Assembly: GCF_034092465.1 (NCBI RefSeq)
Contig: NZ_CP139303.1
Span: 620,001 to 684,000 of the forward strand
Reading direction: 5' to 3'
Length of the DNA: 64,000 nt
DNA from: Prochlorococcus sp. MIT 1223
Lineage (GTDB): Bacteria; Cyanobacteriota; Cyanobacteriia; PCC-6307; Cyanobiaceae
In this document: piece by piece, positions 1 through 64,000 of the stretch
Position numbering within the stretch: the first letter of the stretch is position 1
Layout of the letters: each line of letters starts with the position of its first letter
Notes under the pieces: model-generated
Told to the model about the DNA's origin: nothing
What the model saw: only the letters and a program-made list of their open reading frames with translations
Databases searched by the model: none
Program-made: the position numbers and the translations under genes

Positions 1-2
1 GC

Positions 3-47
3 ATAGGAGATTTCATTATTAGAAGAAAGCCTAAAGGGAAGAATTAA
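3..47 (+). CDS. C-terminal end of an unidentified upstream protein (partial)
   Basis: An open frame enters from the left edge and ends at TAA (45-47), giving the tail IGDFIIRRKPKGKN. The basic tail and its convergent placement 13 bases from the petM stop fit the end of a real gene. Only 14 codons are visible, so the family cannot be named and it may be a chance frame. Confidence 0.35.
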   Translation: MGDFIIRRKPKGKN

Positions 48-60
48 AAAACGTGAGAAC

Positions 61-159
61 TTAATCTCCTTGAAGTTTTAACAACAGAGCACCCCCTAAA
101 AGGCCTACTGGAATAAGTACCCAGAATACTGCTGCGATGCCAAAAATCTCTGATGCCAT
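61..159 (-). CDS. petM: Cytochrome b6-f complex subunit PetM
   Basis: This is a 32-residue single-helix protein starting [19 protein letters not shown] and ending KLQGD, read from the ATG at 159 to the TAA at 61. Sequence and length match PetM (subunit VII), a small thylakoid membrane subunit of the cytochrome b6-f complex, which passes electrons from plastoquinol to plastocyanin or cytochrome c6. Residues 5-26 form the hydrophobic helix. The gene is monocistronic and divergent from the hydrolase at 302, so the 142 bases between them should hold both promoters. Confidence 0.93.
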
Positions 160-301
160 TTTTTAATTTTAAATCATCAAACCATTAAAGCTCACTTTTA
201 ATCCTATATGGCTTAAAAGTCTAGGTAAAGCCAACAAAAATCAACCAAATACAACTATATTTGGATAAAGTTCAATTCGAAAAATATTAAATTCAGTCCT
301 A

Positions 302-1282
302 TTGAATAAATCAAATTCCATCAATTATAAATTTGTTATTGCAAACAGTGATACCAATTGGGGTGATCATCATAAATGGGACTGGAATGGTCTTTATTGC
401 CATTGGAGAGTAATGGGTAATAAAGAAAATAAAGCGATAGTTCTAATTCATGGATTTGGAGCAAGTTCAGATCACTGGAGAAACAATGCAAGTATCTTTG
501 TTGAGGCTGGCTTTTGTGTATATGCTCTTGATCTAATTGGATTTGGTTCTTCTGAACAACCCAAACCTGAAAAGATCAGGTCACTAGATAACAATATTTG
601 GGCAAGGCAATTAGCTGCTTTTTTAAAAGAAGTGGTTAAAGCTAGCAATAATAATAAAGCCATTTTGATTGGCAATTCTCTTGGTGGACTTGTCGCTGTT
701 ACAACATTTGCATTATTTCCAGAGCTTGTATTAAAAGTAATAGCAAGTCCTTTGCCTGACCCAGAATTAGCCTCAAATAATATCTCTCAAATTCAACCAA
801 TCAAGATGAAGTTACTTAAGAGATTAAAAGAATCACTTGTGAAAATATTTTTCCATCTGTTGCCACTGGAAATAATAGTTCCTTTTATATCAAGAACAAA
901 AATAATTATTTTTGCTCTTGGATTAGCATATTTTCGAAATATTTCATCCGACAAAGGACTTCAAAGACTTGTTACAACACCAGCAAAGAAAAAAACTGCC
1001 GCACAAGCATTAAGAGCAATGTGTATTGGTATGTCATTAAGACCACCAGAGATCACAGCACCTTATCTTCTACTAAGACTTTCGAAAATAGTCAAAAATC
1101 CAAGCATTTTGCTCATATGGGGAGATTGCGACAGATTAGTGCCCATTTCAATAGGTCAAAATCTGATAAAGAAGCATCCTTGGATTAAATTATTAGTAAT
1201 AAAAGATTCAGGGCATTGCCCACATGATGAATCTCCAAATTATTTCAATCATTACGTATTGAATTGGCTGGAGATTAACTAA
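302..1282 (+). CDS. Alpha/beta hydrolase, chlorophyll-dephytylase-like
   Basis: A 326-residue alpha/beta-hydrolase. The HGFG oxyanion region is at residues 50-53, the nucleophile elbow GNSLGG at 124-129 (Ser126), an acidic residue at Asp275 or Asp277 (GDCDR) and the catalytic His at 305 (SGHCPH). The family is widespread in cyanobacteria and plastids and includes pheophytinase/chlorophyll dephytylase relatives. The real substrate cannot be read from sequence. The start is TTG at 302; the first in-frame ATG lies past residue 35 and would cut into the fold. ilvH follows 13 bases downstream, so the two are probably cotranscribed. Confidence 0.8.
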
Positions 1283-1295
1283 AAAGATACAAAGC

Positions 1296-1826
1296 ATGAA
1301 ACATACACTTTCTGTACTTTTAGAAGATGAATCGGGGGCACTAAGCAGAATTGCCGGTCTTTTTGCTAGAAGAGGTTTCAATATTGAAAGTCTTGCTGTT
1401 GGTCCAGCCGAGGCACCTGGAATTTCTCGGCTTACAATGGTTTTAGAGGGAGATAATGAGACTCTTCAGCAAATGTCCAAGCAATTGGATAAACTCGTAA
1501 ATGTGCTCAATGTTCTTGATCTCTCTAGTTTGCCAGCTGTTGAAAGAGAGTTAATGCTATTAAAGGTTTCTGCCTCAGAAGAAAATAGAAGTAAAATCCT
1601 AGACCTAGTTCAAGTATTCAGAGCAAAAGTTGTAGATGTTTCCGATGAAGCTTTGGTACTTGAAGTAGTAGGAGACCCTGGAAAACTAGTGACAATTGAA
1701 AAAATAATGGCACCTTATGGGATTATAGAAATTGCTAGGACAGGGAGAGTCGCACTTAAAAGAGCTTCTGGAATAAATACCGAAATGTTAAAAACCAAAC
1801 CATCAGATAATTTACTTCCTACTTAA
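1296..1826 (+). CDS. ilvH: Acetolactate synthase small (regulatory) subunit
   Basis: A 176-residue protein beginning [19 protein letters not shown], the typical N-terminal ACT domain (about residues 1-75) of IlvH/IlvN, followed by the C-terminal ACT-like domain. It binds valine and confers feedback control on the catalytic subunit IlvB in branched-chain amino acid synthesis in the cytosol. Length matches cyanobacterial and plastid homologues per repeat. It follows the hydrolase closely on the same strand; the next gene is convergent. The catalytic subunit is not in this window. Confidence 0.95.
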
Positions 1827-1848
1827 AGACAAATAAGCTGCACAATAA

Positions 1849-2514
1849 TTAATTATTTAGGTGGACTACTTTATATATTTGATCTCCTTCTTCTAATACA
1901 TCAAGAACTTTCATACCTTTAATTATTTGCCCAAAAACAGCATATCTGCCATCAAGGACTTCCAATAATTTCAATGAGATAAAAAACTGTGAGCTTGCCG
2001 AATTAATATTTTCTGATCTTGCCATTGAGATTGAGCCTTTCTGATGTTTTAGCTTTATATTTGATATTTGATTTGCGTCAACTATTGATTTACCGTATCT
2101 AGGGCTTTCCTCATTTTCTAATTTAATTTCAATTGGAATAAATCTAACCTGACCATTAATAGGATTAATATAATTATCCTTCGCATAAGATATATTTTTA
2201 TTATCAGAGCTTTTATAATTTAGCATACCACCTTTGATTACAAAAGGTATTGGTTCTTTTATTGCGCCATGAAAGGTGGTTTCATTATATAATCCTTTAT
2301 TTACTAAATCCAAGAAATTCCCAACTGTTAGAGGAGCTGATCTTCCATCAAGTAAAAATGTAATTATGCCCTTATTTGTATATATTTCGACAATCTCTTC
2401 ATTACCTATACATTTAAAAGGAACGGTTCTACATACTTCATAAGAAGTAATTTTATCATTACATCCAAGCAATAATAATAATGTACTTAAATATAATAAA
2501 TTAAAAAATTTCAA
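1849..2514 (-). CDS. Cyclophilin-type peptidyl-prolyl isomerase, lipoprotein
   Basis: A 221-residue protein with a TTG start and a lipoprotein signal: hydrophobic residues 4-15, then the lipobox LLGC with Cys18. The cyclophilin fold follows, with KGIITFLLDG near residue 50, FVIKGG near 112 and SSQFFISL near 174. Cyclophilins catalyse cis-trans isomerisation at proline, here probably at the outer face of the plasma or thylakoid membrane. Oddity: the motif that reads F-H-R in active cyclophilins is F-H-G here, so the catalytic arginine is missing. It may be a chaperone-like or low-activity isomerase. It is convergent with ilvH and lies 42 bases downstream of ycf4 on the same strand. Confidence 0.85.
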   Translation of the reverse strand: MKFFNLLYLSTLLLLLGCNDKITSYEVCRTVPFKCIGNEEIVEIYTNKGIITFLLDGRSAPLTVGNFLDLVNKGLYNETTFHGAIKEPIPFVIKGGMLNYKSSDNKNISYAKDNYINPINGQVRFIPIEIKLENEESPRYGKSIVDANQISNIKLKHQKGSISMARSENINSASSQFFISLKLLEVLDGRYAVFGQIIKGMKVLDVLEEGDQIYKVVHLNN

Positions 2515-2556
2515 AATAAAAGCAACCCTAATTAGGCTTAATCGAATTATTAAATC

Positions 2557-3129
2557 TTAAACTCCTTCTAGATTAACGCTTAAAAACTTAGCAATTCTTG
2601 CTCCTTCTTCTTCTAATTCTAAAAGTGGCTGGGGTGATCCAACTTTTGATATTGGCAAATCTTTCTTAGACTGAATTCTTAAACAAAGTCTTCTTCTTGA
2701 ATTAAAACCTTCTCTAGCGTCTAATTTAACTGCTTTTATTTGATTTAATGGTATGTCTATATCTATTTTATTGAAAAAGCCTTGTCTAGTTATCTTTAAA
2801 AGTCCAGAATTTTTATCAAATGAATTTTGCCCAGAACCATAATCAATAGAAATCATTCTCCAAAGATATACCGACAAAGCAGAAGCAAGAATTCCATAAA
2901 TCCCCATTACCAGTCCTTGAGGTACAAATATCAAAGTTGAGGGCTTACCTAGAGGTAAAAAATCTTTTCCCAAATAACTTGAAAAAGCTGCAAGCAAAAA
3001 ACCTATTCCTCCTATTGTCACCATTGAACCAATTAAGTAATTGGACAATTTACGTGAACCCTTAATTTCTTGAACAAAAAGTGTTTCAGGAGTCCCTTTA
3101 TTGGGGATTGGAGACAGATCAGCCGACAT
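2557..3129 (-). CDS. ycf4: Photosystem I assembly protein Ycf4
   Basis: A 190-residue protein with two membrane helices near residues 28-48 and 68-90, then a soluble domain with DIPLNQIKAVKLD and the C-terminal EGARIAKFLSVNLEGV. This is the Ycf4 pattern and length. Ycf4 sits in the thylakoid membrane and assists assembly of photosystem I subunits. It is transcribed away from psbD, leaving 173 bases for two divergent promoters. The start is the ATG at 3129. Confidence 0.95.
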   Translation of the reverse strand: MSADLSPIPNKGTPETLFVQEIKGSRKLSNYLIGSMVTIGGIGFLLAAFSSYLGKDFLPLGKPSTLIFVPQGLVMGIYGILASALSVYLWRMISIDYGSGQNSFDKNSGLLKITRQGFFNKIDIDIPLNQIKAVKLDAREGFNSRRRLCLRIQSKKDLPISKVGSPQPLLELEEEGARIAKFLSVNLEGV

Positions 3130-3302
3130 GACTTCTTACAACTGACATTAATTGTGTATTAAAAGTGGTCAGAAAGCACTTATTTCTGTCAGAAATACTA
3201 AATACCAATACAAGCAGTTTCATATAAGCGCAATATTTCCCCAAATATCCCTTTAACCTTGTTAAACTCGCCCCGTATCCCAAAGTTCAGCAACGTTCAC
3301 TC

Positions 3303-4379
3303 ATGACGATCGCTGTTGGAAGCGCACCAGAAAGAGGATGGTTTGACCTCCTCGACGACTGGATAAAGCGTGACCGATTCGTATTTATTGGATGGTCTGG
3401 TCTCCTGCTATTCCCTTGTGCCTTCTTGGCAATAGGCGGATGGTTTGTTGGCACAACCTTCGTTACCTCCTGGTACACCCATGGTGTTGCCAGCTCCTAC
3501 TTAGAAGGCTGCAATTTCCTAACCGCAGCTGTTAGTACCCCTGGAGATGCCATGGGTCACAGTCTTCTTTTCCTTTGGGGGCCAGAAGCCCAAGGAAGCT
3601 TAGTTAGATGGTTCCAACTAGGTGGTCTATGGAATTTCGTGGCTCTTCACGGTGCATTTGGCCTTATAGGCTTCATGCTTCGTCAATTTGAAATTGCAAG
3701 GCTAGTTGGTATTCGTCCTTACAACGCACTCGCATTTTCTGCTGTTATTGCTGTTTATACAGCTTGCTTCCTTATATACCCATTAGGTCAGCACAGCTGG
3801 TTTTTTGCGCCATCATTTGGAGTTGCAGCTATTTTCCGCTTTGTCTTGTTTATTCAAGGCTTCCATAACATCACTTTGAATCCATTTCACATGATGGGAG
3901 TGGGCGGAATTCTTGGAGGAGCACTTCTTTGTGCAATTCATGGAGCGACGGTTCAAAACACTCTCTATGAAGATTCAAGTCAATACTCTGATGGGAAAAA
4001 GCAAAGCAGTACCTTTAGAGCCTTTGATCCAGTTCAAGAAGAGGAAACTTATTCCTTTATTACTGCAAACCGTTTCTGGAGCCAAATTTTTGGAATTGCT
4101 TTCTCCAATAAGCGTTTCCTTCATTTCATGATGCTTTTTGTACCTGTAACAGGTATGTGGGCAGCTTCAATTGGTATTGTTGGTCTTGCACTCAACTTGA
4201 GGGCATATGACTTTGTTAGTCAGGAAATCCGCGCTGCAGAAGACCCTGAATTCGAAACGTTTTACACCAAAAACATACTTTTAAACGAAGGTATGCGCGC
4301 ATGGTTGTCTTCTATTGACCAACCACACGAAAACTTTGTATTCCCAGAGGAGGTACTCCCACGTGGAAACGCCCTTTAA
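3303..4379 (+). CDS. psbD: Photosystem II reaction centre protein D2
   Basis: A 358-residue D2 protein, full length. It starts [20 protein letters not shown] and ends in [12 protein letters not shown]. With D1 it forms the photosystem II reaction centre heterodimer in the thylakoid membrane and binds P680 chlorophylls, pheophytin, QA and the non-haem iron. The five helices and the His ligands in the HGAFGLIGF and NPFHMMGV stretches are present. Codon choice is richer in C at third positions than in the surrounding genes, as expected for a highly expressed gene. Its last 17 bases overlap psbC. Confidence 0.98.
4346..4353 (+). promoter_or_regulatory. Shine-Dalgarno site setting the psbC GTG start
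   Basis: AGAGGAGG lies inside the 3' end of psbD, nine bases before the GTG at 4363. It supports GTG rather than the upstream in-frame start at 4315 as the true psbC start. Confidence 0.85.
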
Positions 4380-5745
4380 TAACCTTTTAAAGGCTCCAAA
4401 TCAAAGTATTGATGAAACAGGGTATGCCTGGTATGTAGGTAATGCTCGTTTAATCAATCTTTCTGGACGCCTTCTAGGTGCTCACATTGCACATGCTGGC
4501 CTAATAGTTTTCTGGGCAGGGGCAATGATGCTTTTCGAGGTGAGTCATTTCACTTTCGACAAGCCAATGTGGGAGCAAGGTCTAATTTGTATGCCTCATG
4601 TAGCAATGTTTGGCTATGGCATAGGACCTGGTGGAGAAGTCACAGATATATTTCCTTTCTTTGCAGCTGGAGTTGTACACCTAATTGCCTCGGCAATATT
4701 AGGTTTTGGAGGAATATTCCATTCTCTTGCTGGTCCTGAGAAACTAGAAGAAGCTTTCCCATTCTTTTCTACTGACTGGAGAGATAAGAATCAGATGACC
4801 AATATTCTTGGTTTCCATCTGATTGTTCTTGGGGTAGGTTCTCTTCTCTGGTCTATTAACTGGATGTATTTGGGTGGCGCTTATGACACCTGGGCTCCAG
4901 GCGGAGGAGAAGTAAGACTAATAAATCCAACCCTTGATCCAAGAATAATTTTTGGATATCTATTCCAAACCCCTTGGGGTGGAGGTGGATGGATGGTTGG
5001 AGTCAATTCAATGGAAGATATTGTTGGTGGTCACATTTACGTTGGTGTCATCGAAGTAATTGGTGGATTATTCCATGTATTTACTAGTCCATTTGGATGG
5101 GCTAGAAGAGCATTCATCTGGAATGGTGAAGGCCTTCTAAGTTATGCTCTTGGCGGAATTTGTGTTGCTAGTTTTGTAGCTTCATGTTTCGTATGGTTTA
5201 ACAACACTGCCTACCCATCTGAGTTTTATGGCCCAACTAATGCTGAAGCATCACAAGCCCAAAGCTTTACTTTCTTAGTTCGCGACCAAAGAATTGGAGC
5301 AAATGTTGGCACAACAATGGGACCAACAGGACTTGGTAAGTATCTAATGCGCTCACCTACTGGAGAAATTATCTTTGGTGGAGAAACAATGAGATTCTGG
5401 GATTTCAGAGGACCATGGCTTGAGCCATTAAGAGGACCCAACGGTTTAAGTCTTGACAAGATTCAGAATGATATTCAACCTTGGCAAGTTCGCCGAGCTG
5501 CTGAATATATGACTCATGCTCCTAATGCTTCTATCAACTCTGTTGGAGGAATTATTACTGAGCCTAATGCAGTTAATTTTGTAAATCTTCGTCAATGGCT
5601 TGCTGCCGCACAATTCTTCCTTGGATGGTTTACATTCATTGGACATTTATGGCATGCAGGTAGAGCAAGAGCTGCTGCTGCTGGTTTTGAGAAGGGAATC
5701 GACCGCAAAACCGAACCTGCTCTTTCAATGCCTGACTTGGATTAA
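4363..5745 (+). CDS. psbC: Photosystem II CP43 chlorophyll-binding protein
   Basis: CP43, the inner antenna of photosystem II, 460 residues from the GTG at 4363. The mature protein starts [20 protein letters not shown] and ends ALSMPDLD. Six membrane helices carry the conserved chlorophyll-ligand histidines, and the lumenal loop contains the APGGGEVR motif whose Glu and Arg contact the Mn4Ca cluster. The 17-base overlap with psbD and the GTG start are the usual cyanobacterial/plastid arrangement and imply one dicistronic message. A strong hairpin terminator follows. Confidence 0.98.
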
Positions 5746-5769
5746 AGATAGTCCTTTTTGGGATATAGA

Positions 5770-5798
5770 AAAAAGCCCTCATTATTTGAGGGCTTTTT
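5770..5798. terminator. Bidirectional intrinsic terminator of psbDC and maf
   Basis: A perfect hairpin: AAAAAGCCCTCA, a 5-base loop, then TGAGGGCTTTTT. The GC stem is flanked by A- and T-tracts, so it can work on both strands. It lies between the convergent psbC and maf, and its last base meets the maf stop codon. Confidence 0.9.
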
Positions 5799-6484
5799 CA
5801 TTGGGTACAAACCTTTAATAATCCTATTTTCTTTAAATTATTCCTTAGCCAAGGCAAACTCAATCCAATTACATTGCTATAACAGCCATTTATTCTATTG
5901 ATAAATAATCCTCCCATCCCTTCAAGATTGAAAGATCCTGCACATTTTATAGGTTCTCCGGAATTAATATATCTCCAAATTTCTTCAGAGCTAATTTCTC
6001 CAAATTCAATTTGAGTAGAAACAACCTCTCTAATACATCCATTAAAAAGGATATTTCCCTCATTTTGAGTACAGGCAGATGAATCAGTAAAGAGTAAACA
6101 ATGACCAGTATGAAGATAACCAATAGAAGAAGACATTTTTTTTAATCTTTCAAATGCCTCTAATGAATTCTTAGGCTTTCCAAAAACTTCACCTCCTAGT
6201 TCAAATAAAGAATCACAACCCAGAATGACAGAGACATCCATTGATTCATTATCACCTTTTTCCTTATTTAATAACTTAGAAGATACAGATTTCGCTTTCT
6301 CTAGAGATAGTCTTTCAATTAAGCTCTTAACGCTATCTTCCTTAAAACTTTCTTCGTCAACATCACTTATCATAATCTGATAAGAGATACCAGCTTTATC
6401 AAGTAATATGCTTCTTGGTTTAGAAGCAGAGGCTAGCATTAGCACGTAAAAGAAAAATGGTTTAAATTGATATAAGATTGACAC
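5798..6484 (-). CDS. maf: Maf-like nucleoside triphosphate pyrophosphatase
   Basis: Recognised by LASASKPRSILLDKAGI near residue 17, followed by DVDEES, by LGCDSLFELGGEVFGKP (the catalytic Asp region) and by CAGSFNLEGMGGLFI. Maf proteins hydrolyse non-canonical or m7G-type nucleoside triphosphates to monophosphates and pyrophosphate in the cytosol. The open frame begins at a GTG (6484). Family N-termini usually start only one or two residues before LASAS, so the GTG at 6445 (MLMLASAS) is an equally good start and would give 215 residues. Convergent with psbC. Confidence 0.88.
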   Translation of the reverse strand: MSILYQFKPFFFYVLMLASASKPRSILLDKAGISYQIMISDVDEESFKEDSVKSLIERLSLEKAKSVSSKLLNKEKGDNESMDVSVILGCDSLFELGGEVFGKPKNSLEAFERLKKMSSSIGYLHTGHCLLFTDSSACTQNEGNILFNGCIREVVSTQIEFGEISSEEIWRYINSGEPIKCAGSFNLEGMGGLFINRINGCYSNVIGLSLPWLRNNLKKIGLLKVCTQ

Positions 6485-6524
6485 TTTAAAGTACCTGTAA
6501 GCAAATATATTTATAAAAAGGAAA

Positions 6525-6905
6525 ATGCAGCAATCAATTAAAAATCAAATAAAGAGATCAGAAAGAGCTATAAAATGCCTTAATTTCAAGTCAAAGTTTT
6601 ATAAAGACGCACAATTGTCAGGAATAAGTGCAGAAGAAGTATTTGAAATGAAGAGTGATTATTTATCAACATCATTATCTTCTTTAAGTTTTAAAAGGCC
6701 TGAGAAAATAGAATCAGATTTTATATGGTTAATCACAATAGGAATACTCAGGAGAGAAGTTGATGGTCAAGGGCTTACTTCTAAGGTTCGATTAACGCCT
6801 CTCGGACGAGAAATAATTGAAAACTTTCCACATTTAGCGGATCAAAAGGCATTGCTAATTGAAAGGATTACTGAATGTATTTTCCGGAAAATAAGGCTTA
6901 AGTAA
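6525..6905 (+). CDS. Conserved cyanobacterial protein, probable winged-helix (Npun_F0494-like)
   Basis: A 126-residue cytosolic protein with no signal or membrane segment. The C-terminal half, with [20 protein letters not shown] then RLTPLGREI, resembles a winged-helix DNA-binding fold and a protein family conserved in cyanobacteria. It sits 2 bases upstream of cobQ on the same strand, so the two are almost certainly cotranscribed. Its function is unknown; the name rests on recalled similarity only. Confidence 0.65.
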
Positions 6906-6907
6906 TT

Positions 6908-8410
6908 TTGAATCAATCAAACCCTTTAATGATTCTAGGCACATCCAGTGGGGCTGGAAAATCTCTTATGACAGCTGCAATATGCAGAGTATTGCTTCGA
7001 AGGGGGCAAGAGCCTGTTCCATTTAAAGGACAAAACATGAGTAATAACGCTTGGGTAGACAAGAACGGAGGAGAAATGGCCTATTCACAAGTAGTTCAAG
7101 CCTGGGCTTCAGGCATCGAACCACTTTCCTCAATGAATCCTGTTCTCTTAAAACCTAAAGGGAATGAAACAAGTGAAGTCATTCACCTTGGTAAAAGTGT
7201 AGGAATTGCAAAAGCTGAAAAATATTACGAAGATTGGTTTGATTTAGGATGGGCCGCAATTAAGAACGGGCTAAAACAGCTTAAGGATTTAAATAAAAAT
7301 GCAAGATTCGTACTAGAAGGAGCTGGAAGTCCGGTAGAGGTTAACCTTCAACATAGAGACTTAACTAATCTACGTCTGGCTAAATTAATTAAGGCAGATT
7401 GCTTATTAGTCGCTGATATAGAGAGAGGAGGCGTATTTGCACAAATAATTGGTACCCTTTCACTACTTACGCCATCAGAACGTTCACTCATAAAGGGTAT
7501 TATTATTAATCGCTTTAGGGGAAACCTATCTCTTTTCAATTCTGGAAAAAAATGGCTAGAGATTAATACAGGCATACCGGTTCTTGGAATCATGCCTTGG
7601 TTGAATGAGGTCTTTCCGCCAGAAGACTCTCTGGATTTACTCGAAAGAAAAAATAGTAAGCAATTTGCCGAAATTGAAATAGCAGTATTAAAACTTCCTT
7701 CTATTAGTAATTTCTCAGACTTAGATCCACTTGAAAGTGAGGAAAGCGTTAATTTGAAATGGTTAAATCTAAGTCAAGAAATAGGGGCCCCTGATGTATT
7801 AATTATTCCAGGAAGTAAGCAAACATTAAAAGATCTAGAACACATAAAGAAAAGTGGAATGGATAAAAAGATAAAAGAATTTACCGAAAGCAATGGGAGT
7901 ATTTTTGGGATTTGCGGCGGCTTACAGATGCTTGGAAGAAGTCTTAAAGACCCTATGAAAATAGAAGGGCTAAATGAAGAAAGTCAAAGTGAAGTAGAGG
8001 GTCTTAATTTATTGCCTATTAAAACTGTATTTTCAAATAAAAAAAATTTATTACAACGAAAAATTAAAAGTTTATGGCCTGTCAAATCCGAAATAGAAGG
8101 ATTTGAGATACATCATGGGAATAGTTCATTAATTAAAAATTCAGATATAGAATGTGGCAATATTTTTGAAGACAAAAAGATAGGTTGGTTCCTTAACAAG
8201 AAAGCAGGTGGTAGCATAGCTGGAACTTACATTCATGGGATTTTTGATAATGGAATTTGGCGTAGAGCATGGATAAATAGATTACGGAAAGATAAAGGTT
8301 TAAATGATTTAATTACCATAAAAGAAAACTATATTGTAAAGAGAGAACTAATTATAGATAGACTGGCTGATCAATTTGAAAAGCATATAAATACGGAAAT
8401 TTTATTTTAA
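6908..8410 (+). CDS. cobQ: Cobyric acid synthase
   Basis: A 500-residue CobQ. The N-terminal synthetase domain has the P-loop-like GTSSGAGKS (11-19) and FKGQNMSNN (39-47). The C-terminal class I glutamine amidotransferase domain has the nucleophile Cys336 in GICGGLQML and a catalytic His in TYIHGIF near residue 443. It amidates the b, d, e and g carboxylates of adenosylcobyrinic acid a,c-diamide in cobamide (pseudocobalamin in these organisms) synthesis. The start is TTG at 6908, 2 bases after the upstream stop. This is the last clear backbone gene before the island. Confidence 0.96.
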
Positions 8411-8843
8411 AGCTGTCTTTATTGCTTCAAAATAAAATATATAATCTATTAATTAAATTATAAGTTTATTATTATGTATATAGTTAATACTATAAGTGAA
8501 TATTTCTATAATTTTGATATATTATTCCATTGATAAAAGAACAAACAAGGAAGGAGTGGATGATCCCAGAAGAAAGCATAATAACAGCATAAGAGTAGTT
8601 GATATTTTCAGTCATTTGACAACTACTAAATATGCTCACTTAATTTTTATCAACAAAGCCTAATAGGAAATTCTTTTAAACTGGTAAGAGGGCTCATTTA
8701 AGAAGTGACGGATCCAAAATCAGAAAAGTGAATAATTTCCATCCCGACTACCCCTTAGGAACTAAAAATAACTTTAAAACATAAAAAAGTAGATTCCACC
8801 CTTTGATACTATTAAAGTGATTAAGTTTTAAGTCATCTTGTTA
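8411..8843. other. Intergenic boundary between core backbone and glycan island
   Basis: 433 bases without a gene. It holds an 8-base inverted repeat (8594-8601 and 8620-8627, 18-base loop) and a weak extended -10-like TGATACTAT (8804-8812) ahead of the next gene. No tRNA or att-like repeat was seen. Confidence 0.5.
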
Positions 8844-9725
8844 ATGTCAACACTCCGTCCTAAAGACTTCTCTGGGATGAGTAATGAAAGCTATATCTAT
8901 GTAATTGCAGAAATTGGTATCAACCATAATGGTTCTTTAGATACCGCAAAAGAATTAATTGACTTAGCTGTAGAAGTTGGCTGTGACGCAGTTAAGTTTC
9001 AGAAAAGGACAATTAACATTGTTTATTCTGAATCTGTCTTAAATCAACCTAGAGAAAGTCCCTGGGGAAAAACTCAAAGAGAGCAAAAAGAAGGATTGGA
9101 GTTCTCTATGGAGCAATATGAGGAAATAAACAGATATTGCAAAAGCAAAAATATCGACTGGTTTGCTTCCTCCTGGGACAAAGAAAGTCAAAGGTTAATG
9201 AGGAGATTTGATTTCCCATTTAATAAAATAGCTTCAGCTATGGCAATCAATAAGTCATTTGTCGAATTAGTAGCATCTGAAAAAAAGCCAACATTTGCAT
9301 CTACAGGCATGACAAAAATCGAAGAGATAGATTGGCTAATCTCTGTATTTAAAAAACATGAATGTCCTTTGATGTTAATGTACACAGTAAGTACTTATCC
9401 ATCTAAATTAGAGCATTTAAATTTAAAGTGTATAGAAACTCTTAAAGAAAGATACGATTTACCTATTGGATATAGCGGCCATGAAGCATCTGTTTCTCCT
9501 TCAGTTGTAGCAGCAACCCTAGGAGCTGGCGCTATAGAAAGGCACATTACTTTAGATAGAGCGATGTATGGAAGTGACCAAGCGGCTTCTCTTGAGGCTG
9601 CTGGATTTAGACAATTAACTCAAATTTTAAGAAACATACCAATGATTCTAGGGGATGGTGAAAAAAGAATCTTGCGAGAGGAAGAGCTGATAGCATCTAA
9701 ATTACGCTATTGGCTTAATGAATGA
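8844..9725 (+). CDS. NeuB-family nonulosonic/sialic acid synthase lacking a SAF domain
   Basis: A 293-residue TIM-barrel synthase from the ATG at 8844 (a TTG six bases earlier is also open). Family signatures are AEIGINHNGSLDTAK near residue 26, DAVKFQKR near 50, and the late GYSGHE and GAIERHITLDR near 215-235. NeuB enzymes condense phosphoenolpyruvate with an aldose (ManNAc, 6-deoxy-AltdiNAc or a phosphorylated sugar) to form a 2-keto-3-deoxy acid. The usual C-terminal antifreeze-like (SAF) domain is absent: the protein stops right after the barrel, unlike the PseI at 32168. ATGA overlap with the next gene means translational coupling. Its acceptor sugar cannot be told. Confidence 0.85.
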   Translation: MSTLRPKDFSGMSNESYIYVIAEIGINHNGSLDTAKELIDLAVEVGCDAVKFQKRTINIVYSESVLNQPRESPWGKTQREQKEGLEFSMEQYEEINRYCKSKNIDWFASSWDKESQRLMRRFDFPFNKIASAMAINKSFVELVASEKKPTFASTGMTKIEEIDWLISVFKKHECPLMLMYTVSTYPSKLEHLNLKCIETLKERYDLPIGYSGHEASVSPSVVAATLGAGAIERHITLDRAMYGSDQAASLEAAGFRQLTQILRNIPMILGDGEKRILREEELIASKLRYWLNE

Positions 9726-10621
9726 AAACCTATATATTTGATATAGATGGGACTATTTGTAGTAATACAAATGGCGAATATCAATTAGCAGAACCCTATA
9801 AGGAGAGAATAGATTTCATTAATAAACTCTACAATGAAGGTAATACTATTAAATATTTTACAGCTAGAGGTTCTACTACTGGCATTAACTGGTACGAGTT
9901 AACTGAGAATCAACTTCTGGGATGGGGGGCATTACACCATGAATTAATACTAAATAAACCAGATGGAGATATTTATATAGATGATAAGGCATTTAATTGT
10001 AACCAATGGTTATTTCCATCACAAAATACCCCTAATAATAACTCCGAGAATAAATCCTTCTTCAAAGGATACATACAAAATCACATCGAAGTAATGAATA
10101 AGCTTCTTACTGATCAAATAATTAATAAACAAATTGATAGCCTATGTTTAAAAATAAAAGAAACCTTTAAGAAAGGCGGGAAGCTTATATTTGCAGGAAA
10201 TGGAGGGAGTTTTTCTGATTCGCAGCATCTAGTAGCAGAATTTGTTTGTAGGTTCTCTACAGATAGAATCCCTTTACCAGCAATTGCACTCGGTACAAAT
10301 AGCAGCAACCTTACTGCAATAGGAAATGATTATGGCTTTGAATATGTCTTCTCTAGAGAACTGGAATCTCTGGGTAATCATAATGACTTGTTAATTGCCT
10401 TCACAACAAGTGGCAATAGTGAGAATATTGTAAACCTAATAGAAAAAGCAAAATCTATAAAAATACCTTTTTATATTCTAACCGGGCAATCAGGTGGAAA
10501 GTTATCAAGATATAGGGAATCTACAATAAAAGCCCCTTCTGAGGAAACAGCTATTATTCAACAAATTCATATTGTATTAGGTCATATAATATGCCAAAAT
10601 GTTGAAATACCTTACATATAA
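9722..10621 (+). CDS. Fusion of HAD phosphatase and GmhA-like SIS isomerase
   Basis: A two-domain 299-residue protein. Residues 1-100 are a small HAD-type phosphatase with the nucleophile motif FDIDGT (Asp7, Asp9), FTARG near 46 and the acidic motif YIDDKA at 85-90. Residues 125-299 are a SIS domain of the phosphoheptose-isomerase (GmhA) type, with FAGNGGSFSDSQH (157-169) and TTSGNSEN near 229. GmhA converts sedoheptulose-7-P to glycero-manno-heptose-7-P. The HAD half could remove the phosphate from a product of the neighbouring synthase. Coupled to the NeuB-like gene by ATGA. The domain order is visible; the exact substrate is inference. Confidence 0.8.
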   Translation: MKTYIFDIDGTICSNTNGEYQLAEPYKERIDFINKLYNEGNTIKYFTARGSTTGINWYELTENQLLGWGALHHELILNKPDGDIYIDDKAFNCNQWLFPSQNTPNNNSENKSFFKGYIQNHIEVMNKLLTDQIINKQIDSLCLKIKETFKKGGKLIFAGNGGSFSDSQHLVAEFVCRFSTDRIPLPAIALGTNSSNLTAIGNDYGFEYVFSRELESLGNHNDLLIAFTTSGNSENIVNLIEKAKSIKIPFYILTGQSGGKLSRYRESTIKAPSEETAIIQQIHIVLGHIICQNVEIPYI

Positions 10622-10635
10622 AGATAATTTTAATT

Positions 10636-11634
10636 ATGCATTACTTGAAAAAATCATTAAATAATAAAAAGGGAATCATAGTAATTACTCATAAAGAATA
10701 CAATAAAGTTAAAGAGTTAAGCTCATTTAAGGTTTTATCAAATAATAATTATATCGCTTTGCATGTTGGTTTTAATATTAGGATTCCGTTAGCTTGGTAT
10801 TTACCCACAAGTAAGATTAGTTTATTTCTAATGCCTTCATTTCACTGGACGCCTACCTGGATTAGAAAAACTGATTTTTGTACACGAAGATTTACTCCAG
10901 ACTATTTTTTAAATCAACCAGGAGGGGATCGACCAATAGACATAATTTATATTGGAAGAATAAATAAAATGAAGAACTCCTTGAAAATTGCAAGTTTTGT
11001 AAAAAAATTAAATTTAAAAACTGTCTTTATTGGCTTTTATCAGGGAGGTGAAGATTCGTATTACCAAGAATTTTTAGATGTAGTTAATAGCAGCGACAAT
11101 ATAAATTATATAAATGGAACTGGAATAAGAAATGCTGACTTCTGGGGAACATCACAAAGAGAAATATCAGAATACCTAAAGCAATCAAAAGTATATATAC
11201 ATGGATGCGTAAATGAAGGTGAATCTCGTTCAATACATGAAGCTTTTCTTTCAGGATGCATATTGTTAATTCCTAAAAATATGAAAGGAGGTGGTTTAGA
11301 CTATTACAACCAACTTAATTATTCATTATATGAAGATGATACTATTTATGTATCATTAATAGAAGCAATTAATAAGTCAAAATATTTCCGTGATTTACCA
11401 GAAAGTCACTCAAAACTTCTAGATTCAAACTCAATTGCGTTATTTAAAGATAAAGTGAAGTCTTTATTGCCAGATATTGATAAAAGTGAAGATGGCTGGG
11501 ATACAGAGAAACTAAATCTAAAGTTATGCGCACATTACCTTAATATTCCTTGGTATAAAGAAGGTAGCGTTACGGCAGATATATACACTTCAGAATCTCT
11601 GCAAACCTTCTTATCATATAATTGTATAGAATAA
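10636..11634 (+). CDS. Glycosyltransferase, GT-B fold (GT1/GT4-like)
   Basis: A 332-residue protein without a signal peptide. The C-terminal half is a glycosyltransferase nucleotide-binding domain: DIIYIGRINKMKN near residue 107, then a strand/helix series and EGESRSIHEAFLSGCILLIP near 193-213. That is the E-x7-E-like donor-binding motif of GT4-type enzymes. It probably transfers a sugar from an activated donor at the cytosolic face of the membrane. It lies 14 bases downstream of the HAD-SIS gene, making the third gene of a plus-strand operon, and converges with the next gene cluster. The N-terminal acceptor domain is short and unlike any I recognise. Confidence 0.65.
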   Translation: MHYLKKSLNNKKGIIVITHKEYNKVKELSSFKVLSNNNYIALHVGFNIRIPLAWYLPTSKISLFLMPSFHWTPTWIRKTDFCTRRFTPDYFLNQPGGDRPIDIIYIGRINKMKNSLKIASFVKKLNLKTVFIGFYQGGEDSYYQEFLDVVNSSDNINYINGTGIRNADFWGTSQREISEYLKQSKVYIHGCVNEGESRSIHEAFLSGCILLIPKNMKGGGLDYYNQLNYSLYEDDTIYVSLIEAINKSKYFRDLPESHSKLLDSNSIALFKDKVKSLLPDIDKSEDGWDTEKLNLKLCAHYLNIPWYKEGSVTADIYTSESLQTFLSYNCIE

Positions 11635-11734
11635 TTTATTTAATTAGATACTTTAGATTAAAGTAAATATAAAAAATCACTTTTATAATGGAAAATTTTT
11701 CTTATGGTCAAGAAAGAAATAATATATTAATTAT

Positions 11735-13108
11735 CTATATACTTTCTATAAAATCCATGATTGTTTTTTTTTGATTAAACTCAAATAAATCTTTTTTCAC
11801 GTTAAGTATTTTACTTCTATAAGAATCCATTAAAGACGAATCTTCTGCTAAATTGCATATTTTATTTATAGCATCAGTTTTATTACTTACACTAATACCT
11901 ATACCCATCTGATTGAAATCTATAGAATGTCTAAGGCAAGTAGGATTAAAAGAGATAGGTATTGAGTCTAAAAGAACAGACTCTAGTAAAGCGGAAGTTA
12001 ATATTCCCACTGAAATTATAGAGTCACTTAAATGATGAAATAAATTATCTTCATGATCCAAAGTAATCCGGCTATCCCTTAATGAATTTTCAATCTCTGA
12101 TGAAATAAATGAAGGATGGCTTCTATATACAATCTCGAAATCTTTCAGTCTTATTGATAGTTCTCTCATGATAAAAATATAGTCATCAAAATTCTGTTGT
12201 GTTATATGATCAATAGGGGGCTGAGATAGGAAAATAATCTTATTAGATTTCTTGTATTGGTGCGACATAAATTTTTGATTAGGATAACCAAAAAGCCTGA
12301 TGTCTAAAGATTTATTTAATGGGGTCAATTGATCTGCAAAATATTTACCCCAAGCTAAAAAATAATCAAACTTCATATTTGAGAAACCTATATCAATTTT
12401 ATTTGGATAAAATATTCCCCATTGAATACATATACTTTTTATATTATTAACTTTTGATATTGCTGCTATCGCTGAATGGTAAGGCGCATCTCCTTCAACA
12501 CAAATGATATATCTTGGTTTTATAATTGACAAAAGTGAATATATTTTTGAGGATAAATTAATTATTGGGTCTATTAATGGGTGATAAATATTAGAATCAA
12601 GTCCTTTAGGTAAAGAAATAACAGTCTCTTTTTTACCAAGAATCTTTCTGATTTTTTTATTTTGGTTTAAGACTACCCATAATATATTTTTATCTTTAAA
12701 TCCAGATTCGATTAAATAATATACAAATTTTGGATGGTGTACTATTACCATATATTTGTGCTTATTAACATAAAGTTCTAAATCATTTAGGTTATCGAAT
12801 TTTATTTCATCTTTCAGCTTGCGTAGCAAACTGAATTTATTAAAAATATTATATTTATATTTAAGATAGGTCTTTAAAGAGTTATCTTCATAATCAAATT
12901 TCTCCTTAGAAAGAGAATCTAATAAAATATAAAATAAGGTTGGATTAGTCAGAAATGATATATATAAATGTCTCTCTATTGCTGGAATAAGATCGATATT
13001 ATTCCAATCTTTAAATAAAAGAAGGGAGGACTGAGTAAAAGACTTTATAAAATCAACACACTCTCTTTCAAATTCACAGTAATTCTTAAACCTTTTACTA
13101 TAACTCAT
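11735..13108 (-). CDS. Putative surface-glycan transferase, GT-B fold with HP motif
   Basis: A 457-residue protein with two Rossmann-like halves. The N-terminal half has IICVEGDAPYHSA near residue 200 and CIQWGIFYPN. The C-terminal half has FLSQPPID, then YRSHPSF near 320 and the DSIISVGILTSALLESVL donor-site pattern near 368. An HP motif and a late S-x-x-E site are shared by bacterial sialyltransferase-type and glycerophosphotransferase-type GT-B enzymes. With CMP-sugar genes next to it, transfer of a nonulosonic acid is plausible but unproven. It is the last gene of the minus-strand operon that starts at 16649. Confidence 0.55.
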   Translation of the reverse strand: MSYSKRFKNYCEFERECVDFIKSFTQSSLLLFKDWNNIDLIPAIERHLYISFLTNPTLFYILLDSLSKEKFDYEDNSLKTYLKYKYNIFNKFSLLRKLKDEIKFDNLNDLELYVNKHKYMVIVHHPKFVYYLIESGFKDKNILWVVLNQNKKIRKILGKKETVISLPKGLDSNIYHPLIDPIINLSSKIYSLLSIIKPRYIICVEGDAPYHSAIAAISKVNNIKSICIQWGIFYPNKIDIGFSNMKFDYFLAWGKYFADQLTPLNKSLDIRLFGYPNQKFMSHQYKKSNKIIFLSQPPIDHITQQNFDDYIFIMRELSIRLKDFEIVYRSHPSFISSEIENSLRDSRITLDHEDNLFHHLSDSIISVGILTSALLESVLLDSIPISFNPTCLRHSIDFNQMGIGISVSNKTDAINKICNLAEDSSLMDSYRSKILNVKKDLFEFNQKKTIMDFIESI

Positions 13109-13130
13109 GAATTTAGTTCCATTATAAAAT

Positions 13131-13868
13131 TTAATGATTTAGGTAAACGTTGTCATACCAGTTTATAATATCAACTATATTAAACATTGGATTTATTGGA
13201 TATAAATACTCATAAAGCTCTTTCATAAATAAATAATCATTATATGTATTAACATCTAGCACCAAATCAGGCCGTCTAAAAGCTATAGGGCATTTTATAG
13301 TATTTATTGGGCACCATTCCTCATCCATTGCCTTTTGATTTTTATAATCAAAGAAATTTAAATGTAAGTGCTCTCTTTTGATTATGTCTAAATCCATTTC
13401 TCTTATTTGCTCCAAATAATCAAAGTGAAATATTTCTGTTCCTATGCCATCGGGATAACCAGATCCATTTATTTGAGAAAGATTGCTAGAGAAACCTTTA
13501 TTATTTAATGACAGATGATATTGAATTATCCTATCAATTTCTGATGGTTCAGGTGTTGCATTATCCGCTGGTAATCTACAAATGAAAGTTGAATTTTCTA
13601 ATTTAGCAGCTTGATAATATCTTTCAACTAAATCATTTTCTGAACCTGCATATAGCTTAACTTGAAATTTATCAGCTATATCTACTAAAGGTAAATTTTC
13701 TTTTGTATCTGGGATTGCAAGGACTATATCATCCAAAAGCTTACATCTAGAAACTCTCTCTAGAATTCTGCCAACTAATGTTTCTCCAGCTAGGTCAAAT
13801 AAGCTTTTACCAGGAAGACGTTTTGAACCGATCCTAGCTTGAATAATAAGATCTACTTTGTCTTTCAT
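13131..13868 (-). CDS. SpsF-type CMP-sugar (acylneuraminate-like) cytidylyltransferase
   Basis: A 245-residue GT-A-fold nucleotidyltransferase from the ATG at 13868 (MKDKVDLIIQARIGSKRLPG). The N-terminal nucleotide-binding motif QARxGSxRLPGK is clear, followed by DDIVLAIPDTKEN, a Glu-Asn-Asp segment (GSENDLVERYY) and the metal-binding region ICRLPADNATPEPSE near 96-110. SpsF-type enzymes activate nonulosonic acids with CTP, as NeuA, PseF and KdsB do. An upstream in-frame ATG at 13886 is less likely, because the ATG at 13868 overlaps the stop of the preceding SDR fragment (ATGA). It presumably activates the product of the NeuB-like gene at 8844. Confidence 0.75.
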   Translation of the reverse strand: MKDKVDLIIQARIGSKRLPGKSLFDLAGETLVGRILERVSRCKLLDDIVLAIPDTKENLPLVDIADKFQVKLYAGSENDLVERYYQAAKLENSTFICRLPADNATPEPSEIDRIIQYHLSLNNKGFSSNLSQINGSGYPDGIGTEIFHFDYLEQIREMDLDIIKREHLHLNFFDYKNQKAMDEEWCPINTIKCPIAFRRPDLVLDVNTYNDYLFMKELYEYLYPINPMFNIVDIINWYDNVYLNH

Positions 13869-13981
13869 TCTTGATTTTCCCCACATTCCAATAAAGCAAA
13901 AGCATTCTCCAAACCCAAAAGCCCTGCTCCTCCAGTTATTAAGGCTGTTCTCCCATAAAACTCAAACCTTTTATTAGCCAT
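13865..13981 (-). pseudogene. N-terminal fragment of an SDR oxidoreductase
   Basis: This 38-codon frame reads RTALITGGAGLLGLENAF then ALLECGENQE and stops. It is the first beta-alpha unit of a Rossmann-fold short-chain dehydrogenase and resembles the start of the intact SDR at 40252 (TALITGSSGLLGVQHA, ALLDCGAN). Everything after the first helix is gone. The stop TGA overlaps the ATG of the cytidylyltransferase, so ribosomes ending here could reinitiate on it. It is probably a deletion remnant retained as a leader. Confidence 0.75.
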
Positions 13982-14033
13982 TAACTTTTAATATAACTAA
14001 AATCATAATAATCACTAAAGGAAAGAAGATCCT

Positions 14034-14789
14034 TCATCCTCTAATCTGACCTCCATCCAAAGTTATTATAGAACCAGTCATAAAGCTAGAAAAAGGAGAG
14101 GCTAGATAACAAACCAGATTTGCAATATCATCAGGCTTACCAAAAGTTTTCATAGGAACCTCATTATTTAGCATTTGTTCGACAATTTTGGGGTCTGACT
14201 TTATTTTTAAATCCCATGTAGACCCCTCAAAATATATATTTCCTGGTGAAATAGCATTAATTCTCACACTTTTTTGCGCAAGATTTCTAGAAATTCCTCT
14301 TACATATTTATTTAAAGCTGCTTTTGCTGTTGAGTAAGTAATAGGAGCTCCAGGGATAGTCTCATTTCCACATATTGATGAAATGCAAATTATATTTCCT
14401 TTGGTTTTCTCAAGATAATTAATAGATGCTTCTACCATATTAGTAGTACTATATAAATTATCATTCATCATAGTCTTCCAATCTTCTAAAGATTCATTGC
14501 CAGGTGAAACTGATTTACTATTGCCTACATTACATACAAGAATATCTAGTTTGCCAAAAGCTTTTATTGTCATTTCGGTTAGATATTTAGCCTCTGAGAC
14601 TTTAGTTACATCTGCTATAACAGAGATAGAACCAGGCAATGAATCAATTGCTATCTTTAATCTATCTGAATCTCTTGAGTTTAATACAATATTGCATCCC
14701 TGATTATAAAGTGACCTTGCAATCTGAAGTCCTATGCCCTTAGAGGAACCAGTTATAAGAGCTGTCTTTCCTTTGAGATCAAGATTCAT
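14034..14789 (-). CDS. Short-chain dehydrogenase/reductase
   Basis: A classical SDR of 251 residues from the ATG at 14789 (MNLDLKGKTALITGSSKGIG). The cofactor motif TGSSKGIG is at residues 11-18, NVGN near 86, and the catalytic Ser, Tyr-x3-Lys (ICISSICG, then YSTAKAALN) at about 135-155. It ends GSIITLDGGQIRG, typical of FabG-like enzymes. The open frame can begin at a TTG (14819), but that start would overlap the upstream gene and add an unconserved tail. It sits in the minus-strand operon between the sugar isomerase and the cytidylyltransferase. It probably reduces or oxidises a sugar or 2-keto intermediate. Confidence 0.85.
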   Translation of the reverse strand: MNLDLKGKTALITGSSKGIGLQIARSLYNQGCNIVLNSRDSDRLKIAIDSLPGSISVIADVTKVSEAKYLTEMTIKAFGKLDILVCNVGNSKSVSPGNESLEDWKTMMNDNLYSTTNMVEASINYLEKTKGNIICISSICGNETIPGAPITYSTAKAALNKYVRGISRNLAQKSVRINAISPGNIYFEGSTWDLKIKSDPKIVEQMLNNEVPMKTFGKPDDIANLVCYLASPFSSFMTGSIITLDGGQIRG

Positions 14790-14815
14790 CTTTTGTGAAG
14801 TATAAAAATTATATT

Positions 14816-15658
14816 TCAAGTAGAAATATATTTATGAATATATTTCTTAGTTAATTCATGATAGCTTTTTATCAAATTAGCATGCGATCCATCCATACTT
14901 CTGGCTGTCTGCAATATAAAATTACCAGAATAGTTAATTTTGGATAACCCTTTAAAAACAGAATCAAAATCTACGGAACCTTCTTTTAAAGGAACAGTTT
15001 GGCCACCTAAAACCCTATCTTTTATATGTACATTAATAATTCTTTTACCATAAGCTGAAAACTCCTCAGAACTATCAAATCCCATTGATGCACTATTACC
15101 TGTATCATAATTAATTCCAAATTGATTAACAGGAAATCGATCAATAAAGTGTTTTAATTCATCTGGTTTTAAATCAGATTCAAAGGCAACTTTAATATCT
15201 AAAGATTCTAAAAACTTAGTCTTTTGATTTAAGTAATTTACCACTTCATCCTCTTGAACTTTATTTTCTAATGATCCATTATCAACTAGAGGTATAACAA
15301 TTATTTTTATTTTTAATTTTGAACATGCCTTACATATTTTAATAAATTGATTTTTTAGGATTTCTTTATTGATAGGATTTTCTTTCCAGAATGGGTTTTG
15401 CATAAAACAATCACCAGTTAATGAATCTATTCTTAAATTGTATTTTTCAATTAATGAAACTATTCTCCGTTGACCTTCTTTAGTTAATAAAGGGTTTTTA
15501 TCTAAATCTAAACTATCTAATGTCCATTCCATAAGAGTAATTCCAATACCCTCTGCTGTCTTAAACTCATCTTGCCAATCCTTAATAGGGAAAGCCTGAA
15601 TTAATCCATTCACCGGATCAGATAAACGACCTTGCATAAAACCAACTTTTTTAATCAT
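14816..15658 (-). CDS. Sugar phosphate isomerase/epimerase (xylose-isomerase-like TIM barrel)
   Basis: A 280-residue TIM barrel of the AP-endonuclease-2/hydroxypyruvate-isomerase superfamily. Motifs include KVGFMQGRLSDP at the start, MEWTLDSLDL near 45, INYDTGNSASMGFDSSEEF near 195, INVHIKDR near 222 and the metal-ligand VPLKEGSVDF near 240. The ATG at 15658 overlaps the last bases of the upstream aminotransferase (stop 15651-15653), showing coupling. Members isomerise or epimerise keto sugars, inositols or hydroxypyruvate; which one applies here is not evident. It belongs to the operon with the class IV aminotransferase and the SDR. Confidence 0.75.
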   Translation of the reverse strand: MIKKVGFMQGRLSDPVNGLIQAFPIKDWQDEFKTAEGIGITLMEWTLDSLDLDKNPLLTKEGQRRIVSLIEKYNLRIDSLTGDCFMQNPFWKENPINKEILKNQFIKICKACSKLKIKIIVIPLVDNGSLENKVQEDEVVNYLNQKTKFLESLDIKVAFESDLKPDELKHFIDRFPVNQFGINYDTGNSASMGFDSSEEFSAYGKRIINVHIKDRVLGGQTVPLKEGSVDFDSVFKGLSKINYSGNFILQTARSMDGSHANLIKSYHELTKKYIHKYIST

Positions 15659-16649
15659 CTTGGACAAACTTATAGGGAGTGGGACTTGAAGCTGTTGCTT
15701 TACTTTCTAAGCTCCATTCAGTAATTTGATCAATTATGTTTACATTAGTATTATCTCCCCATTTTCTAATCAACCTTAAGAAATGTTCTCCAACTTTTCC
15801 ATCCTTTATAGGATTTCCATTTAATGAGGTTACAGGGAGCATACAAAAAGGTGTTCCGGTCATAAAAGCTTCATCAGCATTATAAATATCATATTGATCA
15901 ATATTCTTTTCTTGAACTTTAAGATCTAATTGTTTGCATAATTCTTGCATAACATAATCCCTTGAGATACCTCTTAAAATATTTCTTCCTTCAGGCGTTA
16001 TTACAATACCATCCTTAATTATAAAAAAATTATCTCCTGTACCTTCCGCAACAAACCCATCTGGATCAAGTAATAATGCCCAATTATTAGACCCTTTAAC
16101 TTCTGAAACCTCAATATTTGCCATTAAGTAATGAACCCTACTTCTATTTTTTATTTTTGGATCTAAAAGATTTGCAGGAATAGCTCTCTGAGAAGTAATT
16201 ACTGCATTTATACCAGTTGAAAATAAATTTGCCATAGATGAGACAGTCCAACGAAGTGGAAAATCAGCAATGATGACATTTGTCCCCTTGTGCAAACCCT
16301 CTATGCTCTCATAAATACCAAGCAAGCCTCTAGAAACATCAATCATCAAGCGATGTTCATCATTGGGAGCAAATAAATTTTCATTCATTTCTATCGTTTT
16401 ATAACAAGCAGCCTCTAACTGATCAGGAGAAAGGTCTATTGGTATCCTGAAAATCTTTAGGCCTGAATATAATCTTTCTATATGCTCCTTTAGTTTAAAT
16501 TGAACCTTATTGAATGATCTGGTCATTTCAAAGACCATATCACCAAACATTAAAGCCGAATCATAAATAGAAATTCTAGCTTCAGATTCAGGAACAAATT
16601 TGCCATTAAAGTAAACAACCCTTTGTTGCGAGATCTCAGAAGCCTTCAT
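15651..16649 (-). CDS. Class IV (D-amino-acid/branched-chain type) aminotransferase
   Basis: A 332-residue fold-type IV PLP enzyme. It begins with VVYFNGKFVPESEARISIYDSALMFGDMVFE, and has RSRVHYLMAN near 162 (the Schiff-base lysine is the earlier Lys in IKNRSR), EGTGDNFFIIKDG near 195 and NADEAFMTGTP near 260. These are hallmark motifs of IlvE, D-alanine aminotransferase and aminodeoxychorismate lyase. It is the first gene of a minus-strand operon (aminotransferase, isomerase, SDR, SDR fragment, cytidylyltransferase, transferase), so it probably supplies or consumes an amino group in a sugar-acid pathway rather than general metabolism. Confidence 0.8.
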   Translation of the reverse strand: MKASEISQQRVVYFNGKFVPESEARISIYDSALMFGDMVFEMTRSFNKVQFKLKEHIERLYSGLKIFRIPIDLSPDQLEAACYKTIEMNENLFAPNDEHRLMIDVSRGLLGIYESIEGLHKGTNVIIADFPLRWTVSSMANLFSTGINAVITSQRAIPANLLDPKIKNRSRVHYLMANIEVSEVKGSNNWALLLDPDGFVAEGTGDNFFIIKDGIVITPEGRNILRGISRDYVMQELCKQLDLKVQEKNIDQYDIYNADEAFMTGTPFCMLPVTSLNGNPIKDGKVGEHFLRLIRKWGDNTNVNIIDQITEWSLESKATASSPTPYKFVQDD

Positions 16650-17302
16650 GAAAGCAAAAAAATTATTCTTTTATCTAAACAATTAATAGCAAGCAAAAGG
16701 ATAATTGACACATGATCTTGCAATGAAAACAAATTATTTTACTTTGACATATGTTAAGGGTCTGAATGGATTCTATTCTCAAGACAATTTAATACCACTT
16801 TACAACTCTATAAAGATTTGATAAACAAGTTGTGATAAGGTATTAATTCAAATGAGGCTAAGGCTTTACCTTCTTACAGAATATTTATGAGTAAGATAAA
16901 AAATTAGGTCATAAACATAAAATGCTATGTATCAAATACTTAAATTCTTAACAAGGTTTATTTGTCTTAATTCATATATTGATTTATAATTTAAAACAGT
17001 TAATTTAAGTTTTTATTAACTAAAATTTTTAATTAATATTCGAAGGCGAAGATTAAAATACTAAAGTATGGAGATACAAATGTATTTAAAATATATAAAA
17101 ACACTTTAAAGATAAATTATTTGATTAAAATCAAATAAATGAGTATAGAAGTTTTAATACTAATAATTTCTATATTTATTACCAATGTCTATTTTCGCTA
17201 TATTCCGTAACAAGATGAATCCAAGATATGATTTTTGATTTGCTTTTGAATCAATTTTTATTTATTATGCTATTAGGCGATTTATCTTCATACTAAACCT
17301 AG
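16650..17302. other. Divergent intergenic region, no gene seen
   Basis: 653 AT-rich bases between two divergent operons. Both operon promoters must lie here. Only very short frames occur and none resembles a protein. No convincing repeat or hairpin was seen. Confidence 0.5.
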
Positions 17303-19099
17303 ATGAGACTCTTGAATCCTATTTATAGCAGAACTTTTAATCAAATAAAAGAACTTTGGTCTCACCTTTATTTTCATAGAAAACTTCAAATATTCTGCCT
17401 TCTTGGCTTTATGTTAATTAGTGGACTTGCAGAAATAATCTCTTTAGCTTCTGTAATGCCTTTTATCATGGTATTGACAAAACCTGATAACGTAAAAACG
17501 ATACCATATTTAAAATCAATATTTTTATTTTTTAATATTGAAGGTTCAAATGAAATCTTCATCACTGTAACTATTATATTTGCTTTTACTATAATATTAG
17601 CAGCTATTATAAGGGTAATAAACTTATGGCTAAATACAAGGCTCTCTGCATCTATAGGAACTGAGGTAACTAATAAACTATATAAGATAGTCCTTAACGA
17701 GCCATATTCTTTGCACGTTAAAAGAAACAGCAACAGTGTGATTAATCTGATTCTAAAGGATGCACAAAGTGCATCAGCTTCTATTGGATATGTTCTGCAA
17801 TTATCAACTGGTTTGATAGCAGTTCTTGCGATAAGCATTACTATATTTTATATAGATTATATATTCGCTATTTCGTCAATATCTCTATTTGCTCTTTGCT
17901 ATATTGTAATTGCTTTTACAGTTAGACCAAGGTTAACAAGAAATAGCTCTGAAATAGTAAAGTACACAACAAGAGTTATTGGAGTCGTTCAAGAAAGTAT
18001 AGGTGCTATTAGGGATGTAATACTCTCTGGCAACCAAAGTATTTATTCTAGTATTCATATAAAAGCAGAGTACAACGTAGCAAAAAGTATTGGTAATAGC
18101 ATTGTATTAGGTTCGTCACCCAAATTCATAGTTGAAGCAGTTGGTCTAACAGGAATAGCAATTTTTAGTCTCATAATATCTTTACAAAATAAATCAAACT
18201 CTAATTTACTTCCATTAATTGGAACAATGGCATTGGCTGCTCAAAGAATCCTACCAGCAATGCAACAAGTTTATTATAATTGGTCAGGAGTGAAGTCAGT
18301 AGATAAGGCTCTAGATAATATTCTAACCTTACTGAGAAAGGATTATTTATTTTCAGATAATCAGGTATCAAAATCACTATCTGAAATTAAATTTGACTCT
18401 AAGATTGATGTAGATGGCCTATATTTTAGATTTAATGAAAGAAATAAATATATCATTAAAGGTATTAATTTAACCATAAAAAAAGGAGAGATTATTGGGA
18501 TTATGGGAAAAACCGGCAGTGGTAAAAGCACATTTATGGACTTACTAATGGGACTTCTTGTTCCTGAAAAAGGAAGTATTTCAGTTGATGGTATAAATTT
18601 GAATCAAAACATTAATTCCAATCAATTACTTTCATGGCAAAGAAGTATTTCTCATGTACCACAGACAATATTTTTAGGAGATTGTTCAATTATAGAAAAT
18701 ATTGCTTTTGGAATTCCAGAAAATGAAATGTCGTTCAAAAAGGTTATAGAATGTGCAAAACTAGCTAGATTAAATGAATTTATAGAAGGTCTTGAAGAAG
18801 GTTATAATACTTATGTAGGAGAAAGAGGTATTAGATTGAGTGGTGGACAAAGGCAAAGGATAGGTATTGCTAGGGCTTTATACAAAGACTCAAAAATATT
18901 ATTTTTAGATGAAGCAACAAGTGCACTTGACGAAAAAACTGAATCAGAAGTAATGGAAGCAATCAATAATGTTAAGGAAGATATAACTATAATTATAATT
19001 GCACATAGACTAAAGAGTCTTTCTATTTGCGACAGAGTTATAAGAATGGATAATGGTATAGTAAAGGAGATTGTTACTCCGGAAGAAATACTTACCTAG
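17303..19099 (+). CDS. ABC exporter half-transporter, lipid-oligosaccharide flippase-like
   Basis: A 598-residue protein with an N-terminal membrane domain of about six helices (residues 30-330) fused to an ATPase domain. It has Walker A GKTGSGKST (402-410), signature LSGGQRQR near 512-519, Walker B ILFLDEATSALD and an H-loop IIAHR. The layout and the LSGLAEIISLASVMPF-like opening resemble PglK/MsbA-type exporters that flip lipid-linked oligosaccharides. It probably acts as a homodimer in the plasma membrane. It lies in a glycan cluster and is followed 4 bases later by a PhyH-like oxygenase, so the two are cotranscribed. Confidence 0.82.
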   Translation: MRLLNPIYSRTFNQIKELWSHLYFHRKLQIFCLLGFMLISGLAEIISLASVMPFIMVLTKPDNVKTIPYLKSIFLFFNIEGSNEIFITVTIIFAFTIILAAIIRVINLWLNTRLSASIGTEVTNKLYKIVLNEPYSLHVKRNSNSVINLILKDAQSASASIGYVLQLSTGLIAVLAISITIFYIDYIFAISSISLFALCYIVIAFTVRPRLTRNSSEIVKYTTRVIGVVQESIGAIRDVILSGNQSIYSSIHIKAEYNVAKSIGNSIVLGSSPKFIVEAVGLTGIAIFSLIISLQNKSNSNLLPLIGTMALAAQRILPAMQQVYYNWSGVKSVDKALDNILTLLRKDYLFSDNQVSKSLSEIKFDSKIDVDGLYFRFNERNKYIIKGINLTIKKGEIIGIMGKTGSGKSTFMDLLMGLLVPEKGSISVDGINLNQNINSNQLLSWQRSISHVPQTIFLGDCSIIENIAFGIPENEMSFKKVIECAKLARLNEFIEGLEEGYNTYVGERGIRLSGGQRQRIGIARALYKDSKILFLDEATSALDEKTESEVMEAINNVKEDITIIIIAHRLKSLSICDRVIRMDNGIVKEIVTPEEILT

Positions 19100-19103
19100 A
19101 CAA

Positions 19104-19952
19104 ATGAAAATTAGAATTATTAAACCCAAATACTTAATAAATATATTAAAAACTATTATCTCATACTTGATTTATAAGTCTAGTCTAAGATTTAGAGAAT
19201 CATATATTCAAAAAGAATATAAAATAAATAATAATAATATAAATATTAAAATTGACATAAATCAGTTAAAAGAAAAGGGATATATAGTTATACCTAAATA
19301 CTTTTCAGAAAAAGCTTGTGAAGATATAAGAATAGACATTAAAGATTCAATCGAAAAATATCCAGACTATACACACTCTGGAGAAGATAAAAGAATATTT
19401 GGAATAGATTGCTTATCTAAATCATGCAAGATTTTCCATGATGACAGTAATTTTCGAGAGATTTCCAAATTTAATAATAGAGAATTATCATATTGTGCTT
19501 TTACTCTAGGTGGCCACTTAAAATCAGGTAACAGTGGTTCTTCAGGAGGAGGATGGCATAGAGATGCTTTCTTTAATCAATTTAAAGCAATGATTTACCT
19601 TAGTGACGTAGATTTACATAATGGACCTTTTGAAATACTACCTGGTTCTCATAAGATATTTAATCTGATCTCAAGCTTAAGCTCTGGAAGCTTAAATTAT
19701 AATCAATACCGTATTCAAAATAGACAAGTAGAGAAGATAGAGAACAACGGTTTAAAAAGAGATACAATCATTGCTAAGGCTGGGACTGTAGTACTATTTA
19801 ACTCTGCAACAATTCATAGAGGTAGGCCTATAACTACTGGTGAAAGGTTCACATTAACCAACTACTACTATCCGATTTCAAGGGATTATGATGATTTGGT
19901 TGAACAATTCTGGCCTGTAATTAAAAACCAAAATATTAGTTATAATAAATAG
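19104..19952 (+). CDS. PhyH-like Fe(II)/2-oxoglutarate dioxygenase
   Basis: A 282-residue protein from the ATG at 19104. The double-stranded beta-helix has the iron-binding pair H152-x-D154 in GGGWHRDAFF, the third ligand His238 in NSATIHRG and a 2-oxoglutarate-binding Arg248 in TGERFTL. This is the phytanoyl-CoA dioxygenase family, which hydroxylates small molecules, lipids or sugars. An earlier start (19071) is open but would overlap the ABC gene. Its position directly behind the exporter suggests it acts on the exported glycan or its precursor. The substrate is unknown. Confidence 0.8.
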   Translation: MKIRIIKPKYLINILKTIISYLIYKSSLRFRESYIQKEYKINNNNINIKIDINQLKEKGYIVIPKYFSEKACEDIRIDIKDSIEKYPDYTHSGEDKRIFGIDCLSKSCKIFHDDSNFREISKFNNRELSYCAFTLGGHLKSGNSGSSGGGWHRDAFFNQFKAMIYLSDVDLHNGPFEILPGSHKIFNLISSLSSGSLNYNQYRIQNRQVEKIENNGLKRDTIIAKAGTVVLFNSATIHRGRPITTGERFTLTNYYYPISRDYDDLVEQFWPVIKNQNISYNK

Positions 19953-19984
19953 TTATTTTATATGGCAAATATCAATCAATCTGA

Positions 19985-20230
19985 TTACCAATAGGGATCC
20001 TGATAGAAATTAACTTTTAAAATTCCACTCTTTGACTTTTTTATTGTACTAACACATGCCCTAATTACTTCCCCATTAACCTCGATTTCACAGGCTCCAC
20101 AACTTCCATTTAAGCATCCAACTGGAATTTCATTGCTTGACTCTCTCGCTAGCATTAACCAGTCTTGATCCTCTTCTGCATTTGAGATAACTCCATTAGG
20201 CCATTTTATCTGAATAGTATGAGATTTCAT
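19985..20230 (-). CDS. 2Fe-2S ferredoxin, short plant-type
   Basis: An 81-residue protein with cysteines at 39, 44, 47 and 59 (C-x4-C-x2-C-x11-C), in the context VGCLNGSCGACEIEVNG and RACVST. This is the [2Fe-2S] binding loop of plant-type ferredoxins, but the last Cys comes much earlier than in photosynthetic PetF, so it is a minimal electron carrier. It is soluble and cytosolic. It is transcribed against its neighbours and is convergent with the PhyH-like gene. It may be a backbone gene stranded inside the island, or the electron donor for an island oxygenase; the first seems more likely. Confidence 0.85.
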   Translation of the reverse strand: MKSHTIQIKWPNGVISNAEEDQDWLMLARESSNEIPVGCLNGSCGACEIEVNGEVIRACVSTIKKSKSGILKVNFYQDPYW

Positions 20231-20384
20231 ATTTAATCTATGTAAGTTTTCCCAATTGATCCTTTCTAATTCTAATTATTTTAAAATTTTTATTGTTTAT
20301 GTTCATAAAATTTAAATTATAGAGTTAGCAATTTAGTTATTATAAAAATATTTTTTGTCTATAATGGAGTAAAAGAATAATTAA

Positions 20385-21278
20385 ATGCATTTTTTAAGCG
20401 ATTTAACTATAGTTATTCCTTCTACTATTAATAAAGTTGTCAATAGTTGGATAGATCAAGTTAATAATTATTCTCTGTGTGGAATTAAAATAATTATAGT
20501 AATCCCTCCAAACCTAAATCCTCAAGAAATCTATAAGAAGGGATTCTCTAAAGAGATTTTAATAATCAGGTCAGAAAAAAAAGGACAGGTTTGGCAAAGG
20601 CAATATGCCTATAAATACTGTAAAACTAAATTTGTAATACTTATGGACGATGATATTTTTTTTAGCAAAGAATATATTGAAATTTTACTAAAAGAGATTT
20701 ATAAATTGCCAGAAAAATCTTGTATAGCTCCGCGCTTGAATAAAAGGTTAGTTAAGAATCAAAAATCGACAATGCTCGCTAATATAAGAAATATTAGCTT
20801 ATATTTTTCTTTAAGACCACTTCCAGGAACGATTTCTTTAACAAGTTTCTCAGTTCCACACTACTTAATAGACTATCAAAGGATAGAAACTCTAAAAGAG
20901 GTTGATTGGCTTGCCGGAGGTATTATTCTCTTAAGAAAATCTGATCTTATATTAGAAAACTATTTCCCCTTTAATGGAAAAGCATATTGCGAAGACTTGA
21001 TACATAGCTACTTACTTAAAAAGAGAGGAGTAAGATTATATTTAATAAATAATTGTAGCTATATAACTAATCTAGATTCTTATATAAATTTTAAACCAAT
21101 TGAATTTCTAGATTATATTTATCATGATTTTATTGCTCGTAATTATTATAGGAATATAATAAGAAATCCAATATTACCATTTCTATTGGCCTATATATCT
21201 ATTTTATTTAATTTCTTTATAAATAAATCCATAGATTGCTTATGTAATTTGATAGGTTATTTTAACTTTAAGGATTGA
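20385..21278 (+). CDS. Family 2 glycosyltransferase (GT-A fold)
   Basis: A 297-residue protein opening with LTIVIPSTIN, typical of GT2 enzymes. A basic segment EKKGQVWQRQYAYKY is followed by the metal-binding FVILMDDDIFFS (DDD near residues 90-92) and later EVDWLAGGIILL and FNGKAYCEDLIHSYLL, where the Glu-Asp pair fits the catalytic-base region. The C-terminus is hydrophobic (FLLAYISILFNFFI, about 262-278), suggesting membrane association. It transfers an unknown sugar during surface glycan assembly. It is convergent with the oxygenase at 21320. Confidence 0.75.
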   Translation: MHFLSDLTIVIPSTINKVVNSWIDQVNNYSLCGIKIIIVIPPNLNPQEIYKKGFSKEILIIRSEKKGQVWQRQYAYKYCKTKFVILMDDDIFFSKEYIEILLKEIYKLPEKSCIAPRLNKRLVKNQKSTMLANIRNISLYFSLRPLPGTISLTSFSVPHYLIDYQRIETLKEVDWLAGGIILLRKSDLILENYFPFNGKAYCEDLIHSYLLKKRGVRLYLINNCSYITNLDSYINFKPIEFLDYIYHDFIARNYYRNIIRNPILPFLLAYISILFNFFINKSIDCLCNLIGYFNFKD

Positions 21279-21319
21279 ATTAGTTTTATATTTATTAAAT
21301 GTAATCTTATATCATAAAA

Positions 21320-22171
21320 CTATATAAAATTATAAATTTTATTCTTAAGAGATTGTAAATGTCTAACAATTAAAAGCTGAATTAAATATATAATATATAC
21401 ACGAATATACTTTAAGTTGCCCAAATTAAATGTTTTACTTATTTCGATAGAATTCAATCCGAAAGGGATAAAGGGGATAAATGTTGTTCCGTGTCGAGAA
21501 TGAATTAATTTTACTCTTCTACCTGAGTTTATATTTTTCATTGCGAAATTTATATCTGAATCTAGAACATAGTAATCATGATAAAAGGTTCTTCTTTTTA
21601 TGCCCGAATTAGAGTAGTATCTTTTAACCCCATGAAATGAATTTGCTGTATGGATAAATAGTATCATTCTATTAGGGATAGGATCAATTAACACTTTTTG
21701 AATAAGACCATTATTAGAAAAGAGTATTGTGTGACCTCCCCAAGATTTATCCCATTTACTACTTGCATAAAAAATTGCATTTGCGATATGCCTATAACTT
21801 CCACCCTTGATAAAAGAATGGTCTACATGTGTTCCTAAATATCCATTATTATTAGTAATATGAAAAGGAGAATATCCAGAATTACCATTAGTTTCACCCA
21901 TACTCAATATATTACAGCCACCTATTTGCTCAGATAATAAGTCCTTTATTTTTTTTGAGGACATTATAGATACTAGTTCATTTGAGACAGACTTCCCTTG
22001 AAGATCTTTATATATAGTCTTAGATTCTAAAGGGGTTTTAAAGCTACACATTTCCATATTATTAGACTGATCTAATTCAGATACTAATTCCTTGAATTGG
22101 TCTACTGGTAGAAAATTATCAATAACTTTAAACGGAAATGGATATTCCAACCATTTTGAATCGGAAGACAT
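21320..22171 (-). CDS. 2-oxoglutarate/Fe(II) oxygenase, prolyl-hydroxylase-like
   Basis: A 283-residue protein. The opening FPFKVIDNFLP is the usual start of P4H-type oxygenases. Iron ligands are visible as H115-x-D117 in GTHVDHSF and His180 in ANSFHGV, with basic residues Arg193/Arg194 in position to bind 2-oxoglutarate. GGHTILFS lies between them. Relatives hydroxylate peptides, sugars or small molecules. It is transcribed alone on the minus strand and converges with the GT2 gene. The substrate is unknown; a sugar or lipid carrier in the island's glycan is a guess. Confidence 0.75.
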   Translation of the reverse strand: MSSDSKWLEYPFPFKVIDNFLPVDQFKELVSELDQSNNMEMCSFKTPLESKTIYKDLQGKSVSNELVSIMSSKKIKDLLSEQIGGCNILSMGETNGNSGYSPFHITNNNGYLGTHVDHSFIKGGSYRHIANAIFYASSKWDKSWGGHTILFSNNGLIQKVLIDPIPNRMILFIHTANSFHGVKRYYSNSGIKRRTFYHDYYVLDSDINFAMKNINSGRRVKLIHSRHGTTFIPFIPFGLNSIEISKTFNLGNLKYIRVYIIYLIQLLIVRHLQSLKNKIYNFI

Positions 22172-22587
22172 ACGAAGTTTTAAGCCTATATTTCACGTTA
22201 AGATAATTCTTCTAGGTAGTCAATGATAAATATTTAAAGCATACTCAGATATATCTTTTCAAGATAACATTAATAAGTATTATATTAATTTTGACTACTG
22301 TATTATTCATTTCAAATTAAGTTTGACTTATTCGTAAATTTACTATTTCTTTCTAGTAACTAGAATAAATAATTTTAATACTCTAATACATATATACATT
22401 AACTTAAAGGTATATCTCAATTACTATGGGCACTGATCTGTCCTTAAAGATGAGAATATGATAAAGTTAAGTTTGGTACAGGTGGAATTCTTAATGACTG
22501 AGTCATTGACATTGCAAGAAATTATACTAAATGATGGCATTATTTTCTTTATATCATTAGCTGATTAAGCTCGGAGAATAAAATTTT
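22172..22587. other. Intergenic region upstream of pseB
   Basis: 416 bases between divergent genes, without a gene. The only structured element is the dyad at 22493-22507. The leader directly upstream of pseB has GGAG (22575-22578), ten bases from the ATG. Confidence 0.5.
22493..22507. promoter_or_regulatory. Short perfect dyad upstream of pseB (possible operator)
   Basis: AATGACT-G-AGTCATT is a perfect 7-base inverted repeat around one central base, 81 bases before the pseB start. Odd-centred dyads of this size are typical repressor sites, but no regulator is known and a short dyad can arise by chance. Confidence 0.3.
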
Positions 22588-23580
22588 ATGGATAATCAGT
22601 CAACAATTTTAATTACTGGTGGAACTGGTTCATTTGGTAATGCATTTGTGCCTTTAACACTCGCGAGGTACAACCCTAAAAAAATAATCATTTATTCAAG
22701 AGACGAAATGAAGCAATGGGAAATGTCTCAGATGTTTAAAGATGATGAGAGAGTACAGTTTCGGATTGGAGATGTAAGAGATAAAGATAGATTACGCTCA
22801 TGTCTTAAAGGCATCGACCTTGTTGTGCATGCAGCTGCTACTAAAATAGTTCCCACAGCTGAATATAACCCAATTGAATGTATAAAAACTAACATTAATG
22901 GAGCAGCGAACGTAATTGAAGCCTCCATCGAAGAAAAAGTTAAGAAGGTTGTTGCTTTATCTACAGATAAAGCAAGTAATCCAATAAATCTATATGGAGC
23001 GACCAAATTGGCTTCAGACAAATTATTTGTAGCGTCAAATTCCTATGAAACCGGTCACTCAACAAGAGCAGCCGTTGTCAGGTATGGAAATGTAATGGGA
23101 TCAAGAGGTTCTGTAATCCCTTTCTTCATAAAAGAATCAAGTTCTGGAACACTCCCTATAACAGATAAAAGAATGACAAGATTTATGATAACCCTAGAAG
23201 AAGGAGTGAGTCTTGTTTGGAAAGCCTTTGATGATATGGCTGGGGGAGAAATATACGTAAAGAAAATTCCCTCAATGAATATTTGTGATATTGCAAAAGC
23301 TATATCGCCAAATGCAAAATTAAAAATAATAGGTATTAGGCCAGGGGAAAAGCTGCACGAGCAAATGATTGGGAAAGAGGATGCTCCTCATACATATGAA
23401 TATTCTAGTTATTATAAAATCCTACCTATGATACATAACTGGCATAAAGACCCTGAGAGGATTAAGGGTGGAACTAAAGTTGTAGAAGATTTTAACTACG
23501 TTAGTGATAAGAATCTTGACTGGATGTCAGTTGAAAGTCTTACTAAATGGATAAAGAAAAATAATATTCAATTAAGATGA
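22588..23580 (+). CDS. pseB: UDP-GlcNAc 4,6-dehydratase (inverting), pseudaminic pathway
   Basis: A 330-residue extended SDR. It begins with TILITGGTGSFGNAFV (cofactor site), then IIIYSRDEMKQWEMSQMF, LVVHAAATKIVPTAEYNP, ALSTDKASNPINLYGATK (catalytic Thr-Asp-Lys and Tyr-x3-Lys) and RYGNVMGSRGSVIPFF. These are hallmarks of the PseB/FlaA1 group. It converts UDP-GlcNAc to UDP-2-acetamido-2,6-dideoxy-L-arabino-4-hexulose, the first committed step to pseudaminic acid. The fused reductase-PseC gene follows 7 bases later in the same operon. It is soluble and cytosolic. Confidence 0.93.
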   Translation: MDNQSTILITGGTGSFGNAFVPLTLARYNPKKIIIYSRDEMKQWEMSQMFKDDERVQFRIGDVRDKDRLRSCLKGIDLVVHAAATKIVPTAEYNPIECIKTNINGAANVIEASIEEKVKKVVALSTDKASNPINLYGATKLASDKLFVASNSYETGHSTRAAVVRYGNVMGSRGSVIPFFIKESSSGTLPITDKRMTRFMITLEEGVSLVWKAFDDMAGGEIYVKKIPSMNICDIAKAISPNAKLKIIGIRPGEKLHEQMIGKEDAPHTYEYSSYYKILPMIHNWHKDPERIKGGTKVVEDFNYVSDKNLDWMSVESLTKWIKKNNIQLR

Positions 23581-23587
23581 ACCTATT

Positions 23588-25657
23588 ATGATAAAACAAA
23601 AAGTATTAATTATCGGTTCATCTGGATTACTTGGTAAACTATGGTATGAGTCTTTATCATACAAATATGATTTCAAATTAGCCTATAACAAAAGAAAGAC
23701 ACCTAATGCTCCTGAGAAAAATTTAACAAGATTAAATATAGAATGCATAGATGAAATCACAAACTATTTAAATATAAATGAAATTGATATTGTAGTAAAT
23801 TTAGCAAGTTTAACTAATATCGAAATATGTCAACAGAACTTTGAGCTCGCATATAAGATTAACCGAGACTACGCAAGAAACATTGCATTATCTTGCAAGC
23901 AATCATCTTCCAAGCTAATTCATATTTCAACAGATCATCTATTTGGTAATGAGAATAGATTATATACTGAAGAAGATAGACCTTTACTATTAAATAACTA
24001 TGCAAAATCAAAGTATGCTGGTGAATGTGAAACACTTTCTACTTATCCCAATGCATTAATATGTAGAACTAATTTTTTTGGTTTTGGTCCAGTATATAGA
24101 AATTCATTTAGCGATTGGATAATCAACTCTCTTAGGAATCAAACAAAGATAACATTATTTAATGATGTTTATTTTACACCAGTTCTAGGTTCGCTTTTAG
24201 CGAAATATGCTCATGAGCTTATTGAAAAAGAGGCTTATGGTATATATAATATCTCTTCAGATGATACAATTACAAAATATCAATTCGGAGAATATATATC
24301 TGACATATTTGGTTTAAATAAAGAGCTTCTAGAGAAAGGAAGTCTAAGTCAAAGAAGTGATCTAACTAAGCGGCCTTTAGGAATGGCACTTTCAAATCAA
24401 AAAGCTAAATCTAAATTAAAAAAATCGTTGGGAAAAATTAAAGAGCAAATATCATTACTTTCTCGAGAAAATAATGATATTTATAATTACAAATATGGGC
24501 AGCAATGCATATCAGAAGATGACATTCAAGCAGTTGTTAATGCTCTTAGAGGCGAAAATGTAACACAGGGTCCACTTCTCGTAGAATTCGAGAATAAAAT
24601 TGCTAAAAAAGTAAAAGCTAATTACGCGACTGCTACAAATAGTGCTACTAGTGCATTGCATTTAGCCTGCTTGGCTCTTGGCCTAAAAAAAGGGCAACGC
24701 CTATGGACTTCTTCTATTAGCTTCTTATCATCGGCAAATTGTGGTATTTTCTGTGGGGCAAAAATAGATTTTGTAGATATTGAAACTTCTACCGCACTAA
24801 TTGATACTCTCTTACTTGAGGAAAAACTTGAAAAAGCAGAAAAGATAGGCAAACTTCCACATATTGTCGTTCCAGTACATCTAGCAGGGACAAGTTGTGA
24901 CATGAAAAAGATTAGGGAGTTATCTCATAAATATGGATTTAAAGTTATTGAAGATGCTAGCCATGCAATAGGTGGTTCTTATTTAGAAGAACCTATTGGA
25001 TGTTGTAAATATAGTGATATTAGTGTATTCAGTTTTCATCCGGTAAAGATAATAACAACTCTAGAAGGAGGAATGGCCTTAACCAATGATCAAAGGCTAA
25101 ATAAAAAAATGGAAAAATTAAGAGGTCATGGAATTGTTAGAGATCAAAAGGAATTTATACTTAAATCACCAGGGCCTTGGTATTACGAGCAGCAAGAATT
25201 AGGGTTTAATTATCGTTTCAATGAGATACAAGCAAGCCTAGGTATTAGTCAACTTAATAAACTAGAGGAATTTGTAAATAAAAGGCATAGTTTAATGCGA
25301 AGATATAGGGACTGGGCGTCCAAATATAAGAATATTGCCTTCCTATCTCAACCAAAAGACTGCTATAGCTCCTATCACCTGGCAATTATACGTTTAAAGA
25401 ACTCAACCCAGCAGCAGCATCTGTCTATGTTTGAATTTATGAGAAAACAAGGAGTATTTGTTCAACTACATTATTGGCCAATTCATCTTCACCCTTATTA
25501 CCTAAATTTGGGCTTTAAGAAGGGAGATTATCCAAATGCAGAATTATATGGAACAACAGCATTTAGTTTACCTCTTTACCCTTCATTAGACTTTATAGAT
25601 CAAGATAAGATCATCAAAATACTTGAAAAGGGCTTAGAGGAAAATAAACTTAATTGA
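23588..25657 (+). CDS. pseC: Fusion: RmlD-like reductase plus PseC aminotransferase
   Basis: A 689-residue bifunctional protein. Residues 1-290 are an RmlD-like (dTDP-4-keto sugar reductase) SDR: GSSGLLG (10-16), HISTDHLFG (112-120) and catalytic Tyr138-x3-Lys142. Residues 297-689 are a DegT/DnrJ/EryC1 aminotransferase matching PseC: ENVTQGPLL (323-331), NSATSALHLA (351-360), EDASHAIGG (455-463) and Schiff-base Lys487 in SFHPVKIITTLEGG. PseC transaminates the 4-keto product of PseB with glutamate. PseC is normally about 380 residues and stands alone, so the N-terminal reductase is the unusual part. The start is the ATG at 23588. Confidence 0.9.
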   Translation: MIKQKVLIIGSSGLLGKLWYESLSYKYDFKLAYNKRKTPNAPEKNLTRLNIECIDEITNYLNINEIDIVVNLASLTNIEICQQNFELAYKINRDYARNIALSCKQSSSKLIHISTDHLFGNENRLYTEEDRPLLLNNYAKSKYAGECETLSTYPNALICRTNFFGFGPVYRNSFSDWIINSLRNQTKITLFNDVYFTPVLGSLLAKYAHELIEKEAYGIYNISSDDTITKYQFGEYISDIFGLNKELLEKGSLSQRSDLTKRPLGMALSNQKAKSKLKKSLGKIKEQISLLSRENNDIYNYKYGQQCISEDDIQAVVNALRGENVTQGPLLVEFENKIAKKVKANYATATNSATSALHLACLALGLKKGQRLWTSSISFLSSANCGIFCGAKIDFVDIETSTALIDTLLLEEKLEKAEKIGKLPHIVVPVHLAGTSCDMKKIRELSHKYGFKVIEDASHAIGGSYLEEPIGCCKYSDISVFSFHPVKIITTLEGGMALTNDQRLNKKMEKLRGHGIVRDQKEFILKSPGPWYYEQQELGFNYRFNEIQASLGISQLNKLEEFVNKRHSLMRRYRDWASKYKNIAFLSQPKDCYSSYHLAIIRLKNSTQQQHLSMFEFMRKQGVFVQLHYWPIHLHPYYLNLGFKKGDYPNAELYGTTAFSLPLYPSLDFIDQDKIIKILEKGLEENKLN

Positions 25658-25701
25658 TATGAAAATCATCAAGATTTAATATGATAAAATTATAATTCGT
25701 A

Positions 25702-26595
25702 TTACCATCTTCTTGGATCAATAAAACTTGGATCATTATTATCTTTAACCATACTTAGAACAAATTGTTTATTATTTAGTTCAATATATTTTATTAAGTT
25801 AACAAGTTCTTTAAGATGAGATAATTTGTTAATACCAACAATATAACCATCTAATTCCTTAATAGACATAATGTATCTTAAGCAAGTCTCGACTTTACCC
25901 ATATTTAAATCCTCAGAAATTTTAACAAATCGGGCATATTGAGTTATATACTTTCTAAGTAAACATACTTCTGAGATTAAAAAGCCTTGTAAATATATTG
26001 ATCTAGCAATTACATTAGTATGATTGCCAATAAATGAACTTTTCTTAACTCTTTGGGCAGTATCATCAAATATATTACAAGGGGCTTGGATGCAATCTAT
26101 TCTGGACTTTAAATTATTACTAATATTTATTATTTCCTCTATATTGTAAATAGAAATACCGGTTCTTATCCTATAACTCTCTTTTATATATTTAAATGCT
26201 TCTATTGTGATATCTTCTAAATTTCTTTTCAATAGATCTGGAGTGTGGCATAAAATAGTATTTAGACTATCTCCAAAGAGATTAAAGCTTTGATCTATTT
26301 GATATATTATTAAATCCAAATTATGCGAATCAGTAACTACAAACTTACTAGTTATCTCCATATTTCCATCGTACATGCCTCCAATTGCACGTGAAAGGAT
26401 ATCTTCGGAATCACCATATCCGCATGATGTATCAAATTGATAACCTCCATTAATTATAAAATATTTAACTATCTGAGTTGCTTTTTCTTGATCGACATAA
26501 TCCTGATCATTACATATCCCATATTTATTTCCAAAAGAGGCTGTTCCAAGAGAAAACCTTTCTAAATATTTACTTTCAATTATTTCTTGAACCAT
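25702..26595 (-). CDS. Aldo/keto reductase
   Basis: A 297-residue AKR barrel. The tetrad is visible: Asp and Tyr in FDTSCGYGDSE near residues 53-58, Lys in ITSKF near 80 and His in ILCHTPD near 113. The opening FSLGTASFGNKYGI is typical. These NAD(P)H enzymes reduce carbonyls of sugars. AKR genes are often found inside nonulosonic acid clusters, and here it faces the end of the pseC fusion and lies downstream of a class III aminotransferase. Its role in this glycan is not defined. Confidence 0.8.
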   Translation of the reverse strand: MVQEIIESKYLERFSLGTASFGNKYGICNDQDYVDQEKATQIVKYFIINGGYQFDTSCGYGDSEDILSRAIGGMYDGNMEITSKFVVTDSHNLDLIIYQIDQSFNLFGDSLNTILCHTPDLLKRNLEDITIEAFKYIKESYRIRTGISIYNIEEIINISNNLKSRIDCIQAPCNIFDDTAQRVKKSSFIGNHTNVIARSIYLQGFLISEVCLLRKYITQYARFVKISEDLNMGKVETCLRYIMSIKELDGYIVGINKLSHLKELVNLIKYIELNNKQFVLSMVKDNNDPSFIDPRRW

Positions 26596-26749
26596 GAATT
26601 AGAGTAGGATATATTAAATAGTAATCTAGCATGAGAACAATGTGAAATAACTCATTAAATTGTTCAAAATAATTGGTAAATAATGTTTACTTCTAAATTA
26701 ATTTTACAACTTAATGATCATATAAGATTGCAGGCATATTTATATGAAA

Positions 26750-28066
26750 TTAATTTAGTCTTTGAAAACTACTTCCACAGAGTTCGTTCTCTGGTACTAA
26801 AGGTTCTTTTATTTCACCAACCTCTCTAGCATAAATAGCCTTAAATATTTCATCAATCTTTTCGAAATACTCATTAAAATCTAGGGACATATGAGCTGTA
26901 CTGACGAAAAAAAGATTACTTGCTAGATAACCAATTTTAAGAAATTCACGCGTCATATAAGTTTTATATTCTATTGCATTCTTTGAAATAAAGTTGAATG
27001 TTGCTATAGGAGGTAATACTCCAACTTCTATTTTCACCTTATTTCTTTTTGCTAAAGATTCCCATCTTCTTTGAACAGAAGTTCCCAACTCAGTTATTCT
27101 TTCCCAAGACTTTATCCTTTCCATTTCCCTAAGTGTTTCCAACGCAGCAACATAACCAATTCGCTCAGTCCAGAAGGTACTGCTAATAAAGCTATCTTTA
27201 GCTGACTTCATAATGTCTTTCCTACCTAATACTGCTGAAATAGCATAACCATTGCCTAGCGCCTTACCAAATACAGCTATATCTGGAAATACATTGTATT
27301 TGAGATGTATTCCTCCATATGTTTCTCTAAATCCAGAGGTGCATTCATCAAATATTAAAACTATACCTTGCTCATCACATAATTTTCTAACTGAAGACAG
27401 GAATTCAAAAGAAGGCAAGATATTTCTAGTAACCTCCATCTTTATTGTCCCTATTTCACCTTTATTCTCTTCAAGAACTTTATTCAAACTAGAAAGATTG
27501 TTCCATTCAAATGGAATAGATGTTCCTTTTAGAGAATCTGGAATACCTTCTGTTTTAATATCTTTAAATAAATGATTTGCCAATGCACTTTCTTTTTTCC
27601 CTGCTGCCATATACCAATCATGCCAACCATGATATCCGCAGAATGCTACCTTCTCTCTTTTACTAAATGCCCTAGCTATTCTAATTGATATAGCGTTCGC
27701 TTCACCTCCACCACGAGCAAATCTAGCCATTCCAGCCCAGGGGTGGATTTCTATCAATTTCTCGGCTAATTGTACTTCTTCAGGACAATTTAAACTACAC
27801 ATATTGCCATTCTTGACAGCTCTAATGACGGCTTCATCAATATTCTCATTGCCATATCCCAATGTGTTTGTACCTATCCCCATGATACTCATATCTACAT
27901 ACTTTCTATTTTCTAAATCCCATATAAAATAACCTTTTGCTTTATCATAGTAAGTTGGCCACAAATTTGGCGCAAATAGATCTGGTCTCTTTGAAATAAG
28001 ACTATTTCCTCCTGGTATTAATTCCTTGCTTTTTATCCAAAGAGTTTGTCCAGAATTCATAATCAA
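26750..28066 (-). CDS. Class III aminotransferase, glutamate-1-semialdehyde-mutase-like
   Basis: A 438-residue fold-type I PLP enzyme. Key motifs are ARGGGEANAISIRIAR near 117, CGYHGWHDWY near 143, the PLP-binding IFDECTSGFR near 238 and the Schiff-base Lys in FGKALGNGYAISA near 268-272. It resembles HemL but lacks the close match expected of the tetrapyrrole enzyme. Homologues of this type recur in nonulosonic acid and capsule clusters, where they are thought to act on sugars. It lies upstream of the aldo/keto reductase on the same strand. I infer a glycan role, not haem synthesis. Confidence 0.8.
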   Translation of the reverse strand: MIMNSGQTLWIKSKELIPGGNSLISKRPDLFAPNLWPTYYDKAKGYFIWDLENRKYVDMSIMGIGTNTLGYGNENIDEAVIRAVKNGNMCSLNCPEEVQLAEKLIEIHPWAGMARFARGGGEANAISIRIARAFSKREKVAFCGYHGWHDWYMAAGKKESALANHLFKDIKTEGIPDSLKGTSIPFEWNNLSSLNKVLEENKGEIGTIKMEVTRNILPSFEFLSSVRKLCDEQGIVLIFDECTSGFRETYGGIHLKYNVFPDIAVFGKALGNGYAISAVLGRKDIMKSAKDSFISSTFWTERIGYVAALETLREMERIKSWERITELGTSVQRRWESLAKRNKVKIEVGVLPPIATFNFISKNAIEYKTYMTREFLKIGYLASNLFFVSTAHMSLDFNEYFEKIDEIFKAIYAREVGEIKEPLVPENELCGSSFQRLN

Positions 28067-28240
28067 CTTCTTTGCTCTTAAGTTTAAAAAATAATTACCT
28101 ATTCAATTATAGCCATCATAAGAAGGTAAGTCATTATTTCAAATTAAATTATCAGACTATAGTTATAGATATATTTATCTATTCTATGCCCTTTAGTTTA
28201 TGTAGAGATCAAACTAAATAAGAATCAAATTATTTAGTAA

Positions 28241-28852
28241 TTAATTACATATTCTAATAATATTACTTGTTTCTATCTTGCTAGCAACAGATAAATACCA
28301 ATCATTATATCCTAAAGTAGTACTATGTAATTGAATTTGATTCTTTTTATGATACGTAAGTTGACGCCCCAAATCACATTCCCATTGAGTAATATCTCTT
28401 GTTATACTTCCCCTTTGCCACTTAATTGCTGCTTCTTTTGTAACAAAATATTTTAAGACTTTTCTTCTAACTGAATCATAGTCTAAAAACATCAACGACT
28501 TAATTTCCTTCTTAGTAAAGTAACGATCAGAAAGCTCCTTTGCTTTCATAAGCCTATCCTTTCTCTCTATATCAACTCCTAACTTGAACTTTGACCAACC
28601 AATAAAAAGAGCATCGACACAATGACTAAAGCTGATATGCCCCCATCCATCTTCTAGATAGGGGGCTTTGCCAGGCATCGCAGATAACGGGATACTTAAA
28701 GGATCAATATTAAAAATGCAAGACAATGAATAACGAACATAACCTCGAGAAAATAGAAATTGAGAAGCCTTAGGAGCAGGAAGACCTAAAGATAATTCCT
28801 TTTCAGCTGAAGTAGTCTTTTGACAAAAAGAGTTAATAGGGTATATCCACAA
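28241..28852 (-). CDS. 4'-phosphopantetheinyl transferase (Sfp/HetI type)
   Basis: A 203-residue Sfp-type enzyme. GKAPYLEDGWGHISFSH near residue 60, the metal-binding LGVDIER near 92-98 and YFVTKEAAIKW near 131-141 are the three signature motifs. It transfers phosphopantetheine from CoA to the conserved serine of acyl carrier proteins. The start is TTG at 28852; the frame stays open further upstream without an ATG. Cyanobacteria usually have a single such enzyme, so this may be a backbone gene. Here it could also activate the ACP at 43145. Confidence 0.87.
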   Translation of the reverse strand: MWIYPINSFCQKTTSAEKELSLGLPAPKASQFLFSRGYVRYSLSCIFNIDPLSIPLSAMPGKAPYLEDGWGHISFSHCVDALFIGWSKFKLGVDIERKDRLMKAKELSDRYFTKKEIKSLMFLDYDSVRRKVLKYFVTKEAAIKWQRGSITRDITQWECDLGRQLTYHKKNQIQLHSTTLGYNDWYLSVASKIETSNIIRICN

Positions 28853-29073
28853 AGCCAGATCAGGCTTTGAAGTGAAAAGATTTTGGTTTTTTCTAGTAAT
28901 GGCCTTGGTTTCTAAAAATTACTTAATTTAAACGAACTGTCTAGGAGCTAGATTTCTTGTAAGATATATACTAAATATAATCATGCTTTTATTTGATGCA
29001 AGCCATTTATTATAATGAATGGAAATTCTAAATATATAATGACTATAAAATAACCTTTTCTAAAATACATTAA

Positions 29074-30402
29074 ATGAACAAATTACAAGTAAGCAACGAT
29101 GAAGATTTTCCCTCTGGAGAAAGGATGGTAAAACTTGCGAAAAGTTTATATCCGAAAAATAGATCAATAATGGGTCCAGATATAAGAAGCAGTTTCAATT
29201 ATTTTCTTCAAGAACATATTGAGTTTAAGCCAATTAAGTTCAATACAGGAGATAAGGTTTTTGATTGGGAAGTTCCAGAAGAATGGATAGTTAGAGATGC
29301 TTATATAGAGCATGAATCAGGAAAGAGGTTTGCTGAATTCAAGAAGAATAATTTACATTTAGTCGGTTATTCAGTTGCTGTAGAAGATTTCATCAAAAAA
29401 GAAGAGTTATTGTCCAAATTGCACAGTATTCCAGATCTACCAACAGCAATACCTTATGTAACCTCTTACTATGAGAAAAATTGGGGCTTTTGTTTAAGTC
29501 ATGATCAATTATCTAATCTGCCAGAAGGAAATTTTAAAGTTCTAATTGATTCAGAGCATAAATCTGGAGAGTTATGGGTTATAGAGGCTGTAGTGCCTGG
29601 GGAATCGAGTCAAGAAATATTCTTTTCTTCCTATCTCTGTCATCCCTCAATGGCAAACAATGAACTGAGTGGTCCTGTTCTTCTGAACGAGCTTATCAAC
29701 TATGTCAAAGGCCTAAAAAATAGATACTACAGCTATAGATTTGTTTTGCTTCCTGAAACAATTGGATCAATCGCTTATCTTTCAAAAAGATTAACTGATC
29801 TAAAAGAGAATATGTTATGTGGATATAATTTAACTTGCGTAGGTGACGAAAGGGCTTATTCTCATGTGCAATCTAGATTAGGGAATAATCTTGCAGATCA
29901 AGCCTTAAGAGCATCCTTGAAGAATCTAGATAATGTAAAAGAATATACTTATCTTGATAGAGGATCTGATGAAAGACAATATTGCGCACCTGGAATAGAC
30001 CTACCTTTATGCACGTTTTGTAGAAGCAAATTTGGCAAATACCCTGAGTATCATACCAATAAAGATGATTTTAATGTTGTAACAGAAAAGGGCCTAATCG
30101 GTTCATTCAAGGTAATGAAGAGCATAATAAATTCCTTTGAATTAGGAATCTACCCTAAAGTAAAAGTCCTAGGTGAACCTCAGCTTGGCAAAAGAAATCT
30201 ATACCCTAATATATCAAATATGCACAAAGATCTACATCCAGTAATAGCAATGAAGAATGTATTTACTTATTGTGATTCTTCACATAATATTTTCGAGATA
30301 TCAGAAAAAGTAAATATGAATTTAAATAATGTATTGGAAAACTTAAAAGTCTTGAATCACCATAAACTTGTTGAATTTAATCATAAAAAAGAGGTTTTTT
30401 AA
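29074..30402 (+). CDS. DUF4910 zinc-aminopeptidase-like protein
   Basis: A 442-residue protein. The M28-like core carries SYLCHPSMANNELSGP near residues 188-203 (likely zinc His and Asn/Asp-type ligand followed by the catalytic Glu region), LLPETIGSIAYL near 228 and YLDRGSDERQYCAPG near 292, with a later YPEYHTNKDDF near 327-337 holding another His. The C-terminal 80 residues look like a winged helix. The family (DUF4910) is common in bacterial polysaccharide clusters, with no established substrate. It is transcribed alone on the plus strand, convergent with pseF. Confidence 0.72.
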   Translation: MNKLQVSNDEDFPSGERMVKLAKSLYPKNRSIMGPDIRSSFNYFLQEHIEFKPIKFNTGDKVFDWEVPEEWIVRDAYIEHESGKRFAEFKKNNLHLVGYSVAVEDFIKKEELLSKLHSIPDLPTAIPYVTSYYEKNWGFCLSHDQLSNLPEGNFKVLIDSEHKSGELWVIEAVVPGESSQEIFFSSYLCHPSMANNELSGPVLLNELINYVKGLKNRYYSYRFVLLPETIGSIAYLSKRLTDLKENMLCGYNLTCVGDERAYSHVQSRLGNNLADQALRASLKNLDNVKEYTYLDRGSDERQYCAPGIDLPLCTFCRSKFGKYPEYHTNKDDFNVVTEKGLIGSFKVMKSIINSFELGIYPKVKVLGEPQLGKRNLYPNISNMHKDLHPVIAMKNVFTYCDSSHNIFEISEKVNMNLNNVLENLKVLNHHKLVEFNHKKEVF

Positions 30403-30430
30403 TTTTTCTTTAATAGATATTAAAGGTTAC

Positions 30431-31189
30431 TTAGATTTTAAAATCATTAGCCTTTGATATTTTTAAGCCTTCATTTCGAATGATATTTGCATTTATTTCT
30501 AGAAGTTCTGGATTTTCATTTAAATATCTTTTTATATCTTTAAAACTATAATATTTAGAGTTAAATTCTCTATCAAAGTGTTTAGTGATAATTGAGACTA
30601 AATCATAGTCTCTTGGCTCATCAACAACTATTCTAATGTTACTATCGTCAGTTGAATTTAACAGAGGAACAATCTTAAATTTATCCTTATTATTATGAAT
30701 ATATTGAGTTATATGTTCTCTCTCGGAATTATAAATAGAATTTTTGAGACATAAACTTAGAGCTTTAAAAGAGATAGCCTCTGCATCTAAACCTTCAGCA
30801 AATGATTCATGTACCCAACTATATTCTGCTTTACTGGTATAGTATTTTTCGATTAAATTGTCTACTATACCTACATCAATTAAAGGACAGTCTCCTGTCA
30901 GCCTAATTAATGTTAATGGATTATATTTCTTGGAAGCTGCATACACTCGTGCTAAAACATCATTTTCAGAGCCCCGGTAAGTATCAATTCCTAATGAATT
31001 AGTATATAGGCTTAATTGGTCATCACTAACTGATGAAGTTGTCGCCACTATTAATTTATTGATTAATCGAGAGGATTTCAATCTATTTATCATATATCCA
31101 ATCATAGGGATACCTGATAATGGAAGCATTGCTTTACCAGGCAGGCGAGTCGAATCAGTTCTAACCTGAATAACTGCTAAGTTTTTCAA
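30431..31189 (-). CDS. pseF: CMP-pseudaminic acid cytidylyltransferase (SpsF/PseF-like)
   Basis: A 252-residue GT-A nucleotidyltransferase with the CTP-binding VIQVRTDSTRLPGKAMLP at residues 5-22, YRGSENDVLARVY near 73-85, and LIRLTGDCPLID near 94-105, where Asp residues bind magnesium. It closely follows the SpsF pattern. Within a pseudaminic cluster (pseI and pseG upstream on the same strand) it is the natural candidate to make CMP-Pse from Pse and CTP. It belongs to the same family as, but is distinct from, the enzyme at 13131. The symbol is assigned by context. Confidence 0.75.
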   Translation of the reverse strand: MKNLAVIQVRTDSTRLPGKAMLPLSGIPMIGYMINRLKSSRLINKLIVATTSSVSDDQLSLYTNSLGIDTYRGSENDVLARVYAASKKYNPLTLIRLTGDCPLIDVGIVDNLIEKYYTSKAEYSWVHESFAEGLDAEAISFKALSLCLKNSIYNSEREHITQYIHNNKDKFKIVPLLNSTDDSNIRIVVDEPRDYDLVSIITKHFDREFNSKYYSFKDIKRYLNENPELLEINANIIRNEGLKISKANDFKI

Positions 31190-31422
31190 AATTTCTTGGT
31201 AAGATTATGTAATATTAACTTTATTATTTTAAACACATTTGCAACATAAAGGTGAATTAATATTATACCATCTAACAAATTGATATTTGCATTTGCGAAA
31301 AACAGATCATTGATTTATCAGGAAGATTAAAAGAACTATTAATTAAGATTATATGAACAAGCTAATACTTTATATTTAAGAGAATTTGATAATAAAATAA
31401 AATAGTATTTTTTCTATAGAAC

Positions 31423-32145
31423 TTAATACTTATCTAATCCTTTATTGATATAATTGATCCCTTCTTCACCTGTATTGAATAACAAATCAAGGGCTGAAGA
31501 ATGATCTAAAAAGGCTCCAAATAATTGTTTCCAGGAAGGGTGAGTATATTTAAAATAGACTAATTCTATTTGGTCACTTTTATTTCCAAAGTACTTGCTA
31601 TCCTGTAAATAAGCTTCTGCCCCATAAGGAGATACATAGGTATTACAATTCAATTCATTACAAAGGTTAAACAGTAACTCATCTTTTTTTCCTATTATTT
31701 TAACTTGGCTACTTCTTAATATAGGAGTATTAATATTCCAAATATTGTTCATATATTTAATAAGATTAATATTTAAATCGACGAGTCTAATATCATTTAT
31801 CTTTATAAGTTCAAATATTTCTTCAGAGTAATTATCAAAATACCTTGATTTAGAATAATTAGAAGTAATGGTTTTGATAGTTTTTTCTGCAAACTTTGCG
31901 TGAGAGTCTATCCTTACATCCTTAAGAAGCTGTGAATATTTTCCTTTTGTTAAAACTGGTACTGTTATCCATTCTAGCCCTTTGGGAGTCTTTATTTTAT
32001 TTCTCTGCTGCCAACTCCTTTTATCAAATTGAACGTTATCTAGAAATACAAATAAATCAACGTATTTTATTAAACCAAAATAACCTATCCAAGGTATAAA
32101 TGTTGGTTGCATGATTGCAATTTTTTTATAGTCCTTAGAATTCAT
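31423..32145 (-). CDS. WbqC-family protein
   Basis: A 240-residue soluble protein opening KIAIMQPTFIPWIGYFGLI, then DLFVFLDNVQFDKRSWQQRN and WITVPVLTKGKYSQ. These are the diagnostic blocks of the WbqC family, found throughout O-antigen and nonulosonic acid clusters. The biochemical role is not settled. It lies 22 bases downstream of pseI in the same operon, so its product probably works on a Pse-related intermediate. Confidence 0.88.
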   Translation of the reverse strand: MNSKDYKKIAIMQPTFIPWIGYFGLIKYVDLFVFLDNVQFDKRSWQQRNKIKTPKGLEWITVPVLTKGKYSQLLKDVRIDSHAKFAEKTIKTITSNYSKSRYFDNYSEEIFELIKINDIRLVDLNINLIKYMNNIWNINTPILRSSQVKIIGKKDELLFNLCNELNCNTYVSPYGAEAYLQDSKYFGNKSDQIELVYFKYTHPSWKQLFGAFLDHSSALDLLFNTGEEGINYINKGLDKY

Positions 32146-32167
32146 ATATATAAGAACAAGTAAGAAA

Positions 32168-33241
32168 TTAATTGATTAAGTCATCCTTTTTAAGAGGTTG
32201 ATTTTCTTTTATATCTATTCTGATTCTCCTATTAATAACGTCCTCAAAATCCATTGTTGAAATACCTTTTTCTGAGGAAGGAGCTCTAATACTTTGTACA
32301 TTAGACCAATTCAGAGTTTCATTAGCCTTAATATATGATTTAGACCATAGTTGTCTTGTAAAAATTGAATCATTCTCAAGATCTCTATCGCCACCATAAA
32401 CTATTTTTCCATTACTTGCTTCCCATATTTCTTTAGATAAGGTACATAGTTGTTCTAACTCATGAGGTTCTAGAGAGAACTTTGAATCTGGAGAATCATC
32501 TTCTCTGGAAATAGTTATATGTTTTTCTATAACAGAAGCTCCCATCGATATACTTGCTAAGGATGCATATATATCCAAACTATGGTCTGAGATACCAACT
32601 GGCAGACCAAACTGTTTTTTAATGTCGCTAATTGTATTAAGACTCATCTCAGATAATCTCGCTGGATAGGCACTAATACAATGCAAAATACAAATATTAT
32701 TAGAGCCTTGTTTTCTCATAAATTCAATTGTTCGAATAAAATCAGCCTTTGTTGAAGTCCCCGTAGAGATTATTATTGGCTTACGTTCTTGTATTATTCT
32801 TTGAATTAGAGGCCAGTCATGAGCTTCGTTAGACGCAACCTTATAAGCAAAGGCATTTAAGCCAGAAAGTAAGTCAACTGCTTGGAAGTCGAATGGTGAA
32901 CTGAAAATATCAATATTTAAATCATTTGCATAATCGAAAAGTGGCTTATGCCATTCCCAAGGAGTATACGTTTTTTTATATAATTCATATAAATTTTGCC
33001 CTTCCCAAGCTCCACTTTTAAGTCTAAACCTTGGGTCATCATTTGGTAAGGTTATAGTACTTGGATTAAAAGTCTGAAGTTTAACTGCATCTGCTCCAGA
33101 ATATTTTGCTATTTCTATAAGCCTCTTTGCTCTATCAAAGCTTCCTAAGTGGTTTCCCGAAATTTCAGCAATAATATATGGTCTGTTTCCTTCTCCAATG
33201 ACTTGTTTAGATAATTTGAAACTGGAATGATCTTGAGACAT
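32168..33241 (-). CDS. pseI: Pseudaminic acid synthase
   Basis: A 357-residue NeuB-family enzyme with both domains. The TIM barrel (about residues 15-270) has YIIAEISGNHLGSFDRA, ADAVKLQTFNPSTITL, FSSPFDFQAVDLL, ISTGTSTKADF, GISDHSLD and ASVIEKHITI. The C-terminal SAF domain (about 290-357) ends in RRIRIDIKENQPLKKDDL. The AEISGNHLG form and EGQNLYELYKK block are typical of PseI. It condenses PEP with 2,4-diacetamido-2,4,6-trideoxy-L-altrose to form Pse. It is adjacent to pseG (10 bases), as in many clusters. Confidence 0.9.
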   Translation of the reverse strand: MSQDHSSFKLSKQVIGEGNRPYIIAEISGNHLGSFDRAKRLIEIAKYSGADAVKLQTFNPSTITLPNDDPRFRLKSGAWEGQNLYELYKKTYTPWEWHKPLFDYANDLNIDIFSSPFDFQAVDLLSGLNAFAYKVASNEAHDWPLIQRIIQERKPIIISTGTSTKADFIRTIEFMRKQGSNNICILHCISAYPARLSEMSLNTISDIKKQFGLPVGISDHSLDIYASLASISMGASVIEKHITISREDDSPDSKFSLEPHELEQLCTLSKEIWEASNGKIVYGGDRDLENDSIFTRQLWSKSYIKANETLNWSNVQSIRAPSSEKGISTMDFEDVINRRIRIDIKENQPLKKDDLIN

Positions 33242-33251
33242 TTGTTTACTC

Positions 33252-34292
33252 TTATTTACTTAGTGCTTCAGAGATTCTCTGAGCTCCCAATAAATCAATT
33301 ACATTCTCACAATTACTTGATAATTGTCTAAATTTTTCTTCTGAAGTGAAAAACTGCAACAATGAAGGGACATTAACTGTATTAAAAAAAAGGTCTCCTA
33401 AGTAAGAGTACTTTAAAACTGAATTAAAGGTAAGTAGTGGTTCATAATTAGGTGAAACACCATAAGTAAAGTAAATAAATGGAATATTAAAACTAAGGCA
33501 TTCATAACGTGTCATTCCAATAGTTGTAATAACTAGATCTGCCCAAAGATACTGATCATTAAGTGATGTAAGACCTGAAATAAACTCTACATTAAAAGAT
33601 GTGTATAAAGATTGGATATCAGATATCATTCTATGATCGTAAAAAGGTCCAATTACAACTTTGATTTTGTTATAATTAAGGTTACTTGAATATTTAAATA
33701 ATAATTTCAAAATCTTTTCAGTAAGAAGGTGAGGATCTGAGCCCCCACAGGTAACAAGAATATTTTCTGGTAATGCGTTAATGATTTTCTTCTCTTTAAG
33801 ACTATTAATAGAGGTATTGACTGGGGCGTAAGAAGAACCAGCATATATATTTTTAAAATTAAACATAGTTAAATCTAAAACTTCAGAACCTATATATGGA
33901 ATGAAGTAATTCTCACATTTTGGAAAACACATGAATTTACTTAACCGGTCATCTCCTAAACCATCAATTATAGAGTAAGAGATATTTGAATTAACAAGAT
34001 AATTACAGTAACTAATTATTTTATAAGGATGATCTATTGATCCTTTATGAGAGAGATCAATTACTACGTGGTCAAACTTTATACTACTTTTAATAATCTC
34101 ATTTTCATAAGAAGACTCAGTACTTGCTTCAATAATAGATTCATTAAATTCCGTAGAAACAGCTTTAGCCGAATTACATGATATATATGAGTCAATACCT
34201 CTTTTATTAAAACAACTCTGAATAGCCTCGACCCTCTTTAAATGCCCTATACCAATCTTAGGGCCTACCTCAACTTTTAATAAGAAAGTCAT
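33252..34292 (-). CDS. pseG: UDP-6-deoxy-AltdiNAc hydrolase
   Basis: A 346-residue GT-B-fold hydrolase. GIGHLKR at residues 14-20 holds His17, at the position of the catalytic base of characterised PseG. The C-terminal half has ILVTCGGSDPH near 178 and TIGMTRYECLSFNIPFI near 256, the nucleotide-sugar-binding loop. PseG cleaves UDP from UDP-2,4-diacetamido-2,4,6-trideoxy-beta-L-altropyranose to give the substrate of PseI. It is the first gene of the operon pseG-pseI-wbqC-pseF. Confidence 0.88.
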   Translation of the reverse strand: MTFLLKVEVGPKIGIGHLKRVEAIQSCFNKRGIDSYISCNSAKAVSTEFNESIIEASTESSYENEIIKSSIKFDHVVIDLSHKGSIDHPYKIISYCNYLVNSNISYSIIDGLGDDRLSKFMCFPKCENYFIPYIGSEVLDLTMFNFKNIYAGSSYAPVNTSINSLKEKKIINALPENILVTCGGSDPHLLTEKILKLLFKYSSNLNYNKIKVVIGPFYDHRMISDIQSLYTSFNVEFISGLTSLNDQYLWADLVITTIGMTRYECLSFNIPFIYFTYGVSPNYEPLLTFNSVLKYSYLGDLFFNTVNVPSLLQFFTSEEKFRQLSSNCENVIDLLGAQRISEALSK

Positions 34293-34988
34293 TTAATAAA
34301 TCTTATAGAGAGGTTAGGTAAGGAATATAATGTAGATTATAATACTAAATTATAAACTTTCGTATCCTGATATTCATTTAGATAATCCATTTCTATCTTT
34401 CTTTTCTTTTCAATTTCTAGGTAGTACATCTACTGTCAATACCTCTTCTGGTTACATCTCAGATAGTAGCTTAAGCTTTATTATACTTTTCTTATCTAAC
34501 TTTTTAAAAATTTATTGTATTTGCCCCAATACCAATTTCTAAGAAAAGCATAAAACAATGAATTTACAGGAGAATTCTCAAACTTGATGACAGGTAGGGC
34601 AGAGTTCATAAAAGGTCATATCCCCAAAGCCTTGTAGCAAGGCCTTCAGCTCTTCATTAAATGAGTCTAGGATGAAAAAACCGTGACTTAGAGTTAATTC
34701 GTGTTTAATGAACTTTCTAATGCAGTTACAGTAATAAGATTTAGTTTTTTTTAATCGTAAAATCGCTTCAGATTTATTTGAGATAAATTCCTTGCCAGAG
34801 CTCTCTCGTTACGTACGATGCTACGTAAGCTTTAGTAATGCGTAAGACTTCTCATTTAATTAAATTTTGGTTGAATTTCAATGTGTTGATTGCAAGAACA
34901 GAGTTCGGCAAAATTGGTATAAAGTAGAAAAAAGACATTTTACTAATTAATATAAGAGAATTAATCTGCTGCAATTAAAGTAGAAAAA
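34293..34988. other. Intergenic region with a gene remnant
   Basis: 696 bases between the divergent pseG and the PhyH-like gene at 34989. Apart from the start-less frame at 34578-34808, it is AT-rich and shows no gene, tRNA or long repeat. The promoters of both flanking genes should lie here. Confidence 0.5.
34578..34808 (-). pseudogene. Start-less open frame, possible gene remnant
   Basis: A 76-codon frame (stop TGA at 34578) with no ATG, GTG or TTG near its beginning. The translation looks protein-like: SYYCNCIRKFIKHELTLSHG, then LDSFNEELKALLQGFGD and YELCPTCHQV with paired cysteines. It is cut by a TAA just upstream (34809-34811). It may be the C-terminal remnant of a small cysteine-containing protein. 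No family was recognised, and chance is possible. Confidence 0.35.
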
Positions 34989-35921
34989 ATGGAAATCACC
35001 AAAGAGAATAAAAAGGAATTACATAAAAATGGCTGGACCATGGTTAAGATGCCATTTAGTAATAGTGAAATTAATAAATATAAATTAGGGGTTCAGAGTC
35101 TAAAGAAGAAAGCCTACAAAAATAATTTTGCTTTAACAAGATGCTACTACCCTCATATTTCAAATGCTAATCAAGCAGCAATAGAATCTCCTTTTAATAA
35201 ACTTATTATAAATGATGTAGTGAAAGAATTTTTTCTTAGGCTAGAACTTGGTAAAGCAATTAAAGAACTTTTAAATTGGGATGATACATACCTTCAATTA
35301 GCACGACTATTTACAATGGAGAAATATAAGTATCGTGGAGATTGGCACTTTGATTTTGATGACTGGGACGGAGATATCCCTAACATAGATATAATTCAAG
35401 TAGGATTATACTTGCAAGATCAAGAAGGATTTAGAATAGTAAAGCCAAACCTAGATTTATCAAGTAGTAATATTGATTCCTTAAATAAATACTATCCAAC
35501 ACCGCCACTCCCACTGCGTCTACCTGACAAATTTTATTCTGAGATTAGAGGCAAGGCAGGCTCAGTACTATTTTTTGCTCCTGGCCTGTTGCATCAAGGT
35601 AATTCTACATGTGAAAGGATGGATTTCCATTTTCGTTTCTCAAATAAAGAAGTCACAACTTCTAAGATGAATTATAGAAATAAAGGTAATTACTTTTTAG
35701 ATTTCAAGATACCAAATATTTACCAAGAAGATTTTAATATTTCCAATGATCGATATCATGCAAGAACGAGAAGTATTTCAAGAGTAGAGAGAATGAAGAA
35801 TTCAATTAATTATTATACTGCTGTTTTTAATATACTAAAAAGCTTTAAATATAAAAAGAGTTTAAGAATTGAAGAGCCATGGAAATTAGATTTATTTGCT
35901 AATACTATATATCAAGATTAA
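34989..35921 (+). CDS. PhyH-like Fe(II)/2-oxoglutarate dioxygenase
   Basis: A 310-residue oxygenase. Iron ligands are H120-x-D122 in DWHFDFDD and His202 in PGLLHQG; Arg216 in FHFRFSN is placed to bind 2-oxoglutarate. KAGSVLFFAPG precedes the last His, as in the phytanoyl-CoA dioxygenase family. The basic C-terminal 80 residues look like a separate tail. It is isolated on the plus strand with long flanking spacers. The substrate is unknown; a surface-glycan or lipid hydroxylation is inferred from the island context. Confidence 0.72.
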   Translation: MEITKENKKELHKNGWTMVKMPFSNSEINKYKLGVQSLKKKAYKNNFALTRCYYPHISNANQAAIESPFNKLIINDVVKEFFLRLELGKAIKELLNWDDTYLQLARLFTMEKYKYRGDWHFDFDDWDGDIPNIDIIQVGLYLQDQEGFRIVKPNLDLSSSNIDSLNKYYPTPPLPLRLPDKFYSEIRGKAGSVLFFAPGLLHQGNSTCERMDFHFRFSNKEVTTSKMNYRNKGNYFLDFKIPNIYQEDFNISNDRYHARTRSISRVERMKNSINYYTAVFNILKSFKYKKSLRIEEPWKLDLFANTIYQD

Positions 35922-36418
35922 TTATCTTAATGTGTAGACTATTTGGTATGCTTATTGTTATTCATCATAAAACATTTCATTCTAGAGGTATTTTATCATT
36001 TATTTTATATCTGTCTTACATAAGTATAATTGAATCTGAGATTTTTAAAGACTTAAAGTATTATTAGGAATTATCTCTATATACCTTTTGGGATAAAATT
36101 TATCAGATTTCAGAAGAGAGCCCAATACGATTCTACTTTTACTAAAGTATTACTTTCTAATTGAATTCTAACTGTAAATAAACTCTAAGAATGAAGTACC
36201 TATCACAGAGAATTTAATCTAGAGATAGCATTTATTATATTTAGATTTTATCTTTAAGGAATTTGCAGTTGAATTTGGAGATCTAAGCTAATAAATAAAT
36301 TTGATTAGAATTATTACATATGTAGAATTATTATCCTGTATTTTAAACCATTGAGAGGATATATTTGAAAATATATTGGGTAAACTACGAATAAATGCTG
36401 ATAAAAGAGAATGTACCT
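35922..36418. other. Intergenic region, no gene seen
   Basis: 497 AT-rich bases between convergent genes. One 45-codon frame (35931) has no recognisable features. No terminator-like GC hairpin was found. Confidence 0.5.
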
Positions 36419-37933
36419 TTATTTCATAAGTGATTTAACTGTAATTTCACTCAATGGCTGTCTTATACGATTGATTTCTAATAGTAGTTTATTATACATT
36501 TCATTAATACTTATTTCATTTAACCGATCATATTTATATGTGTTCATGATGCTTCCTAAATCCTTATAAGAAGAGACACTTTTTATTAATCTAGATCTTA
36601 TTTGCCATAATGGGTCTGAAAGATCATTACTAATTCCACAAAGTAAGCGTATTGGTATACATCCCTCTTGTAAAGCTTCGAATATGGCTGTACTTCCACA
36701 GTATATTGCCCATCGTGATTTACTACAGTCTCTAGAGATATGACTATTGCTTAACTTAAAATTACTTAAATGCATAAATCTTTTATTTAGAAATTTATCC
36801 CTCATTAAAGGATGAAATCTTATGATTACATCCGAATTAGGGTACATTTTCGCAAAATTATAAGCAAATTCAAAGAAGTATATCGCTTCTTCTTCTTCCC
36901 CAGAAGGAAGGAATAGAAATGTATTAGTAGTATTTAGAGCTGCTGATTTAGAATTGTCAGTCTTAACTTTTGGAGATCCAATTGTCTTGATGATTATATT
37001 ATCATCAAATTTAATCTCTAAATCATCAGAGATTTTAGTTCCAGTAGTTAAGATATAGTCTGGGTCCCATTCAGCCTTTAGATGTCTCATTAATGAATGT
37101 TGATGTTTAAAAATTAATGTATGCTGAAAGCCATAACATCTAATTTCTCTTCGAGCCTCTTTTGCGCTGCAATAGTAAAAACGTTCCCAAGAATGACCTT
37201 CATAAGTCGTTAATAACATGTTACAGTTTGTTTTATAGACTAATTCTGATATCTGAATACCAGAAATAATATTCGTGTAATTACAGTAAGAGAGAAATGT
37301 CTCAGCTGTATACAAATAAAGATTACTTATATATCCTGATGTTTCTTGTGAAAGGGATAGTAATCTACTCCTCTCCTTAAGTAAGCTTATAATGCTTTTA
37401 AATTTATCCTTTAAATTAACAAGTTGATCCATCAATATATAACTCTTATATTCTCTTTGTATTGATAAGTATTTTTTTATATCTGATAATGAATAATATC
37501 CATGAGGAATAAAAATATGTAAAACTGATTTCTTACTAGAGCAAATAAGATTGATTAAATTTCCATAATAATGGTCAATATCATCCTTTAACTGTATTTT
37601 ATTATTCAAGTGGCTAACTATCAGAATATCAAATTGATCCTTAAAAAGATTAGTTTTATGTTTAAATAAATATTGCTTATATATCTTTATGCTTGAGAGT
37701 ACGTCTTTAATGCAATTAAATAAACAAACATAAAACCTGAAGCGAAGTAATACTCTTTTTCTTAATGAGACTAATTTAAGATCTTTCAAGACTTTTAGTG
37801 TTCTATCAAGGGGCCTACTCGGATGTAGGAAATAGTGACTTAATGTATATTTATTAGATTCTGAGCTCTTTAAAACAGAGTCGGTAAATTTTGTATATTC
37901 ATACCACTCAGATGGAAGCGAAATCTTTTTCAT
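36419..37933 (-). CDS. Putative surface-glycan transferase, GT-B fold with HP motif
   Basis: A 504-residue cytosolic protein with the same overall plan as the one at 11735. A first Rossmann-like half includes LLTTYEGHSWERFYYCSAKE near residue 236, followed by CYGFQHTLIF. The donor-binding half has FLFLPSGEEEEA near 338, IIRFHPLMRDK near 366 and AIYCGSTAIFEALQEGCIPI near 405-424. The HP motif plus a G-S/T-x-x-x-E-A loop suggests a nucleotide-sugar-dependent transferase, possibly for nonulosonic acids. It stands alone on the minus strand. The exact family is uncertain. Confidence 0.55.
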   Translation of the reverse strand: MKKISLPSEWYEYTKFTDSVLKSSESNKYTLSHYFLHPSRPLDRTLKVLKDLKLVSLRKRVLLRFRFYVCLFNCIKDVLSSIKIYKQYLFKHKTNLFKDQFDILIVSHLNNKIQLKDDIDHYYGNLINLICSSKKSVLHIFIPHGYYSLSDIKKYLSIQREYKSYILMDQLVNLKDKFKSIISLLKERSRLLSLSQETSGYISNLYLYTAETFLSYCNYTNIISGIQISELVYKTNCNMLLTTYEGHSWERFYYCSAKEARREIRCYGFQHTLIFKHQHSLMRHLKAEWDPDYILTTGTKISDDLEIKFDDNIIIKTIGSPKVKTDNSKSAALNTTNTFLFLPSGEEEEAIYFFEFAYNFAKMYPNSDVIIRFHPLMRDKFLNKRFMHLSNFKLSNSHISRDCSKSRWAIYCGSTAIFEALQEGCIPIRLLCGISNDLSDPLWQIRSRLIKSVSSYKDLGSIMNTYKYDRLNEISINEMYNKLLLEINRIRQPLSEITVKSLMK

Positions 37934-38547
37934 TTAATTAATCTAGCACTTTTTAATAGTTATATGTCGAGATTATTATATGTTATTTGGATCCTTTTAA
38001 TATTTGAAAGTCTCAGCCATTGCTTAATAAGATAGTATTATTAAGCAATGGCTGAGAATTAGCTCGAATTAAGGTTCTAATAATTATCTAATTTTGAGTA
38101 GTAAAGTATTTTACTACTGTTGAATAATTCTCTGAATACCCTGCTTTAGATGAATATTATTTAAGAGTTATATAGATAGACCTTCTAGGAATTGATGGAA
38201 TCAAGAAATATATAAGTGGAATTAAGCTCAATTAAAATAATATATCCAAATCATTTTCTTGTTTTTATTGATAGGTATCTTACATTCGTTGCATCATCTA
38301 CATAAGCCAAAATATAAAATTCACTACTGCTTTATAGCTTTTGTTTAATAAATGGTGATATTAAGAGTTATCTTTTTGGAAAGCATTTAACAGATATTAA
38401 TCCATTTTCAGATATATGATTACAAAGAATATAGTCTTTCTTGTTGAATCTATTTTAGTTCTAGTTATATTAAATTACTTAGATACTTAAGATGAGAAGT
38501 TAATCAGAGTCAATTAAGAATCTAAGAACTTGACTCTATAGCTCTGA
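37934..38547. other. Intergenic region containing a long perfect hairpin
   Basis: 614 bases between two minus-strand genes. Apart from the 20-base inverted repeat at 38011-38057 it is featureless, AT-rich sequence with no plausible gene. Confidence 0.5.
38011..38057. repeat. Perfect 20-bp inverted repeat (hairpin)
   Basis: The arms 38011-38030 and 38038-38057 are exact reverse complements (TCTCAGCCATTGCTTAATAA) around a 7-base loop. No T-tract follows on either strand, so it is not a standard intrinsic terminator. It lies upstream of the transferase at 36419 and downstream of the HAD gene. Possible roles are an RNA-stabilising hairpin or a small mobile-element scar. Confidence 0.85.
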
Positions 38548-39177
38548 TTAGAAATAAGTTATATATTCAATAACCTCAGTCAAGGAATTTATGACTCCAC
38601 CATATATATTTTCACTTCCTATCTGGTATCCATTTAAATAATGCAAATAGTAGCAATTAGCCTTCATAGCACATTGCATATCTGAAAACATATCTCCTAC
38701 AAAAACAATCTTGTTAATTTCTAATGACAATTCTTTTGCTGCGTATTGAATGGGTTCTGGGTATGGCTTGCCTCGAGGTGTAAGCTCAGGCGTAACTACA
38801 GCTTTTACATCCAACTGGAAAAATTCAATTAATTCCAAAGTTCTGCACTTATCTTTAGAAGTAACGATTCCAGTAGGTATCGATTTATCTTTTAACCAGC
38901 GCAATAGCTTCCTTACATAGGGGTTTAATGTAATTAAATCTTTGTTTTCACTTGCTATACGTGAATAATGATTTTCAATTGATTGATGTAAGTTTGAATC
39001 TATTTCTAGCTTCCTAAGTATTGATCGAAATGGAATTCCTATATGCTGTTTATATTTCTCAAATCCTGGATATACAGCATAATTTTCCTGAATTGAAAAC
39101 CATGCTTTTTCCATTACGGGTAATGAATCGATTAGAACTCCGTCAAAGTCAAATAGGACTCCAGTAATCTTTTTCAT
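38548..39177 (-). CDS. HAD-superfamily sugar phosphatase
   Basis: A 209-residue HAD phosphatase with a cap domain. Motif I is LFDFDGVLIDS near residues 8-18 (nucleophile Asp10), motif II IVTSKDKC near 109, then the Lys in PRGKPYPEP near 139 and motif IV VFVGDMFSDMQCA near 158-170. It resembles Gph/beta-phosphoglucomutase-type enzymes. It starts directly at the stop of the kdsB-like gene, so the pair is translationally linked; it may dephosphorylate an 8- or 9-carbon sugar acid before CMP activation. It is not a KdsC homologue by sequence. Confidence 0.8.
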   Translation of the reverse strand: MKKITGVLFDFDGVLIDSLPVMEKAWFSIQENYAVYPGFEKYKQHIGIPFRSILRKLEIDSNLHQSIENHYSRIASENKDLITLNPYVRKLLRWLKDKSIPTGIVTSKDKCRTLELIEFFQLDVKAVVTPELTPRGKPYPEPIQYAAKELSLEINKIVFVGDMFSDMQCAMKANCYYLHYLNGYQIGSENIYGGVINSLTEVIEYITYF

Positions 39178-39921
39178 TTAAGTATTGACATTATTTTTAG
39201 TTTTTAAATAAGAAATAACCTCAACCAGATCATTAGGAGTGTCGACTGAGATTGTTTTATTTTCAATTAGACAAGCGAAAATATCTAGGCCATTTTCCAA
39301 CCATCTAAGAAGCTCGACTCTTTCGGCTTCTTCTAGTTCACCTTTAGGAATAAGTGAAAATTTCTTTAAGGTCTTATAAGGCATTCCATAAACCCCAACT
39401 TGTTTGTAATAAGATGGTTTTCCCTTCCCCTTAATGCTATTTAAAAGAGGCTTTCTTGAAAAATATTGTATCTTTGATGAGTTTTTTATTAGAGCACATT
39501 TAACATTATTTGGATCAAATGCTTCTTCTGAGTTTATGGCTGCAACACCGGTAATAATAGTATCTCTCTCTGCAAGAGAAGGAAGCATTGATATCATTTT
39601 ATTTAATGATGCTACATCTACTAGAGGTTCATCTCCCTGTAAGTTAATAATATAGTCAGTTTCAAGATTATCAGCTGCAATAGCGATTCTATCTGTACCT
39701 GTCTCACACTCTGGAGTTAGAATGGCATTTACGCCATATAGTTCACATACAGTTTTTATTTCATTTGAGTCCGTACAAACATATACTTCAACTCCAGTCT
39801 CTATAGCATTTTTTGCACAGTACACCACCATGGGTATCCCATCAATAGGTGCCAAAGGCTTTCCTGGGAAACGGCTGCTCATCATTCTCGCTGGAATGAA
39901 AATAGATGTTTTTTCTTTCAT
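39178..39921 (-). CDS. kdsB: KdsB-like 3-deoxy-ulosonate cytidylyltransferase
   Basis: A 247-residue enzyme with the KdsB pattern: FIPARMMSSRFPGKPLAPI at residues 7-25, CTDSNEI near 49, the metal-binding YIINLQGDEPLVD near 90-102, and YYKQVGVYGMPYKTL near 167. KdsB makes CMP-Kdo from CTP and Kdo. Marine Synechococcus lipopolysaccharide is reported to lack Kdo, and no Kdo synthase is visible here, so a related ulosonic acid is the likely substrate. The gene is coupled to the HAD phosphatase immediately downstream. Confidence 0.85.
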   Translation of the reverse strand: MKEKTSIFIPARMMSSRFPGKPLAPIDGIPMVVYCAKNAIETGVEVYVCTDSNEIKTVCELYGVNAILTPECETGTDRIAIAADNLETDYIINLQGDEPLVDVASLNKMISMLPSLAERDTIITGVAAINSEEAFDPNNVKCALIKNSSKIQYFSRKPLLNSIKGKGKPSYYKQVGVYGMPYKTLKKFSLIPKGELEEAERVELLRWLENGLDIFACLIENKTISVDTPNDLVEVISYLKTKNNVNT

Positions 39922-40125
39922 GAGCTATAGATCTTGTTGACAGTCCAATAAATCAATTCTAGTGTTTCTTTGCTTCTCGCACACTTATAGGAACATTAAT
40001 AAAAGATCAAAAAATAAAACTAATTATTTGTTTTTTTAAGACATCTTACGCAAAATTAGAAATGATTTTCTCAAATAATATTAAGAATAATATATTATAA
40101 TATATCATAACTAAAGGGTCAAACA

Positions 40126-40251
40126 ATGTCGCACCAAGTATGGGGCTATAGACAAACTGGGATTATCACAAAAGATCTTTCTGAATCAATTAAATTTCAC
40201 AAAGATATCCTTGGTCTAGAGTTAATTCAAAAAATTATTGAGATTAATTAG
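40126..40251 (+). pseudogene. N-terminal fragment of a VOC/glyoxalase-family protein
   Basis: A 41-codon frame reads TGIITKDLSESIKFHKDILG then LELI and stops at TAG. This is the opening beta-alpha-beta of a vicinal-oxygen-chelate (glyoxalase) domain, which normally needs about 130 residues. The stop codon is followed at once by the ATG of the SDR at 40252, so a deletion joined the fragment to that gene, or the fragment serves as a leader peptide. Confidence 0.75.
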
Positions 40252-41085
40252 ATGAATACTAATAATTTCAACCTTAAAGGGAAAACAGCTTTAATAACAG
40301 GTTCCTCTGGATTGCTTGGAGTCCAACACGCATCTGCATTACTAGATTGTGGAGCAAATGTAGTTCTAACAGATGTAGACTTAGTAAATTTAAATAAGGC
40401 AAAGGATTTACTCTTAAAGCAATTTCCTTCATCCTCTTTGTATTCTTATATTATGGATGTGACATGCGAGGAATCTATCCAAAATGTTAATATAAATCTA
40501 CTAAGTGATAATTTACCAATCAATATACTGATAAATAATGCTGCAATAAACCCTAAAATAGATAAAGAATCTAACCTTAAATCCTCATCAAGATTAGAAG
40601 ACTTCTCGATTGACGAATGGAATAGGGAAATAGCTGTAGGATTAACAGGTGCATTTCTTTGCAGTAAAAAATTTGGAACTGAAATGGCAAAACGTAAAAA
40701 TGGTGGTTGTATTCTAAATATTGCATCTGATCTTTCTGTTATTTCACCTGACCAAAGGATATACATGCAAGAGGGAGTTAAAGATGACTATCAGCCTGTT
40801 AAACCCATAACTTATTCTGTTATCAAATCAGGTCTAATTGGGATGACAAAGTATCTAGCAACATATTGGCTTGGATCTAATATTAGATGCAATTCGCTTT
40901 CTCCTGGAGGTATATACACAAGTCAACCTGACGATTTTGTTGTAAAACTATCAACACTTATTCCTTTAGGAAGAATGGCAAAAAAAGAAGAATATAAGTC
41001 TGCCATCCAATTCCTATGTTCTGAGGCATCTTCGTATATGAATGGTCACAACCTTATAATGGATGGAGGTAGGTCGATTTGGTAA
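40252..41085 (+). CDS. Short-chain dehydrogenase/reductase (sugar-acid type)
   Basis: A 277-residue classical SDR. KTALITGSSGLLGVQHA at residues 10-26 binds NAD(P), NNAAINPK marks strand 4, and LNIASDLSVIS followed by YSVIKSGLIGMTKY supplies Ser and Tyr-x3-Lys. The C-terminus has SYMNGHNLIMDGG. It resembles gluconate-5-dehydrogenase-like enzymes common in nonulosonic acid clusters. The truncated SDR at 13865 has a very similar N-terminus, suggesting a second copy once existed. It directly follows the VOC fragment. Confidence 0.85.
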   Translation: MNTNNFNLKGKTALITGSSGLLGVQHASALLDCGANVVLTDVDLVNLNKAKDLLLKQFPSSSLYSYIMDVTCEESIQNVNINLLSDNLPINILINNAAINPKIDKESNLKSSSRLEDFSIDEWNREIAVGLTGAFLCSKKFGTEMAKRKNGGCILNIASDLSVISPDQRIYMQEGVKDDYQPVKPITYSVIKSGLIGMTKYLATYWLGSNIRCNSLSPGGIYTSQPDDFVVKLSTLIPLGRMAKKEEYKSAIQFLCSEASSYMNGHNLIMDGGRSIW

Positions 41086-41261
41086 GACAAATCTAAATTT
41101 ATAGGTTGATTAAAATAATGATAATAGTAGTGAATTTCTTCGAAGCAAAGAAAGTTCAATTTGTTACGATTGAATTGATCCAGCAGTCAATCCTTTACAA
41201 AATTTTTAATACTCTAATATAAAATAAATTACACGAATGCTTAATTTCGTAAAATTAGAAA

Positions 41262-43058
41262 ATGTTTTATTCACAACCTGACTCTCCGAAACTAGGGGAG
41301 ATTCAAGAAGAACTAAGGGATGCTGATATTGCCAAACTTCCTTTGATGAATATCCTGATACTTCGCACAATAATAATTGAACCAATATCCTCTTATTTAA
41401 AGTATTATGCTTTTAAGCTTGGATACAATGCAAATATAAACTTTGGAAGTTATGGAACTCTATATCAGGATGCAGTAAGAGATGATAATAATTTATTTAA
41501 ACTAAAGTATGATTTCATACTTATTTTTTCTCCAATTAATACTCTTTTCCCAAAAATAGATTTCCTTAATCAAGATATTAAAAGAAATGATTTAATAGAA
41601 GAAGATAAAAAACTTAAAGTTTTCTTTTCTGACGTAATTAAAGCAATACGTAAGAAGTCAGAAGCTCCTATATTATGGCATTCTTTTGAATCACAACCTT
41701 ACCCAAGTTTAGGTATATATGATTATCAATGTAGCTACGGATCAACATCATTTATTAGCAAGGTCAATCGAAGTTTGAGAGAAGAGATTGCCTCTAATAC
41801 CGACGCTTATATTGTCAATATGAATAGTTGTTTACTAAGATTAGGTACAAATAATTTCTATGATTCAAGGTTTTGGCTCTCTTCTAGTGCTCCCTATACA
41901 ATACAAGCTTGTGCTGAGATAGCTTCTGAGGATTTTAAATTTATTAAGTCTTTAACTGGCAACACAAAAAAGTGTATTATTCTTGATTGCGATAATACTC
42001 TTTGGGGAGGGATTATAGGTGAAGATGGTATTGATGGTATTTCTTTAAGTGAAAGTGGTGAAGGTTGCTCATATTATTACTTTCAAAAGGAACTTGTTTG
42101 TCTACATAGCAGGGGTTTTCTTTTAGCATTATGTAGTAAAAATAATGAAAAGGATGTATGGGAAGTTTTTGATAACCATCCATCTATGGTGTTAAAGCGT
42201 AAGCATATATCATCATCAAAGATCAACTGGTCAGATAAACCTATTAATATAAGAAAAATTTCTAATGAGTTAAATATTAGCACTGATTCATTGATCTTTA
42301 TTGACGATAATCCTGCCGAGATTGACCTTGTAAAGGCTGAGATTCCAGAAGTTGAAGTCTTACATTTGGAGACATGTAATACTAGCACTAATATTTGGAA
42401 ACTTAGAGCTTTAAACAGTCTATCTCAACATATAATTACAGAAGATGATAAGATTAGGTCTTCAATAATAACAAGCAATATATTAGTTAATAAAGAAATT
42501 GAGCAAACACCAAATATTAATAAATATCTTAAGTCACTCGAGATGTGTATTAATATTGGGAAAGCCGATAATGAATCTAAAAAACGTATATCCCAACTTA
42601 CGAAGCGTACAAATCAATTTAATTTAACCTCTCGAAGATACACCGAAAAGCAAATACAATACTTGATAGAGGACTCATCATATATTGTCCTTTGGTTAAC
42701 ACTTAAAGATAAATATGGTGCTCACGGTATGGTTGCATGTGCAATCATTAAAGTTAATGTATCTATTGCTATAATAGATACATTCCTTATGTCATGTCGT
42801 ATATTGGGACGTGGAGTCGAGACAGTATTCTTAAATAGAATTATTAGTTTGCTAAAGGATTTTGGAGTTCAAAAGATATATGGGGAATACCTAGCCTCCG
42901 CAAAGAATAGTCAAGTAAAGAATTTCTACCTCGATCATAGATTCACTCAAGAAGATGATAGAGAAGGCAGCAATGGAACTTTTTATAGTATTAAAATATC
43001 TTCTTTAGAAGATCATTCAACAAGTAACTTCTTAAGTGTTACAATGGACTATCAATAA
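41262..43058 (+). CDS. FkbH-like HAD-IIIC protein (glyceryl-ACP forming)
   Basis: A 598-residue protein of three parts: an N-terminal 230-residue domain, a HAD-IIIC catalytic domain with LDCDNTLWGG (Asp242, Asp244), CSKNNEKDVW near 289 and IFIDDNPAEIDLV near 345, and a C-terminal GNAT-like acyltransferase domain. FkbH-family enzymes take a phosphoglyceryl group from 1,3-bisphosphoglycerate, dephosphorylate it and load glycerate on an acyl carrier protein. A discrete ACP follows 86 bases downstream, which supports that role here. It is cytosolic. The final recipient of the acyl group is not shown. Confidence 0.85.
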   Translation: MFYSQPDSPKLGEIQEELRDADIAKLPLMNILILRTIIIEPISSYLKYYAFKLGYNANINFGSYGTLYQDAVRDDNNLFKLKYDFILIFSPINTLFPKIDFLNQDIKRNDLIEEDKKLKVFFSDVIKAIRKKSEAPILWHSFESQPYPSLGIYDYQCSYGSTSFISKVNRSLREEIASNTDAYIVNMNSCLLRLGTNNFYDSRFWLSSSAPYTIQACAEIASEDFKFIKSLTGNTKKCIILDCDNTLWGGIIGEDGIDGISLSESGEGCSYYYFQKELVCLHSRGFLLALCSKNNEKDVWEVFDNHPSMVLKRKHISSSKINWSDKPINIRKISNELNISTDSLIFIDDNPAEIDLVKAEIPEVEVLHLETCNTSTNIWKLRALNSLSQHIITEDDKIRSSIITSNILVNKEIEQTPNINKYLKSLEMCINIGKADNESKKRISQLTKRTNQFNLTSRRYTEKQIQYLIEDSSYIVLWLTLKDKYGAHGMVACAIIKVNVSIAIIDTFLMSCRILGRGVETVFLNRIISLLKDFGVQKIYGEYLASAKNSQVKNFYLDHRFTQEDDREGSNGTFYSIKISSLEDHSTSNFLSVTMDYQ

Positions 43059-43144
43059 ATAGTATATAAATATAATAGTCAAGTTTTATTGACTCAGTAT
43101 TTCTTAAGTTATACAATAAAGAGTAATCTTATTATGTTGTCGTT

Positions 43145-43363
43145 ATGGTTGATAAAGAGGTATTCATGTTAATCGCATCAGTGATAAATGTAGAGGCTAA
43201 AGAAATCGGAATTAATAGCAGTCCAGATGATTTTCCTAATTGGGATTCATTTAAACATATGGAATTGATCTTAGCTATAGAAGAAAGATTTTCAATTAAG
43301 TTTACTGACAAACAAATTACTAGCATTAAGAATGTGAAGGATATATGCAAAGTATTAAGTTGA
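43145..43363 (+). CDS. Discrete acyl carrier protein
   Basis: A 72-residue ACP. The predicted phosphopantetheine site is Ser35 in NWDSFKHMEL, followed by ILAIEERFSIKF and a last helix IKNVKDICKVL. WDS replaces the DSL of fatty-acid ACPs, as in FkbH-partnered carrier proteins. It would need activation by a phosphopantetheinyl transferase such as that at 28241. It lies between the FkbH-like gene and a GNAT gene on the same strand. Confidence 0.9.
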   Translation: MVDKEVFMLIASVINVEAKEIGINSSPDDFPNWDSFKHMELILAIEERFSIKFTDKQITSIKNVKDICKVLS

Positions 43364-43463
43364 TATAAAAATATAGCTTTTATTTAACTGTGAACATTCT
43401 CACATAATTGAACAAACTAAGGATATAATATTAAGCAAAAGAACAATATGTACCAAATTTTCA

Positions 43464-44036
43464 ATGTATAACCCCTACGTTGTAGGCGATCTTGTTTACC
43501 TTAGGCAACCTACTTTAGAGGATGTAGAGGGACCTTGGCATGAATGGTTTAGCGATGAGGAGCTAACAAGATGGCTGGGGAGGCAATTCCCCAACAGCAA
43601 AGAAAGTCAATTGGAGTTCTTTAAATCAAATGTAAATAGCGCAGGATCTAATCGGATTGTTCTTTCAATAATTGACAAAAAAAAAGATATCCATATAGGA
43701 GTCTGCAATCTAAGTTCTATAAACTGGATAAATCGTAGCTGCGGAATAGCAATAGTTATTGGGAATAAGGATTTTCAGAATGGTCTATACATTACAGAAT
43801 CTTTTTCCTTACTTCTTAAAATTATTTTCTTAAGGCTGAATCTAAGAATTATAAAAAGTACTTTTCTAGCAGGAAACAAAGCAACTGTATTAATGCACAA
43901 ACTATTTAAATTTGTTGAAGTTGGAGTTATACCTAATGCGGCTTATGACCCAGTAAGTGGAAATTATGTAGATGAGGTTATTGCTGTATTAAATAGAGAT
44001 GAATGGCTAAAAGTAAATAATCCTAATCGCGAGTGA
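43464..44036 (+). CDS. GNAT acyltransferase (RimJ/RimL-like), candidate PseH
   Basis: A 190-residue GNAT protein. Opening VYLRQPTLEDVEG, then WLGRQFPNSKESQLEFF, HIGVCNLSSINW and GLYITESFSLLLKIIF are the RimJ/RimL pattern. It could be the missing N-acetyltransferase (PseH step) of the pseudaminic pathway, or it could move the glyceryl group from the neighbouring ACP to an amino-sugar. The two options are not separable from sequence. It is last of the three plus-strand genes FkbH-ACP-GNAT. Confidence 0.75.
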   Translation: MYNPYVVGDLVYLRQPTLEDVEGPWHEWFSDEELTRWLGRQFPNSKESQLEFFKSNVNSAGSNRIVLSIIDKKKDIHIGVCNLSSINWINRSCGIAIVIGNKDFQNGLYITESFSLLLKIIFLRLNLRIIKSTFLAGNKATVLMHKLFKFVEVGVIPNAAYDPVSGNYVDEVIAVLNRDEWLKVNNPNRE

Positions 44037-44049
44037 TATTTTGATATGT

Positions 44050-45495
44050 TTAAATCATTTTGAAGACAATATCAATTGCAACATCATAAGGGTCCAGTAA
44101 CTTAGCTGGAATAAGAGTTAATGTTTGATCTGTTTTTACCCTATCAAGTCTTTCCACTAATACCTTGACAGATAATATCCTGCTGATTTCAGAACAAATA
44201 AATTCGCCATCTTTCTTTGCCTTTATATATTCATTAAAACCTTTAATATTTTGATTGACATAAACAGAAGATGGGTAAAATATTTTAACGCCACCATTGT
44301 TGATAAATTCTATTGCTATATTTTTAAAACTATCACAATAGATATTTTTAAAATTTAAGTATTTTTCTTGATTAAAAGATCTTGATTCTTCTATTTTAGT
44401 TGTAGGAAAATAAAATAGATCACTATAATTATTCTCAAAAAGACTTGAATAATTTTGATCTGTGACATCCAATCTACAATATTTAGATACTGAAGATGAA
44501 AGATTAGTATTTATATCTTGGCAAACAAGAGAAGCATCTTTTCTCCCCTTTAAATAGGTAATAGTTACTGTGCCGCCCAATAATCCAATTACCTTAGCAA
44601 CAAAAGAACCAATACCTCTACTTCCTCCAATTATTAAAACGTTTCTTCCCTTGTAACTATTAAGACCATTTAATCTCGTTTTTATATTCTTAGTAATTAT
44701 CGAAGAAGGAGACTTAGGGGTAGAAAATGCTTCTATTTTGGCACACAAGTTTTTTCCGATATATTCAATCTTTAATAATCTAAAAATAAGATGAAAATCC
44801 TTTATTTGATATCTAGGAATCTGTTTATTTTCAGATTTAATAGAAATCTGACAAGACTTAAATAATGAATTAAGTCCAGGTGTTTGCATACCTACTATAT
44901 TGGAAAGTGTTGAAATCTCATATATTAAATGTTCCCCAATATTTTGGTAGAGCGCAGGAAAAAGATTGTAGCCAGATTCTATTTCTCCTCCATATATACT
45001 TTCAATCGTGGGCCTACTTTTAAAAAACTCTTCGTCTTGATCAAGGGGTTCACATAGTTTCTTAGTGTAATTTAGTGGAAATCCTTTATATTTCGAAGAT
45101 GGATCTAAAATATTTCCATACTCTATTAAAACAAGTATTTCATCATAATCATTAGAAACTATTATATGATTTTTATTTTCATCCCATAGACACCATGTTT
45201 TCTGATTTAAAGTCAGTTGCCTCCTAAAAGTAATTTTATAGAATGAGTGAATATATAAATTCTTTATCACAAACAATTCCAAAGCCCATAGGAATGAATG
45301 TATTCCATGAACTAAACACTCACCTGCAATTGTTCTACGAGCTTTAATTGGATTTACATGAATAGGGTTTCTATCTCCACTAAAGGAAGCAAAATTTTCT
45401 TGATCTGCAATAGAAAATATTTTAGTTCCAAGGACGTTCTGAGAAGGATTATCCTTCGGTCCTAAAATTCTAAAATCTTTTTCTGGTAGTGCCAT
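44050..45495 (-). CDS. Double-hotdog (MaoC-like) plus SDR fusion
   Basis: A 481-residue protein. Residues 25-130 are a MaoC-like hotdog with the hydratase motif FASFSGDRNPIHVNP (Asp41, His46). Residues about 160-265 look like a second, degenerate hotdog. Residues 282-481 are a Rossmann SDR with IIGGSRGIG (288-296) and a possible Ser and Tyr-x3-Lys (FYPSSVYV, then YIKAK). Dehydratase plus ketoreductase is the layout of an acyl-processing enzyme acting on thioesters. It is convergent with the FkbH-ACP-GNAT set, so it may process an ACP-bound acyl group. Confidence 0.72.
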   Translation of the reverse strand: MALPEKDFRILGPKDNPSQNVLGTKIFSIADQENFASFSGDRNPIHVNPIKARRTIAGECLVHGIHSFLWALELFVIKNLYIHSFYKITFRRQLTLNQKTWCLWDENKNHIIVSNDYDEILVLIEYGNILDPSSKYKGFPLNYTKKLCEPLDQDEEFFKSRPTIESIYGGEIESGYNLFPALYQNIGEHLIYEISTLSNIVGMQTPGLNSLFKSCQISIKSENKQIPRYQIKDFHLIFRLLKIEYIGKNLCAKIEAFSTPKSPSSIITKNIKTRLNGLNSYKGRNVLIIGGSRGIGSFVAKVIGLLGGTVTITYLKGRKDASLVCQDINTNLSSSVSKYCRLDVTDQNYSSLFENNYSDLFYFPTTKIEESRSFNQEKYLNFKNIYCDSFKNIAIEFINNGGVKIFYPSSVYVNQNIKGFNEYIKAKKDGEFICSEISRILSVKVLVERLDRVKTDQTLTLIPAKLLDPYDVAIDIVFKMI

Positions 45496-45843
45496 ATTAG
45501 ATTGACGCTAACACGAAATCATTAGTTGCTTATAGGTTTTAAGACAAATAGAGACGAGGTTATCCATGAAAAGTTCCTATCAACAGAATATAATACTTGC
45601 AGAAACTTAGTGATGCGAGTCAAAAACGGAGAAAGAAGACTTCGCTTTCCCTCAAAAAAAGCATGGCAGGGACTAAGGAGAAAAATTTTCTGAAATCTTT
45701 CCAAAAATCCCACAACAGCTTTTTGTATAAAATTAAAACTTAATTAAATTAACAACATCTAGAAAAATAAATCTATACATCTTTTTTAAAGACATTCGGG
45801 CTAAAAACGGTTATTTTATGATTGTTTAGTTTAATACTTATAA
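45496..45843. other. Intergenic region before the restriction-modification genes
   Basis: 348 bases between divergent genes. Only an implausible 63-codon antisense frame is open. No terminator or repeat was seen. It should hold the methyltransferase promoter. Confidence 0.5.
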
Positions 45844-47106
45844 ATGGGGGGATTTCAAAAAGAATTAGATTTGAATTTGAAGTTTTTAGATAACGATATC
45901 TATCAAAATCTTTTGCCCATTATAAAAACGATACAGACAGGTGAGGTGAAAATAAATATCTGGGATATACCTTACTCTATTGGTAAATTATCTTATTTAG
46001 TTCATAGTCATTATAGATACTATGGGAAATTTCCTTCGGTTGTAGCTGGTCAAATATTAAAGCAATATCCTCCTAAAAACCCAAAAAATGATTTTATGCT
46101 CGATAACTTCTGCGGTTCTGGTACTAGCTTAGTTGAGTCTAAATTAAGAGGAATAAATTCTATTGGTATAGATATTAGTTGGTTATCGATATTGGCAAGC
46201 AAAGTAAAAGTTTCAGAGGTAAATTTCGAATACTTAGAAGATGAGCTGCAAAATCTAATAAGATCATTTAAAGAAAAAAGTCATTTATTCGAAGACCTCC
46301 CTATTGATTATTTCTGCTCAAAGTGGTTCTCAAATAAAGTTGCGTTTGAGTTAACTATCATTAAAGATTACTTAATAGGAATGAACTATAGTCCAGAGAG
46401 AGATTTTTTAATAGTAGCCTTTATCGCTATAGTAAGAAGAGTTTCATTAGCTTTTGATGGAGAAGTAAGGCCACATATTAATAGGACAAAACGTCCAAGA
46501 GATGTCTTGTCTGCCTATATTAAAAAAACTAATGATATGGTCAAGAATCAAAAGAGTTTTAATGATTTATGTCCTAGTAACACAATAGAAAAAACCTTTT
46601 TGGGAGATAATTTAAATCTAAGTAAAATCAAGTACTTACATGATAAAAATATTTATTTAGTTATAAGTCATCCCCCATATCTTAATAGTTTTAATTATAG
46701 TCCAGTATACAACCTGGAATTTTATTGGGGAAAATATTTTGAGAATGAATATGTTGACAAAGAAAAAATAAGTTTACACAAAACAGAGCTTAAAGCGCAT
46801 CCAGCTAATGAAATAATTCAAAACAAATACTTTGAACATTTAAAAAAATGTTATGAAGAAACCTATTCTATTCAGGAGAAAGACGGCAAATTAGCAATTG
46901 TAATTGGAGATTGTTCTAGAAATAAAAAACATATTCCTGTTATTAATAGATTAATTGATATAGTTAAGTTAATTGGATACGAATTAGTTGAAATCAACTA
47001 TAGAACCACCCATTATGGATTAGGTAAGTATGCGTACAATCACAGAGCAGATTATCACGGAAATAATGAAGAGAAAAGAGATGCCATAATTATTTTTAAG
47101 AAATAA
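45844..47106 (+). CDS. Type II-like DNA methyltransferase (N4-cytosine/N6-adenine)
   Basis: A 420-residue amino-methyltransferase. The S-adenosylmethionine motif DNFCGSGTSL (87-96) precedes the catalytic motif ISHPPYLNSF (274-283), where SHPPY stands for (D/N/S)PPY. Motif I lies before motif IV, with the likely target-recognition segment between them. Relatives methylate cytosine N4 or adenine N6 in duplex DNA. It faces a convergent gene pair that looks like the matching endonuclease and a small ORF. The recognition sequence cannot be read. AT content matches the island. Confidence 0.82.
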   Translation: MGGFQKELDLNLKFLDNDIYQNLLPIIKTIQTGEVKINIWDIPYSIGKLSYLVHSHYRYYGKFPSVVAGQILKQYPPKNPKNDFMLDNFCGSGTSLVESKLRGINSIGIDISWLSILASKVKVSEVNFEYLEDELQNLIRSFKEKSHLFEDLPIDYFCSKWFSNKVAFELTIIKDYLIGMNYSPERDFLIVAFIAIVRRVSLAFDGEVRPHINRTKRPRDVLSAYIKKTNDMVKNQKSFNDLCPSNTIEKTFLGDNLNLSKIKYLHDKNIYLVISHPPYLNSFNYSPVYNLEFYWGKYFENEYVDKEKISLHKTELKAHPANEIIQNKYFEHLKKCYEETYSIQEKDGKLAIVIGDCSRNKKHIPVINRLIDIVKLIGYELVEINYRTTHYGLGKYAYNHRADYHGNNEEKRDAIIIFKK

Positions 47107-47251
47107 TTTTTAATTGTTTATCTTCAAAAGCTATTTTCTTTACTTTTTTATCTAATAAATCCTCAAATATATAACCCCTTTCATCCTGAATTATTCTCCT
47201 AATTATTGTTTGTACACTTTTATCATTCTGTAATTTTTCTTTCGTAATCAT
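47096..47251 (-). CDS. Small hypothetical protein linked to the endonuclease
   Basis: A 51-residue, lysine-rich frame (MITKEKLQNDKSVQTIIRRI at the start). It begins 9 bases after the stop of the endonuclease gene on the same strand, and its last 11 bases overlap the end of the methyltransferase gene. The composition and helical pattern are protein-like. It could be a regulator or a subunit of the restriction system, or a chance frame. Confidence 0.45.
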   Translation of the reverse strand: MITKEKLQNDKSVQTIIRRIIQDERGYIFEDLLDKKVKKIAFEDKQLKIIS

Positions 47252-47260
47252 TTCCAAGAA

Positions 47261-48199
47261 TTAATCCCCAAATATTTCCTCAAATTCTTTAAAAGCTTTT
47301 ATTAAAAGTTTATCCGAGATTATTAAATTTTTATCAATACAAGCCTTTATCATTTTTTGACTTTTTATTTCCCAATGTGAAAATTCCGTTAAGACAAGTA
47401 TACTTAACATTTCTTCCTCATTATGTCTTATATCAAAACTATTAAATCTTTTTTTTCTTACATCCAATGCCACGAAAGAAGCTTGTTTAGCTTTCTCAGG
47501 CGTTTGAGGGCCAGAGAGACAATCATTTAATAGGCCCAGGCAATATTCATTCTGTTTTATTGAGATATCAAGTATTTTGCAACTTTTCAAATTATCTTTA
47601 TAAGACCTTAGACTCTGATCATTTTTTAAAACCTTTGACTCATTTTTATCCGAAAGTGTAAATATTATCCTGTGATTATCTACCAGTTTTTCTTTAATTA
47701 ATAATTTAGTATTTTCTTCGAATATATTAATTCTTTCTTTATCAATTTTTATATGATATTTATATTTTTGAGCAGAATTCCTTGGGCTAAAATTTATTGT
47801 AAAATTTTCATCATAAGGAATTTTATAATAGTTGCTTGTGGTATCTTTTGAAAATTGTTTCTTAAATTTTCCATTTATTGTTTGCTCAACGCCAACTTTT
47901 TTACACTCAATAAATCCCAGAATCGTTTCTGTATGACTTATTTCTCCTCCATTTAATATTAATGCTTCTCCATTTATATCAAAATTATTATTCTTGGATA
48001 TGACAAATTCTACTTTATGACCAGCATCTGAAAACCCAAATAGTTTGGGCTCTATATTTAGTCTTGACTTTAAATTATCATCATAAAGTAATGATCCAAA
48101 AGTCAATAGTTCCAACATATCTCCCACTTTCCTGCCAATTTGATGACCAGCTTTTCTGTAAAAAGAAATATATTTAAAAACCTCTGATAAATAAGTCAT
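47261..48199 (-). CDS. Putative type II restriction endonuclease (PD-(D/E)xK-like)
   Basis: A 312-residue cytosolic protein, poorly conserved overall. HKVEFVISKN (61-70) and GFIECKKVGVE (95-105) fit a PD-(D/E)xK core with catalytic E98-x-K100 and an acidic partner upstream. Lysine-rich beta/alpha stretches follow and the C-terminal third is helical. The name rests mainly on context: it converges with a DNA methyltransferase, the usual partner of a restriction enzyme. If the pair is active, the host DNA would be methylated and foreign DNA cut. The start is the ATG at 48199. Confidence 0.62.
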   Translation of the reverse strand: MTYLSEVFKYISFYRKAGHQIGRKVGDMLELLTFGSLLYDDNLKSRLNIEPKLFGFSDAGHKVEFVISKNNNFDINGEALILNGGEISHTETILGFIECKKVGVEQTINGKFKKQFSKDTTSNYYKIPYDENFTINFSPRNSAQKYKYHIKIDKERINIFEENTKLLIKEKLVDNHRIIFTLSDKNESKVLKNDQSLRSYKDNLKSCKILDISIKQNEYCLGLLNDCLSGPQTPEKAKQASFVALDVRKKRFNSFDIRHNEEEMLSILVLTEFSHWEIKSQKMIKACIDKNLIISDKLLIKAFKEFEEIFGD

Positions 48200-48517
48200 A
48201 CTTAATTTTTTAAGAAAATATAGCTGTAAATTTAGTACATAGACTATAAATTTAGTTTTATATAAATTTGATAAGTAGATACTACTATATATATGACTTG
48301 AATTTTCTCTGACTGCTTCATAAGTAAATTACAAGCTAAGAGTTGCTATCGGGATTGGTGGCAGAAATGCCTGATAGAGCTTATATGAGAACAATTTTGT
48401 TAAATATTGCTAATAATCCCATCACAGAATCTTGTACCCGTAGGTCCTCTCAATGGAGATTGATCTAATAGTAAAGGAAATTCGTCTGAAAAACTGAATT
48501 AAGAATGCTGCTGATAG

Positions 48518-48658
48518 TACCATTGGTGGTTTATAAAATTAAACGCACGAGATCGTTATGCATTATTAGAAGCGTTAGAAAGATTGTGCTCCTGTCATTA
48601 AGAAGATATTGAATTTGATTGGTTGAATTATCAAGCTAATAGGGGTAATAATGAATAA
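48518..48658 (+). pseudogene. Decayed small gene with an internal stop codon
   Basis: One frame reads KLNARDRYALLEALERLCSC, meets TAA at 48599-48601, and continues in the same frame as EDIEFDWLNYQANRGNNE to the stop at 48658. Both halves look like coding sequence, so a single nonsense mutation fits. The end overlaps the next start (ATGAATAA at 48651). The family is not recognised. Confidence 0.5.
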
Positions 48659-48880
48659 TTCAAGCACTATCGTTTCTATTCAAATGTTAGGAATGGTAGG
48701 AATTAATCTAGATTCACTATAAAGCATATTCTTAAGGAAGAAGAGAAGGTTGTCTCGATTCTTTTTGAGAGTACGATAACTGCGACGGGTATTACTGCCA
48801 TGATAAAAAAGCTTTACCCAGGATATGAAGCGAAGTTAGTTGATAGAGATAAGATAGTGGTGGAAGAAAATAGATTTTAA
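48651..48880 (+). pseudogene. Decayed small gene with a frameshift
   Basis: The first frame starts with ATG at 48651 (MNNSSTIVSIQMLGMVGIN) and stops at 48722. A second frame, shifted by one base, is open across the join and reads IKHILKEEEKVVSILFES then GITAMIKKLYPGYEAKLVD to the stop at 48880. Together they make a protein of about 76 residues, so a one-base frameshift near 48705-48720 is likely. The overlap with the preceding remnant suggests an old two-gene operon. The family is unknown. Confidence 0.5.
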
Positions 48881-49038
48881 ATTATAAGGATTATTATATT
48901 AGTCATAATTTTACTAAAAATATTTGTACTAAACATTCAGAATTAATCACCATTGATTTCCTTACCGCAAGGTTTCTAAATATTAGACTTTTTAATTATG
49001 TTATTATTATTTAAATAAGTGGTAATTCAAGTTTGATT

Positions 49039-49734
49039 ATGGAGAAATTAATTATTTTTGGAAATGGCGAAATTGCAGATTTAGCTAATATTTACTTCAG
49101 AGCGCATACACAATACGATATATGTGCCCATGTTGTAGATGATGAATTTGCCATAGAGGAAAGTTTTAATGGATTACCCTTAATAGCTCTAAGTGAAATG
49201 GTTAAGAATTATCCACCTTCTGATTACCTGATTCATATAGCACTTTCTTATAGCAAACTAAATGAAAATAGAGATCAAAAGTTCAATTTAATTAAATCAT
49301 ATGGATATTCCTTTGCATCCTATATATCACCTTCTGCTATATATATCCCAGGGACTGTATCATTTGGAAAGAACTGTCTGATATTAGAGAATCAAACAAT
49401 ACAGCCCAACGTCAAAATAAATGATAATGTCATGATATGGTCGGGTAATCATATTGGGCACGGTTCGACAATTTCTAAAAGTACATATATAAGTTCTCAT
49501 GTGGTTATTTGTGGACATGCTCAAGTAGGGGAAAAATGCTTTATAGGTGTTAATTCTTCAATCAGAGATTTTGTGAGAGTTGGAAAAGAATGCTTTGTGG
49601 GGATGAACTGTGCAGTAACATCAAATTTAAGCGATCAATCAATAGTTGTGCCTTCTGCAACTAATCAACAAATTTATCCACGAGATCATAAAATTTCCAA
49701 AGCAATACTTCGATCCTTCTTTGGTATTAGATAA
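49039..49734 (+). CDS. NeuD/PglD-type sugar O- or N-acyltransferase
   Basis: A 231-residue protein from the ATG at 49039. The N-terminal Rossmann-like part KLIIFGNGEIADLANIY binds the sugar substrate in PglD/NeuD proteins. From about residue 100 on there is a left-handed beta-helix with hexapeptide repeats (SFGKNCLILENQ, IWSGNHIGHGSTISKS, YISSHVVICGHAQVGE). The family uses acetyl-CoA to acylate nonulosonic acids or UDP-amino-sugars. The next gene starts two bases after its stop. It may add the acyl group in one of the island pathways. Confidence 0.85.
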   Translation: MEKLIIFGNGEIADLANIYFRAHTQYDICAHVVDDEFAIEESFNGLPLIALSEMVKNYPPSDYLIHIALSYSKLNENRDQKFNLIKSYGYSFASYISPSAIYIPGTVSFGKNCLILENQTIQPNVKINDNVMIWSGNHIGHGSTISKSTYISSHVVICGHAQVGEKCFIGVNSSIRDFVRVGKECFVGMNCAVTSNLSDQSIVVPSATNQQIYPRDHKISKAILRSFFGIR

Positions 49735-49735
49735 A

Positions 49736-50701
49736 ATGAATGATGAAAATAGTTCTAATTCAATATGTCCTAAAATTAAATGGGAAAAGTATGGGTTAAT
49801 AGCTCACCCCCCTAATACAACATATTGGACAAAGACTCATTGTATGGTACCTACTCCAAGTAATCAAACAAATGAAAGTATAGATATCCTATTTGCTAGC
49901 AGAGATAACCTGAACAGGTCAACAATCGGATTTTTTAAATTTAAATTTAATGAACCATTTAGAAAATTAAAATTAGAAAGTAAGGATCCACTTTTAAAAC
50001 CAGGAAGATTAGGCTCATTTGATGACAATGGAGTTTTACCATCTTCAAGTATTATTATTAAAAACAAAGAGTTTCTTTATTATATTGGATTTAAGCCAGG
50101 GGGAACAACAAGAATGGATCTTTTTGGAGGACTTGCAATTAAAAATGATATCGGAAACAACTATACTAGGTATTCAGAATCTCCAATTCTAGAGAGGAAT
50201 AAGATCAATCCTTTCATTAATACTGCTCCATGGGTAATAAGACATAAAAATCAATTTTACATGTACTATGTGTCTGGAATAGAGTGGGTTAGTAAAGATA
50301 TTCCTAGATATAATATTCAAATAACTACTTCAATAGATGGAATAAATTGGAATAGAAAAAAGAAATTAGTAGCAATAGATTTAATTCATGGAGAAGATGC
50401 ACTGGCAAGACCTTATGTTTTTTATGATCGAGAGTTTAAAGTATTTAGGATGTGGTTCTCTGCTAAAGGTAGAGGTTTAACATATAAAAATTATAGAATT
50501 TGCTATGCGGAGTCTCTGGATGGTTTTAACTGGAAAAGAAAAGAAGTATTAGATGAAGAAAATTTTAAATCATTAATGGGAATTGATGATGAAATCTGCT
50601 GCTATCCTATAATTATAAAAAATAGAAATAAGTATTATATGTTTTACAATGGAAATAACTATGGCAAAGATGGTCTTCTTTTAGCGATTGGGCAAGAATA
50701 G
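49736..50701 (+). CDS. Five-bladed beta-propeller protein (GH43/GH32-like)
   Basis: A 321-residue protein from the ATG at 49736, a base after the preceding stop; an earlier in-frame start would overlap the acyltransferase gene. Repeated blade-like segments (TAPWVIRHKNQFYMYYVSG, ARPYVFYDREFKVFRMWFSA, CYPIIIKNRNKYYMFYNG) follow the pattern of arabinanase/invertase-type propellers, with acidic residues at blade starts. No signal peptide is present, so it is cytosolic. The coupling to a NeuD-like gene suggests a glycan-related role, perhaps a sugar-binding or transferase activity rather than hydrolysis. Confidence 0.68.
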   Translation: MNDENSSNSICPKIKWEKYGLIAHPPNTTYWTKTHCMVPTPSNQTNESIDILFASRDNLNRSTIGFFKFKFNEPFRKLKLESKDPLLKPGRLGSFDDNGVLPSSSIIIKNKEFLYYIGFKPGGTTRMDLFGGLAIKNDIGNNYTRYSESPILERNKINPFINTAPWVIRHKNQFYMYYVSGIEWVSKDIPRYNIQITTSIDGINWNRKKKLVAIDLIHGEDALARPYVFYDREFKVFRMWFSAKGRGLTYKNYRICYAESLDGFNWKRKEVLDEENFKSLMGIDDEICCYPIIIKNRNKYYMFYNGNNYGKDGLLLAIGQE

Positions 50702-50895
50702 TTCCAATATGTTAATTGCTCCTAATGGGCAATATTGCGTGCGATTACATAGAGCTCCAAAGATATAATAATCTACAAGTAACTTAAATAACCAGAGATT
50801 ATGAAAATATAAATTGGTAAATATAGATAAGGCTGCCAAATAAACAATTCATTTAAATTCCTGGCTATAAGAATAGATACCTGTAACTGAAAAAG

Positions 50896-51723
50896 CTAAG
50901 AGTGCAAAACGTCAAAACCCTCTAATTTACTTTTAGTGACATTTTTGAATATGACTGATCTGCAGATTGGCAGTCTTGACTCAAAAGTTAAACTACCTGA
51001 ATAACCATCTAATCTTAAGCTTTCAGTACCAAGAGAATTTATTTGCATTTTTTTATTTCTTTCTGGTTCATTATTAAATAATATTCGTATTTTTATCTCT
51101 GAAGGAGTTGGATTATTAAACACTAAGTCATAAGTATTTTGAGATTCAAATCTATAAGCAGGGGAATAAAGATGTAAAGTTCTTGTTCTAGCAAGCAATT
51201 TACCATTCCTTGAGATCGATCCAAAGTTACCATGAATAGATGATCCCACAGATGAGGAGAGGTTCGGATAATAAATGCAATAACCTCTATTCTGTTCACA
51301 GACTAAATTATTAATTTGGAACTTTTCTTTTACTAGATCATAAAGACTGTTTTTGGATTCGACGTAGTGAATAAATGAGCTGTAAGATGAAGAGTTTGGA
51401 GGTCCACTTAATATTATTCGACTGAAAAAATCATCGCTAGTATATTTCTCCTCCCAAAGGAAATCACCTTTCTCTGAGAAAAATTTAAAACAATGAGTAA
51501 CCTTTTCTCTGCTTCCTAATAATAATGCCCTAATATTTTCAGCAATGAACTCAGTTTTTGCAATATAAGGGTTCCACGCAAAGAAATCTGAAATACTACT
51601 TGGGAGAACTATAGAACTTTTTAGGCTGTAGGGGGCAGATGCTCGATTATAAATATTAGAAATCAAACCTAAAGCAGGGACTGGGAGAATCTGTTTAATA
51701 AAAGCCTTGAGGTTTATAGCCAT
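50896..51723 (-). CDS. Hypothetical protein, beta-rich, surface-glycan context
   Basis: 275 residues, no recognised family. The N-terminal 30 residues are mildly hydrophobic and basic. The rest is rich in beta-strand-like, Ser- and Asn-rich stretches (SSSVGSSIHGNFGSISRNG, NNPTPSEIKIRILFNNEPE). The ATG overlaps the last 10 bases of the gene upstream on the same strand, so the pair is translationally linked, and both follow an FkbM methyltransferase gene. It ends the three-gene minus-strand operon. Confidence 0.6.
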   Translation of the reverse strand: MAINLKAFIKQILPVPALGLISNIYNRASAPYSLKSSIVLPSSISDFFAWNPYIAKTEFIAENIRALLLGSREKVTHCFKFFSEKGDFLWEEKYTSDDFFSRIILSGPPNSSSYSSFIHYVESKNSLYDLVKEKFQINNLVCEQNRGYCIYYPNLSSSVGSSIHGNFGSISRNGKLLARTRTLHLYSPAYRFESQNTYDLVFNNPTPSEIKIRILFNNEPERNKKMQINSLGTESLRLDGYSGSLTFESRLPICRSVIFKNVTKSKLEGFDVLHS

Positions 51724-52559
51724 CTTTTCTTCAATAGCTTAACTATGCTATTCCTTTCCCTACCCCATAGTAATTCACTTGGAGGGTGAGTATGCTCAAG
51801 AGATAGTTGATTGTTTTTGACATCTACACTCAAAAATACGGGAATAAATGTACAGCTTTTGCATTGAATGAACAATATTTCATAGATTTTTTCTGATCCT
51901 AAGGCATTATTTATATCTTTAAGATTTAAAATTGTAAAGCTATTTTGGCGAGCTTTCCAATGCAAAATGTTATCTTTTTTATTAGGGTTATAAATCTCCA
52001 AATCAACTTCTGATTGTTTTTCTGAATCGCGATTTAAATTCATAAGTACTAAAAAACTTTCGGTATTTTCATGCTTGTAAAACCTCTCTTTTAGAGCATC
52101 GAAAGACCAAAAGCTACCTTTATTGAAATTAGACATAACACATGGATATTCTCCTTGAAATGAAGTTGTTGCTCCTCTGAAATGGTAGTTAAGAGATACT
52201 CTCTCAGCTACTGGGGATGAATCAACACGCAATGAGTCTGGTTTAGGCAGATATCGAGCTGATTTTGGGAAAGAATTCTCATATCTAACAAGGGAAATAA
52301 CCATTTGATCTGGTAATGCCTTTATAGAATTGCGTTCAATATCACAAAATGCTCCATATTTACACTCTTTAATTGAAATTAACTCCCAATTTTCCGCTTG
52401 AAGCTTATATGTTCCTATATATGTTGATCTAGCCTGGACTTTCGATTGATTTGCTTCTCTTAAATTATTAGGAAGATTCAATAATGTTGTTGAAGAGTCA
52501 ATTCTTTTATCGAGTGCATTTGATGTTATTGAGGGGAGCAGTGGGAAATATGATGACAT
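51714..52559 (-). CDS. Hypothetical protein paired with an FkbM methyltransferase
   Basis: 281 residues from the ATG at 52559. That start has AGGA about nine bases upstream and begins one base after the methyltransferase stop; a longer frame from 52658 would overlap that gene by 98 bases. The protein has no known domain. It is mixed alpha/beta with a C-terminal LEHTHPPSELLWGRERNS that looks like a conserved motif. It resembles the following gene product in general composition and in its strand-rich second half (FLVLMNLNRDS, EVDLEIYNPNKKD), so a distant relation is possible. Confidence 0.6.
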   Translation of the reverse strand: MSSYFPLLPSITSNALDKRIDSSTTLLNLPNNLREANQSKVQARSTYIGTYKLQAENWELISIKECKYGAFCDIERNSIKALPDQMVISLVRYENSFPKSARYLPKPDSLRVDSSPVAERVSLNYHFRGATTSFQGEYPCVMSNFNKGSFWSFDALKERFYKHENTESFLVLMNLNRDSEKQSEVDLEIYNPNKKDNILHWKARQNSFTILNLKDINNALGSEKIYEILFIQCKSCTFIPVFLSVDVKNNQLSLEHTHPPSELLWGRERNSIVKLLKKRWL

Positions 52560-52560
52560 C

Positions 52561-53403
52561 TCACTTCCTAAAGATATGGTTGTAAGTAGTTGAGAATTTT
52601 GAGTCGTCACATAATGCTGAGTGTGTTTTTTTGACAAGGTTAAATCCGCAGTCTTCAATCATTAATATTGAGGACTGATAATCTGATCTTGTTTCGTCTA
52701 ACTCAATCAGCAATGACTTAAATGTTCCCATCATCAATGTTTTACTTGCTCCTCTCAAGATGCGGTTTTCATTTCCGTCGACATCAATTTTTATATGATT
52801 AACATTAGGAGCTAATTCTGAGATGCAATTGTCAAGCGTGTCTCCAAAGCAACCTTGGGAATAAGCAGGTTTGAAAACATTTTCAAACTGGTCTTCCTGA
52901 TTATCAAAACTACTTAATGCTCCTCCCCATTGCATCTTTTGTAAGTTTAATTCAGAGAAGCCTTTTTTATCATGTAAAGCTATCAAAAAAGCTTTTACTA
53001 AGTTTCCAAGTTTATTTATTCTGATGTTCATATTTAATAGTGCAAAATTGAGGGCATCAGGCTCAATACAGATTGTTTGAATGCCTTTGGTAGCTGCATA
53101 CAAGCTATAAATCCCAATATTTGCTCCTATATCAAGAAAAATATCTTCACTATCGAATGAGTCTATCCAATCAATAGTTTCAGGCTCTTTGAACAAAAAG
53201 CTAGAAGCTCTAAATCTACAAATCTCTCCATAATCATAGATTTCGAAAAGTTTACGATTATCTTTACTCAAAACAGCTTTCGTTTTTGATAGACGTTTAT
53301 CTGTAACTCTTGCCCATTTTCTTTTAAGCCTGCCAATTATTTTACTAATAAGAACATTTGGCATTAGTAAATTATTCAAAGGAAACCTTTTACTACTTAC
53401 CAT
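52561..53403 (-). CDS. FkbM-family methyltransferase
   Basis: A 280-residue SAM-dependent methyltransferase. Motif I is IFLDIGANIGIYSLYAA near residue 88, then ICIEPDALNFALLNMNI near 112-128 and HIKIDVDGNENRILRGA near 203-219, all FkbM signatures. FkbM proteins methylate oxygens of sugars or macrolides. It is the first gene of a minus-strand operon with two unknown proteins. In this context it could O-methylate a surface sugar or the glyceroyl group; which one is not known. Confidence 0.85.
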   Translation of the reverse strand: MVSSKRFPLNNLLMPNVLISKIIGRLKRKWARVTDKRLSKTKAVLSKDNRKLFEIYDYGEICRFRASSFLFKEPETIDWIDSFDSEDIFLDIGANIGIYSLYAATKGIQTICIEPDALNFALLNMNIRINKLGNLVKAFLIALHDKKGFSELNLQKMQWGGALSSFDNQEDQFENVFKPAYSQGCFGDTLDNCISELAPNVNHIKIDVDGNENRILRGASKTLMMGTFKSLLIELDETRSDYQSSILMIEDCGFNLVKKTHSALCDDSKFSTTYNHIFRK

Positions 53404-53735
53404 TTAAAATATTTATTAGAATAAAAATTAGCGCAGAATCGCTATAGAGTCGACATATCTTTGCAATGAGATGGTCATATTTTAACTATTGGTTTAGCTT
53501 CCGGGAGAACTTCAACCAGTAAATATAGTAATGAGCTGGGTTAATGTACCTAAAAAAGAAAGGATCTGTACTGCAAGGGGCAATGATCCGATAGCTATTT
53601 AAAGGTACCTGACATTTTTAAATCCCCAACATAATTTTTGATCTATAAAACTAACTCTTAGAAAATTAAGTTTTAAAATCTAAATTCCTCTGCAAATTTG
53701 CATTAACTATAATTGTTATAGAGATCATTCAAAAG
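53404..53735. other. Divergent intergenic region, promoter of the repeat protein
   Basis: 332 bases. Apart from the palindrome and -10 box at 53691-53713, no gene or repeat was seen. Confidence 0.5.
53691..53713 (+). promoter_or_regulatory. Palindrome next to a -10 box upstream of the repeat protein
   Basis: TGCAAATTTGCA (53691-53702) is a perfect 12-base palindrome. The consensus -10 box TATAAT (53708-53713) follows six bases later and lies 22 bases before the ATG at 53736. No good -35 box is visible, so a regulator bound at the palindrome may be needed. Confidence 0.5.
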
Positions 53736-54098
53736 ATGAATTTCAAAGCATTAGTTGGATCAGTTGCTCTTGCAGCCTTGTCAGCTCTCACATTGCCTGT
53801 TGCAAAAGCAGATTATTTTGTAAGTCCTGGAAATAGTTATACCAATATCGGAGGAACCACTTATGGCTCTGATGGTTCCACCCAAACAAGAATTGGTGGC
53901 ACCACTTATCACAGCAATGGAAATAGTTATACCAATATTGGAGGTACCACTTATGGCTCTGATGGTTCAAGTTATACAACTATTGGAGGAACAACTTATG
54001 GTTCCGATGGTTCGTCGTCTACCAAAATTGGCGGGACAACTTATTTCAGCGATGGGACAAGCTGTTCAACTATAGGCGGAACTACTTATTGCAATTAG
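53736..54098 (+). CDS. Small secreted protein of 15-residue repeats (IGGTTY)
   Basis: A 120-residue protein. Residues 1-25 are a signal peptide (MNFKALVGSVALAALSALTL, cleavage near VAKA-D). Residues about 33-120 are five 15-residue repeats plus a shortened sixth, each with IGGTTY-x-S-(D/N)-G near its end and T, S and N around it. The even Gly/Thr/Ser spacing suggests a beta-solenoid or extended fibre. The repeats are also visible at the DNA level (45 bases per unit). Two Cys occur only in the last unit. It is probably an exported or periplasmic small protein. Function unknown. Confidence 0.82.
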   Translation: MNFKALVGSVALAALSALTLPVAKADYFVSPGNSYTNIGGTTYGSDGSTQTRIGGTTYHSNGNSYTNIGGTTYGSDGSSYTTIGGTTYGSDGSSSTKIGGTTYFSDGTSCSTIGGTTYCN

Positions 54099-54106
54099 CT
54101 ATTTCA

Positions 54107-54153
54107 ACGGAGAGGGTGTCCTTAGAACAAGTTCAGTATGACCAGTCCTGAAC
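54107..54153. repeat. Direct repeat left of the DUF805 gene
   Basis: ACGGAGAGGGTGTCC (54107-54121) is identical to 55231-55245. Farther right, GACCAGT and CCTGAAC also recur in the same order with slightly different spacing. The copies lie on either side of the DUF805 gene, about 1.1 kb apart. Confidence 0.6.
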
Positions 54154-54232
54154 GTCTATGAACAGTTGTTTTCAGATTCCTTGAATAAAACCTGAACATA
54201 AACCAGAAAAATATTTTCTCAGGCGGAAGAAT

Positions 54233-55003
54233 CTATACTTTTTTATCTGATTCTTTCGTAAACAATAAAAGCATGGGGATCAAATTTAAATATGGAATAA
54301 TCAGGAAAAATACCAAATAAAAGGATTTATTTATATCCCTAAGTCTTCTTATTGAAAGTGATAGATATGCAATCAATGCTCCCAGAATATAAAGCGAACT
54401 TAATGCACTAAATCCCTTATTTACAAAACCAGAAAAATAAATTAGTGATGGTATTCCAACCATATTTGATAGCACTATAGGTATAAAACCTAAGAAAAAT
54501 AAACAAAAATAAATTAAGGTTGATATTAATAGAAAAGACCAGAATTCCTTCCTTTTAGATATTCCTTTGAAATCAAATGCGCGCTTCCAAGAGATAGAAA
54601 ATGAATCTATTATCTCATTAAATTTAATGTGATTTATAATCTGTCCATCGCTACCTCTTAGTGATGGTTTTATAACCCAATATAAATTAATTAGGGGACC
54701 TAGAGGAATCAAGTCTAGTAGGATCCAATATCCTGACCTTCCCATATCACGAAGTCTGCGGACCCCTAAAGATGTTTTTGGAAAAATTCGAGCAATCCAA
54801 TATATAACACCTATTATCAATAAAGAAGTTGCAAATATATTACCTTTTTCTGAGATTGCTAATGAACCAGTAAAGAGACCTAAGACCAATATAAAAAGCA
54901 TGACTTCCGCTAAAACAAAATACCAAAAATTCTTTCTGCTTGTAACACCTTTATAATCAAATGAATCTCTCCATCCTGAGATGAATGAAATAAGTATATC
55001 CAT
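54233..55003 (-). CDS. Membrane protein with two DUF805 domains
   Basis: A 256-residue integral membrane protein made of two related halves. Each half starts with a D-(Y/F)-K-G-(V/I)-(T/S)-(S/K)-R-K-x-F-W motif (near residues 16-27 and 143-154), contains two to four hydrophobic helices and has an R-R-L-R-D-(M/I) motif near its middle (84-89 and 218-223). This is the DUF805 pattern, normally one domain of about 120 residues, so an internal duplication is apparent. The function of DUF805 is unknown. The gene is bracketed by short direct repeats. Confidence 0.82.
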   Translation of the reverse strand: MDILISFISGWRDSFDYKGVTSRKNFWYFVLAEVMLFILVLGLFTGSLAISEKGNIFATSLLIIGVIYWIARIFPKTSLGVRRLRDMGRSGYWILLDLIPLGPLINLYWVIKPSLRGSDGQIINHIKFNEIIDSFSISWKRAFDFKGISKRKEFWSFLLISTLIYFCLFFLGFIPIVLSNMVGIPSLIYFSGFVNKGFSALSSLYILGALIAYLSLSIRRLRDINKSFYLVFFLIIPYLNLIPMLLLFTKESDKKV

Positions 55004-55375
55004 AAATTAAAAGTAACACTAACTACCAGTATTAATTCTAACTCTGAAATCTTCTAGAAAAGAAATTAACTTCATCCAGAAAACTTGTCGTAACTATCCA
55101 GAACACCTAATTTCATATTCTGAACTGTCCTGAATACTTCTGGATTAGTCTTTCCTATAAAAACCTCTTTGTTAGGAGCATTTTTAGGGTCACCATGACT
55201 ACTCAGGATTATTCCTGATCATTTGAAAATACGGAGAGGGTGTCCGTTGAGTTAGGTCCTAGAGACCAGTGGTGATCACGCCTGAACAACTCTTTTAAGC
55301 AAAACGAAGAAATATCCCCATCACATCCCCATCACATTTTTAGGTTTGCAAGCAGCTCTGTCTACTTGATGGCAA
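55004..55375. other. Intergenic region with the second direct repeat
   Basis: 372 bases between two minus-strand genes. It contains the repeat at 55231-55285 and a short tandem CCCCATCACAT (near 55317-55338). No gene was seen. Confidence 0.5.
55231..55285. repeat. Direct repeat right of the DUF805 gene
   Basis: The second copy of ACGGAGAGGGTGTCC (55231-55245), with GACCAGT (55262-55268) and CCTGAAC (55279-55285) following in the same order as at 54107-54153. Similarity outside these blocks is weak, so the copies are old or the shared parts are under selection. Confidence 0.6.
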
Positions 55376-58300
55376 TCATTCACAATGCTCTTTCAACAAT
55401 TTAATTGATTCTTCGAATTCTAATTCTGCTGATTTTTTCCAGTCCTTGCAGGCACCCGTAAGGTCTCCCAATGCCTTCTTACATTTACCTGATTTACAAA
55501 GGTAAATACGCTTCCAATGAGAAAAACCTAGCTCTATGAGTTGATTGTAATCACTAATTGCACCATTAAAATCCTCTAGAAGTTCCTTTATTTCAGCTCG
55601 ATTACTTATTTCTGATTCTTCAAATTCGTCAGATTCTGAGATCTTATTATCAACCTCTTTATAGGCAATCATCAGGTCAGAATTAGCTCCTTCTATATCT
55701 CCTGCGGCTTTTTTATAGCGACCACGCTGTATATAAAGATCTACATCAAGATAATCTGAAGAATCATCAATTTCTTCATTCAATAGGTCAATTGCTTTTT
55801 GATATTCTCCTAGATGGTAATGATCTGAGGCAGCATCGATCATTAAAGAAGGGAATATTGCTTCAGGATCAATTTCATATGCTTTATATGTGTCTGACAA
55901 TGATCCTTTGAAATCATTAGCTTCTCTTCTGCACTCTGCACGTCTCGAATATGCATTATGCATTGATTCATCTAATTCTATTGCTTTATCTAGATACTTA
56001 ATTGCTTTGCTATATTCTAATTCTTCTGCATAAATCTCTCCTATAGATGCCATCGCAGTAGCATTTTCAGGCTGTATCTCTATTACTTTTTTAAAGTCAT
56101 TAATCGCATTCTCGGAGTCATCATAATAAACTGTCAAACCTCTATTCAAGTAAGGGTCAGGATTGCTTGGATCAATCTCTATTGACTTACTCCAGTATTT
56201 AATAGCATTTTCATCATCATTTAAAGAATCATATACATTTCCTAGATCAAAATAAGTTTTTGCATTATTTGGATCTACTTCAAGAGATTTTAGATAATCA
56301 TCCTTCGCTCCTTCATAATCTTCTTCTAAATCATATTTTTTCTCTGCTCTATTCTTATAGAAACCTGCACTTGCCAAGACACCCTCTGAACGACATTCCT
56401 TATCAATTAATTGATCAGCATTGTTATTACCCAATTCGGATGCTTTCTTCCAACAAGAGCAAGCACCTTTTAAATCTGAAGAGCGAAACTTTATACTTCC
56501 TATATTTTGATGAGCATTAGATAAATTTGGATTTAATTCAATTGTTGTTTCAAAATCTAAAAGTGCTCCAACTTCGTCACCTGAGTCTCTTCTGGCAACA
56601 CCTCGATTATAGTAAGCATCACAATATTTGGGATCAATTTCCAATGCTAGGGTGTAGTCCTCCATAGCAGAATTAGGGTCACCAGTTAAATCCTTGCAAT
56701 TACCTCTATTAACATATAAGGAAGCCAAATCCTTATCTTTTTTATTAAGTTCTATTGCTTTGTTATAATCATAGAGAGCTCCCAAATAATGTCCAGAATT
56801 GCATCTACTATTAGCTCGGCAAGAATAATCTTCATAATCATTTAGAATTATTTCGTTCCTATCTTTTAATAAATCCCCTAATAATTCTCTGGGGTAGATA
56901 GCTCTCTCATATCTAATATCTGACGAATCTCCACCTTCATTGATAAGATCAACGATTATATTCTTTTCCTTATTGTAAGGGTCAATATTCTTACCTTCTG
57001 GATCAATCTCAATAGCTTTTCTATAATCCTCAATAGCTCCTAATATATCTCCTGTATTTTGCCTTAATAAACCACGGTACCTATAGATATTAGATAATTT
57101 AGGGTTAATTTCCAGTGCTTTTGTATAGTCATTAATAGCATCTAATGGATCATAGTGCTCTTTTAGCAAGCCTCTTTGAACGTAATGCTCTGATGCCTGT
57201 GGTTCCTCATCAATCTTTTCTGTTTGATTATCAACTAGTATACCCATATTTTCATAACCACTTTTCAACCTAGTAATAGCTAATTCATACCCTAATCGAG
57301 CAGATATGATTAATTCCTCTCTTAAAATACTCCAAGGAGCAAGAATCTCAGTAAGTCTCTCTGCTCTTTGGAACTTATAACAAGACTGCCAATCTATTGC
57401 ATCTTTATGCTCTACATAAGATTTCTCTTGAGGGTCTAATTCTATGGCTTTATTGATATCATCCAAAGCTGCTTGATTATCATTCAAACGATATTTCGAT
57501 ATAGATCTTTTATAAAGTGTATAAGCTAACCAATTAGGTTTTATATTAGATTCTCCAAGTTTCTCGAGAAACAAATTGAAATCCATCAAAGCATAATAAT
57601 CTTTCTCAAGATTTAAATAACAGATTCCTCTTGATTGATAAACAGAAGCATTTCCATTATCTAAGTCTATATAGTTATTGAAACATTCTATTGCACCTAA
57701 ATCGTCATCTCCCGTTTTAATTATTCCTAAAATTCTATAAGCCTCTTTAGATCTTGGATTAATCTCTAATACTTTCTTTAAATCACTAATACACCCTTCT
57801 TCATCCTTTAAACGTAGCTTCGCAGAGGAACGCGAAAGATAAAGCTCGTCATTAGTTGGGTTGAGCTCTAGTGCCTTTGTGCAATCATCTATTACTACTT
57901 GATAATCAACTGATTCAGTTTCACTTCTGACAGAGTCTATTGAATTATTTTCATCGAAGGAATCTTTACTCTCACTAGTTGCTTCTTCTGTCTGAGAATA
58001 TTCTGCTAACAATTTAGTAGCCTCTTCACTCCCTAATTCTTCAGCTCTTTTTATATCTTTGATTCCTTCCTCATTGTCATTCAGTCCTAATTTTGCAATC
58101 CCTCTAGCGTAATAAGAATGAGCTGTTTGATCATCTACTTTTATATAGTCGTCAAGGTCAGAAATAGCTCCTTCGTAGTCTTCTGATGCAACCTTACAGA
58201 GACCTCTTCGGAAAGACACCAAAGGGACAGCCTTTTGCGCTAGTTCTAATGCCTTTGTGAAATCAGAGATAGCTGCATCATCTTCATCTCTATCACTCTT

Positions 58301-60067
58301 TACTAAACCTCGAGTTATATATGCAAGACAAATATCAGATTTAATGGTTAAAGCTTTCTCTGTAGCAGAGATCGCACCTTCTAAATCATCTAAATAATAT
58401 TTTGCATACCCAAGGCTTGCTATAGCCTCTGGATCTTCAGGGTTAAGGTCTATTGATTTATTAATATCAATAATTCCACCTTCGGGGTCGCCTGATTCAG
58501 TCTTATTGATGCCCAACAAAATATACGAGGCACTTAAGACTGGGTTTGGATCGATCTTTGTTGCATTAGTTAAGTCTGAAATAGAACCTACTAGGTCACC
58601 TGTTTCTGCTTTTGTTTTTCCAAGATTGAAATGTGCAACGGCAAGTTCTGGAAAGAGTTCAATTGCTTTTTCGAAATCTGCCATTGCATCTTCGAAATTG
58701 CCTAGATCTTTTTGGGCAAGACCGCGATTGTTATAAACACGAGCAAATGTTGGGTCTATCTCTAATGCTTTGTTGTAGTCCTTTAAAGCTTTCACTGCCT
58801 CACCTTTCGAGCTTTTCAAATCTCCACTTTTTTTATAGTCCTCAGCAGTTAGTTCTCCTTCGCAGTGTTCTTTCAATAATTCGGATGCTTCTTTAATCTC
58901 TTCTTCTCTATCTTCTTCAGATTCATATTTGCTTTTTTCGATATCAAGAACTTCCTGCCAATCCATACAAGCACCTTTCCTATCACCAATCTCTTTCTTG
59001 GCAAGACCTCTTTTTGTTTGTGCTTTTCTATTCCAAGGATTCATATCAAGTATTAGGTCATAGTCTTCAATTGCTTCTTTAAATAACTTTTGACGTAAAT
59101 ACAGTTCCGCTCTTTTCTGGTATGCATTACTTAAACCTAAAGTCGCTCCTTTTTGGGGATTAATATCAATAGCCTTTAGGTAGTCATTGATAGATGCTGA
59201 TATGTCTTCTAGGGAGTCTTCTCTCTCAGGATCTTCCCAAAGTCTTGCAGTAGCTCTGCGGTTGTATAAATCCCAGTCATCAGGGTCTATCTCCAAGGCT
59301 TTGGTTAAATCAGCAATAGCGCCTTCTTTATCATCTTCAGTGGATTTATCAAATGCCCTGTATTTATAGGCATCAATATTTTTAGGATCAATTTCAAGGG
59401 CTTTTGTAAAGTCTTCAATTGCTGCTACATATTCGTCTATTGCGTCCTTGCAATGACCTCTGTAAATGTAGTAATTAGGGTTACTAGGGTCATTTTCAAT
59501 TACTTGATCGTAATCAAGAATTGCACCTTGATAGTCGTCCGATAACCATTTTGCTCTAGCTCTCCTTATATAGTCCTTTTGCGATTCTGGTTCGATTTCA
59601 AGAATCTTATTTTGATCGATTAGATCTTCTGCTGTTGTCCCATACCAAGAATTGAATAGATCTTGATCTTGATCTTCATCTTCATATTTATTTTGTGCTG
59701 CCAAAGCCTGAACCAAGTAGTCATATTGACGAATATGAAAATTTGGAACAAATGAAAGAGCTTCTTGCTCATTAAGTCCAAAGCTTTTAAGAATAGAGTG
59801 AGTATTAGAGACGAGATAGGAATACAAGAGAATCAATCGGTCCTTCATTGCACCTTTAGAAGAGTCTTCGCCTTTGATTTGAGAGAGTTGTAGTTGAATA
59901 AAGCAATGAGTTGCTAACCATAAGAACCTTGTATCCCAATCATCTTCAATTATTTCTGCTTTAGAAAGGTCAACCCCAGTGGTTTTTTCCCAAGTTTTCG
60001 TATAAAACGCACACCAATCAAGCAACTTGCTTTTCGGATCTTCTTTTGTAGGATTTTTATCAATCAT
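55376..60067 (-). CDS. Giant tetratricopeptide-repeat protein (1563 residues)
   Basis: The largest gene of the window. After a 150-residue N-terminal domain without repeats (helical, with WLATHCFIQLQLSQIKGED near 50), the protein is almost wholly TPR units of 34 residues, such as GAILDYDQVIENDPSNPNYY and ALEIDPKNIDAYKYRAFDKS, roughly three dozen in all, in several blocks separated by acidic linkers. There is no signal peptide or membrane helix. TPR solenoids bind partner proteins. The ATG overlaps the stop of a smaller membrane-bound TPR gene (ATGA), so the two are made together and probably act as a complex. The partner is unknown. Confidence 0.85.
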   Translation of the reverse strand: MIDKNPTKEDPKSKLLDWCAFYTKTWEKTTGVDLSKAEIIEDDWDTRFLWLATHCFIQLQLSQIKGEDSSKGAMKDRLILLYSYLVSNTHSILKSFGLNEQEALSFVPNFHIRQYDYLVQALAAQNKYEDEDQDQDLFNSWYGTTAEDLIDQNKILEIEPESQKDYIRRARAKWLSDDYQGAILDYDQVIENDPSNPNYYIYRGHCKDAIDEYVAAIEDFTKALEIDPKNIDAYKYRAFDKSTEDDKEGAIADLTKALEIDPDDWDLYNRRATARLWEDPEREDSLEDISASINDYLKAIDINPQKGATLGLSNAYQKRAELYLRQKLFKEAIEDYDLILDMNPWNRKAQTKRGLAKKEIGDRKGACMDWQEVLDIEKSKYESEEDREEEIKEASELLKEHCEGELTAEDYKKSGDLKSSKGEAVKALKDYNKALEIDPTFARVYNNRGLAQKDLGNFEDAMADFEKAIELFPELAVAHFNLGKTKAETGDLVGSISDLTNATKIDPNPVLSASYILLGINKTESGDPEGGIIDINKSIDLNPEDPEAIASLGYAKYYLDDLEGAISATEKALTIKSDICLAYITRGLVKSDRDEDDAAISDFTKALELAQKAVPLVSFRRGLCKVASEDYEGAISDLDDYIKVDDQTAHSYYARGIAKLGLNDNEEGIKDIKRAEELGSEEATKLLAEYSQTEEATSESKDSFDENNSIDSVRSETESVDYQVVIDDCTKALELNPTNDELYLSRSSAKLRLKDEEGCISDLKKVLEINPRSKEAYRILGIIKTGDDDLGAIECFNNYIDLDNGNASVYQSRGICYLNLEKDYYALMDFNLFLEKLGESNIKPNWLAYTLYKRSISKYRLNDNQAALDDINKAIELDPQEKSYVEHKDAIDWQSCYKFQRAERLTEILAPWSILREELIISARLGYELAITRLKSGYENMGILVDNQTEKIDEEPQASEHYVQRGLLKEHYDPLDAINDYTKALEINPKLSNIYRYRGLLRQNTGDILGAIEDYRKAIEIDPEGKNIDPYNKEKNIIVDLINEGGDSSDIRYERAIYPRELLGDLLKDRNEIILNDYEDYSCRANSRCNSGHYLGALYDYNKAIELNKKDKDLASLYVNRGNCKDLTGDPNSAMEDYTLALEIDPKYCDAYYNRGVARRDSGDEVGALLDFETTIELNPNLSNAHQNIGSIKFRSSDLKGACSCWKKASELGNNNADQLIDKECRSEGVLASAGFYKNRAEKKYDLEEDYEGAKDDYLKSLEVDPNNAKTYFDLGNVYDSLNDDENAIKYWSKSIEIDPSNPDPYLNRGLTVYYDDSENAINDFKKVIEIQPENATAMASIGEIYAEELEYSKAIKYLDKAIELDESMHNAYSRRAECRREANDFKGSLSDTYKAYEIDPEAIFPSLMIDAASDHYHLGEYQKAIDLLNEEIDDSSDYLDVDLYIQRGRYKKAAGDIEGANSDLMIAYKEVDNKISESDEFEESEISNRAEIKELLEDFNGAISDYNQLIELGFSHWKRIYLCKSGKCKKALGDLTGACKDWKKSAELEFEESIKLLKEHCE

Positions 60068-61341
60068 TGTTCTTCTCCTAATATTGAGAGACCTCTCCCT
60101 CTCTTGTTCCAGATGTCTACGAGAGTTGTGTCATAAAAATCTGACCATTTTTCATTAAGCAGTTCTGAGTTTCGATCGATTTGGGTTAATTGAAATACCA
60201 ACTCGTCATATGAATACATTCCATAATGAGGTAAAAGTTGTTCCAGAGTGAATTCTTCTGGTGGAAATATATTCCTAGTATGTATTTGTAAGTTTGAGAA
60301 GTTAACGCATAGCGGCATATTAGATAAATCCTCTATCGAATTGCCTAATTGATTTTGCTTTAAAATGAAAGTTAGTACATTTATGTATAGAAATTTTTGA
60401 TGCCATCCTTCTTCCTCTCCTTCTTCTTCTGTATATTTTAAATCTTTAAATGAATCATCATCCAATACATTTTCAATAATATGATTAGTCCAAGACTTAA
60501 CTGACTGTATGTTTAAATTTCTGACAATTATCTTAGACTTTTCATCGCCAAGTTTAGCTGCTTTTTTCCAATCCTCTATAATACTTTCTTGATCTCCAAA
60601 ATATCTATTTATCACACCCCTTTGTCTATATAATGAGCCATCTTCTGGATTTATATCTATAGCTCTATCTATATCAACTAATGCACCATCGTGATCCTCT
60701 AATGATTGCTTGCAAATACTTCTAAGATAAAATATACCAGCACTAATTCCCTGCTCATAATCACCTTCAGAAATTAGTTCAGAAGCTTTATCAAGTTCTA
60801 TTATCGCTTCCTTAAAGTTAGACTTTTTTGCATTTTTCCAGGCTTTTTCATAGATTTTGTATACATCTTTTGGTTTATTATTTCTGCACTCTTTAATGAA
60901 ACGAAAAGGATTATAGCAGAAGCGATATATATTTAATCTATAATTTCTTGGGAAGTAATAAGTTAGACCAAGTAAACTTGCAAGTATATGTATATTAAAC
61001 CAAATACCAAAAAACTGATATTTCCCTATTCCACCAAAGCTAATTATATAGGCACCAATCGACCAAATTATTAAGCTAAAAACTAATCTTTTAAATAAAC
61101 TCTTCTCTCTTGAATAAGCAACATCTGAAACAGCCAAAGACTCAAAGTATATTCCGATTAGACTAAGAAATGCTAAGGGAAAACCTTTAAACAAAGCCCT
61201 AATTGTAGAGGAAACTATTAACGAACACATCCCATAAAATATCAAATCAATTCCAGTATTCCTAGCGGTTTTCCTACTACCTGATAGTACTAATTTAAGC
61301 CCTTGTAGAAATTTATTAATTCGGTTATTTAATTTACTCAA
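60064..61341 (-). CDS. Membrane-anchored TPR protein
   Basis: A 425-residue protein. About four hydrophobic helices fill residues 28-130 (LIFYGMCSLIVSSTIRAL, FPLAFLSLIGIYFESLAV, LVFSLIIWSIGAYIISF, FNIHILASLLGLTYYF); TPR units follow at about 160-270 (GISAGIFYLRSICKQSLEDH, ALVDIDRAIDINPEDGSLYR), then an acidic helical tail. The start is set at the TTG at 61341, seven bases behind the Shine-Dalgarno AAGGAG (61349-61354); the TTG at 61347 would leave only one base. It overlaps the giant TPR gene by ATGA. It may tether that protein to the membrane. Confidence 0.78.
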   Translation of the reverse strand: MSKLNNRINKFLQGLKLVLSGSRKTARNTGIDLIFYGMCSLIVSSTIRALFKGFPLAFLSLIGIYFESLAVSDVAYSREKSLFKRLVFSLIIWSIGAYIISFGGIGKYQFFGIWFNIHILASLLGLTYYFPRNYRLNIYRFCYNPFRFIKECRNNKPKDVYKIYEKAWKNAKKSNFKEAIIELDKASELISEGDYEQGISAGIFYLRSICKQSLEDHDGALVDIDRAIDINPEDGSLYRQRGVINRYFGDQESIIEDWKKAAKLGDEKSKIIVRNLNIQSVKSWTNHIIENVLDDDSFKDLKYTEEEGEEEGWHQKFLYINVLTFILKQNQLGNSIEDLSNMPLCVNFSNLQIHTRNIFPPEEFTLEQLLPHYGMYSYDELVFQLTQIDRNSELLNEKWSDFYDTTLVDIWNKRGRGLSILGEEQ

Positions 61342-61750
61342 CAGCAATCTCCTTAATAAAGTAATGCAAAAGGATTAACTCTTAAATCAAGAGCAGCAGT
61401 GCGGCGGCACATCGAAGACATCTTGTCTTATCTAGAAAGTCTAGTCCGAACAAACGATCTCAACAAAATCTCGTAAAGCGACAATCAAGAAAAGGCTTCG
61501 ATTGGCTACAGGATTAAAGGGATTCTTACTGCTAGCGGCACAGGTCAAATAGCCAGGTAAATGCAATTCGCACTTTTAAGTCCCCAAACCAAATCTTGGT
61601 ATTAACTTAGTGTGCCCAAAATTATTATGATTAGACTACTTCAGATGGTAGACACATCAATCCTTTTGTGCTATAATTTAAGACATCTGGAAGGCGTGAA
61701 TAGAACAACGTCCTAGCAAAAGATATAACGTTAACTTGCAATGATTTATT
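61342..61750. other. Divergent region between TPR genes and recombinase operon
   Basis: 409 bases without a gene. It holds the Shine-Dalgarno of the TPR gene and the promoter at 61649-61677, and sits where base composition rises. No attachment-site repeat or tRNA fragment was identified by eye. Confidence 0.5.
61649..61677 (+). promoter_or_regulatory. Sigma70-type promoter of the HTH-recombinase operon
   Basis: TAGACA (61649-61654), a 17-base spacer ending in TGC, then TATAAT (61672-61677): a near-consensus promoter with extended -10, about 75 bases before the ATG at 61751. The hexamers CAGATG (61642-61647) and CATCTG (61684-61689) flank it as inverted half-sites and might be an operator. 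Confidence 0.7.
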
Positions 61751-61972
61751 ATGCACTCCACAGTCTCTGACTGGATGCCTGGACAGTATTTCGTTACTAT
61801 CAAAGACGTATCGAAGTTTCTAAATGTCTCCAGATCCACTATCACTAGAAAAGAACAGAAGAATCAGTTTCCGAGAAGACAACAGATCTTAGGGAAAAGG
61901 GTTGGGTACAAGAAGGAATACATCCTTCAGTTTGTTGAAGGCACCTGGTCTCCTGAAGGAGGCACGAAATGA
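61751..61972 (+). CDS. AlpA/excisionase-like HTH protein
   Basis: A 73-residue protein with a MerR/AlpA-type helix-turn-helix: VTIKDVSKFLNVSRSTITRK near residues 15-34, then FPRRQQILGKRVGYKKEYIL, the wing typical of AlpA/excisionase family members. These bind DNA and often control or aid integrase-mediated excision. It overlaps the recombinase gene by ATGA, forming a control-plus-recombinase operon. G+C content is visibly higher than in the island. Confidence 0.82.
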   Translation: MHSTVSDWMPGQYFVTIKDVSKFLNVSRSTITRKEQKNQFPRRQQILGKRVGYKKEYILQFVEGTWSPEGGTK

Positions 61973-63264
61973 CCCTCACCATCAGCAAAATCAACAGGAT
62001 AACTGTCAAAAGCAAGAGGCAAAAACATAGTGTTGCTGAAGGAAGTGCTCTCTACTTAGTTACTGAAAAATCCCCTTTGAATTGCAAAAGATTTGAAGGT
62101 GTTACCAGATACCCAAGAGGAAGGGCAGGGAAACTTCAGCACATACCTATGGGTGTCTATGGAAAGACAATCAGAACACCAAAGGATCTAGAACTAATGA
62201 TCCACAAATGGACTGAACTCAAAACTTGGTGTAAGGAGACAGGCAATTCACCACACTTATTCCTGAATAAAGAGGGGACCGAAGAACCGAAGTCAGAAAA
62301 AACCTTGGAGGAAGTCTTTCACTCCTTTTTGCGACTGCATAAGAAAAGAACAAAAGAAGTGACTTGGGTTACCAGCCAAAACAGATTGAATCAAATGCTG
62401 GACTTCTTCGGGAAGGACACTCCAATAGTGGATCTTGAATGGGACAACAACGGGAGGAAACGTGTAGTTGATATGGTCAGACTCATCGAGAACAGAGGTT
62501 CGCATGACCATGCAAGACGTTGTAGAAGACTTTTAAATAACGTCTTCACTCATGCAATAAAAGAACAGTGGATGAGAAGAGATCAGAACCCTGCCTCAGT
62601 TCCAGTAGAGGGAGAAGGAATAGATCACAAATACAAAGGGAATCCAAGTATTTCTTGGAATGAAGTCCCTGATTTGATGACTTCAATCAATGAAAACTCT
62701 TGCGATGGAACAAAACTCACTCGACTTGCAGTGAAGTTTTATTTGATGACTTGTATTCGTGTAAGTGCAATAGTTTCTCTCGAATGGGATTGGTTTGATG
62801 AGTCGAAAGATCAGTGGGTTCTTCCTCCACAGACCCCTGGACTCAAACGCAAACTGAAAACCACAACGAATGACTATGCACACATCATTCCTGCAACATC
62901 TGAAATTCATCTATTGATGGATGAACTCAGGAAGATGACTGGGTATCAGAAATACGTTTTTCTAAGTCCTGAAGGAAAGAAATATCCACACCTCTCACGA
63001 TCAACAATCAATACCTACTTACGTCGTCTTGGGTGGTTTAGGAAACTAACTGCACACGGGTGGAGACAAGTAGTTGCAACTGCAGGACAAGAAGAAGGTG
63101 ATTTCAAATTCGATGTGAAGGAGATCATCCGAAGACAGATAGGTCATACAGACAACAAGAAGGGGACTTTCGGTGCGTATGACAACACTCAATTCCTCAA
63201 GGAGAGAAGGGAGTTCTTGGAATGGTGGACTGAAGAATTAGTCAACCAAGGGTTAATCATCTAG
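61969..63264 (+). CDS. Tyrosine recombinase (integrase)
   Basis: A 431-residue integrase with an extra N-terminal DNA-binding region (1-110), a core-binding domain (about 115-210, including QNRLNQMLDFFGKD) and a catalytic domain. The catalytic residues are Arg264 in TCIRVSAIVSLEW, His363-x2-Arg366 in TAHGWRQ, His393 in RQIGHTD and nucleophile Tyr404 in FGAYDNTQ. All are present, so it should be active. P4/phage-type integrases of this layout insert DNA at tRNA genes. G+C content is higher than in the island. It probably moves the adjacent unit. Confidence 0.9.
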   Translation: MTLTISKINRITVKSKRQKHSVAEGSALYLVTEKSPLNCKRFEGVTRYPRGRAGKLQHIPMGVYGKTIRTPKDLELMIHKWTELKTWCKETGNSPHLFLNKEGTEEPKSEKTLEEVFHSFLRLHKKRTKEVTWVTSQNRLNQMLDFFGKDTPIVDLEWDNNGRKRVVDMVRLIENRGSHDHARRCRRLLNNVFTHAIKEQWMRRDQNPASVPVEGEGIDHKYKGNPSISWNEVPDLMTSINENSCDGTKLTRLAVKFYLMTCIRVSAIVSLEWDWFDESKDQWVLPPQTPGLKRKLKTTTNDYAHIIPATSEIHLLMDELRKMTGYQKYVFLSPEGKKYPHLSRSTINTYLRRLGWFRKLTAHGWRQVVATAGQEEGDFKFDVKEIIRRQIGHTDNKKGTFGAYDNTQFLKERREFLEWWTEELVNQGLII

Positions 63265-63279
63265 TGAACTACTTCTAAG

Positions 63280-64000
63280 TCAAAAGGGAAACAAAGATCT
63301 TTGAACACCTTGAGCACCATTGCCACCTACCTGATGAATTGCCTTTGCATACTGTTCTGAATACGCACAGTTTTTACAGCACTCATTAGGTTCTGGTATC
63401 TGGTGCTGGTTCATCAGAGCAACCATCTCATCAAGTTGTTCTTCCAGTCCATCAGTAGTCCATTTATAGGGAACGAGGTACTCATCAAAGTTCATCGTCT
63501 TATGGAATCCATCATCATCTCTCTTGGCATTGCAGACCAAGAAGTAAGAGGTTGGATGAACATCAAATCCCATTCCTTTCAGTAGGTAGGCATAGAAGTT
63601 CATCTGAAGTTTGTATCCCTCATGATATGGATCATCCAAATAATCTTGCTTATCAACTAGTCCATTTTTTGCCTGAGATTTGTAGTCCACAACGATCAAT
63701 TGCTTAGTTCTTGTGTCTTGCCAAATATCGTCTACACCACCCGTCAAAATGATGCTGGTGTCTTTGTGTCTAAGCATCAATCCACGATGCAGAGAGTTCC
63801 TCCAGTTGTCCATTTCTGGATGATCAAAAGGCACGACATGACCTAATCCATTAGAAGCAAATAAACGGTGTGGTGTCTGGGATTCTCTGCACTCATCAAA
63901 CTCTTTTTTCAGTAGAAGGTCAGTGGTTTCATTGAGCGTCCAACCTGGCGTTCCAGGCGGATCAAGACCCATTACTCGATCTAGATAGAAGCATCTTTTA
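63280..64000 (-). CDS. Cas4/RecB-like PD-(D/E)xK nuclease with four cysteines (partial)
   Basis: The open frame continues off the right edge, so this gene is incomplete. Visible are KRCFYLDR near the break, PGWTLNETTDLLLKKEFD, the metal-binding GGVDDIW and IVVDYKSQ (PD-(D/E)xK core), a YKLQMNFYAYLLKGMGF helix and a C-terminal cysteine cluster in NECCKNCAY. One Cys near the N-terminus plus three at the C-terminus is the Cas4/AddB-type iron-sulfur arrangement. It stands 15 bases from the recombinase on the opposite strand. It may belong to the mobile unit or be backbone. An ATG at 63972 exists but would drop the N-terminal Cys. Confidence 0.72.
   Translation of the reverse strand, partial: KRCFYLDRVMGLDPPGTPGWTLNETTDLLLKKEFDECRESQTPHRLFASNGLGHVVPFDHPEMDNWRNSLHRGLMLRHKDTSIILTGGVDDIWQDTRTKQLIVVDYKSQAKNGLVDKQDYLDDPYHEGYKLQMNFYAYLLKGMGFDVHPTSYFLVCNAKRDDDGFHKTMNFDEYLVPYKWTTDGLEEQLDEMVALMNQHQIPEPNECCKNCAYSEQYAKAIHQVGGNGAQGVQRSLFPF

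What the first reader, a model, noticed from the sequence alone, without database searches (positions are those of the whole stretch)
23588..25657. RmlD-like reductase fused to PseC
PseC is normally a stand-alone aminotransferase. Here it follows a complete RmlD-type reductase domain with intact Tyr-x3-Lys. The fusion may channel a 4-keto intermediate or make a reduced, neutral variant of the sugar, giving two products from one PseB substrate.
Basis: partly seen in the sequence, partly recalled or inferred. Interest (0 to 1): 0.65.

Follow-up and report, generated by a model that had tools for sequence, protein, structure and literature searches.

The report
Reductase fused to pseudaminic-acid aminotransferase
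A marine cyanobacterium carries one protein that joins two sugar-making enzymes which probably compete for the same intermediate, and the same join has arisen at least three times in unrelated bacteria, so the pairing is probably useful rather than accidental.

Summary
Window 23588-25657 encodes one 689-aa protein: an RmlD-type reductase (residues 1-294) followed by a PseC-grade aminotransferase (302-681), just after PseB. It is not a sequencing error: 0 of 173 orthologues in this assembly are frame-split, and the PseC half has no start codon of its own. The fusion is not unique. I found seven more, in Bacteroidota (four species of one genus) and Pseudomonadota (three). Trees of both halves need three separate origins, and the window's halves group with unfused genes from related cyanobacteria, one with the operon PseB-reductase-PseC. 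Elsewhere the same reductase follows PseB in genomes with no detectable PseC. The likeliest reading is therefore a branch-point enzyme: PseC aminates the PseB 4-ketosugar while the reductase reduces it, probably to UDP-6-deoxy-L-AltNAc, a sugar known from one O-antigen. Catalytic Ser/Thr-Tyr-Lys is intact in 17 of 17 subfamily members examined, including five fusions. However, two of the three Pseudomonadota fusions have lost those residues while keeping the domain, so a structural or regulatory role is a serious rival. Channelling a ketone into PseC is unlikely, because RmlD-type enzymes consume it. Activity and product are untested.

The parts
22588..23580 (+). PseB, UDP-GlcNAc 4,6-dehydratase (C5-inverting); makes the presumed shared substrate
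   Evidence: TIGR03589 505 bits, cut-off 407.75
23588..24469 (+). RmlD-type reductase half, residues 1-294; NAD(P) motif GSSGLLG (residues 10-16), catalytic Ser114/Thr115, Tyr138 (23999-24001), Lys142 (24011-24013)
   Evidence: Pfam PF04321 127.6 bits; model pLDDT 95.9, TMt 0.91 to 3sc6; residue table
24464..24490 (+). short linker, residues 293-301, with no in-frame start codon; possible relic out-of-frame pseC ATG at about 24474
24491..25630 (+). PseC aminotransferase half, residues 302-681; PLP lysine 487 (25046-25048)
   Evidence: TIGR03588 487 bits, cut-off 423.5; 2fni TMt 0.95
25702..26595 (-). aldo/keto reductase, recurrent neighbour of such clusters
   Evidence: PF00248; neighbours
26750..28066 (-). 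class III (GSA-like) aminotransferase, recurrent neighbour
   Evidence: PF00202
30431..31189 (-). SpsF/PseF-like cytidylyltransferase (far below the PseF cut-off)
   Evidence: PF02348; TIGR03584 27.6 bits against 205.7
32168..33241 (-). PseI, pseudaminic acid synthase
   Evidence: TIGR03586 381 bits, cut-off 340.25
33252..34292 (-). PseG-like hydrolase (divergent)
   Evidence: TIGR03590 64.8 bits, below cut-off 153.55

Best explanation
A bifunctional branch-point enzyme. PseB turns UDP-GlcNAc into UDP-4-keto-6-deoxy-L-AltNAc (established for PseB). The PseC half aminates C4 towards pseudaminic acid (shown here only by family membership). The RmlD-type half, with NADPH, reduces C4 of the same ketosugar to UDP-2-acetamido-2,6-dideoxy-L-hexose (inferred), most likely L-altro, i.e. 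UDP-6-deoxy-L-AltNAc (inferred from RmlD stereochemistry). The fusion arose when two adjacent, overlapping genes of a PseB-reductase-PseC operon were joined in frame (inferred from the relative G041). It would keep the two competing activities at a fixed ratio next to one pool of a short-lived intermediate (inferred).
For: Same order PseB-reductase-PseC with separate genes (RmlD/PseC overlap 8 nt) in cyanobacterium G041 and in Bacteroidota G1477. PseB followed by the same reductase, with no PseC-grade match in the genome, in G015, G440, G441; PseB beside it in G443. Catalytic S-[ST]-D, Tyr and Lys intact in 17 of 17 subfamily members including 5 of 5 fusions. The residues after strand 2 are usually basic, which fits NADPH. 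A PseB-[reductase-PseC]-GNAT-AKR-cytidylyltransferase-aminotransferase-PseG-PseI cluster in G804. Three separate fusions on both trees. The predicted sugar exists: 6-deoxy-L-AltNAc in F. nucleatum 25586 O-antigen (PMC13014188, PMC9912281). Path lengths between window and G041 are similar for both halves (1.79 and 1.80), so the window's reductase shows no sign of relaxation.
Against: No activity data. The fused Bacteroidota reductases have GxxSxxA in place of GxxGxxG. Two Pseudomonadota fusions kept the domain but lost catalytic Tyr/Lys or Thr/Asp/Lys, so the domain can be kept without catalysis. Most PseB-PseC pairs, even with the same PseB type, have no reductase. rmlD cut-off not reached. 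Most of the genomes without PseC are MAGs or drafts and may be incomplete. Three subfamily members sit near an FnlA-like dehydratase instead, so the substrate may differ.
Confidence: 0.5

Rival explanations
1. The RmlD-type half is a structural or regulatory module (like MAT2B, an RmlD-fold regulatory subunit): it binds NADP(H) or the UDP-sugar and steadies or tunes PseC, with little or no turnover.
For: Two fusions (G1061, G981) keep the domain with a broken active site while the PseC half of G1061 still passes the PseC cut-off. MAT2B is among the closest folds. The second and third glycines are replaced in the four Bacteroidota fusions.
Against: Catalytic residues are intact in the window, all four Bacteroidota fusions and all 12 unfused subfamily members, including ones with no PseC to regulate. 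The degenerate pair belongs to a different reductase clade.
Confidence: 0.22
2. [quoted passage not shown]
For: PseB is known to epimerise its product to the D-xylo ketone (PMC13317340). Subfamily members G408, G419 and G442 lie within a few kb of an FnlA-like dehydratase.
Against: 11 of the first 15 subfamily genes found touch PseB, not another dehydratase. RmlD-family reductases act on L-configured 4-ketosugars, as the primary PseB product is (family knowledge).
Confidence: 0.18
3. The fusion channels a 4-keto intermediate from the reductase half to PseC, raising pseudaminic acid flux.
For: Fusion places the two active sites in one chain; the gene follows PseB.
Against: An RmlD-type reductase removes the C4 ketone PseC needs; the enzyme that makes the ketone is PseB, which is not fused.
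Confidence: 0.04
4. A sequencing or assembly frameshift joins two separate genes.
For: A single-base error near the junction could join them; an out-of-frame ATG lies there.
Against: 0 frame-split genes in 173 orthologues; no in-frame start for PseC; the same kind of fusion in seven other genomes.
Confidence: 0.01

Closest known systems
PseC (TIGR03588), UDP-4-amino-4,6-dideoxy-N-acetyl-beta-L-altrosamine transaminase
   Same: Residues 302-681 pass the equivalog cut-off; fold TMt 0.95 to H. pylori PseC 2fni; PLP lysine present
   Different: Carries a complete N-terminal reductase domain; solved PseC and most genomes' PseC do not
RmlD, dTDP-4-dehydrorhamnose reductase (TIGR01214)
   Same: Fold, NAD(P) motif, catalytic Ser/Thr-Tyr-Lys; a C4 reductase for L-configured 4-ketosugars
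   Different: Below the rmlD cut-off (138.8 against 224); neighbours PseB rather than RmlA/B/C; expected UDP rather than dTDP substrate; fused to PseC
[quoted passage not shown] cereus Pdeg/Preq; FnlA/FnlB)
   Same: Dehydratase and 4-reductase working in sequence to give a 6-deoxy-HexNAc
   Different: Pdeg keeps C5, giving D-QuiNAc; Preq's best known relative is a GDP-4-keto-6-deoxymannose reductase (PMC4514872); FnlA also acts at C3 (own knowledge); I know of none fused to an aminotransferase
ArnA (UDP-Ara4N pathway; from own knowledge)
   Same: A natural fusion of an SDR with a second enzyme of an amino-sugar nucleotide pathway
   Different: ArnA halves act in series (decarboxylase and formyltransferase); here the halves would compete
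MAT2B
   Same: RmlD fold kept as a partner of another enzyme
   Different: Regulates methionine adenosyltransferase; not fused; not sugar-nucleotide metabolism

Membership tests
PseC (TIGR03588) | score above curated cut-off | tested here: met
   487 against 423.5 bits
PseC (TIGR03588) | PLP-binding lysine and fold | tested here: met
   HPVK487, invariant in the fusions; 2fni TMt 0.95
PseC (TIGR03588) | partnered with PseB and later Pse genes | tested here: met
   PseB immediately upstream, PseI over cut-off; PseG-like and PseF-like below cut-off
PseC (TIGR03588) | aminates UDP-4-keto-6-deoxy-L-AltNAc | not testable with these tools
   needs assay
RmlD (TIGR01214) | score above curated cut-off | tested here: not met
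   138.8 against 224.05 bits
RmlD superfamily (PF04321, extended SDR) | family model, fold, Ser/Thr-Tyr-x3-Lys and GxxGxxG | tested here: met
   127.6 bits; 3sc6 TMt 0.91
RmlD (TIGR01214) | neighbouring rmlA/B/C genes | tested here: not met
   the neighbours scanned are PseB, AKR and a class III aminotransferase
single-origin RmlD-PseC fusion family | fused genes form one clade | tested here: not met
   AU test p 1.8e-7 (PseC, five fusions), 0.019 (reductase, five fusions), 0.00026 (reductase, eight fusions); three origins forced

The most novel reading that the evidence does not exclude
The reductase subfamily plus PseB is the missing route to 6-deoxy-L-AltNAc. The fusion is a built-in switch that splits the PseB product between this neutral sugar and pseudaminic acid, or a 7-hydroxy analogue of it, and has been assembled at least three times by convergent fusion.
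Probability: 0.3. Interest if true: 0.75.

Novelty: new variant of a known kind. Interest (0 to 1): 0.52.

Why it matters
If right, it names candidate genes for 6-deoxy-L-AltNAc, a sugar described in one O-antigen (2017) and for which I found no biosynthetic gene in the papers searched. It also shows a branch point of pseudaminic acid synthesis caught in one protein. Repeated, independent fusion of the same two activities is unusual evidence that they belong together, and the lineage with a dead reductase offers a natural experiment on catalytic versus structural roles. It also warns that 'PseB present' does not mean 'makes pseudaminic acid'.

Tried and rejected
(1) A PseB type specific to the reductase: an early tree put all nine PseBs that neighbour this reductase subfamily in one 12-row clade, but wider sampling showed PseBs with the same 67-72% identity followed by plain PseC in many Pseudomonadota and Bacteroidota; dropped. 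(2) A single ancient fusion spread by transfer: rejected by AU tests on both halves. (3) Fusion unique to this genome: rejected. (4) Viral or plasmid carriage: viral hits were distant, phage hits about 30% and partial; the plasmid hit covering both halves is two separate genes in R. leguminosarum, with a DegT protein below the PseC cut-off. (5) Sequencing artefact: rejected. (6) Literature: no report of an RmlD-PseC fusion or of 6-deoxy-L-AltNAc biosynthetic genes found; the library holds open-licence papers only.

Full report
What is there. Window 23588-25657 is a single 689-residue reading frame directly after PseB. Its first 294 residues are an RmlD-type extended SDR and residues 302-681 are a PseC that passes the curated equivalog cut-off. 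The structure model is confident for both halves (mean pLDDT 95, two-domain pTM 0.74). Alone, the first half gives pLDDT 95.9 and matches RmlD structures and MAT2B; the second matches H. pylori PseC. The host is a cyanobacterium with a 1.80-Mb single-contig genome; psbD/psbC-like genes lie at 3303-5745 (my reading of the ORFs), and Prochlorococcus is likely from size and base composition (inference).

Is it an artefact? I compared 400 kb of this genome with 400 kb of a relative: 173 orthologues, 62,337 aligned residues, no gene split between frames. The PseC half has no in-frame ATG, GTG or TTG between residues 281 and 357, whereas its conserved region begins near 302. In the relative G041 the two genes are separate and overlap by eight bases (ATGGATAA). 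The window shows a similar stretch with a net length change that brings pseC into the reductase frame, leaving a possible relic ATG near 24474 (alignment by eye).

Relatives. A first search of 99 related genomes found, in G041, the order PseB-reductase-PseC-aldo/keto reductase-class III aminotransferase, with separate genes. G015 has PseB-reductase but no PseC-grade match, next to what looks like a legionaminic-type cluster. Of 400 genomes sampled from the family, only the window's own genome was seen to carry the fusion. A scan of genome contigs found PseB-reductase pairs in Betaproteobacteria and Ignavibacteriales and a second fusion in a marine Bacteroidetes single-cell genome (L052). That genus has the fusion in four of seven species, all after PseB; in G804 the rest of a pseudaminic-type operon follows (its GNAT scores 55 bits against the PseH cut-off of 93.1). 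Wider sampling of Pseudomonadota found three more (G938, G1061, G981). These samples are not a census: queries and sensitivity differed between searches, and the fusion search of Pseudomonadota and Bacteroidota scored at most two candidates per genome.

Origins. On the PseC tree the window groups with unfused G041 (100/91; 99/91), the four Bacteroidota fusions form one clade and the three Pseudomonadota fusions another, so three changes are forced. The reductase tree gives the same three origins, with the window in a five-row group of unfused cyanobacterial genes. One fused clade is rejected (p 1.8e-7, 0.019 and 0.00026). The third lineage uses a different RmlD-like clade. The reductase's catalytic residues are intact in 17 of 17 members of the window's subfamily and in G938, but lost in G1061 (Tyr to Gly, Lys to Arg in the alignment) and altered in G981 (Thr to Ile, Asp to Glu, Lys to Arg). 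In G1061 the rmlD model no longer matches at the threshold used, while the PseC half still passes.

How it probably works. PseB gives UDP-4-keto-6-deoxy-L-AltNAc and can epimerise it further at C5 (PMC13317340). PseC aminates C4. An RmlD-type reductase would deliver hydride to the same carbonyl. Because the same reductase follows PseB in genomes where I find no PseC, the simplest reading is that it acts on the PseB product itself. Extending the stereochemistry of RmlD (C4-OH on the same side as O5 in the Fischer projection) predicts the L-altro product, 2-acetamido-2,6-dideoxy-L-altrose (inference). That sugar has been reported from F. nucleatum 25586 O-antigen, whereas 6-deoxy-idosamine has not been found in nature (PMC9912281, PMC13014188). 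The reduced sugar might enter a glycan as such, or be carried through hydrolysis and PseI to a 7-hydroxy analogue of pseudaminic acid; nothing here decides between these. Shown: fusion, domains, motif state, operons, three origins. Inferred: catalysis, substrate, product, benefit of fusion.

What argues for caution. Two fusions have kept a reductase domain with a broken active site, the Bacteroidota fusions have a relaxed glycine motif, and the nearest solved folds include MAT2B, a regulatory partner of another enzyme. A structural or regulatory role is therefore the main rival. Three subfamily members sit near FnlA-like dehydratases, so the substrate may be wider than the PseB product. An attractive idea, that a special PseB type goes with the reductase, did not survive wider sampling.

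Verdict. Real, recurrent, and mechanistically plausible as a branch-point enzyme, built from known families in a new arrangement. New variant of a known kind.

Noticed in passing
window 45844-47106 (+) and 47261-48199 (-): A DNA methylase (N6_N4_Mtase, 35.9 bits) next to a 312-aa protein with no Pfam match, inside the glycan island; possibly a restriction-modification pair.
   Followed up: partly
window 61969-63264 (+) and 63280-63972 (-): A tyrosine integrase next to a PD-(D/E)XK nuclease near the end of the glycan genes; no tRNA in the window.
   Followed up: partly
window 30431-31189 and 33252-34292: The presumed PseF and PseG genes score far below their curated cut-offs (27.6 against 205.7; 64.8 against 153.55), although PseB, PseC and PseI pass.
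   Followed up: no
window 25702-28066; L092, L139, L142, L144, L207, L318: An aldo/keto reductase, an SpsF-like cytidylyltransferase and a GSA-like class III aminotransferase recur together in nonulosonic-acid-type clusters across phyla, mostly beside PseB; their joint role is unknown.
   Followed up: partly
L135 (G419), L136 (G408), L211 (G442): Members of the same reductase subfamily near an FnlA-like dehydratase and without PseB, suggesting a role with other C5-inverting dehydratases.
   Followed up: partly
L216:2509-4554 (-), G040: A 681-aa protein with a HisF-like domain (5-246) and a C-terminal part resembling N-acetyl sugar amidotransferases by eye, close to PseB and PseC.
   Followed up: partly
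L311:1492-3573 (+) and L314:8039-10171 (-): Two RmlD-like-PseC fusions directly after PseB in which the reductase active site has decayed but the domain is kept.
   Followed up: yes
window 8838-9725: A second NeuB-family synthase gene in the same window, far from PseI, suggesting a second nonulosonic acid.
   Followed up: no
window 20385-21278, 36419-37933, 50896-51723; L135: Three proteins of the window's glycan island appear by eye to have counterparts in the G419 island that also carries the reductase.
   Followed up: no

Follow-up and report, generated by a model that had tools for sequence, protein, structure and literature searches.

The question raised by this locus is what is encoded by a short gene made largely of 15-residue repeats, how the number of its repeats is set, and what the protein might do for the genome that carries it. 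Our proposal, that the gene is mobile cargo for an exported, stapled, closed ring of six hairpins acting in the envelope as a binding module, stands as a whole about evenly between right and wrong, and its parts carry different weights, as given below.

The repeat gene and its upstream region

Within the window (the whole stretch of 64,000 nucleotides that was analyzed), an open reading frame at 53736-54098 on the forward strand encodes 120 amino acids that begin with a basic amino-terminus, a hydrophobic core and an AKA cleavage motif. Downstream of this signal-peptide-like segment (a predicted Sec signal peptide over residues 1-25, 53736-53810, with cleavage after AKA inferred heuristically) lie six IGGTTY motifs at a spacing of exactly 15 residues, in unit 1 (SYTNIGGTTYGSDGS, 53835-53879), unit 2 (TQTRIGGTTYHSNGN, 53880-53924), unit 3 (SYTNIGGTTYGSDGS, 53925-53969), unit 4 (SYTTIGGTTYGSDGS, 53970-54014), unit 5 (SSTKIGGTTYFSDGT, 54015-54059) and the capped carboxyl-terminal unit 6 (SCSTIGGTTYCN, 54060-54095), all on the forward strand. 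The protein ends in CSTIGGTTYCN-stop, with two cysteines at the extreme carboxyl-terminus (codons of Cys110 at 54063-54065 and of Cys119 at 54090-54092, forward strand). It fits the definition of the family described below (a signal peptide, IGxxT[YF] units and a terminal CxxIGxxT[YF]CN-stop), and the earlier description of IGGTTY units followed by a capped last unit with Cys behind a signal peptide is borne out. Tandem Repeats Finder scored the array at 148-260, and the carboxyl-terminal pattern matched once in the window and never in 100 dinucleotide shuffles, indicating that the repeats are not a product of chance. A signal-like amino-terminus was recognized by the heuristic in all 24 full-length members of the family and a lipobox in none, and the protein is very probably exported via Sec; the claim of a secreted 15-residue repeat protein thus holds for the repeats as observed and, for secretion, on features of the sequence.

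The gene is single-copy in its own genome. Its G+C content is higher than that of the window (0.41 versus 0.32) because of its Gly and Thr content, GC3 being 0.26, and with GC3 this low we dropped a recent arrival of the gene as a reading of its G+C content.

The initial annotation had placed the gene behind a palindromic operator next to a consensus -10. A 12-bp palindrome, TGCAAATTTGCA (53691-53702), and an exact TATAAT (53708-53713, forward strand; a possible -10 element with no -35 match) are indeed both present, but a role as operator is not supported. Perfect 12-bp palindromes occur at chance level in the window (32 observed, 31.4 expected), the probability that a first-order Markov copy of the intergenic region carries one is 0.19, and TGCAAATTTGCA is found at one place only in the 1.8-Mb genome, and therefore defines no regulon; a sigma-70 scan of 53400-54300 returned 0 complete promoters, with 3.1 expected in shuffles. 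Rfam searches of 50000-58000 and, leniently, of 53900-55500 gave nothing credible.

Family distribution and unit number

The repeat protein belongs to an undescribed family that is wide but rare and patchy, and we hold the family and its six-unit anatomy to be almost certainly real. Relatives were sought with the window protein, and then with relatives and alignments as queries. At E up to 1e-3 the protein was found in its own genome alone, both among 99 related genomes and among 151 sampled genomes of the same taxonomic family; weak matches (E 0.003-0.8) in 18 of the 151 besides its own were not taken as relatives. A relative with the same design occurs in Candidatus Litorirhabdus and one lies on a prophage-like contig; others were found in 6 Dickeya jumbo phage records among 50,697, at 18 viral-contig loci, in 4 of 398 Pseudomonadota genomes (by sequence search) and in plasmids, with 13 of 72,556 records matching at E up to 0.01 (Variovorax, Phaeobacter and Enterobacterales; the 13 include two Salmonella records, and the one inspected, L028, has a different repeat and is excluded as a member). 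The DNA pattern of the terminal unit matched 3 of 398 Pseudomonadota genomes, G434 alone being a member. In the organism's own phylum the sequence searches matched 6 of 292 genomes, with two canonical members (its own genome and G419). The carriers are phages and prophages, plasmids, and chromosomes of gamma-, beta- and alphaproteobacteria, plus others in the own phylum. Among 60 relatives, the DUF805 gene that neighbors the repeat gene was found at E up to 1e-20 in one, its own genome, indicating that the region is accessory.

No fitting family was found in Pfam, NCBIfam or PADLOC (the last with no match for seven family members), and PHROGs gave weak partial matches, spanning one to two units, to families of unknown function (for example, phrog_25132 at E 6e-5). 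PDB sequence matches to 8pjs (E 0.005) and intimin 6tqd (E 0.002) look like low-complexity repeat similarity. In the literature searched we found no paper on the family, and the unit strings TTYGSDG, IGNTTY, IGGTTY and IGNSTF were without match.

We counted units with a leave-one-out profile scan, at strict and lenient thresholds, in 24 non-redundant full-length members, leaving out short forms and redundant contigs (for example, L039, L056, L059, L061, L063, L066, L067, L070, L071 and L029); for L046, L048, L072, L027 and L079 the unit numbers come from a count by eye. Exactly six units were found at the strict threshold in 18 of the 24, the kind of fixed number expected of a closed repeat beta ring. 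Five of the remaining six reach six units by eye or on the lenient count: L047 (five strict, six lenient), L069 (five strict, seven lenient, six by eye), L026 (none in the scan, six RTDSLGNTY units by eye), L073 (four strict, six by eye) and L078 (two strict, six by eye). The last, L074, has five or six (four at the strict threshold and, by eye, five, or six with a degenerate first unit included), and L002 has six at the strict threshold and seven at the lenient. The profile was built from six-unit proteins and might miss short ones, not longer ones. Since the repeat period ranges from 15 to 23 residues across full-length members, it is the unit number, not the length, that is conserved.

A search with the terminal-unit pattern only returned 14 stretches, nine of them members, and the unit numbers of these nine are two, three and six only: six in L038, L039, L042, L047 and L050, two in L043 and L044 (for L044, three peaks at the lenient threshold and two at the strict) and three in L046 and L048 (both by eye). 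Further short relatives are L085 with two units, L087 with two and an unrelated tail (by eye) and L072 with about three (by eye). These two- and three-unit relatives, and the single full-length member with five or six units, are points against a fixed six. Five of the short relatives (L043, L085, L046, L048 and L072) end in a Cys motif of the same kind and may, as oligomers, be counterparts of the six-unit protein.

Several matches were not counted as members: L037, L040, L041, L045 and L049 from the terminal-unit pattern; L086, L053, L054 and G245 (L082); and L027 from Pectobacterium, which is degenerate and lacks Cys. Three sequences from the own phylum (G241, G285 and G321; L079-L081) look like a divergent secreted form in which about five units are present and the terminal Cys pair is missing, and are likewise excluded.

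The original suggestion of a possible fibre at the cell surface that could gain or lose repeats from strain to strain by slippage can point to the DNA of the window units, which is 84-93% identical among units 1, 3 and 4 (93% between units 1 and 3). Against it are the constant number across phyla, the divergence of the units at synonymous sites (mean pS 0.58 among the six window units, and 0.49-0.90, with pN 0.08-0.36, among the internal units of 15 gapless members) and the equal match lengths within each retrieved set of close plasmids or phages (four Variovorax plasmids, five enterobacterial plasmids and six Dickeya phages), within which no differences in repeat number were seen. A variable-number tandem-repeat protein is recognized by a differing unit number and near-identical DNA units, and neither was found here; we regard the slippage fibre as barely credible. 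For the core IGGTTY codons of the window gene, pS is 0.57 and pN 0 (15 unit pairs), and pN/pS between proteins, for five pairs, is 0.18, 0.18, 0.18, 0.29 and 0.50. By these substitution patterns, the repeats are judged to be old and under purifying selection. Units are more similar within a protein (0.69) than between proteins (0.51 at the same index, 0.50 at different indices), which suggests homogenization or matched packing within a ring.

Predicted hairpins and putative ring closure

The chemistry of the units was examined over 90 aligned units from 15 members. Position 5 is Ile or Val in 90 of 90 and position 10 is Tyr or Phe in 90 of 90; Gly occupies position 6 in 89 of 90 and position 14 in 75 of 75. 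Strand alternation places the conserved Ile/Val and Tyr/Phe on one face, with Gly in both turns. Cysteines at positions 2 and 11 occur together (20 units) or not at all (70 units), never singly, and the pair is found in unit 6 of all 15 members, in unit 1 of five, and in none of 60 units at positions two to five in the array. We propose that the mature part would consist of six 15-residue beta-hairpins, each with a strand (xxx-I), a turn (G-x), a second strand (xT-Y) and a second turn (S-D/N-G), and that the Ile/Val and Tyr/Phe of each unit would together form a buried core.

AlphaFold2, run with 7 and with 14 sequences, predicts twelve strands in six hairpins, with a pLDDT of about 82 over the repeats and best-model pTM values of 0.52 and 0.59 (the 14-sequence model having pLDDT 82.4 and pTM 0.59; its five models range in confidence from 82.4 down to 51.9, and the models of both runs spread widely). 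The initial annotation, which asked for a structure prediction, had suggested a possible beta-solenoid or fibre; six beta hairpins are indeed predicted, so that beta structure is upheld and a solenoid or fibre drifting in length by slippage is not, and the model output does not discriminate closed from open arrangements. In the model, residues 110 and 119 lie in register (strands 109-113 and 116-119). Because the cysteines always occur as a pair and the model sets their positions opposite each other on adjoining strands, a Cys110-Cys119 disulfide is likely; opposed across the last hairpin in an oxidizing periplasm, the two would staple the carboxyl-terminal end.

Comparison with known structures gave no close relative. 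Foldseek found no similar solved structure at E 1e-3, and the VIA-align rows for solved structures all have Z below 8, with barrels mixed among open sheets and Rhs shells. The best row of the first model is the LURP-one/Tubby-like 1zxu (Z 7.5, rmsd 3.4, 96 residues, 6% identity), a twelve-strand barrel that is not listed for the second, better model; the LURP-one/Tubby-like barrel is not known to be built from six equal units. A predicted structure, A0A8S5LE51 from Podoviridae sp. ct4s49 (E 3e-5, TM 0.63, 35% identity), is probably a family member; its BFVD label, YfaZ, is unsupported, with no YfaZ Pfam match in 12 family sequences scanned. The curlin repeat model (curli/CsgA type) did not match the window protein at E up to 1. 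MORN/MORN_2 repeats and CPAP G-box sheets likewise repeat a short hairpin that has Gly at its turn and contains an aromatic residue, and leave weak Pfam and Foldseek echoes, but these lie below the Pfam cut-off (for MORN_2, PF07661, the window protein has no match and relative L047 scores 20.8 bits against a cut-off of 29.6), and the MORN/CPAP repeat number is not fixed. In known cases, MORN repeats and the CPAP G-box form open sheets and are cytosolic.

We propose that the six hairpins close on one another into a ring or barrel of twelve strands, which would leave the unit number unable to drift. We infer closure from the fixed count of units together with the one-sided hydrophobic face, and somewhat favor it. 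The stapled first and last hairpins would also suit an open form, either a beta-solenoid or a beta-sheet of one layer, which they would cap at its two ends and whose length would be fixed otherwise than by closure. Such an open form draws on the confinement of the Cys staples to units 1 and 6 and on low-scoring Foldseek PDB matches that include single-layer sheets (CPAP/TCP10 G-box); yet the model fails to superpose on the TCP10 sheets (rmsd 12-16, TM 0.2-0.25), an isolated sheet would leave its single hydrophobic face exposed, and the strict count of six in 18 of 24 members speaks for closure. We consider an open form unlikely, though deserving of some weight.

Among known closed folds, beta-propellers have blades of about 40 residues. 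The unit of the proposed ring would be a 15-residue hairpin in place of a four-stranded blade, and no sequence relation to propellers was found. The likeness is one of construction: in propellers freshly amplified from single blades (WRAP, WD40 type), a closed ring arises from one supersecondary unit and shorter chains can complete the ring as homo-oligomers (PMC6805158), a route that would suit the two- and three-unit relatives here. The most far-reaching form of our proposal is a new closed fold of six stapled 15-residue hairpins, locked at six across phyla, in which two- and three-hairpin relatives complete the ring as trimers and dimers and which phages and plasmids spread as an envelope exclusion or glycan-binding module; we put this forward tentatively.

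Mobile contexts and putative function

At the phage and viral loci, 20 neighbor proteins were scanned, chosen from the 18 listed loci (L022 and L059 are one contig). The gene has head-morphogenesis and scaffolding genes on either side in L056, adjoins a virion structural gene (phrog_684) in L022 and L060, has a terminase nearby in L057, is found between integrase and endolysin in L058, and has an integrase within about 2 kb in L061, L043 and L065. On plasmids L025, L026 and L029 a recombinase is adjacent or within two genes, and on L024 a transposase lies 1.9 kb away. Chromosomal members lie beside a terminase and DNA methylases (G645), beside a GmrSD/HNH gene (G419) and, in G769, within an exopolysaccharide cluster; two of the six, L002 (a RelA/SpoT gene nearby) and G756 (nothing recognized by eye), have no clear mobile gene. 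The window gene itself is 7.7-9.2 kb from genes for an AlpA-type regulator (61751-61972; PF05930, E 7e-6), at the integrase end of the island, and a tyrosine integrase (61969-63264; PF00589, E 4e-10, and PF22022), both on the forward strand. It is likely that the gene is mobile cargo, which would have passed between distant bacteria as an accessory on phages, plasmids and islands.

Other repeats were seen near the gene. A 15-bp direct repeat, ACGGAGAGGGTGTCC, stands at 54107-54121, 8 bp past the stop of the repeat gene, and at 55231-55245, beyond the DUF805 gene, with weaker similarity over about 70 bp; its 14-bp core, CGGAGAGGGTGTCC, occurs at these two genomic places only, even with one mismatch, and the two copies could be a scar left around the DUF805 gene by insertion or attachment. 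A perfect 11-bp tandem, ATCCCCATCAC (2.2 copies), lies at 55314-55337, and the reverse strand at 55376-60067 encodes a 1563-amino-acid protein with TPR-like repeats (by eye), with dispersed direct repeats in its DNA.

The phage loci bear on whether the protein is a minor virion protein captured by hosts. The positions in L022, L060 and L056 agree with this; the signal peptide in 24 of 24 members, the plasmid and chromosomal copies without structural genes and the differing positions between phages do not, and we consider it improbable. The passages of PMC6143709 found by keyword yielded no virion proteomics. Lower still, and quite doubtful, we place a secreted antibacterial or signaling factor, which a small, mobile protein with predicted export and a disulfide cap might resemble, but no recognized immunity or export partner is kept adjacent in the loci viewed.

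The family proteins have no recognized catalytic residues, and their position among mobile elements varies. Exported, stapled, rigid and mobile at changing positions, a protein of this kind looks like envelope cargo that binds something. We propose that it would act in the carrier's envelope as a binding module, which most plausibly would influence the adsorption of phages by hiding or modifying a receptor or glycan at the surface. Of the putative functions, phage exclusion and glycan binding are the most plausible, the former a tentative assignment and the latter slightly more tentative still. An accessory gene of phage genomes with an export signal is what one would look for in a phage-borne envelope exclusion factor, and the family resembles the superinfection-exclusion cargo SieA and Ltp in being small, envelope-directed and encoded by accessory phage genes; it differs in having no PADLOC match, no lipobox and weak partial PHROG matches only, and exclusion is putative. 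Cor is a further protein of this phage cargo class.

The window gene stands at the end of a glycan island that encodes two NeuB, a cytidylyltransferase, Polysacc_synt_2 and an ABC transporter. The island, at about 8838-45500, suggests by its two NeuB, cytidylyltransferase and Polysacc_synt_2 enzyme that a picocyanobacterium bears nonulosonic acids of the sialic or pseudaminic type. A secreted glycan-binding protein that partners the carrier's surface polysaccharide, with no part in phage exclusion, would accord with this location and with that of the G769 member, which has a flippase, two glycosyltransferases and a sugar-phosphate transferase around it. A glycan context is found in only two of the six chromosomal members, though, and at the phage and plasmid loci no glycan cluster was seen, the exception being L022, where an acyltransferase predicted by eye lies about 2.8 kb from the gene; glycan islands, moreover, are hotspots for unrelated cargo. 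We hold a dedicated glycan partner to be possible but improbable, and return to the envelope binding module as the reading that we propose.

If the proposal is correct, the protein would be a very small natural ring that arose from a single hairpin and whose closure sets the number of copies, and the half- and third-length relatives would directly test how symmetric folds arise from oligomers. The family is an unannotated one, of predicted export, that phages, plasmids and islands probably carry from phylum to phylum, and it is a candidate for envelope-level conflict between phage and host, here beside a picocyanobacterial surface-glycan island.
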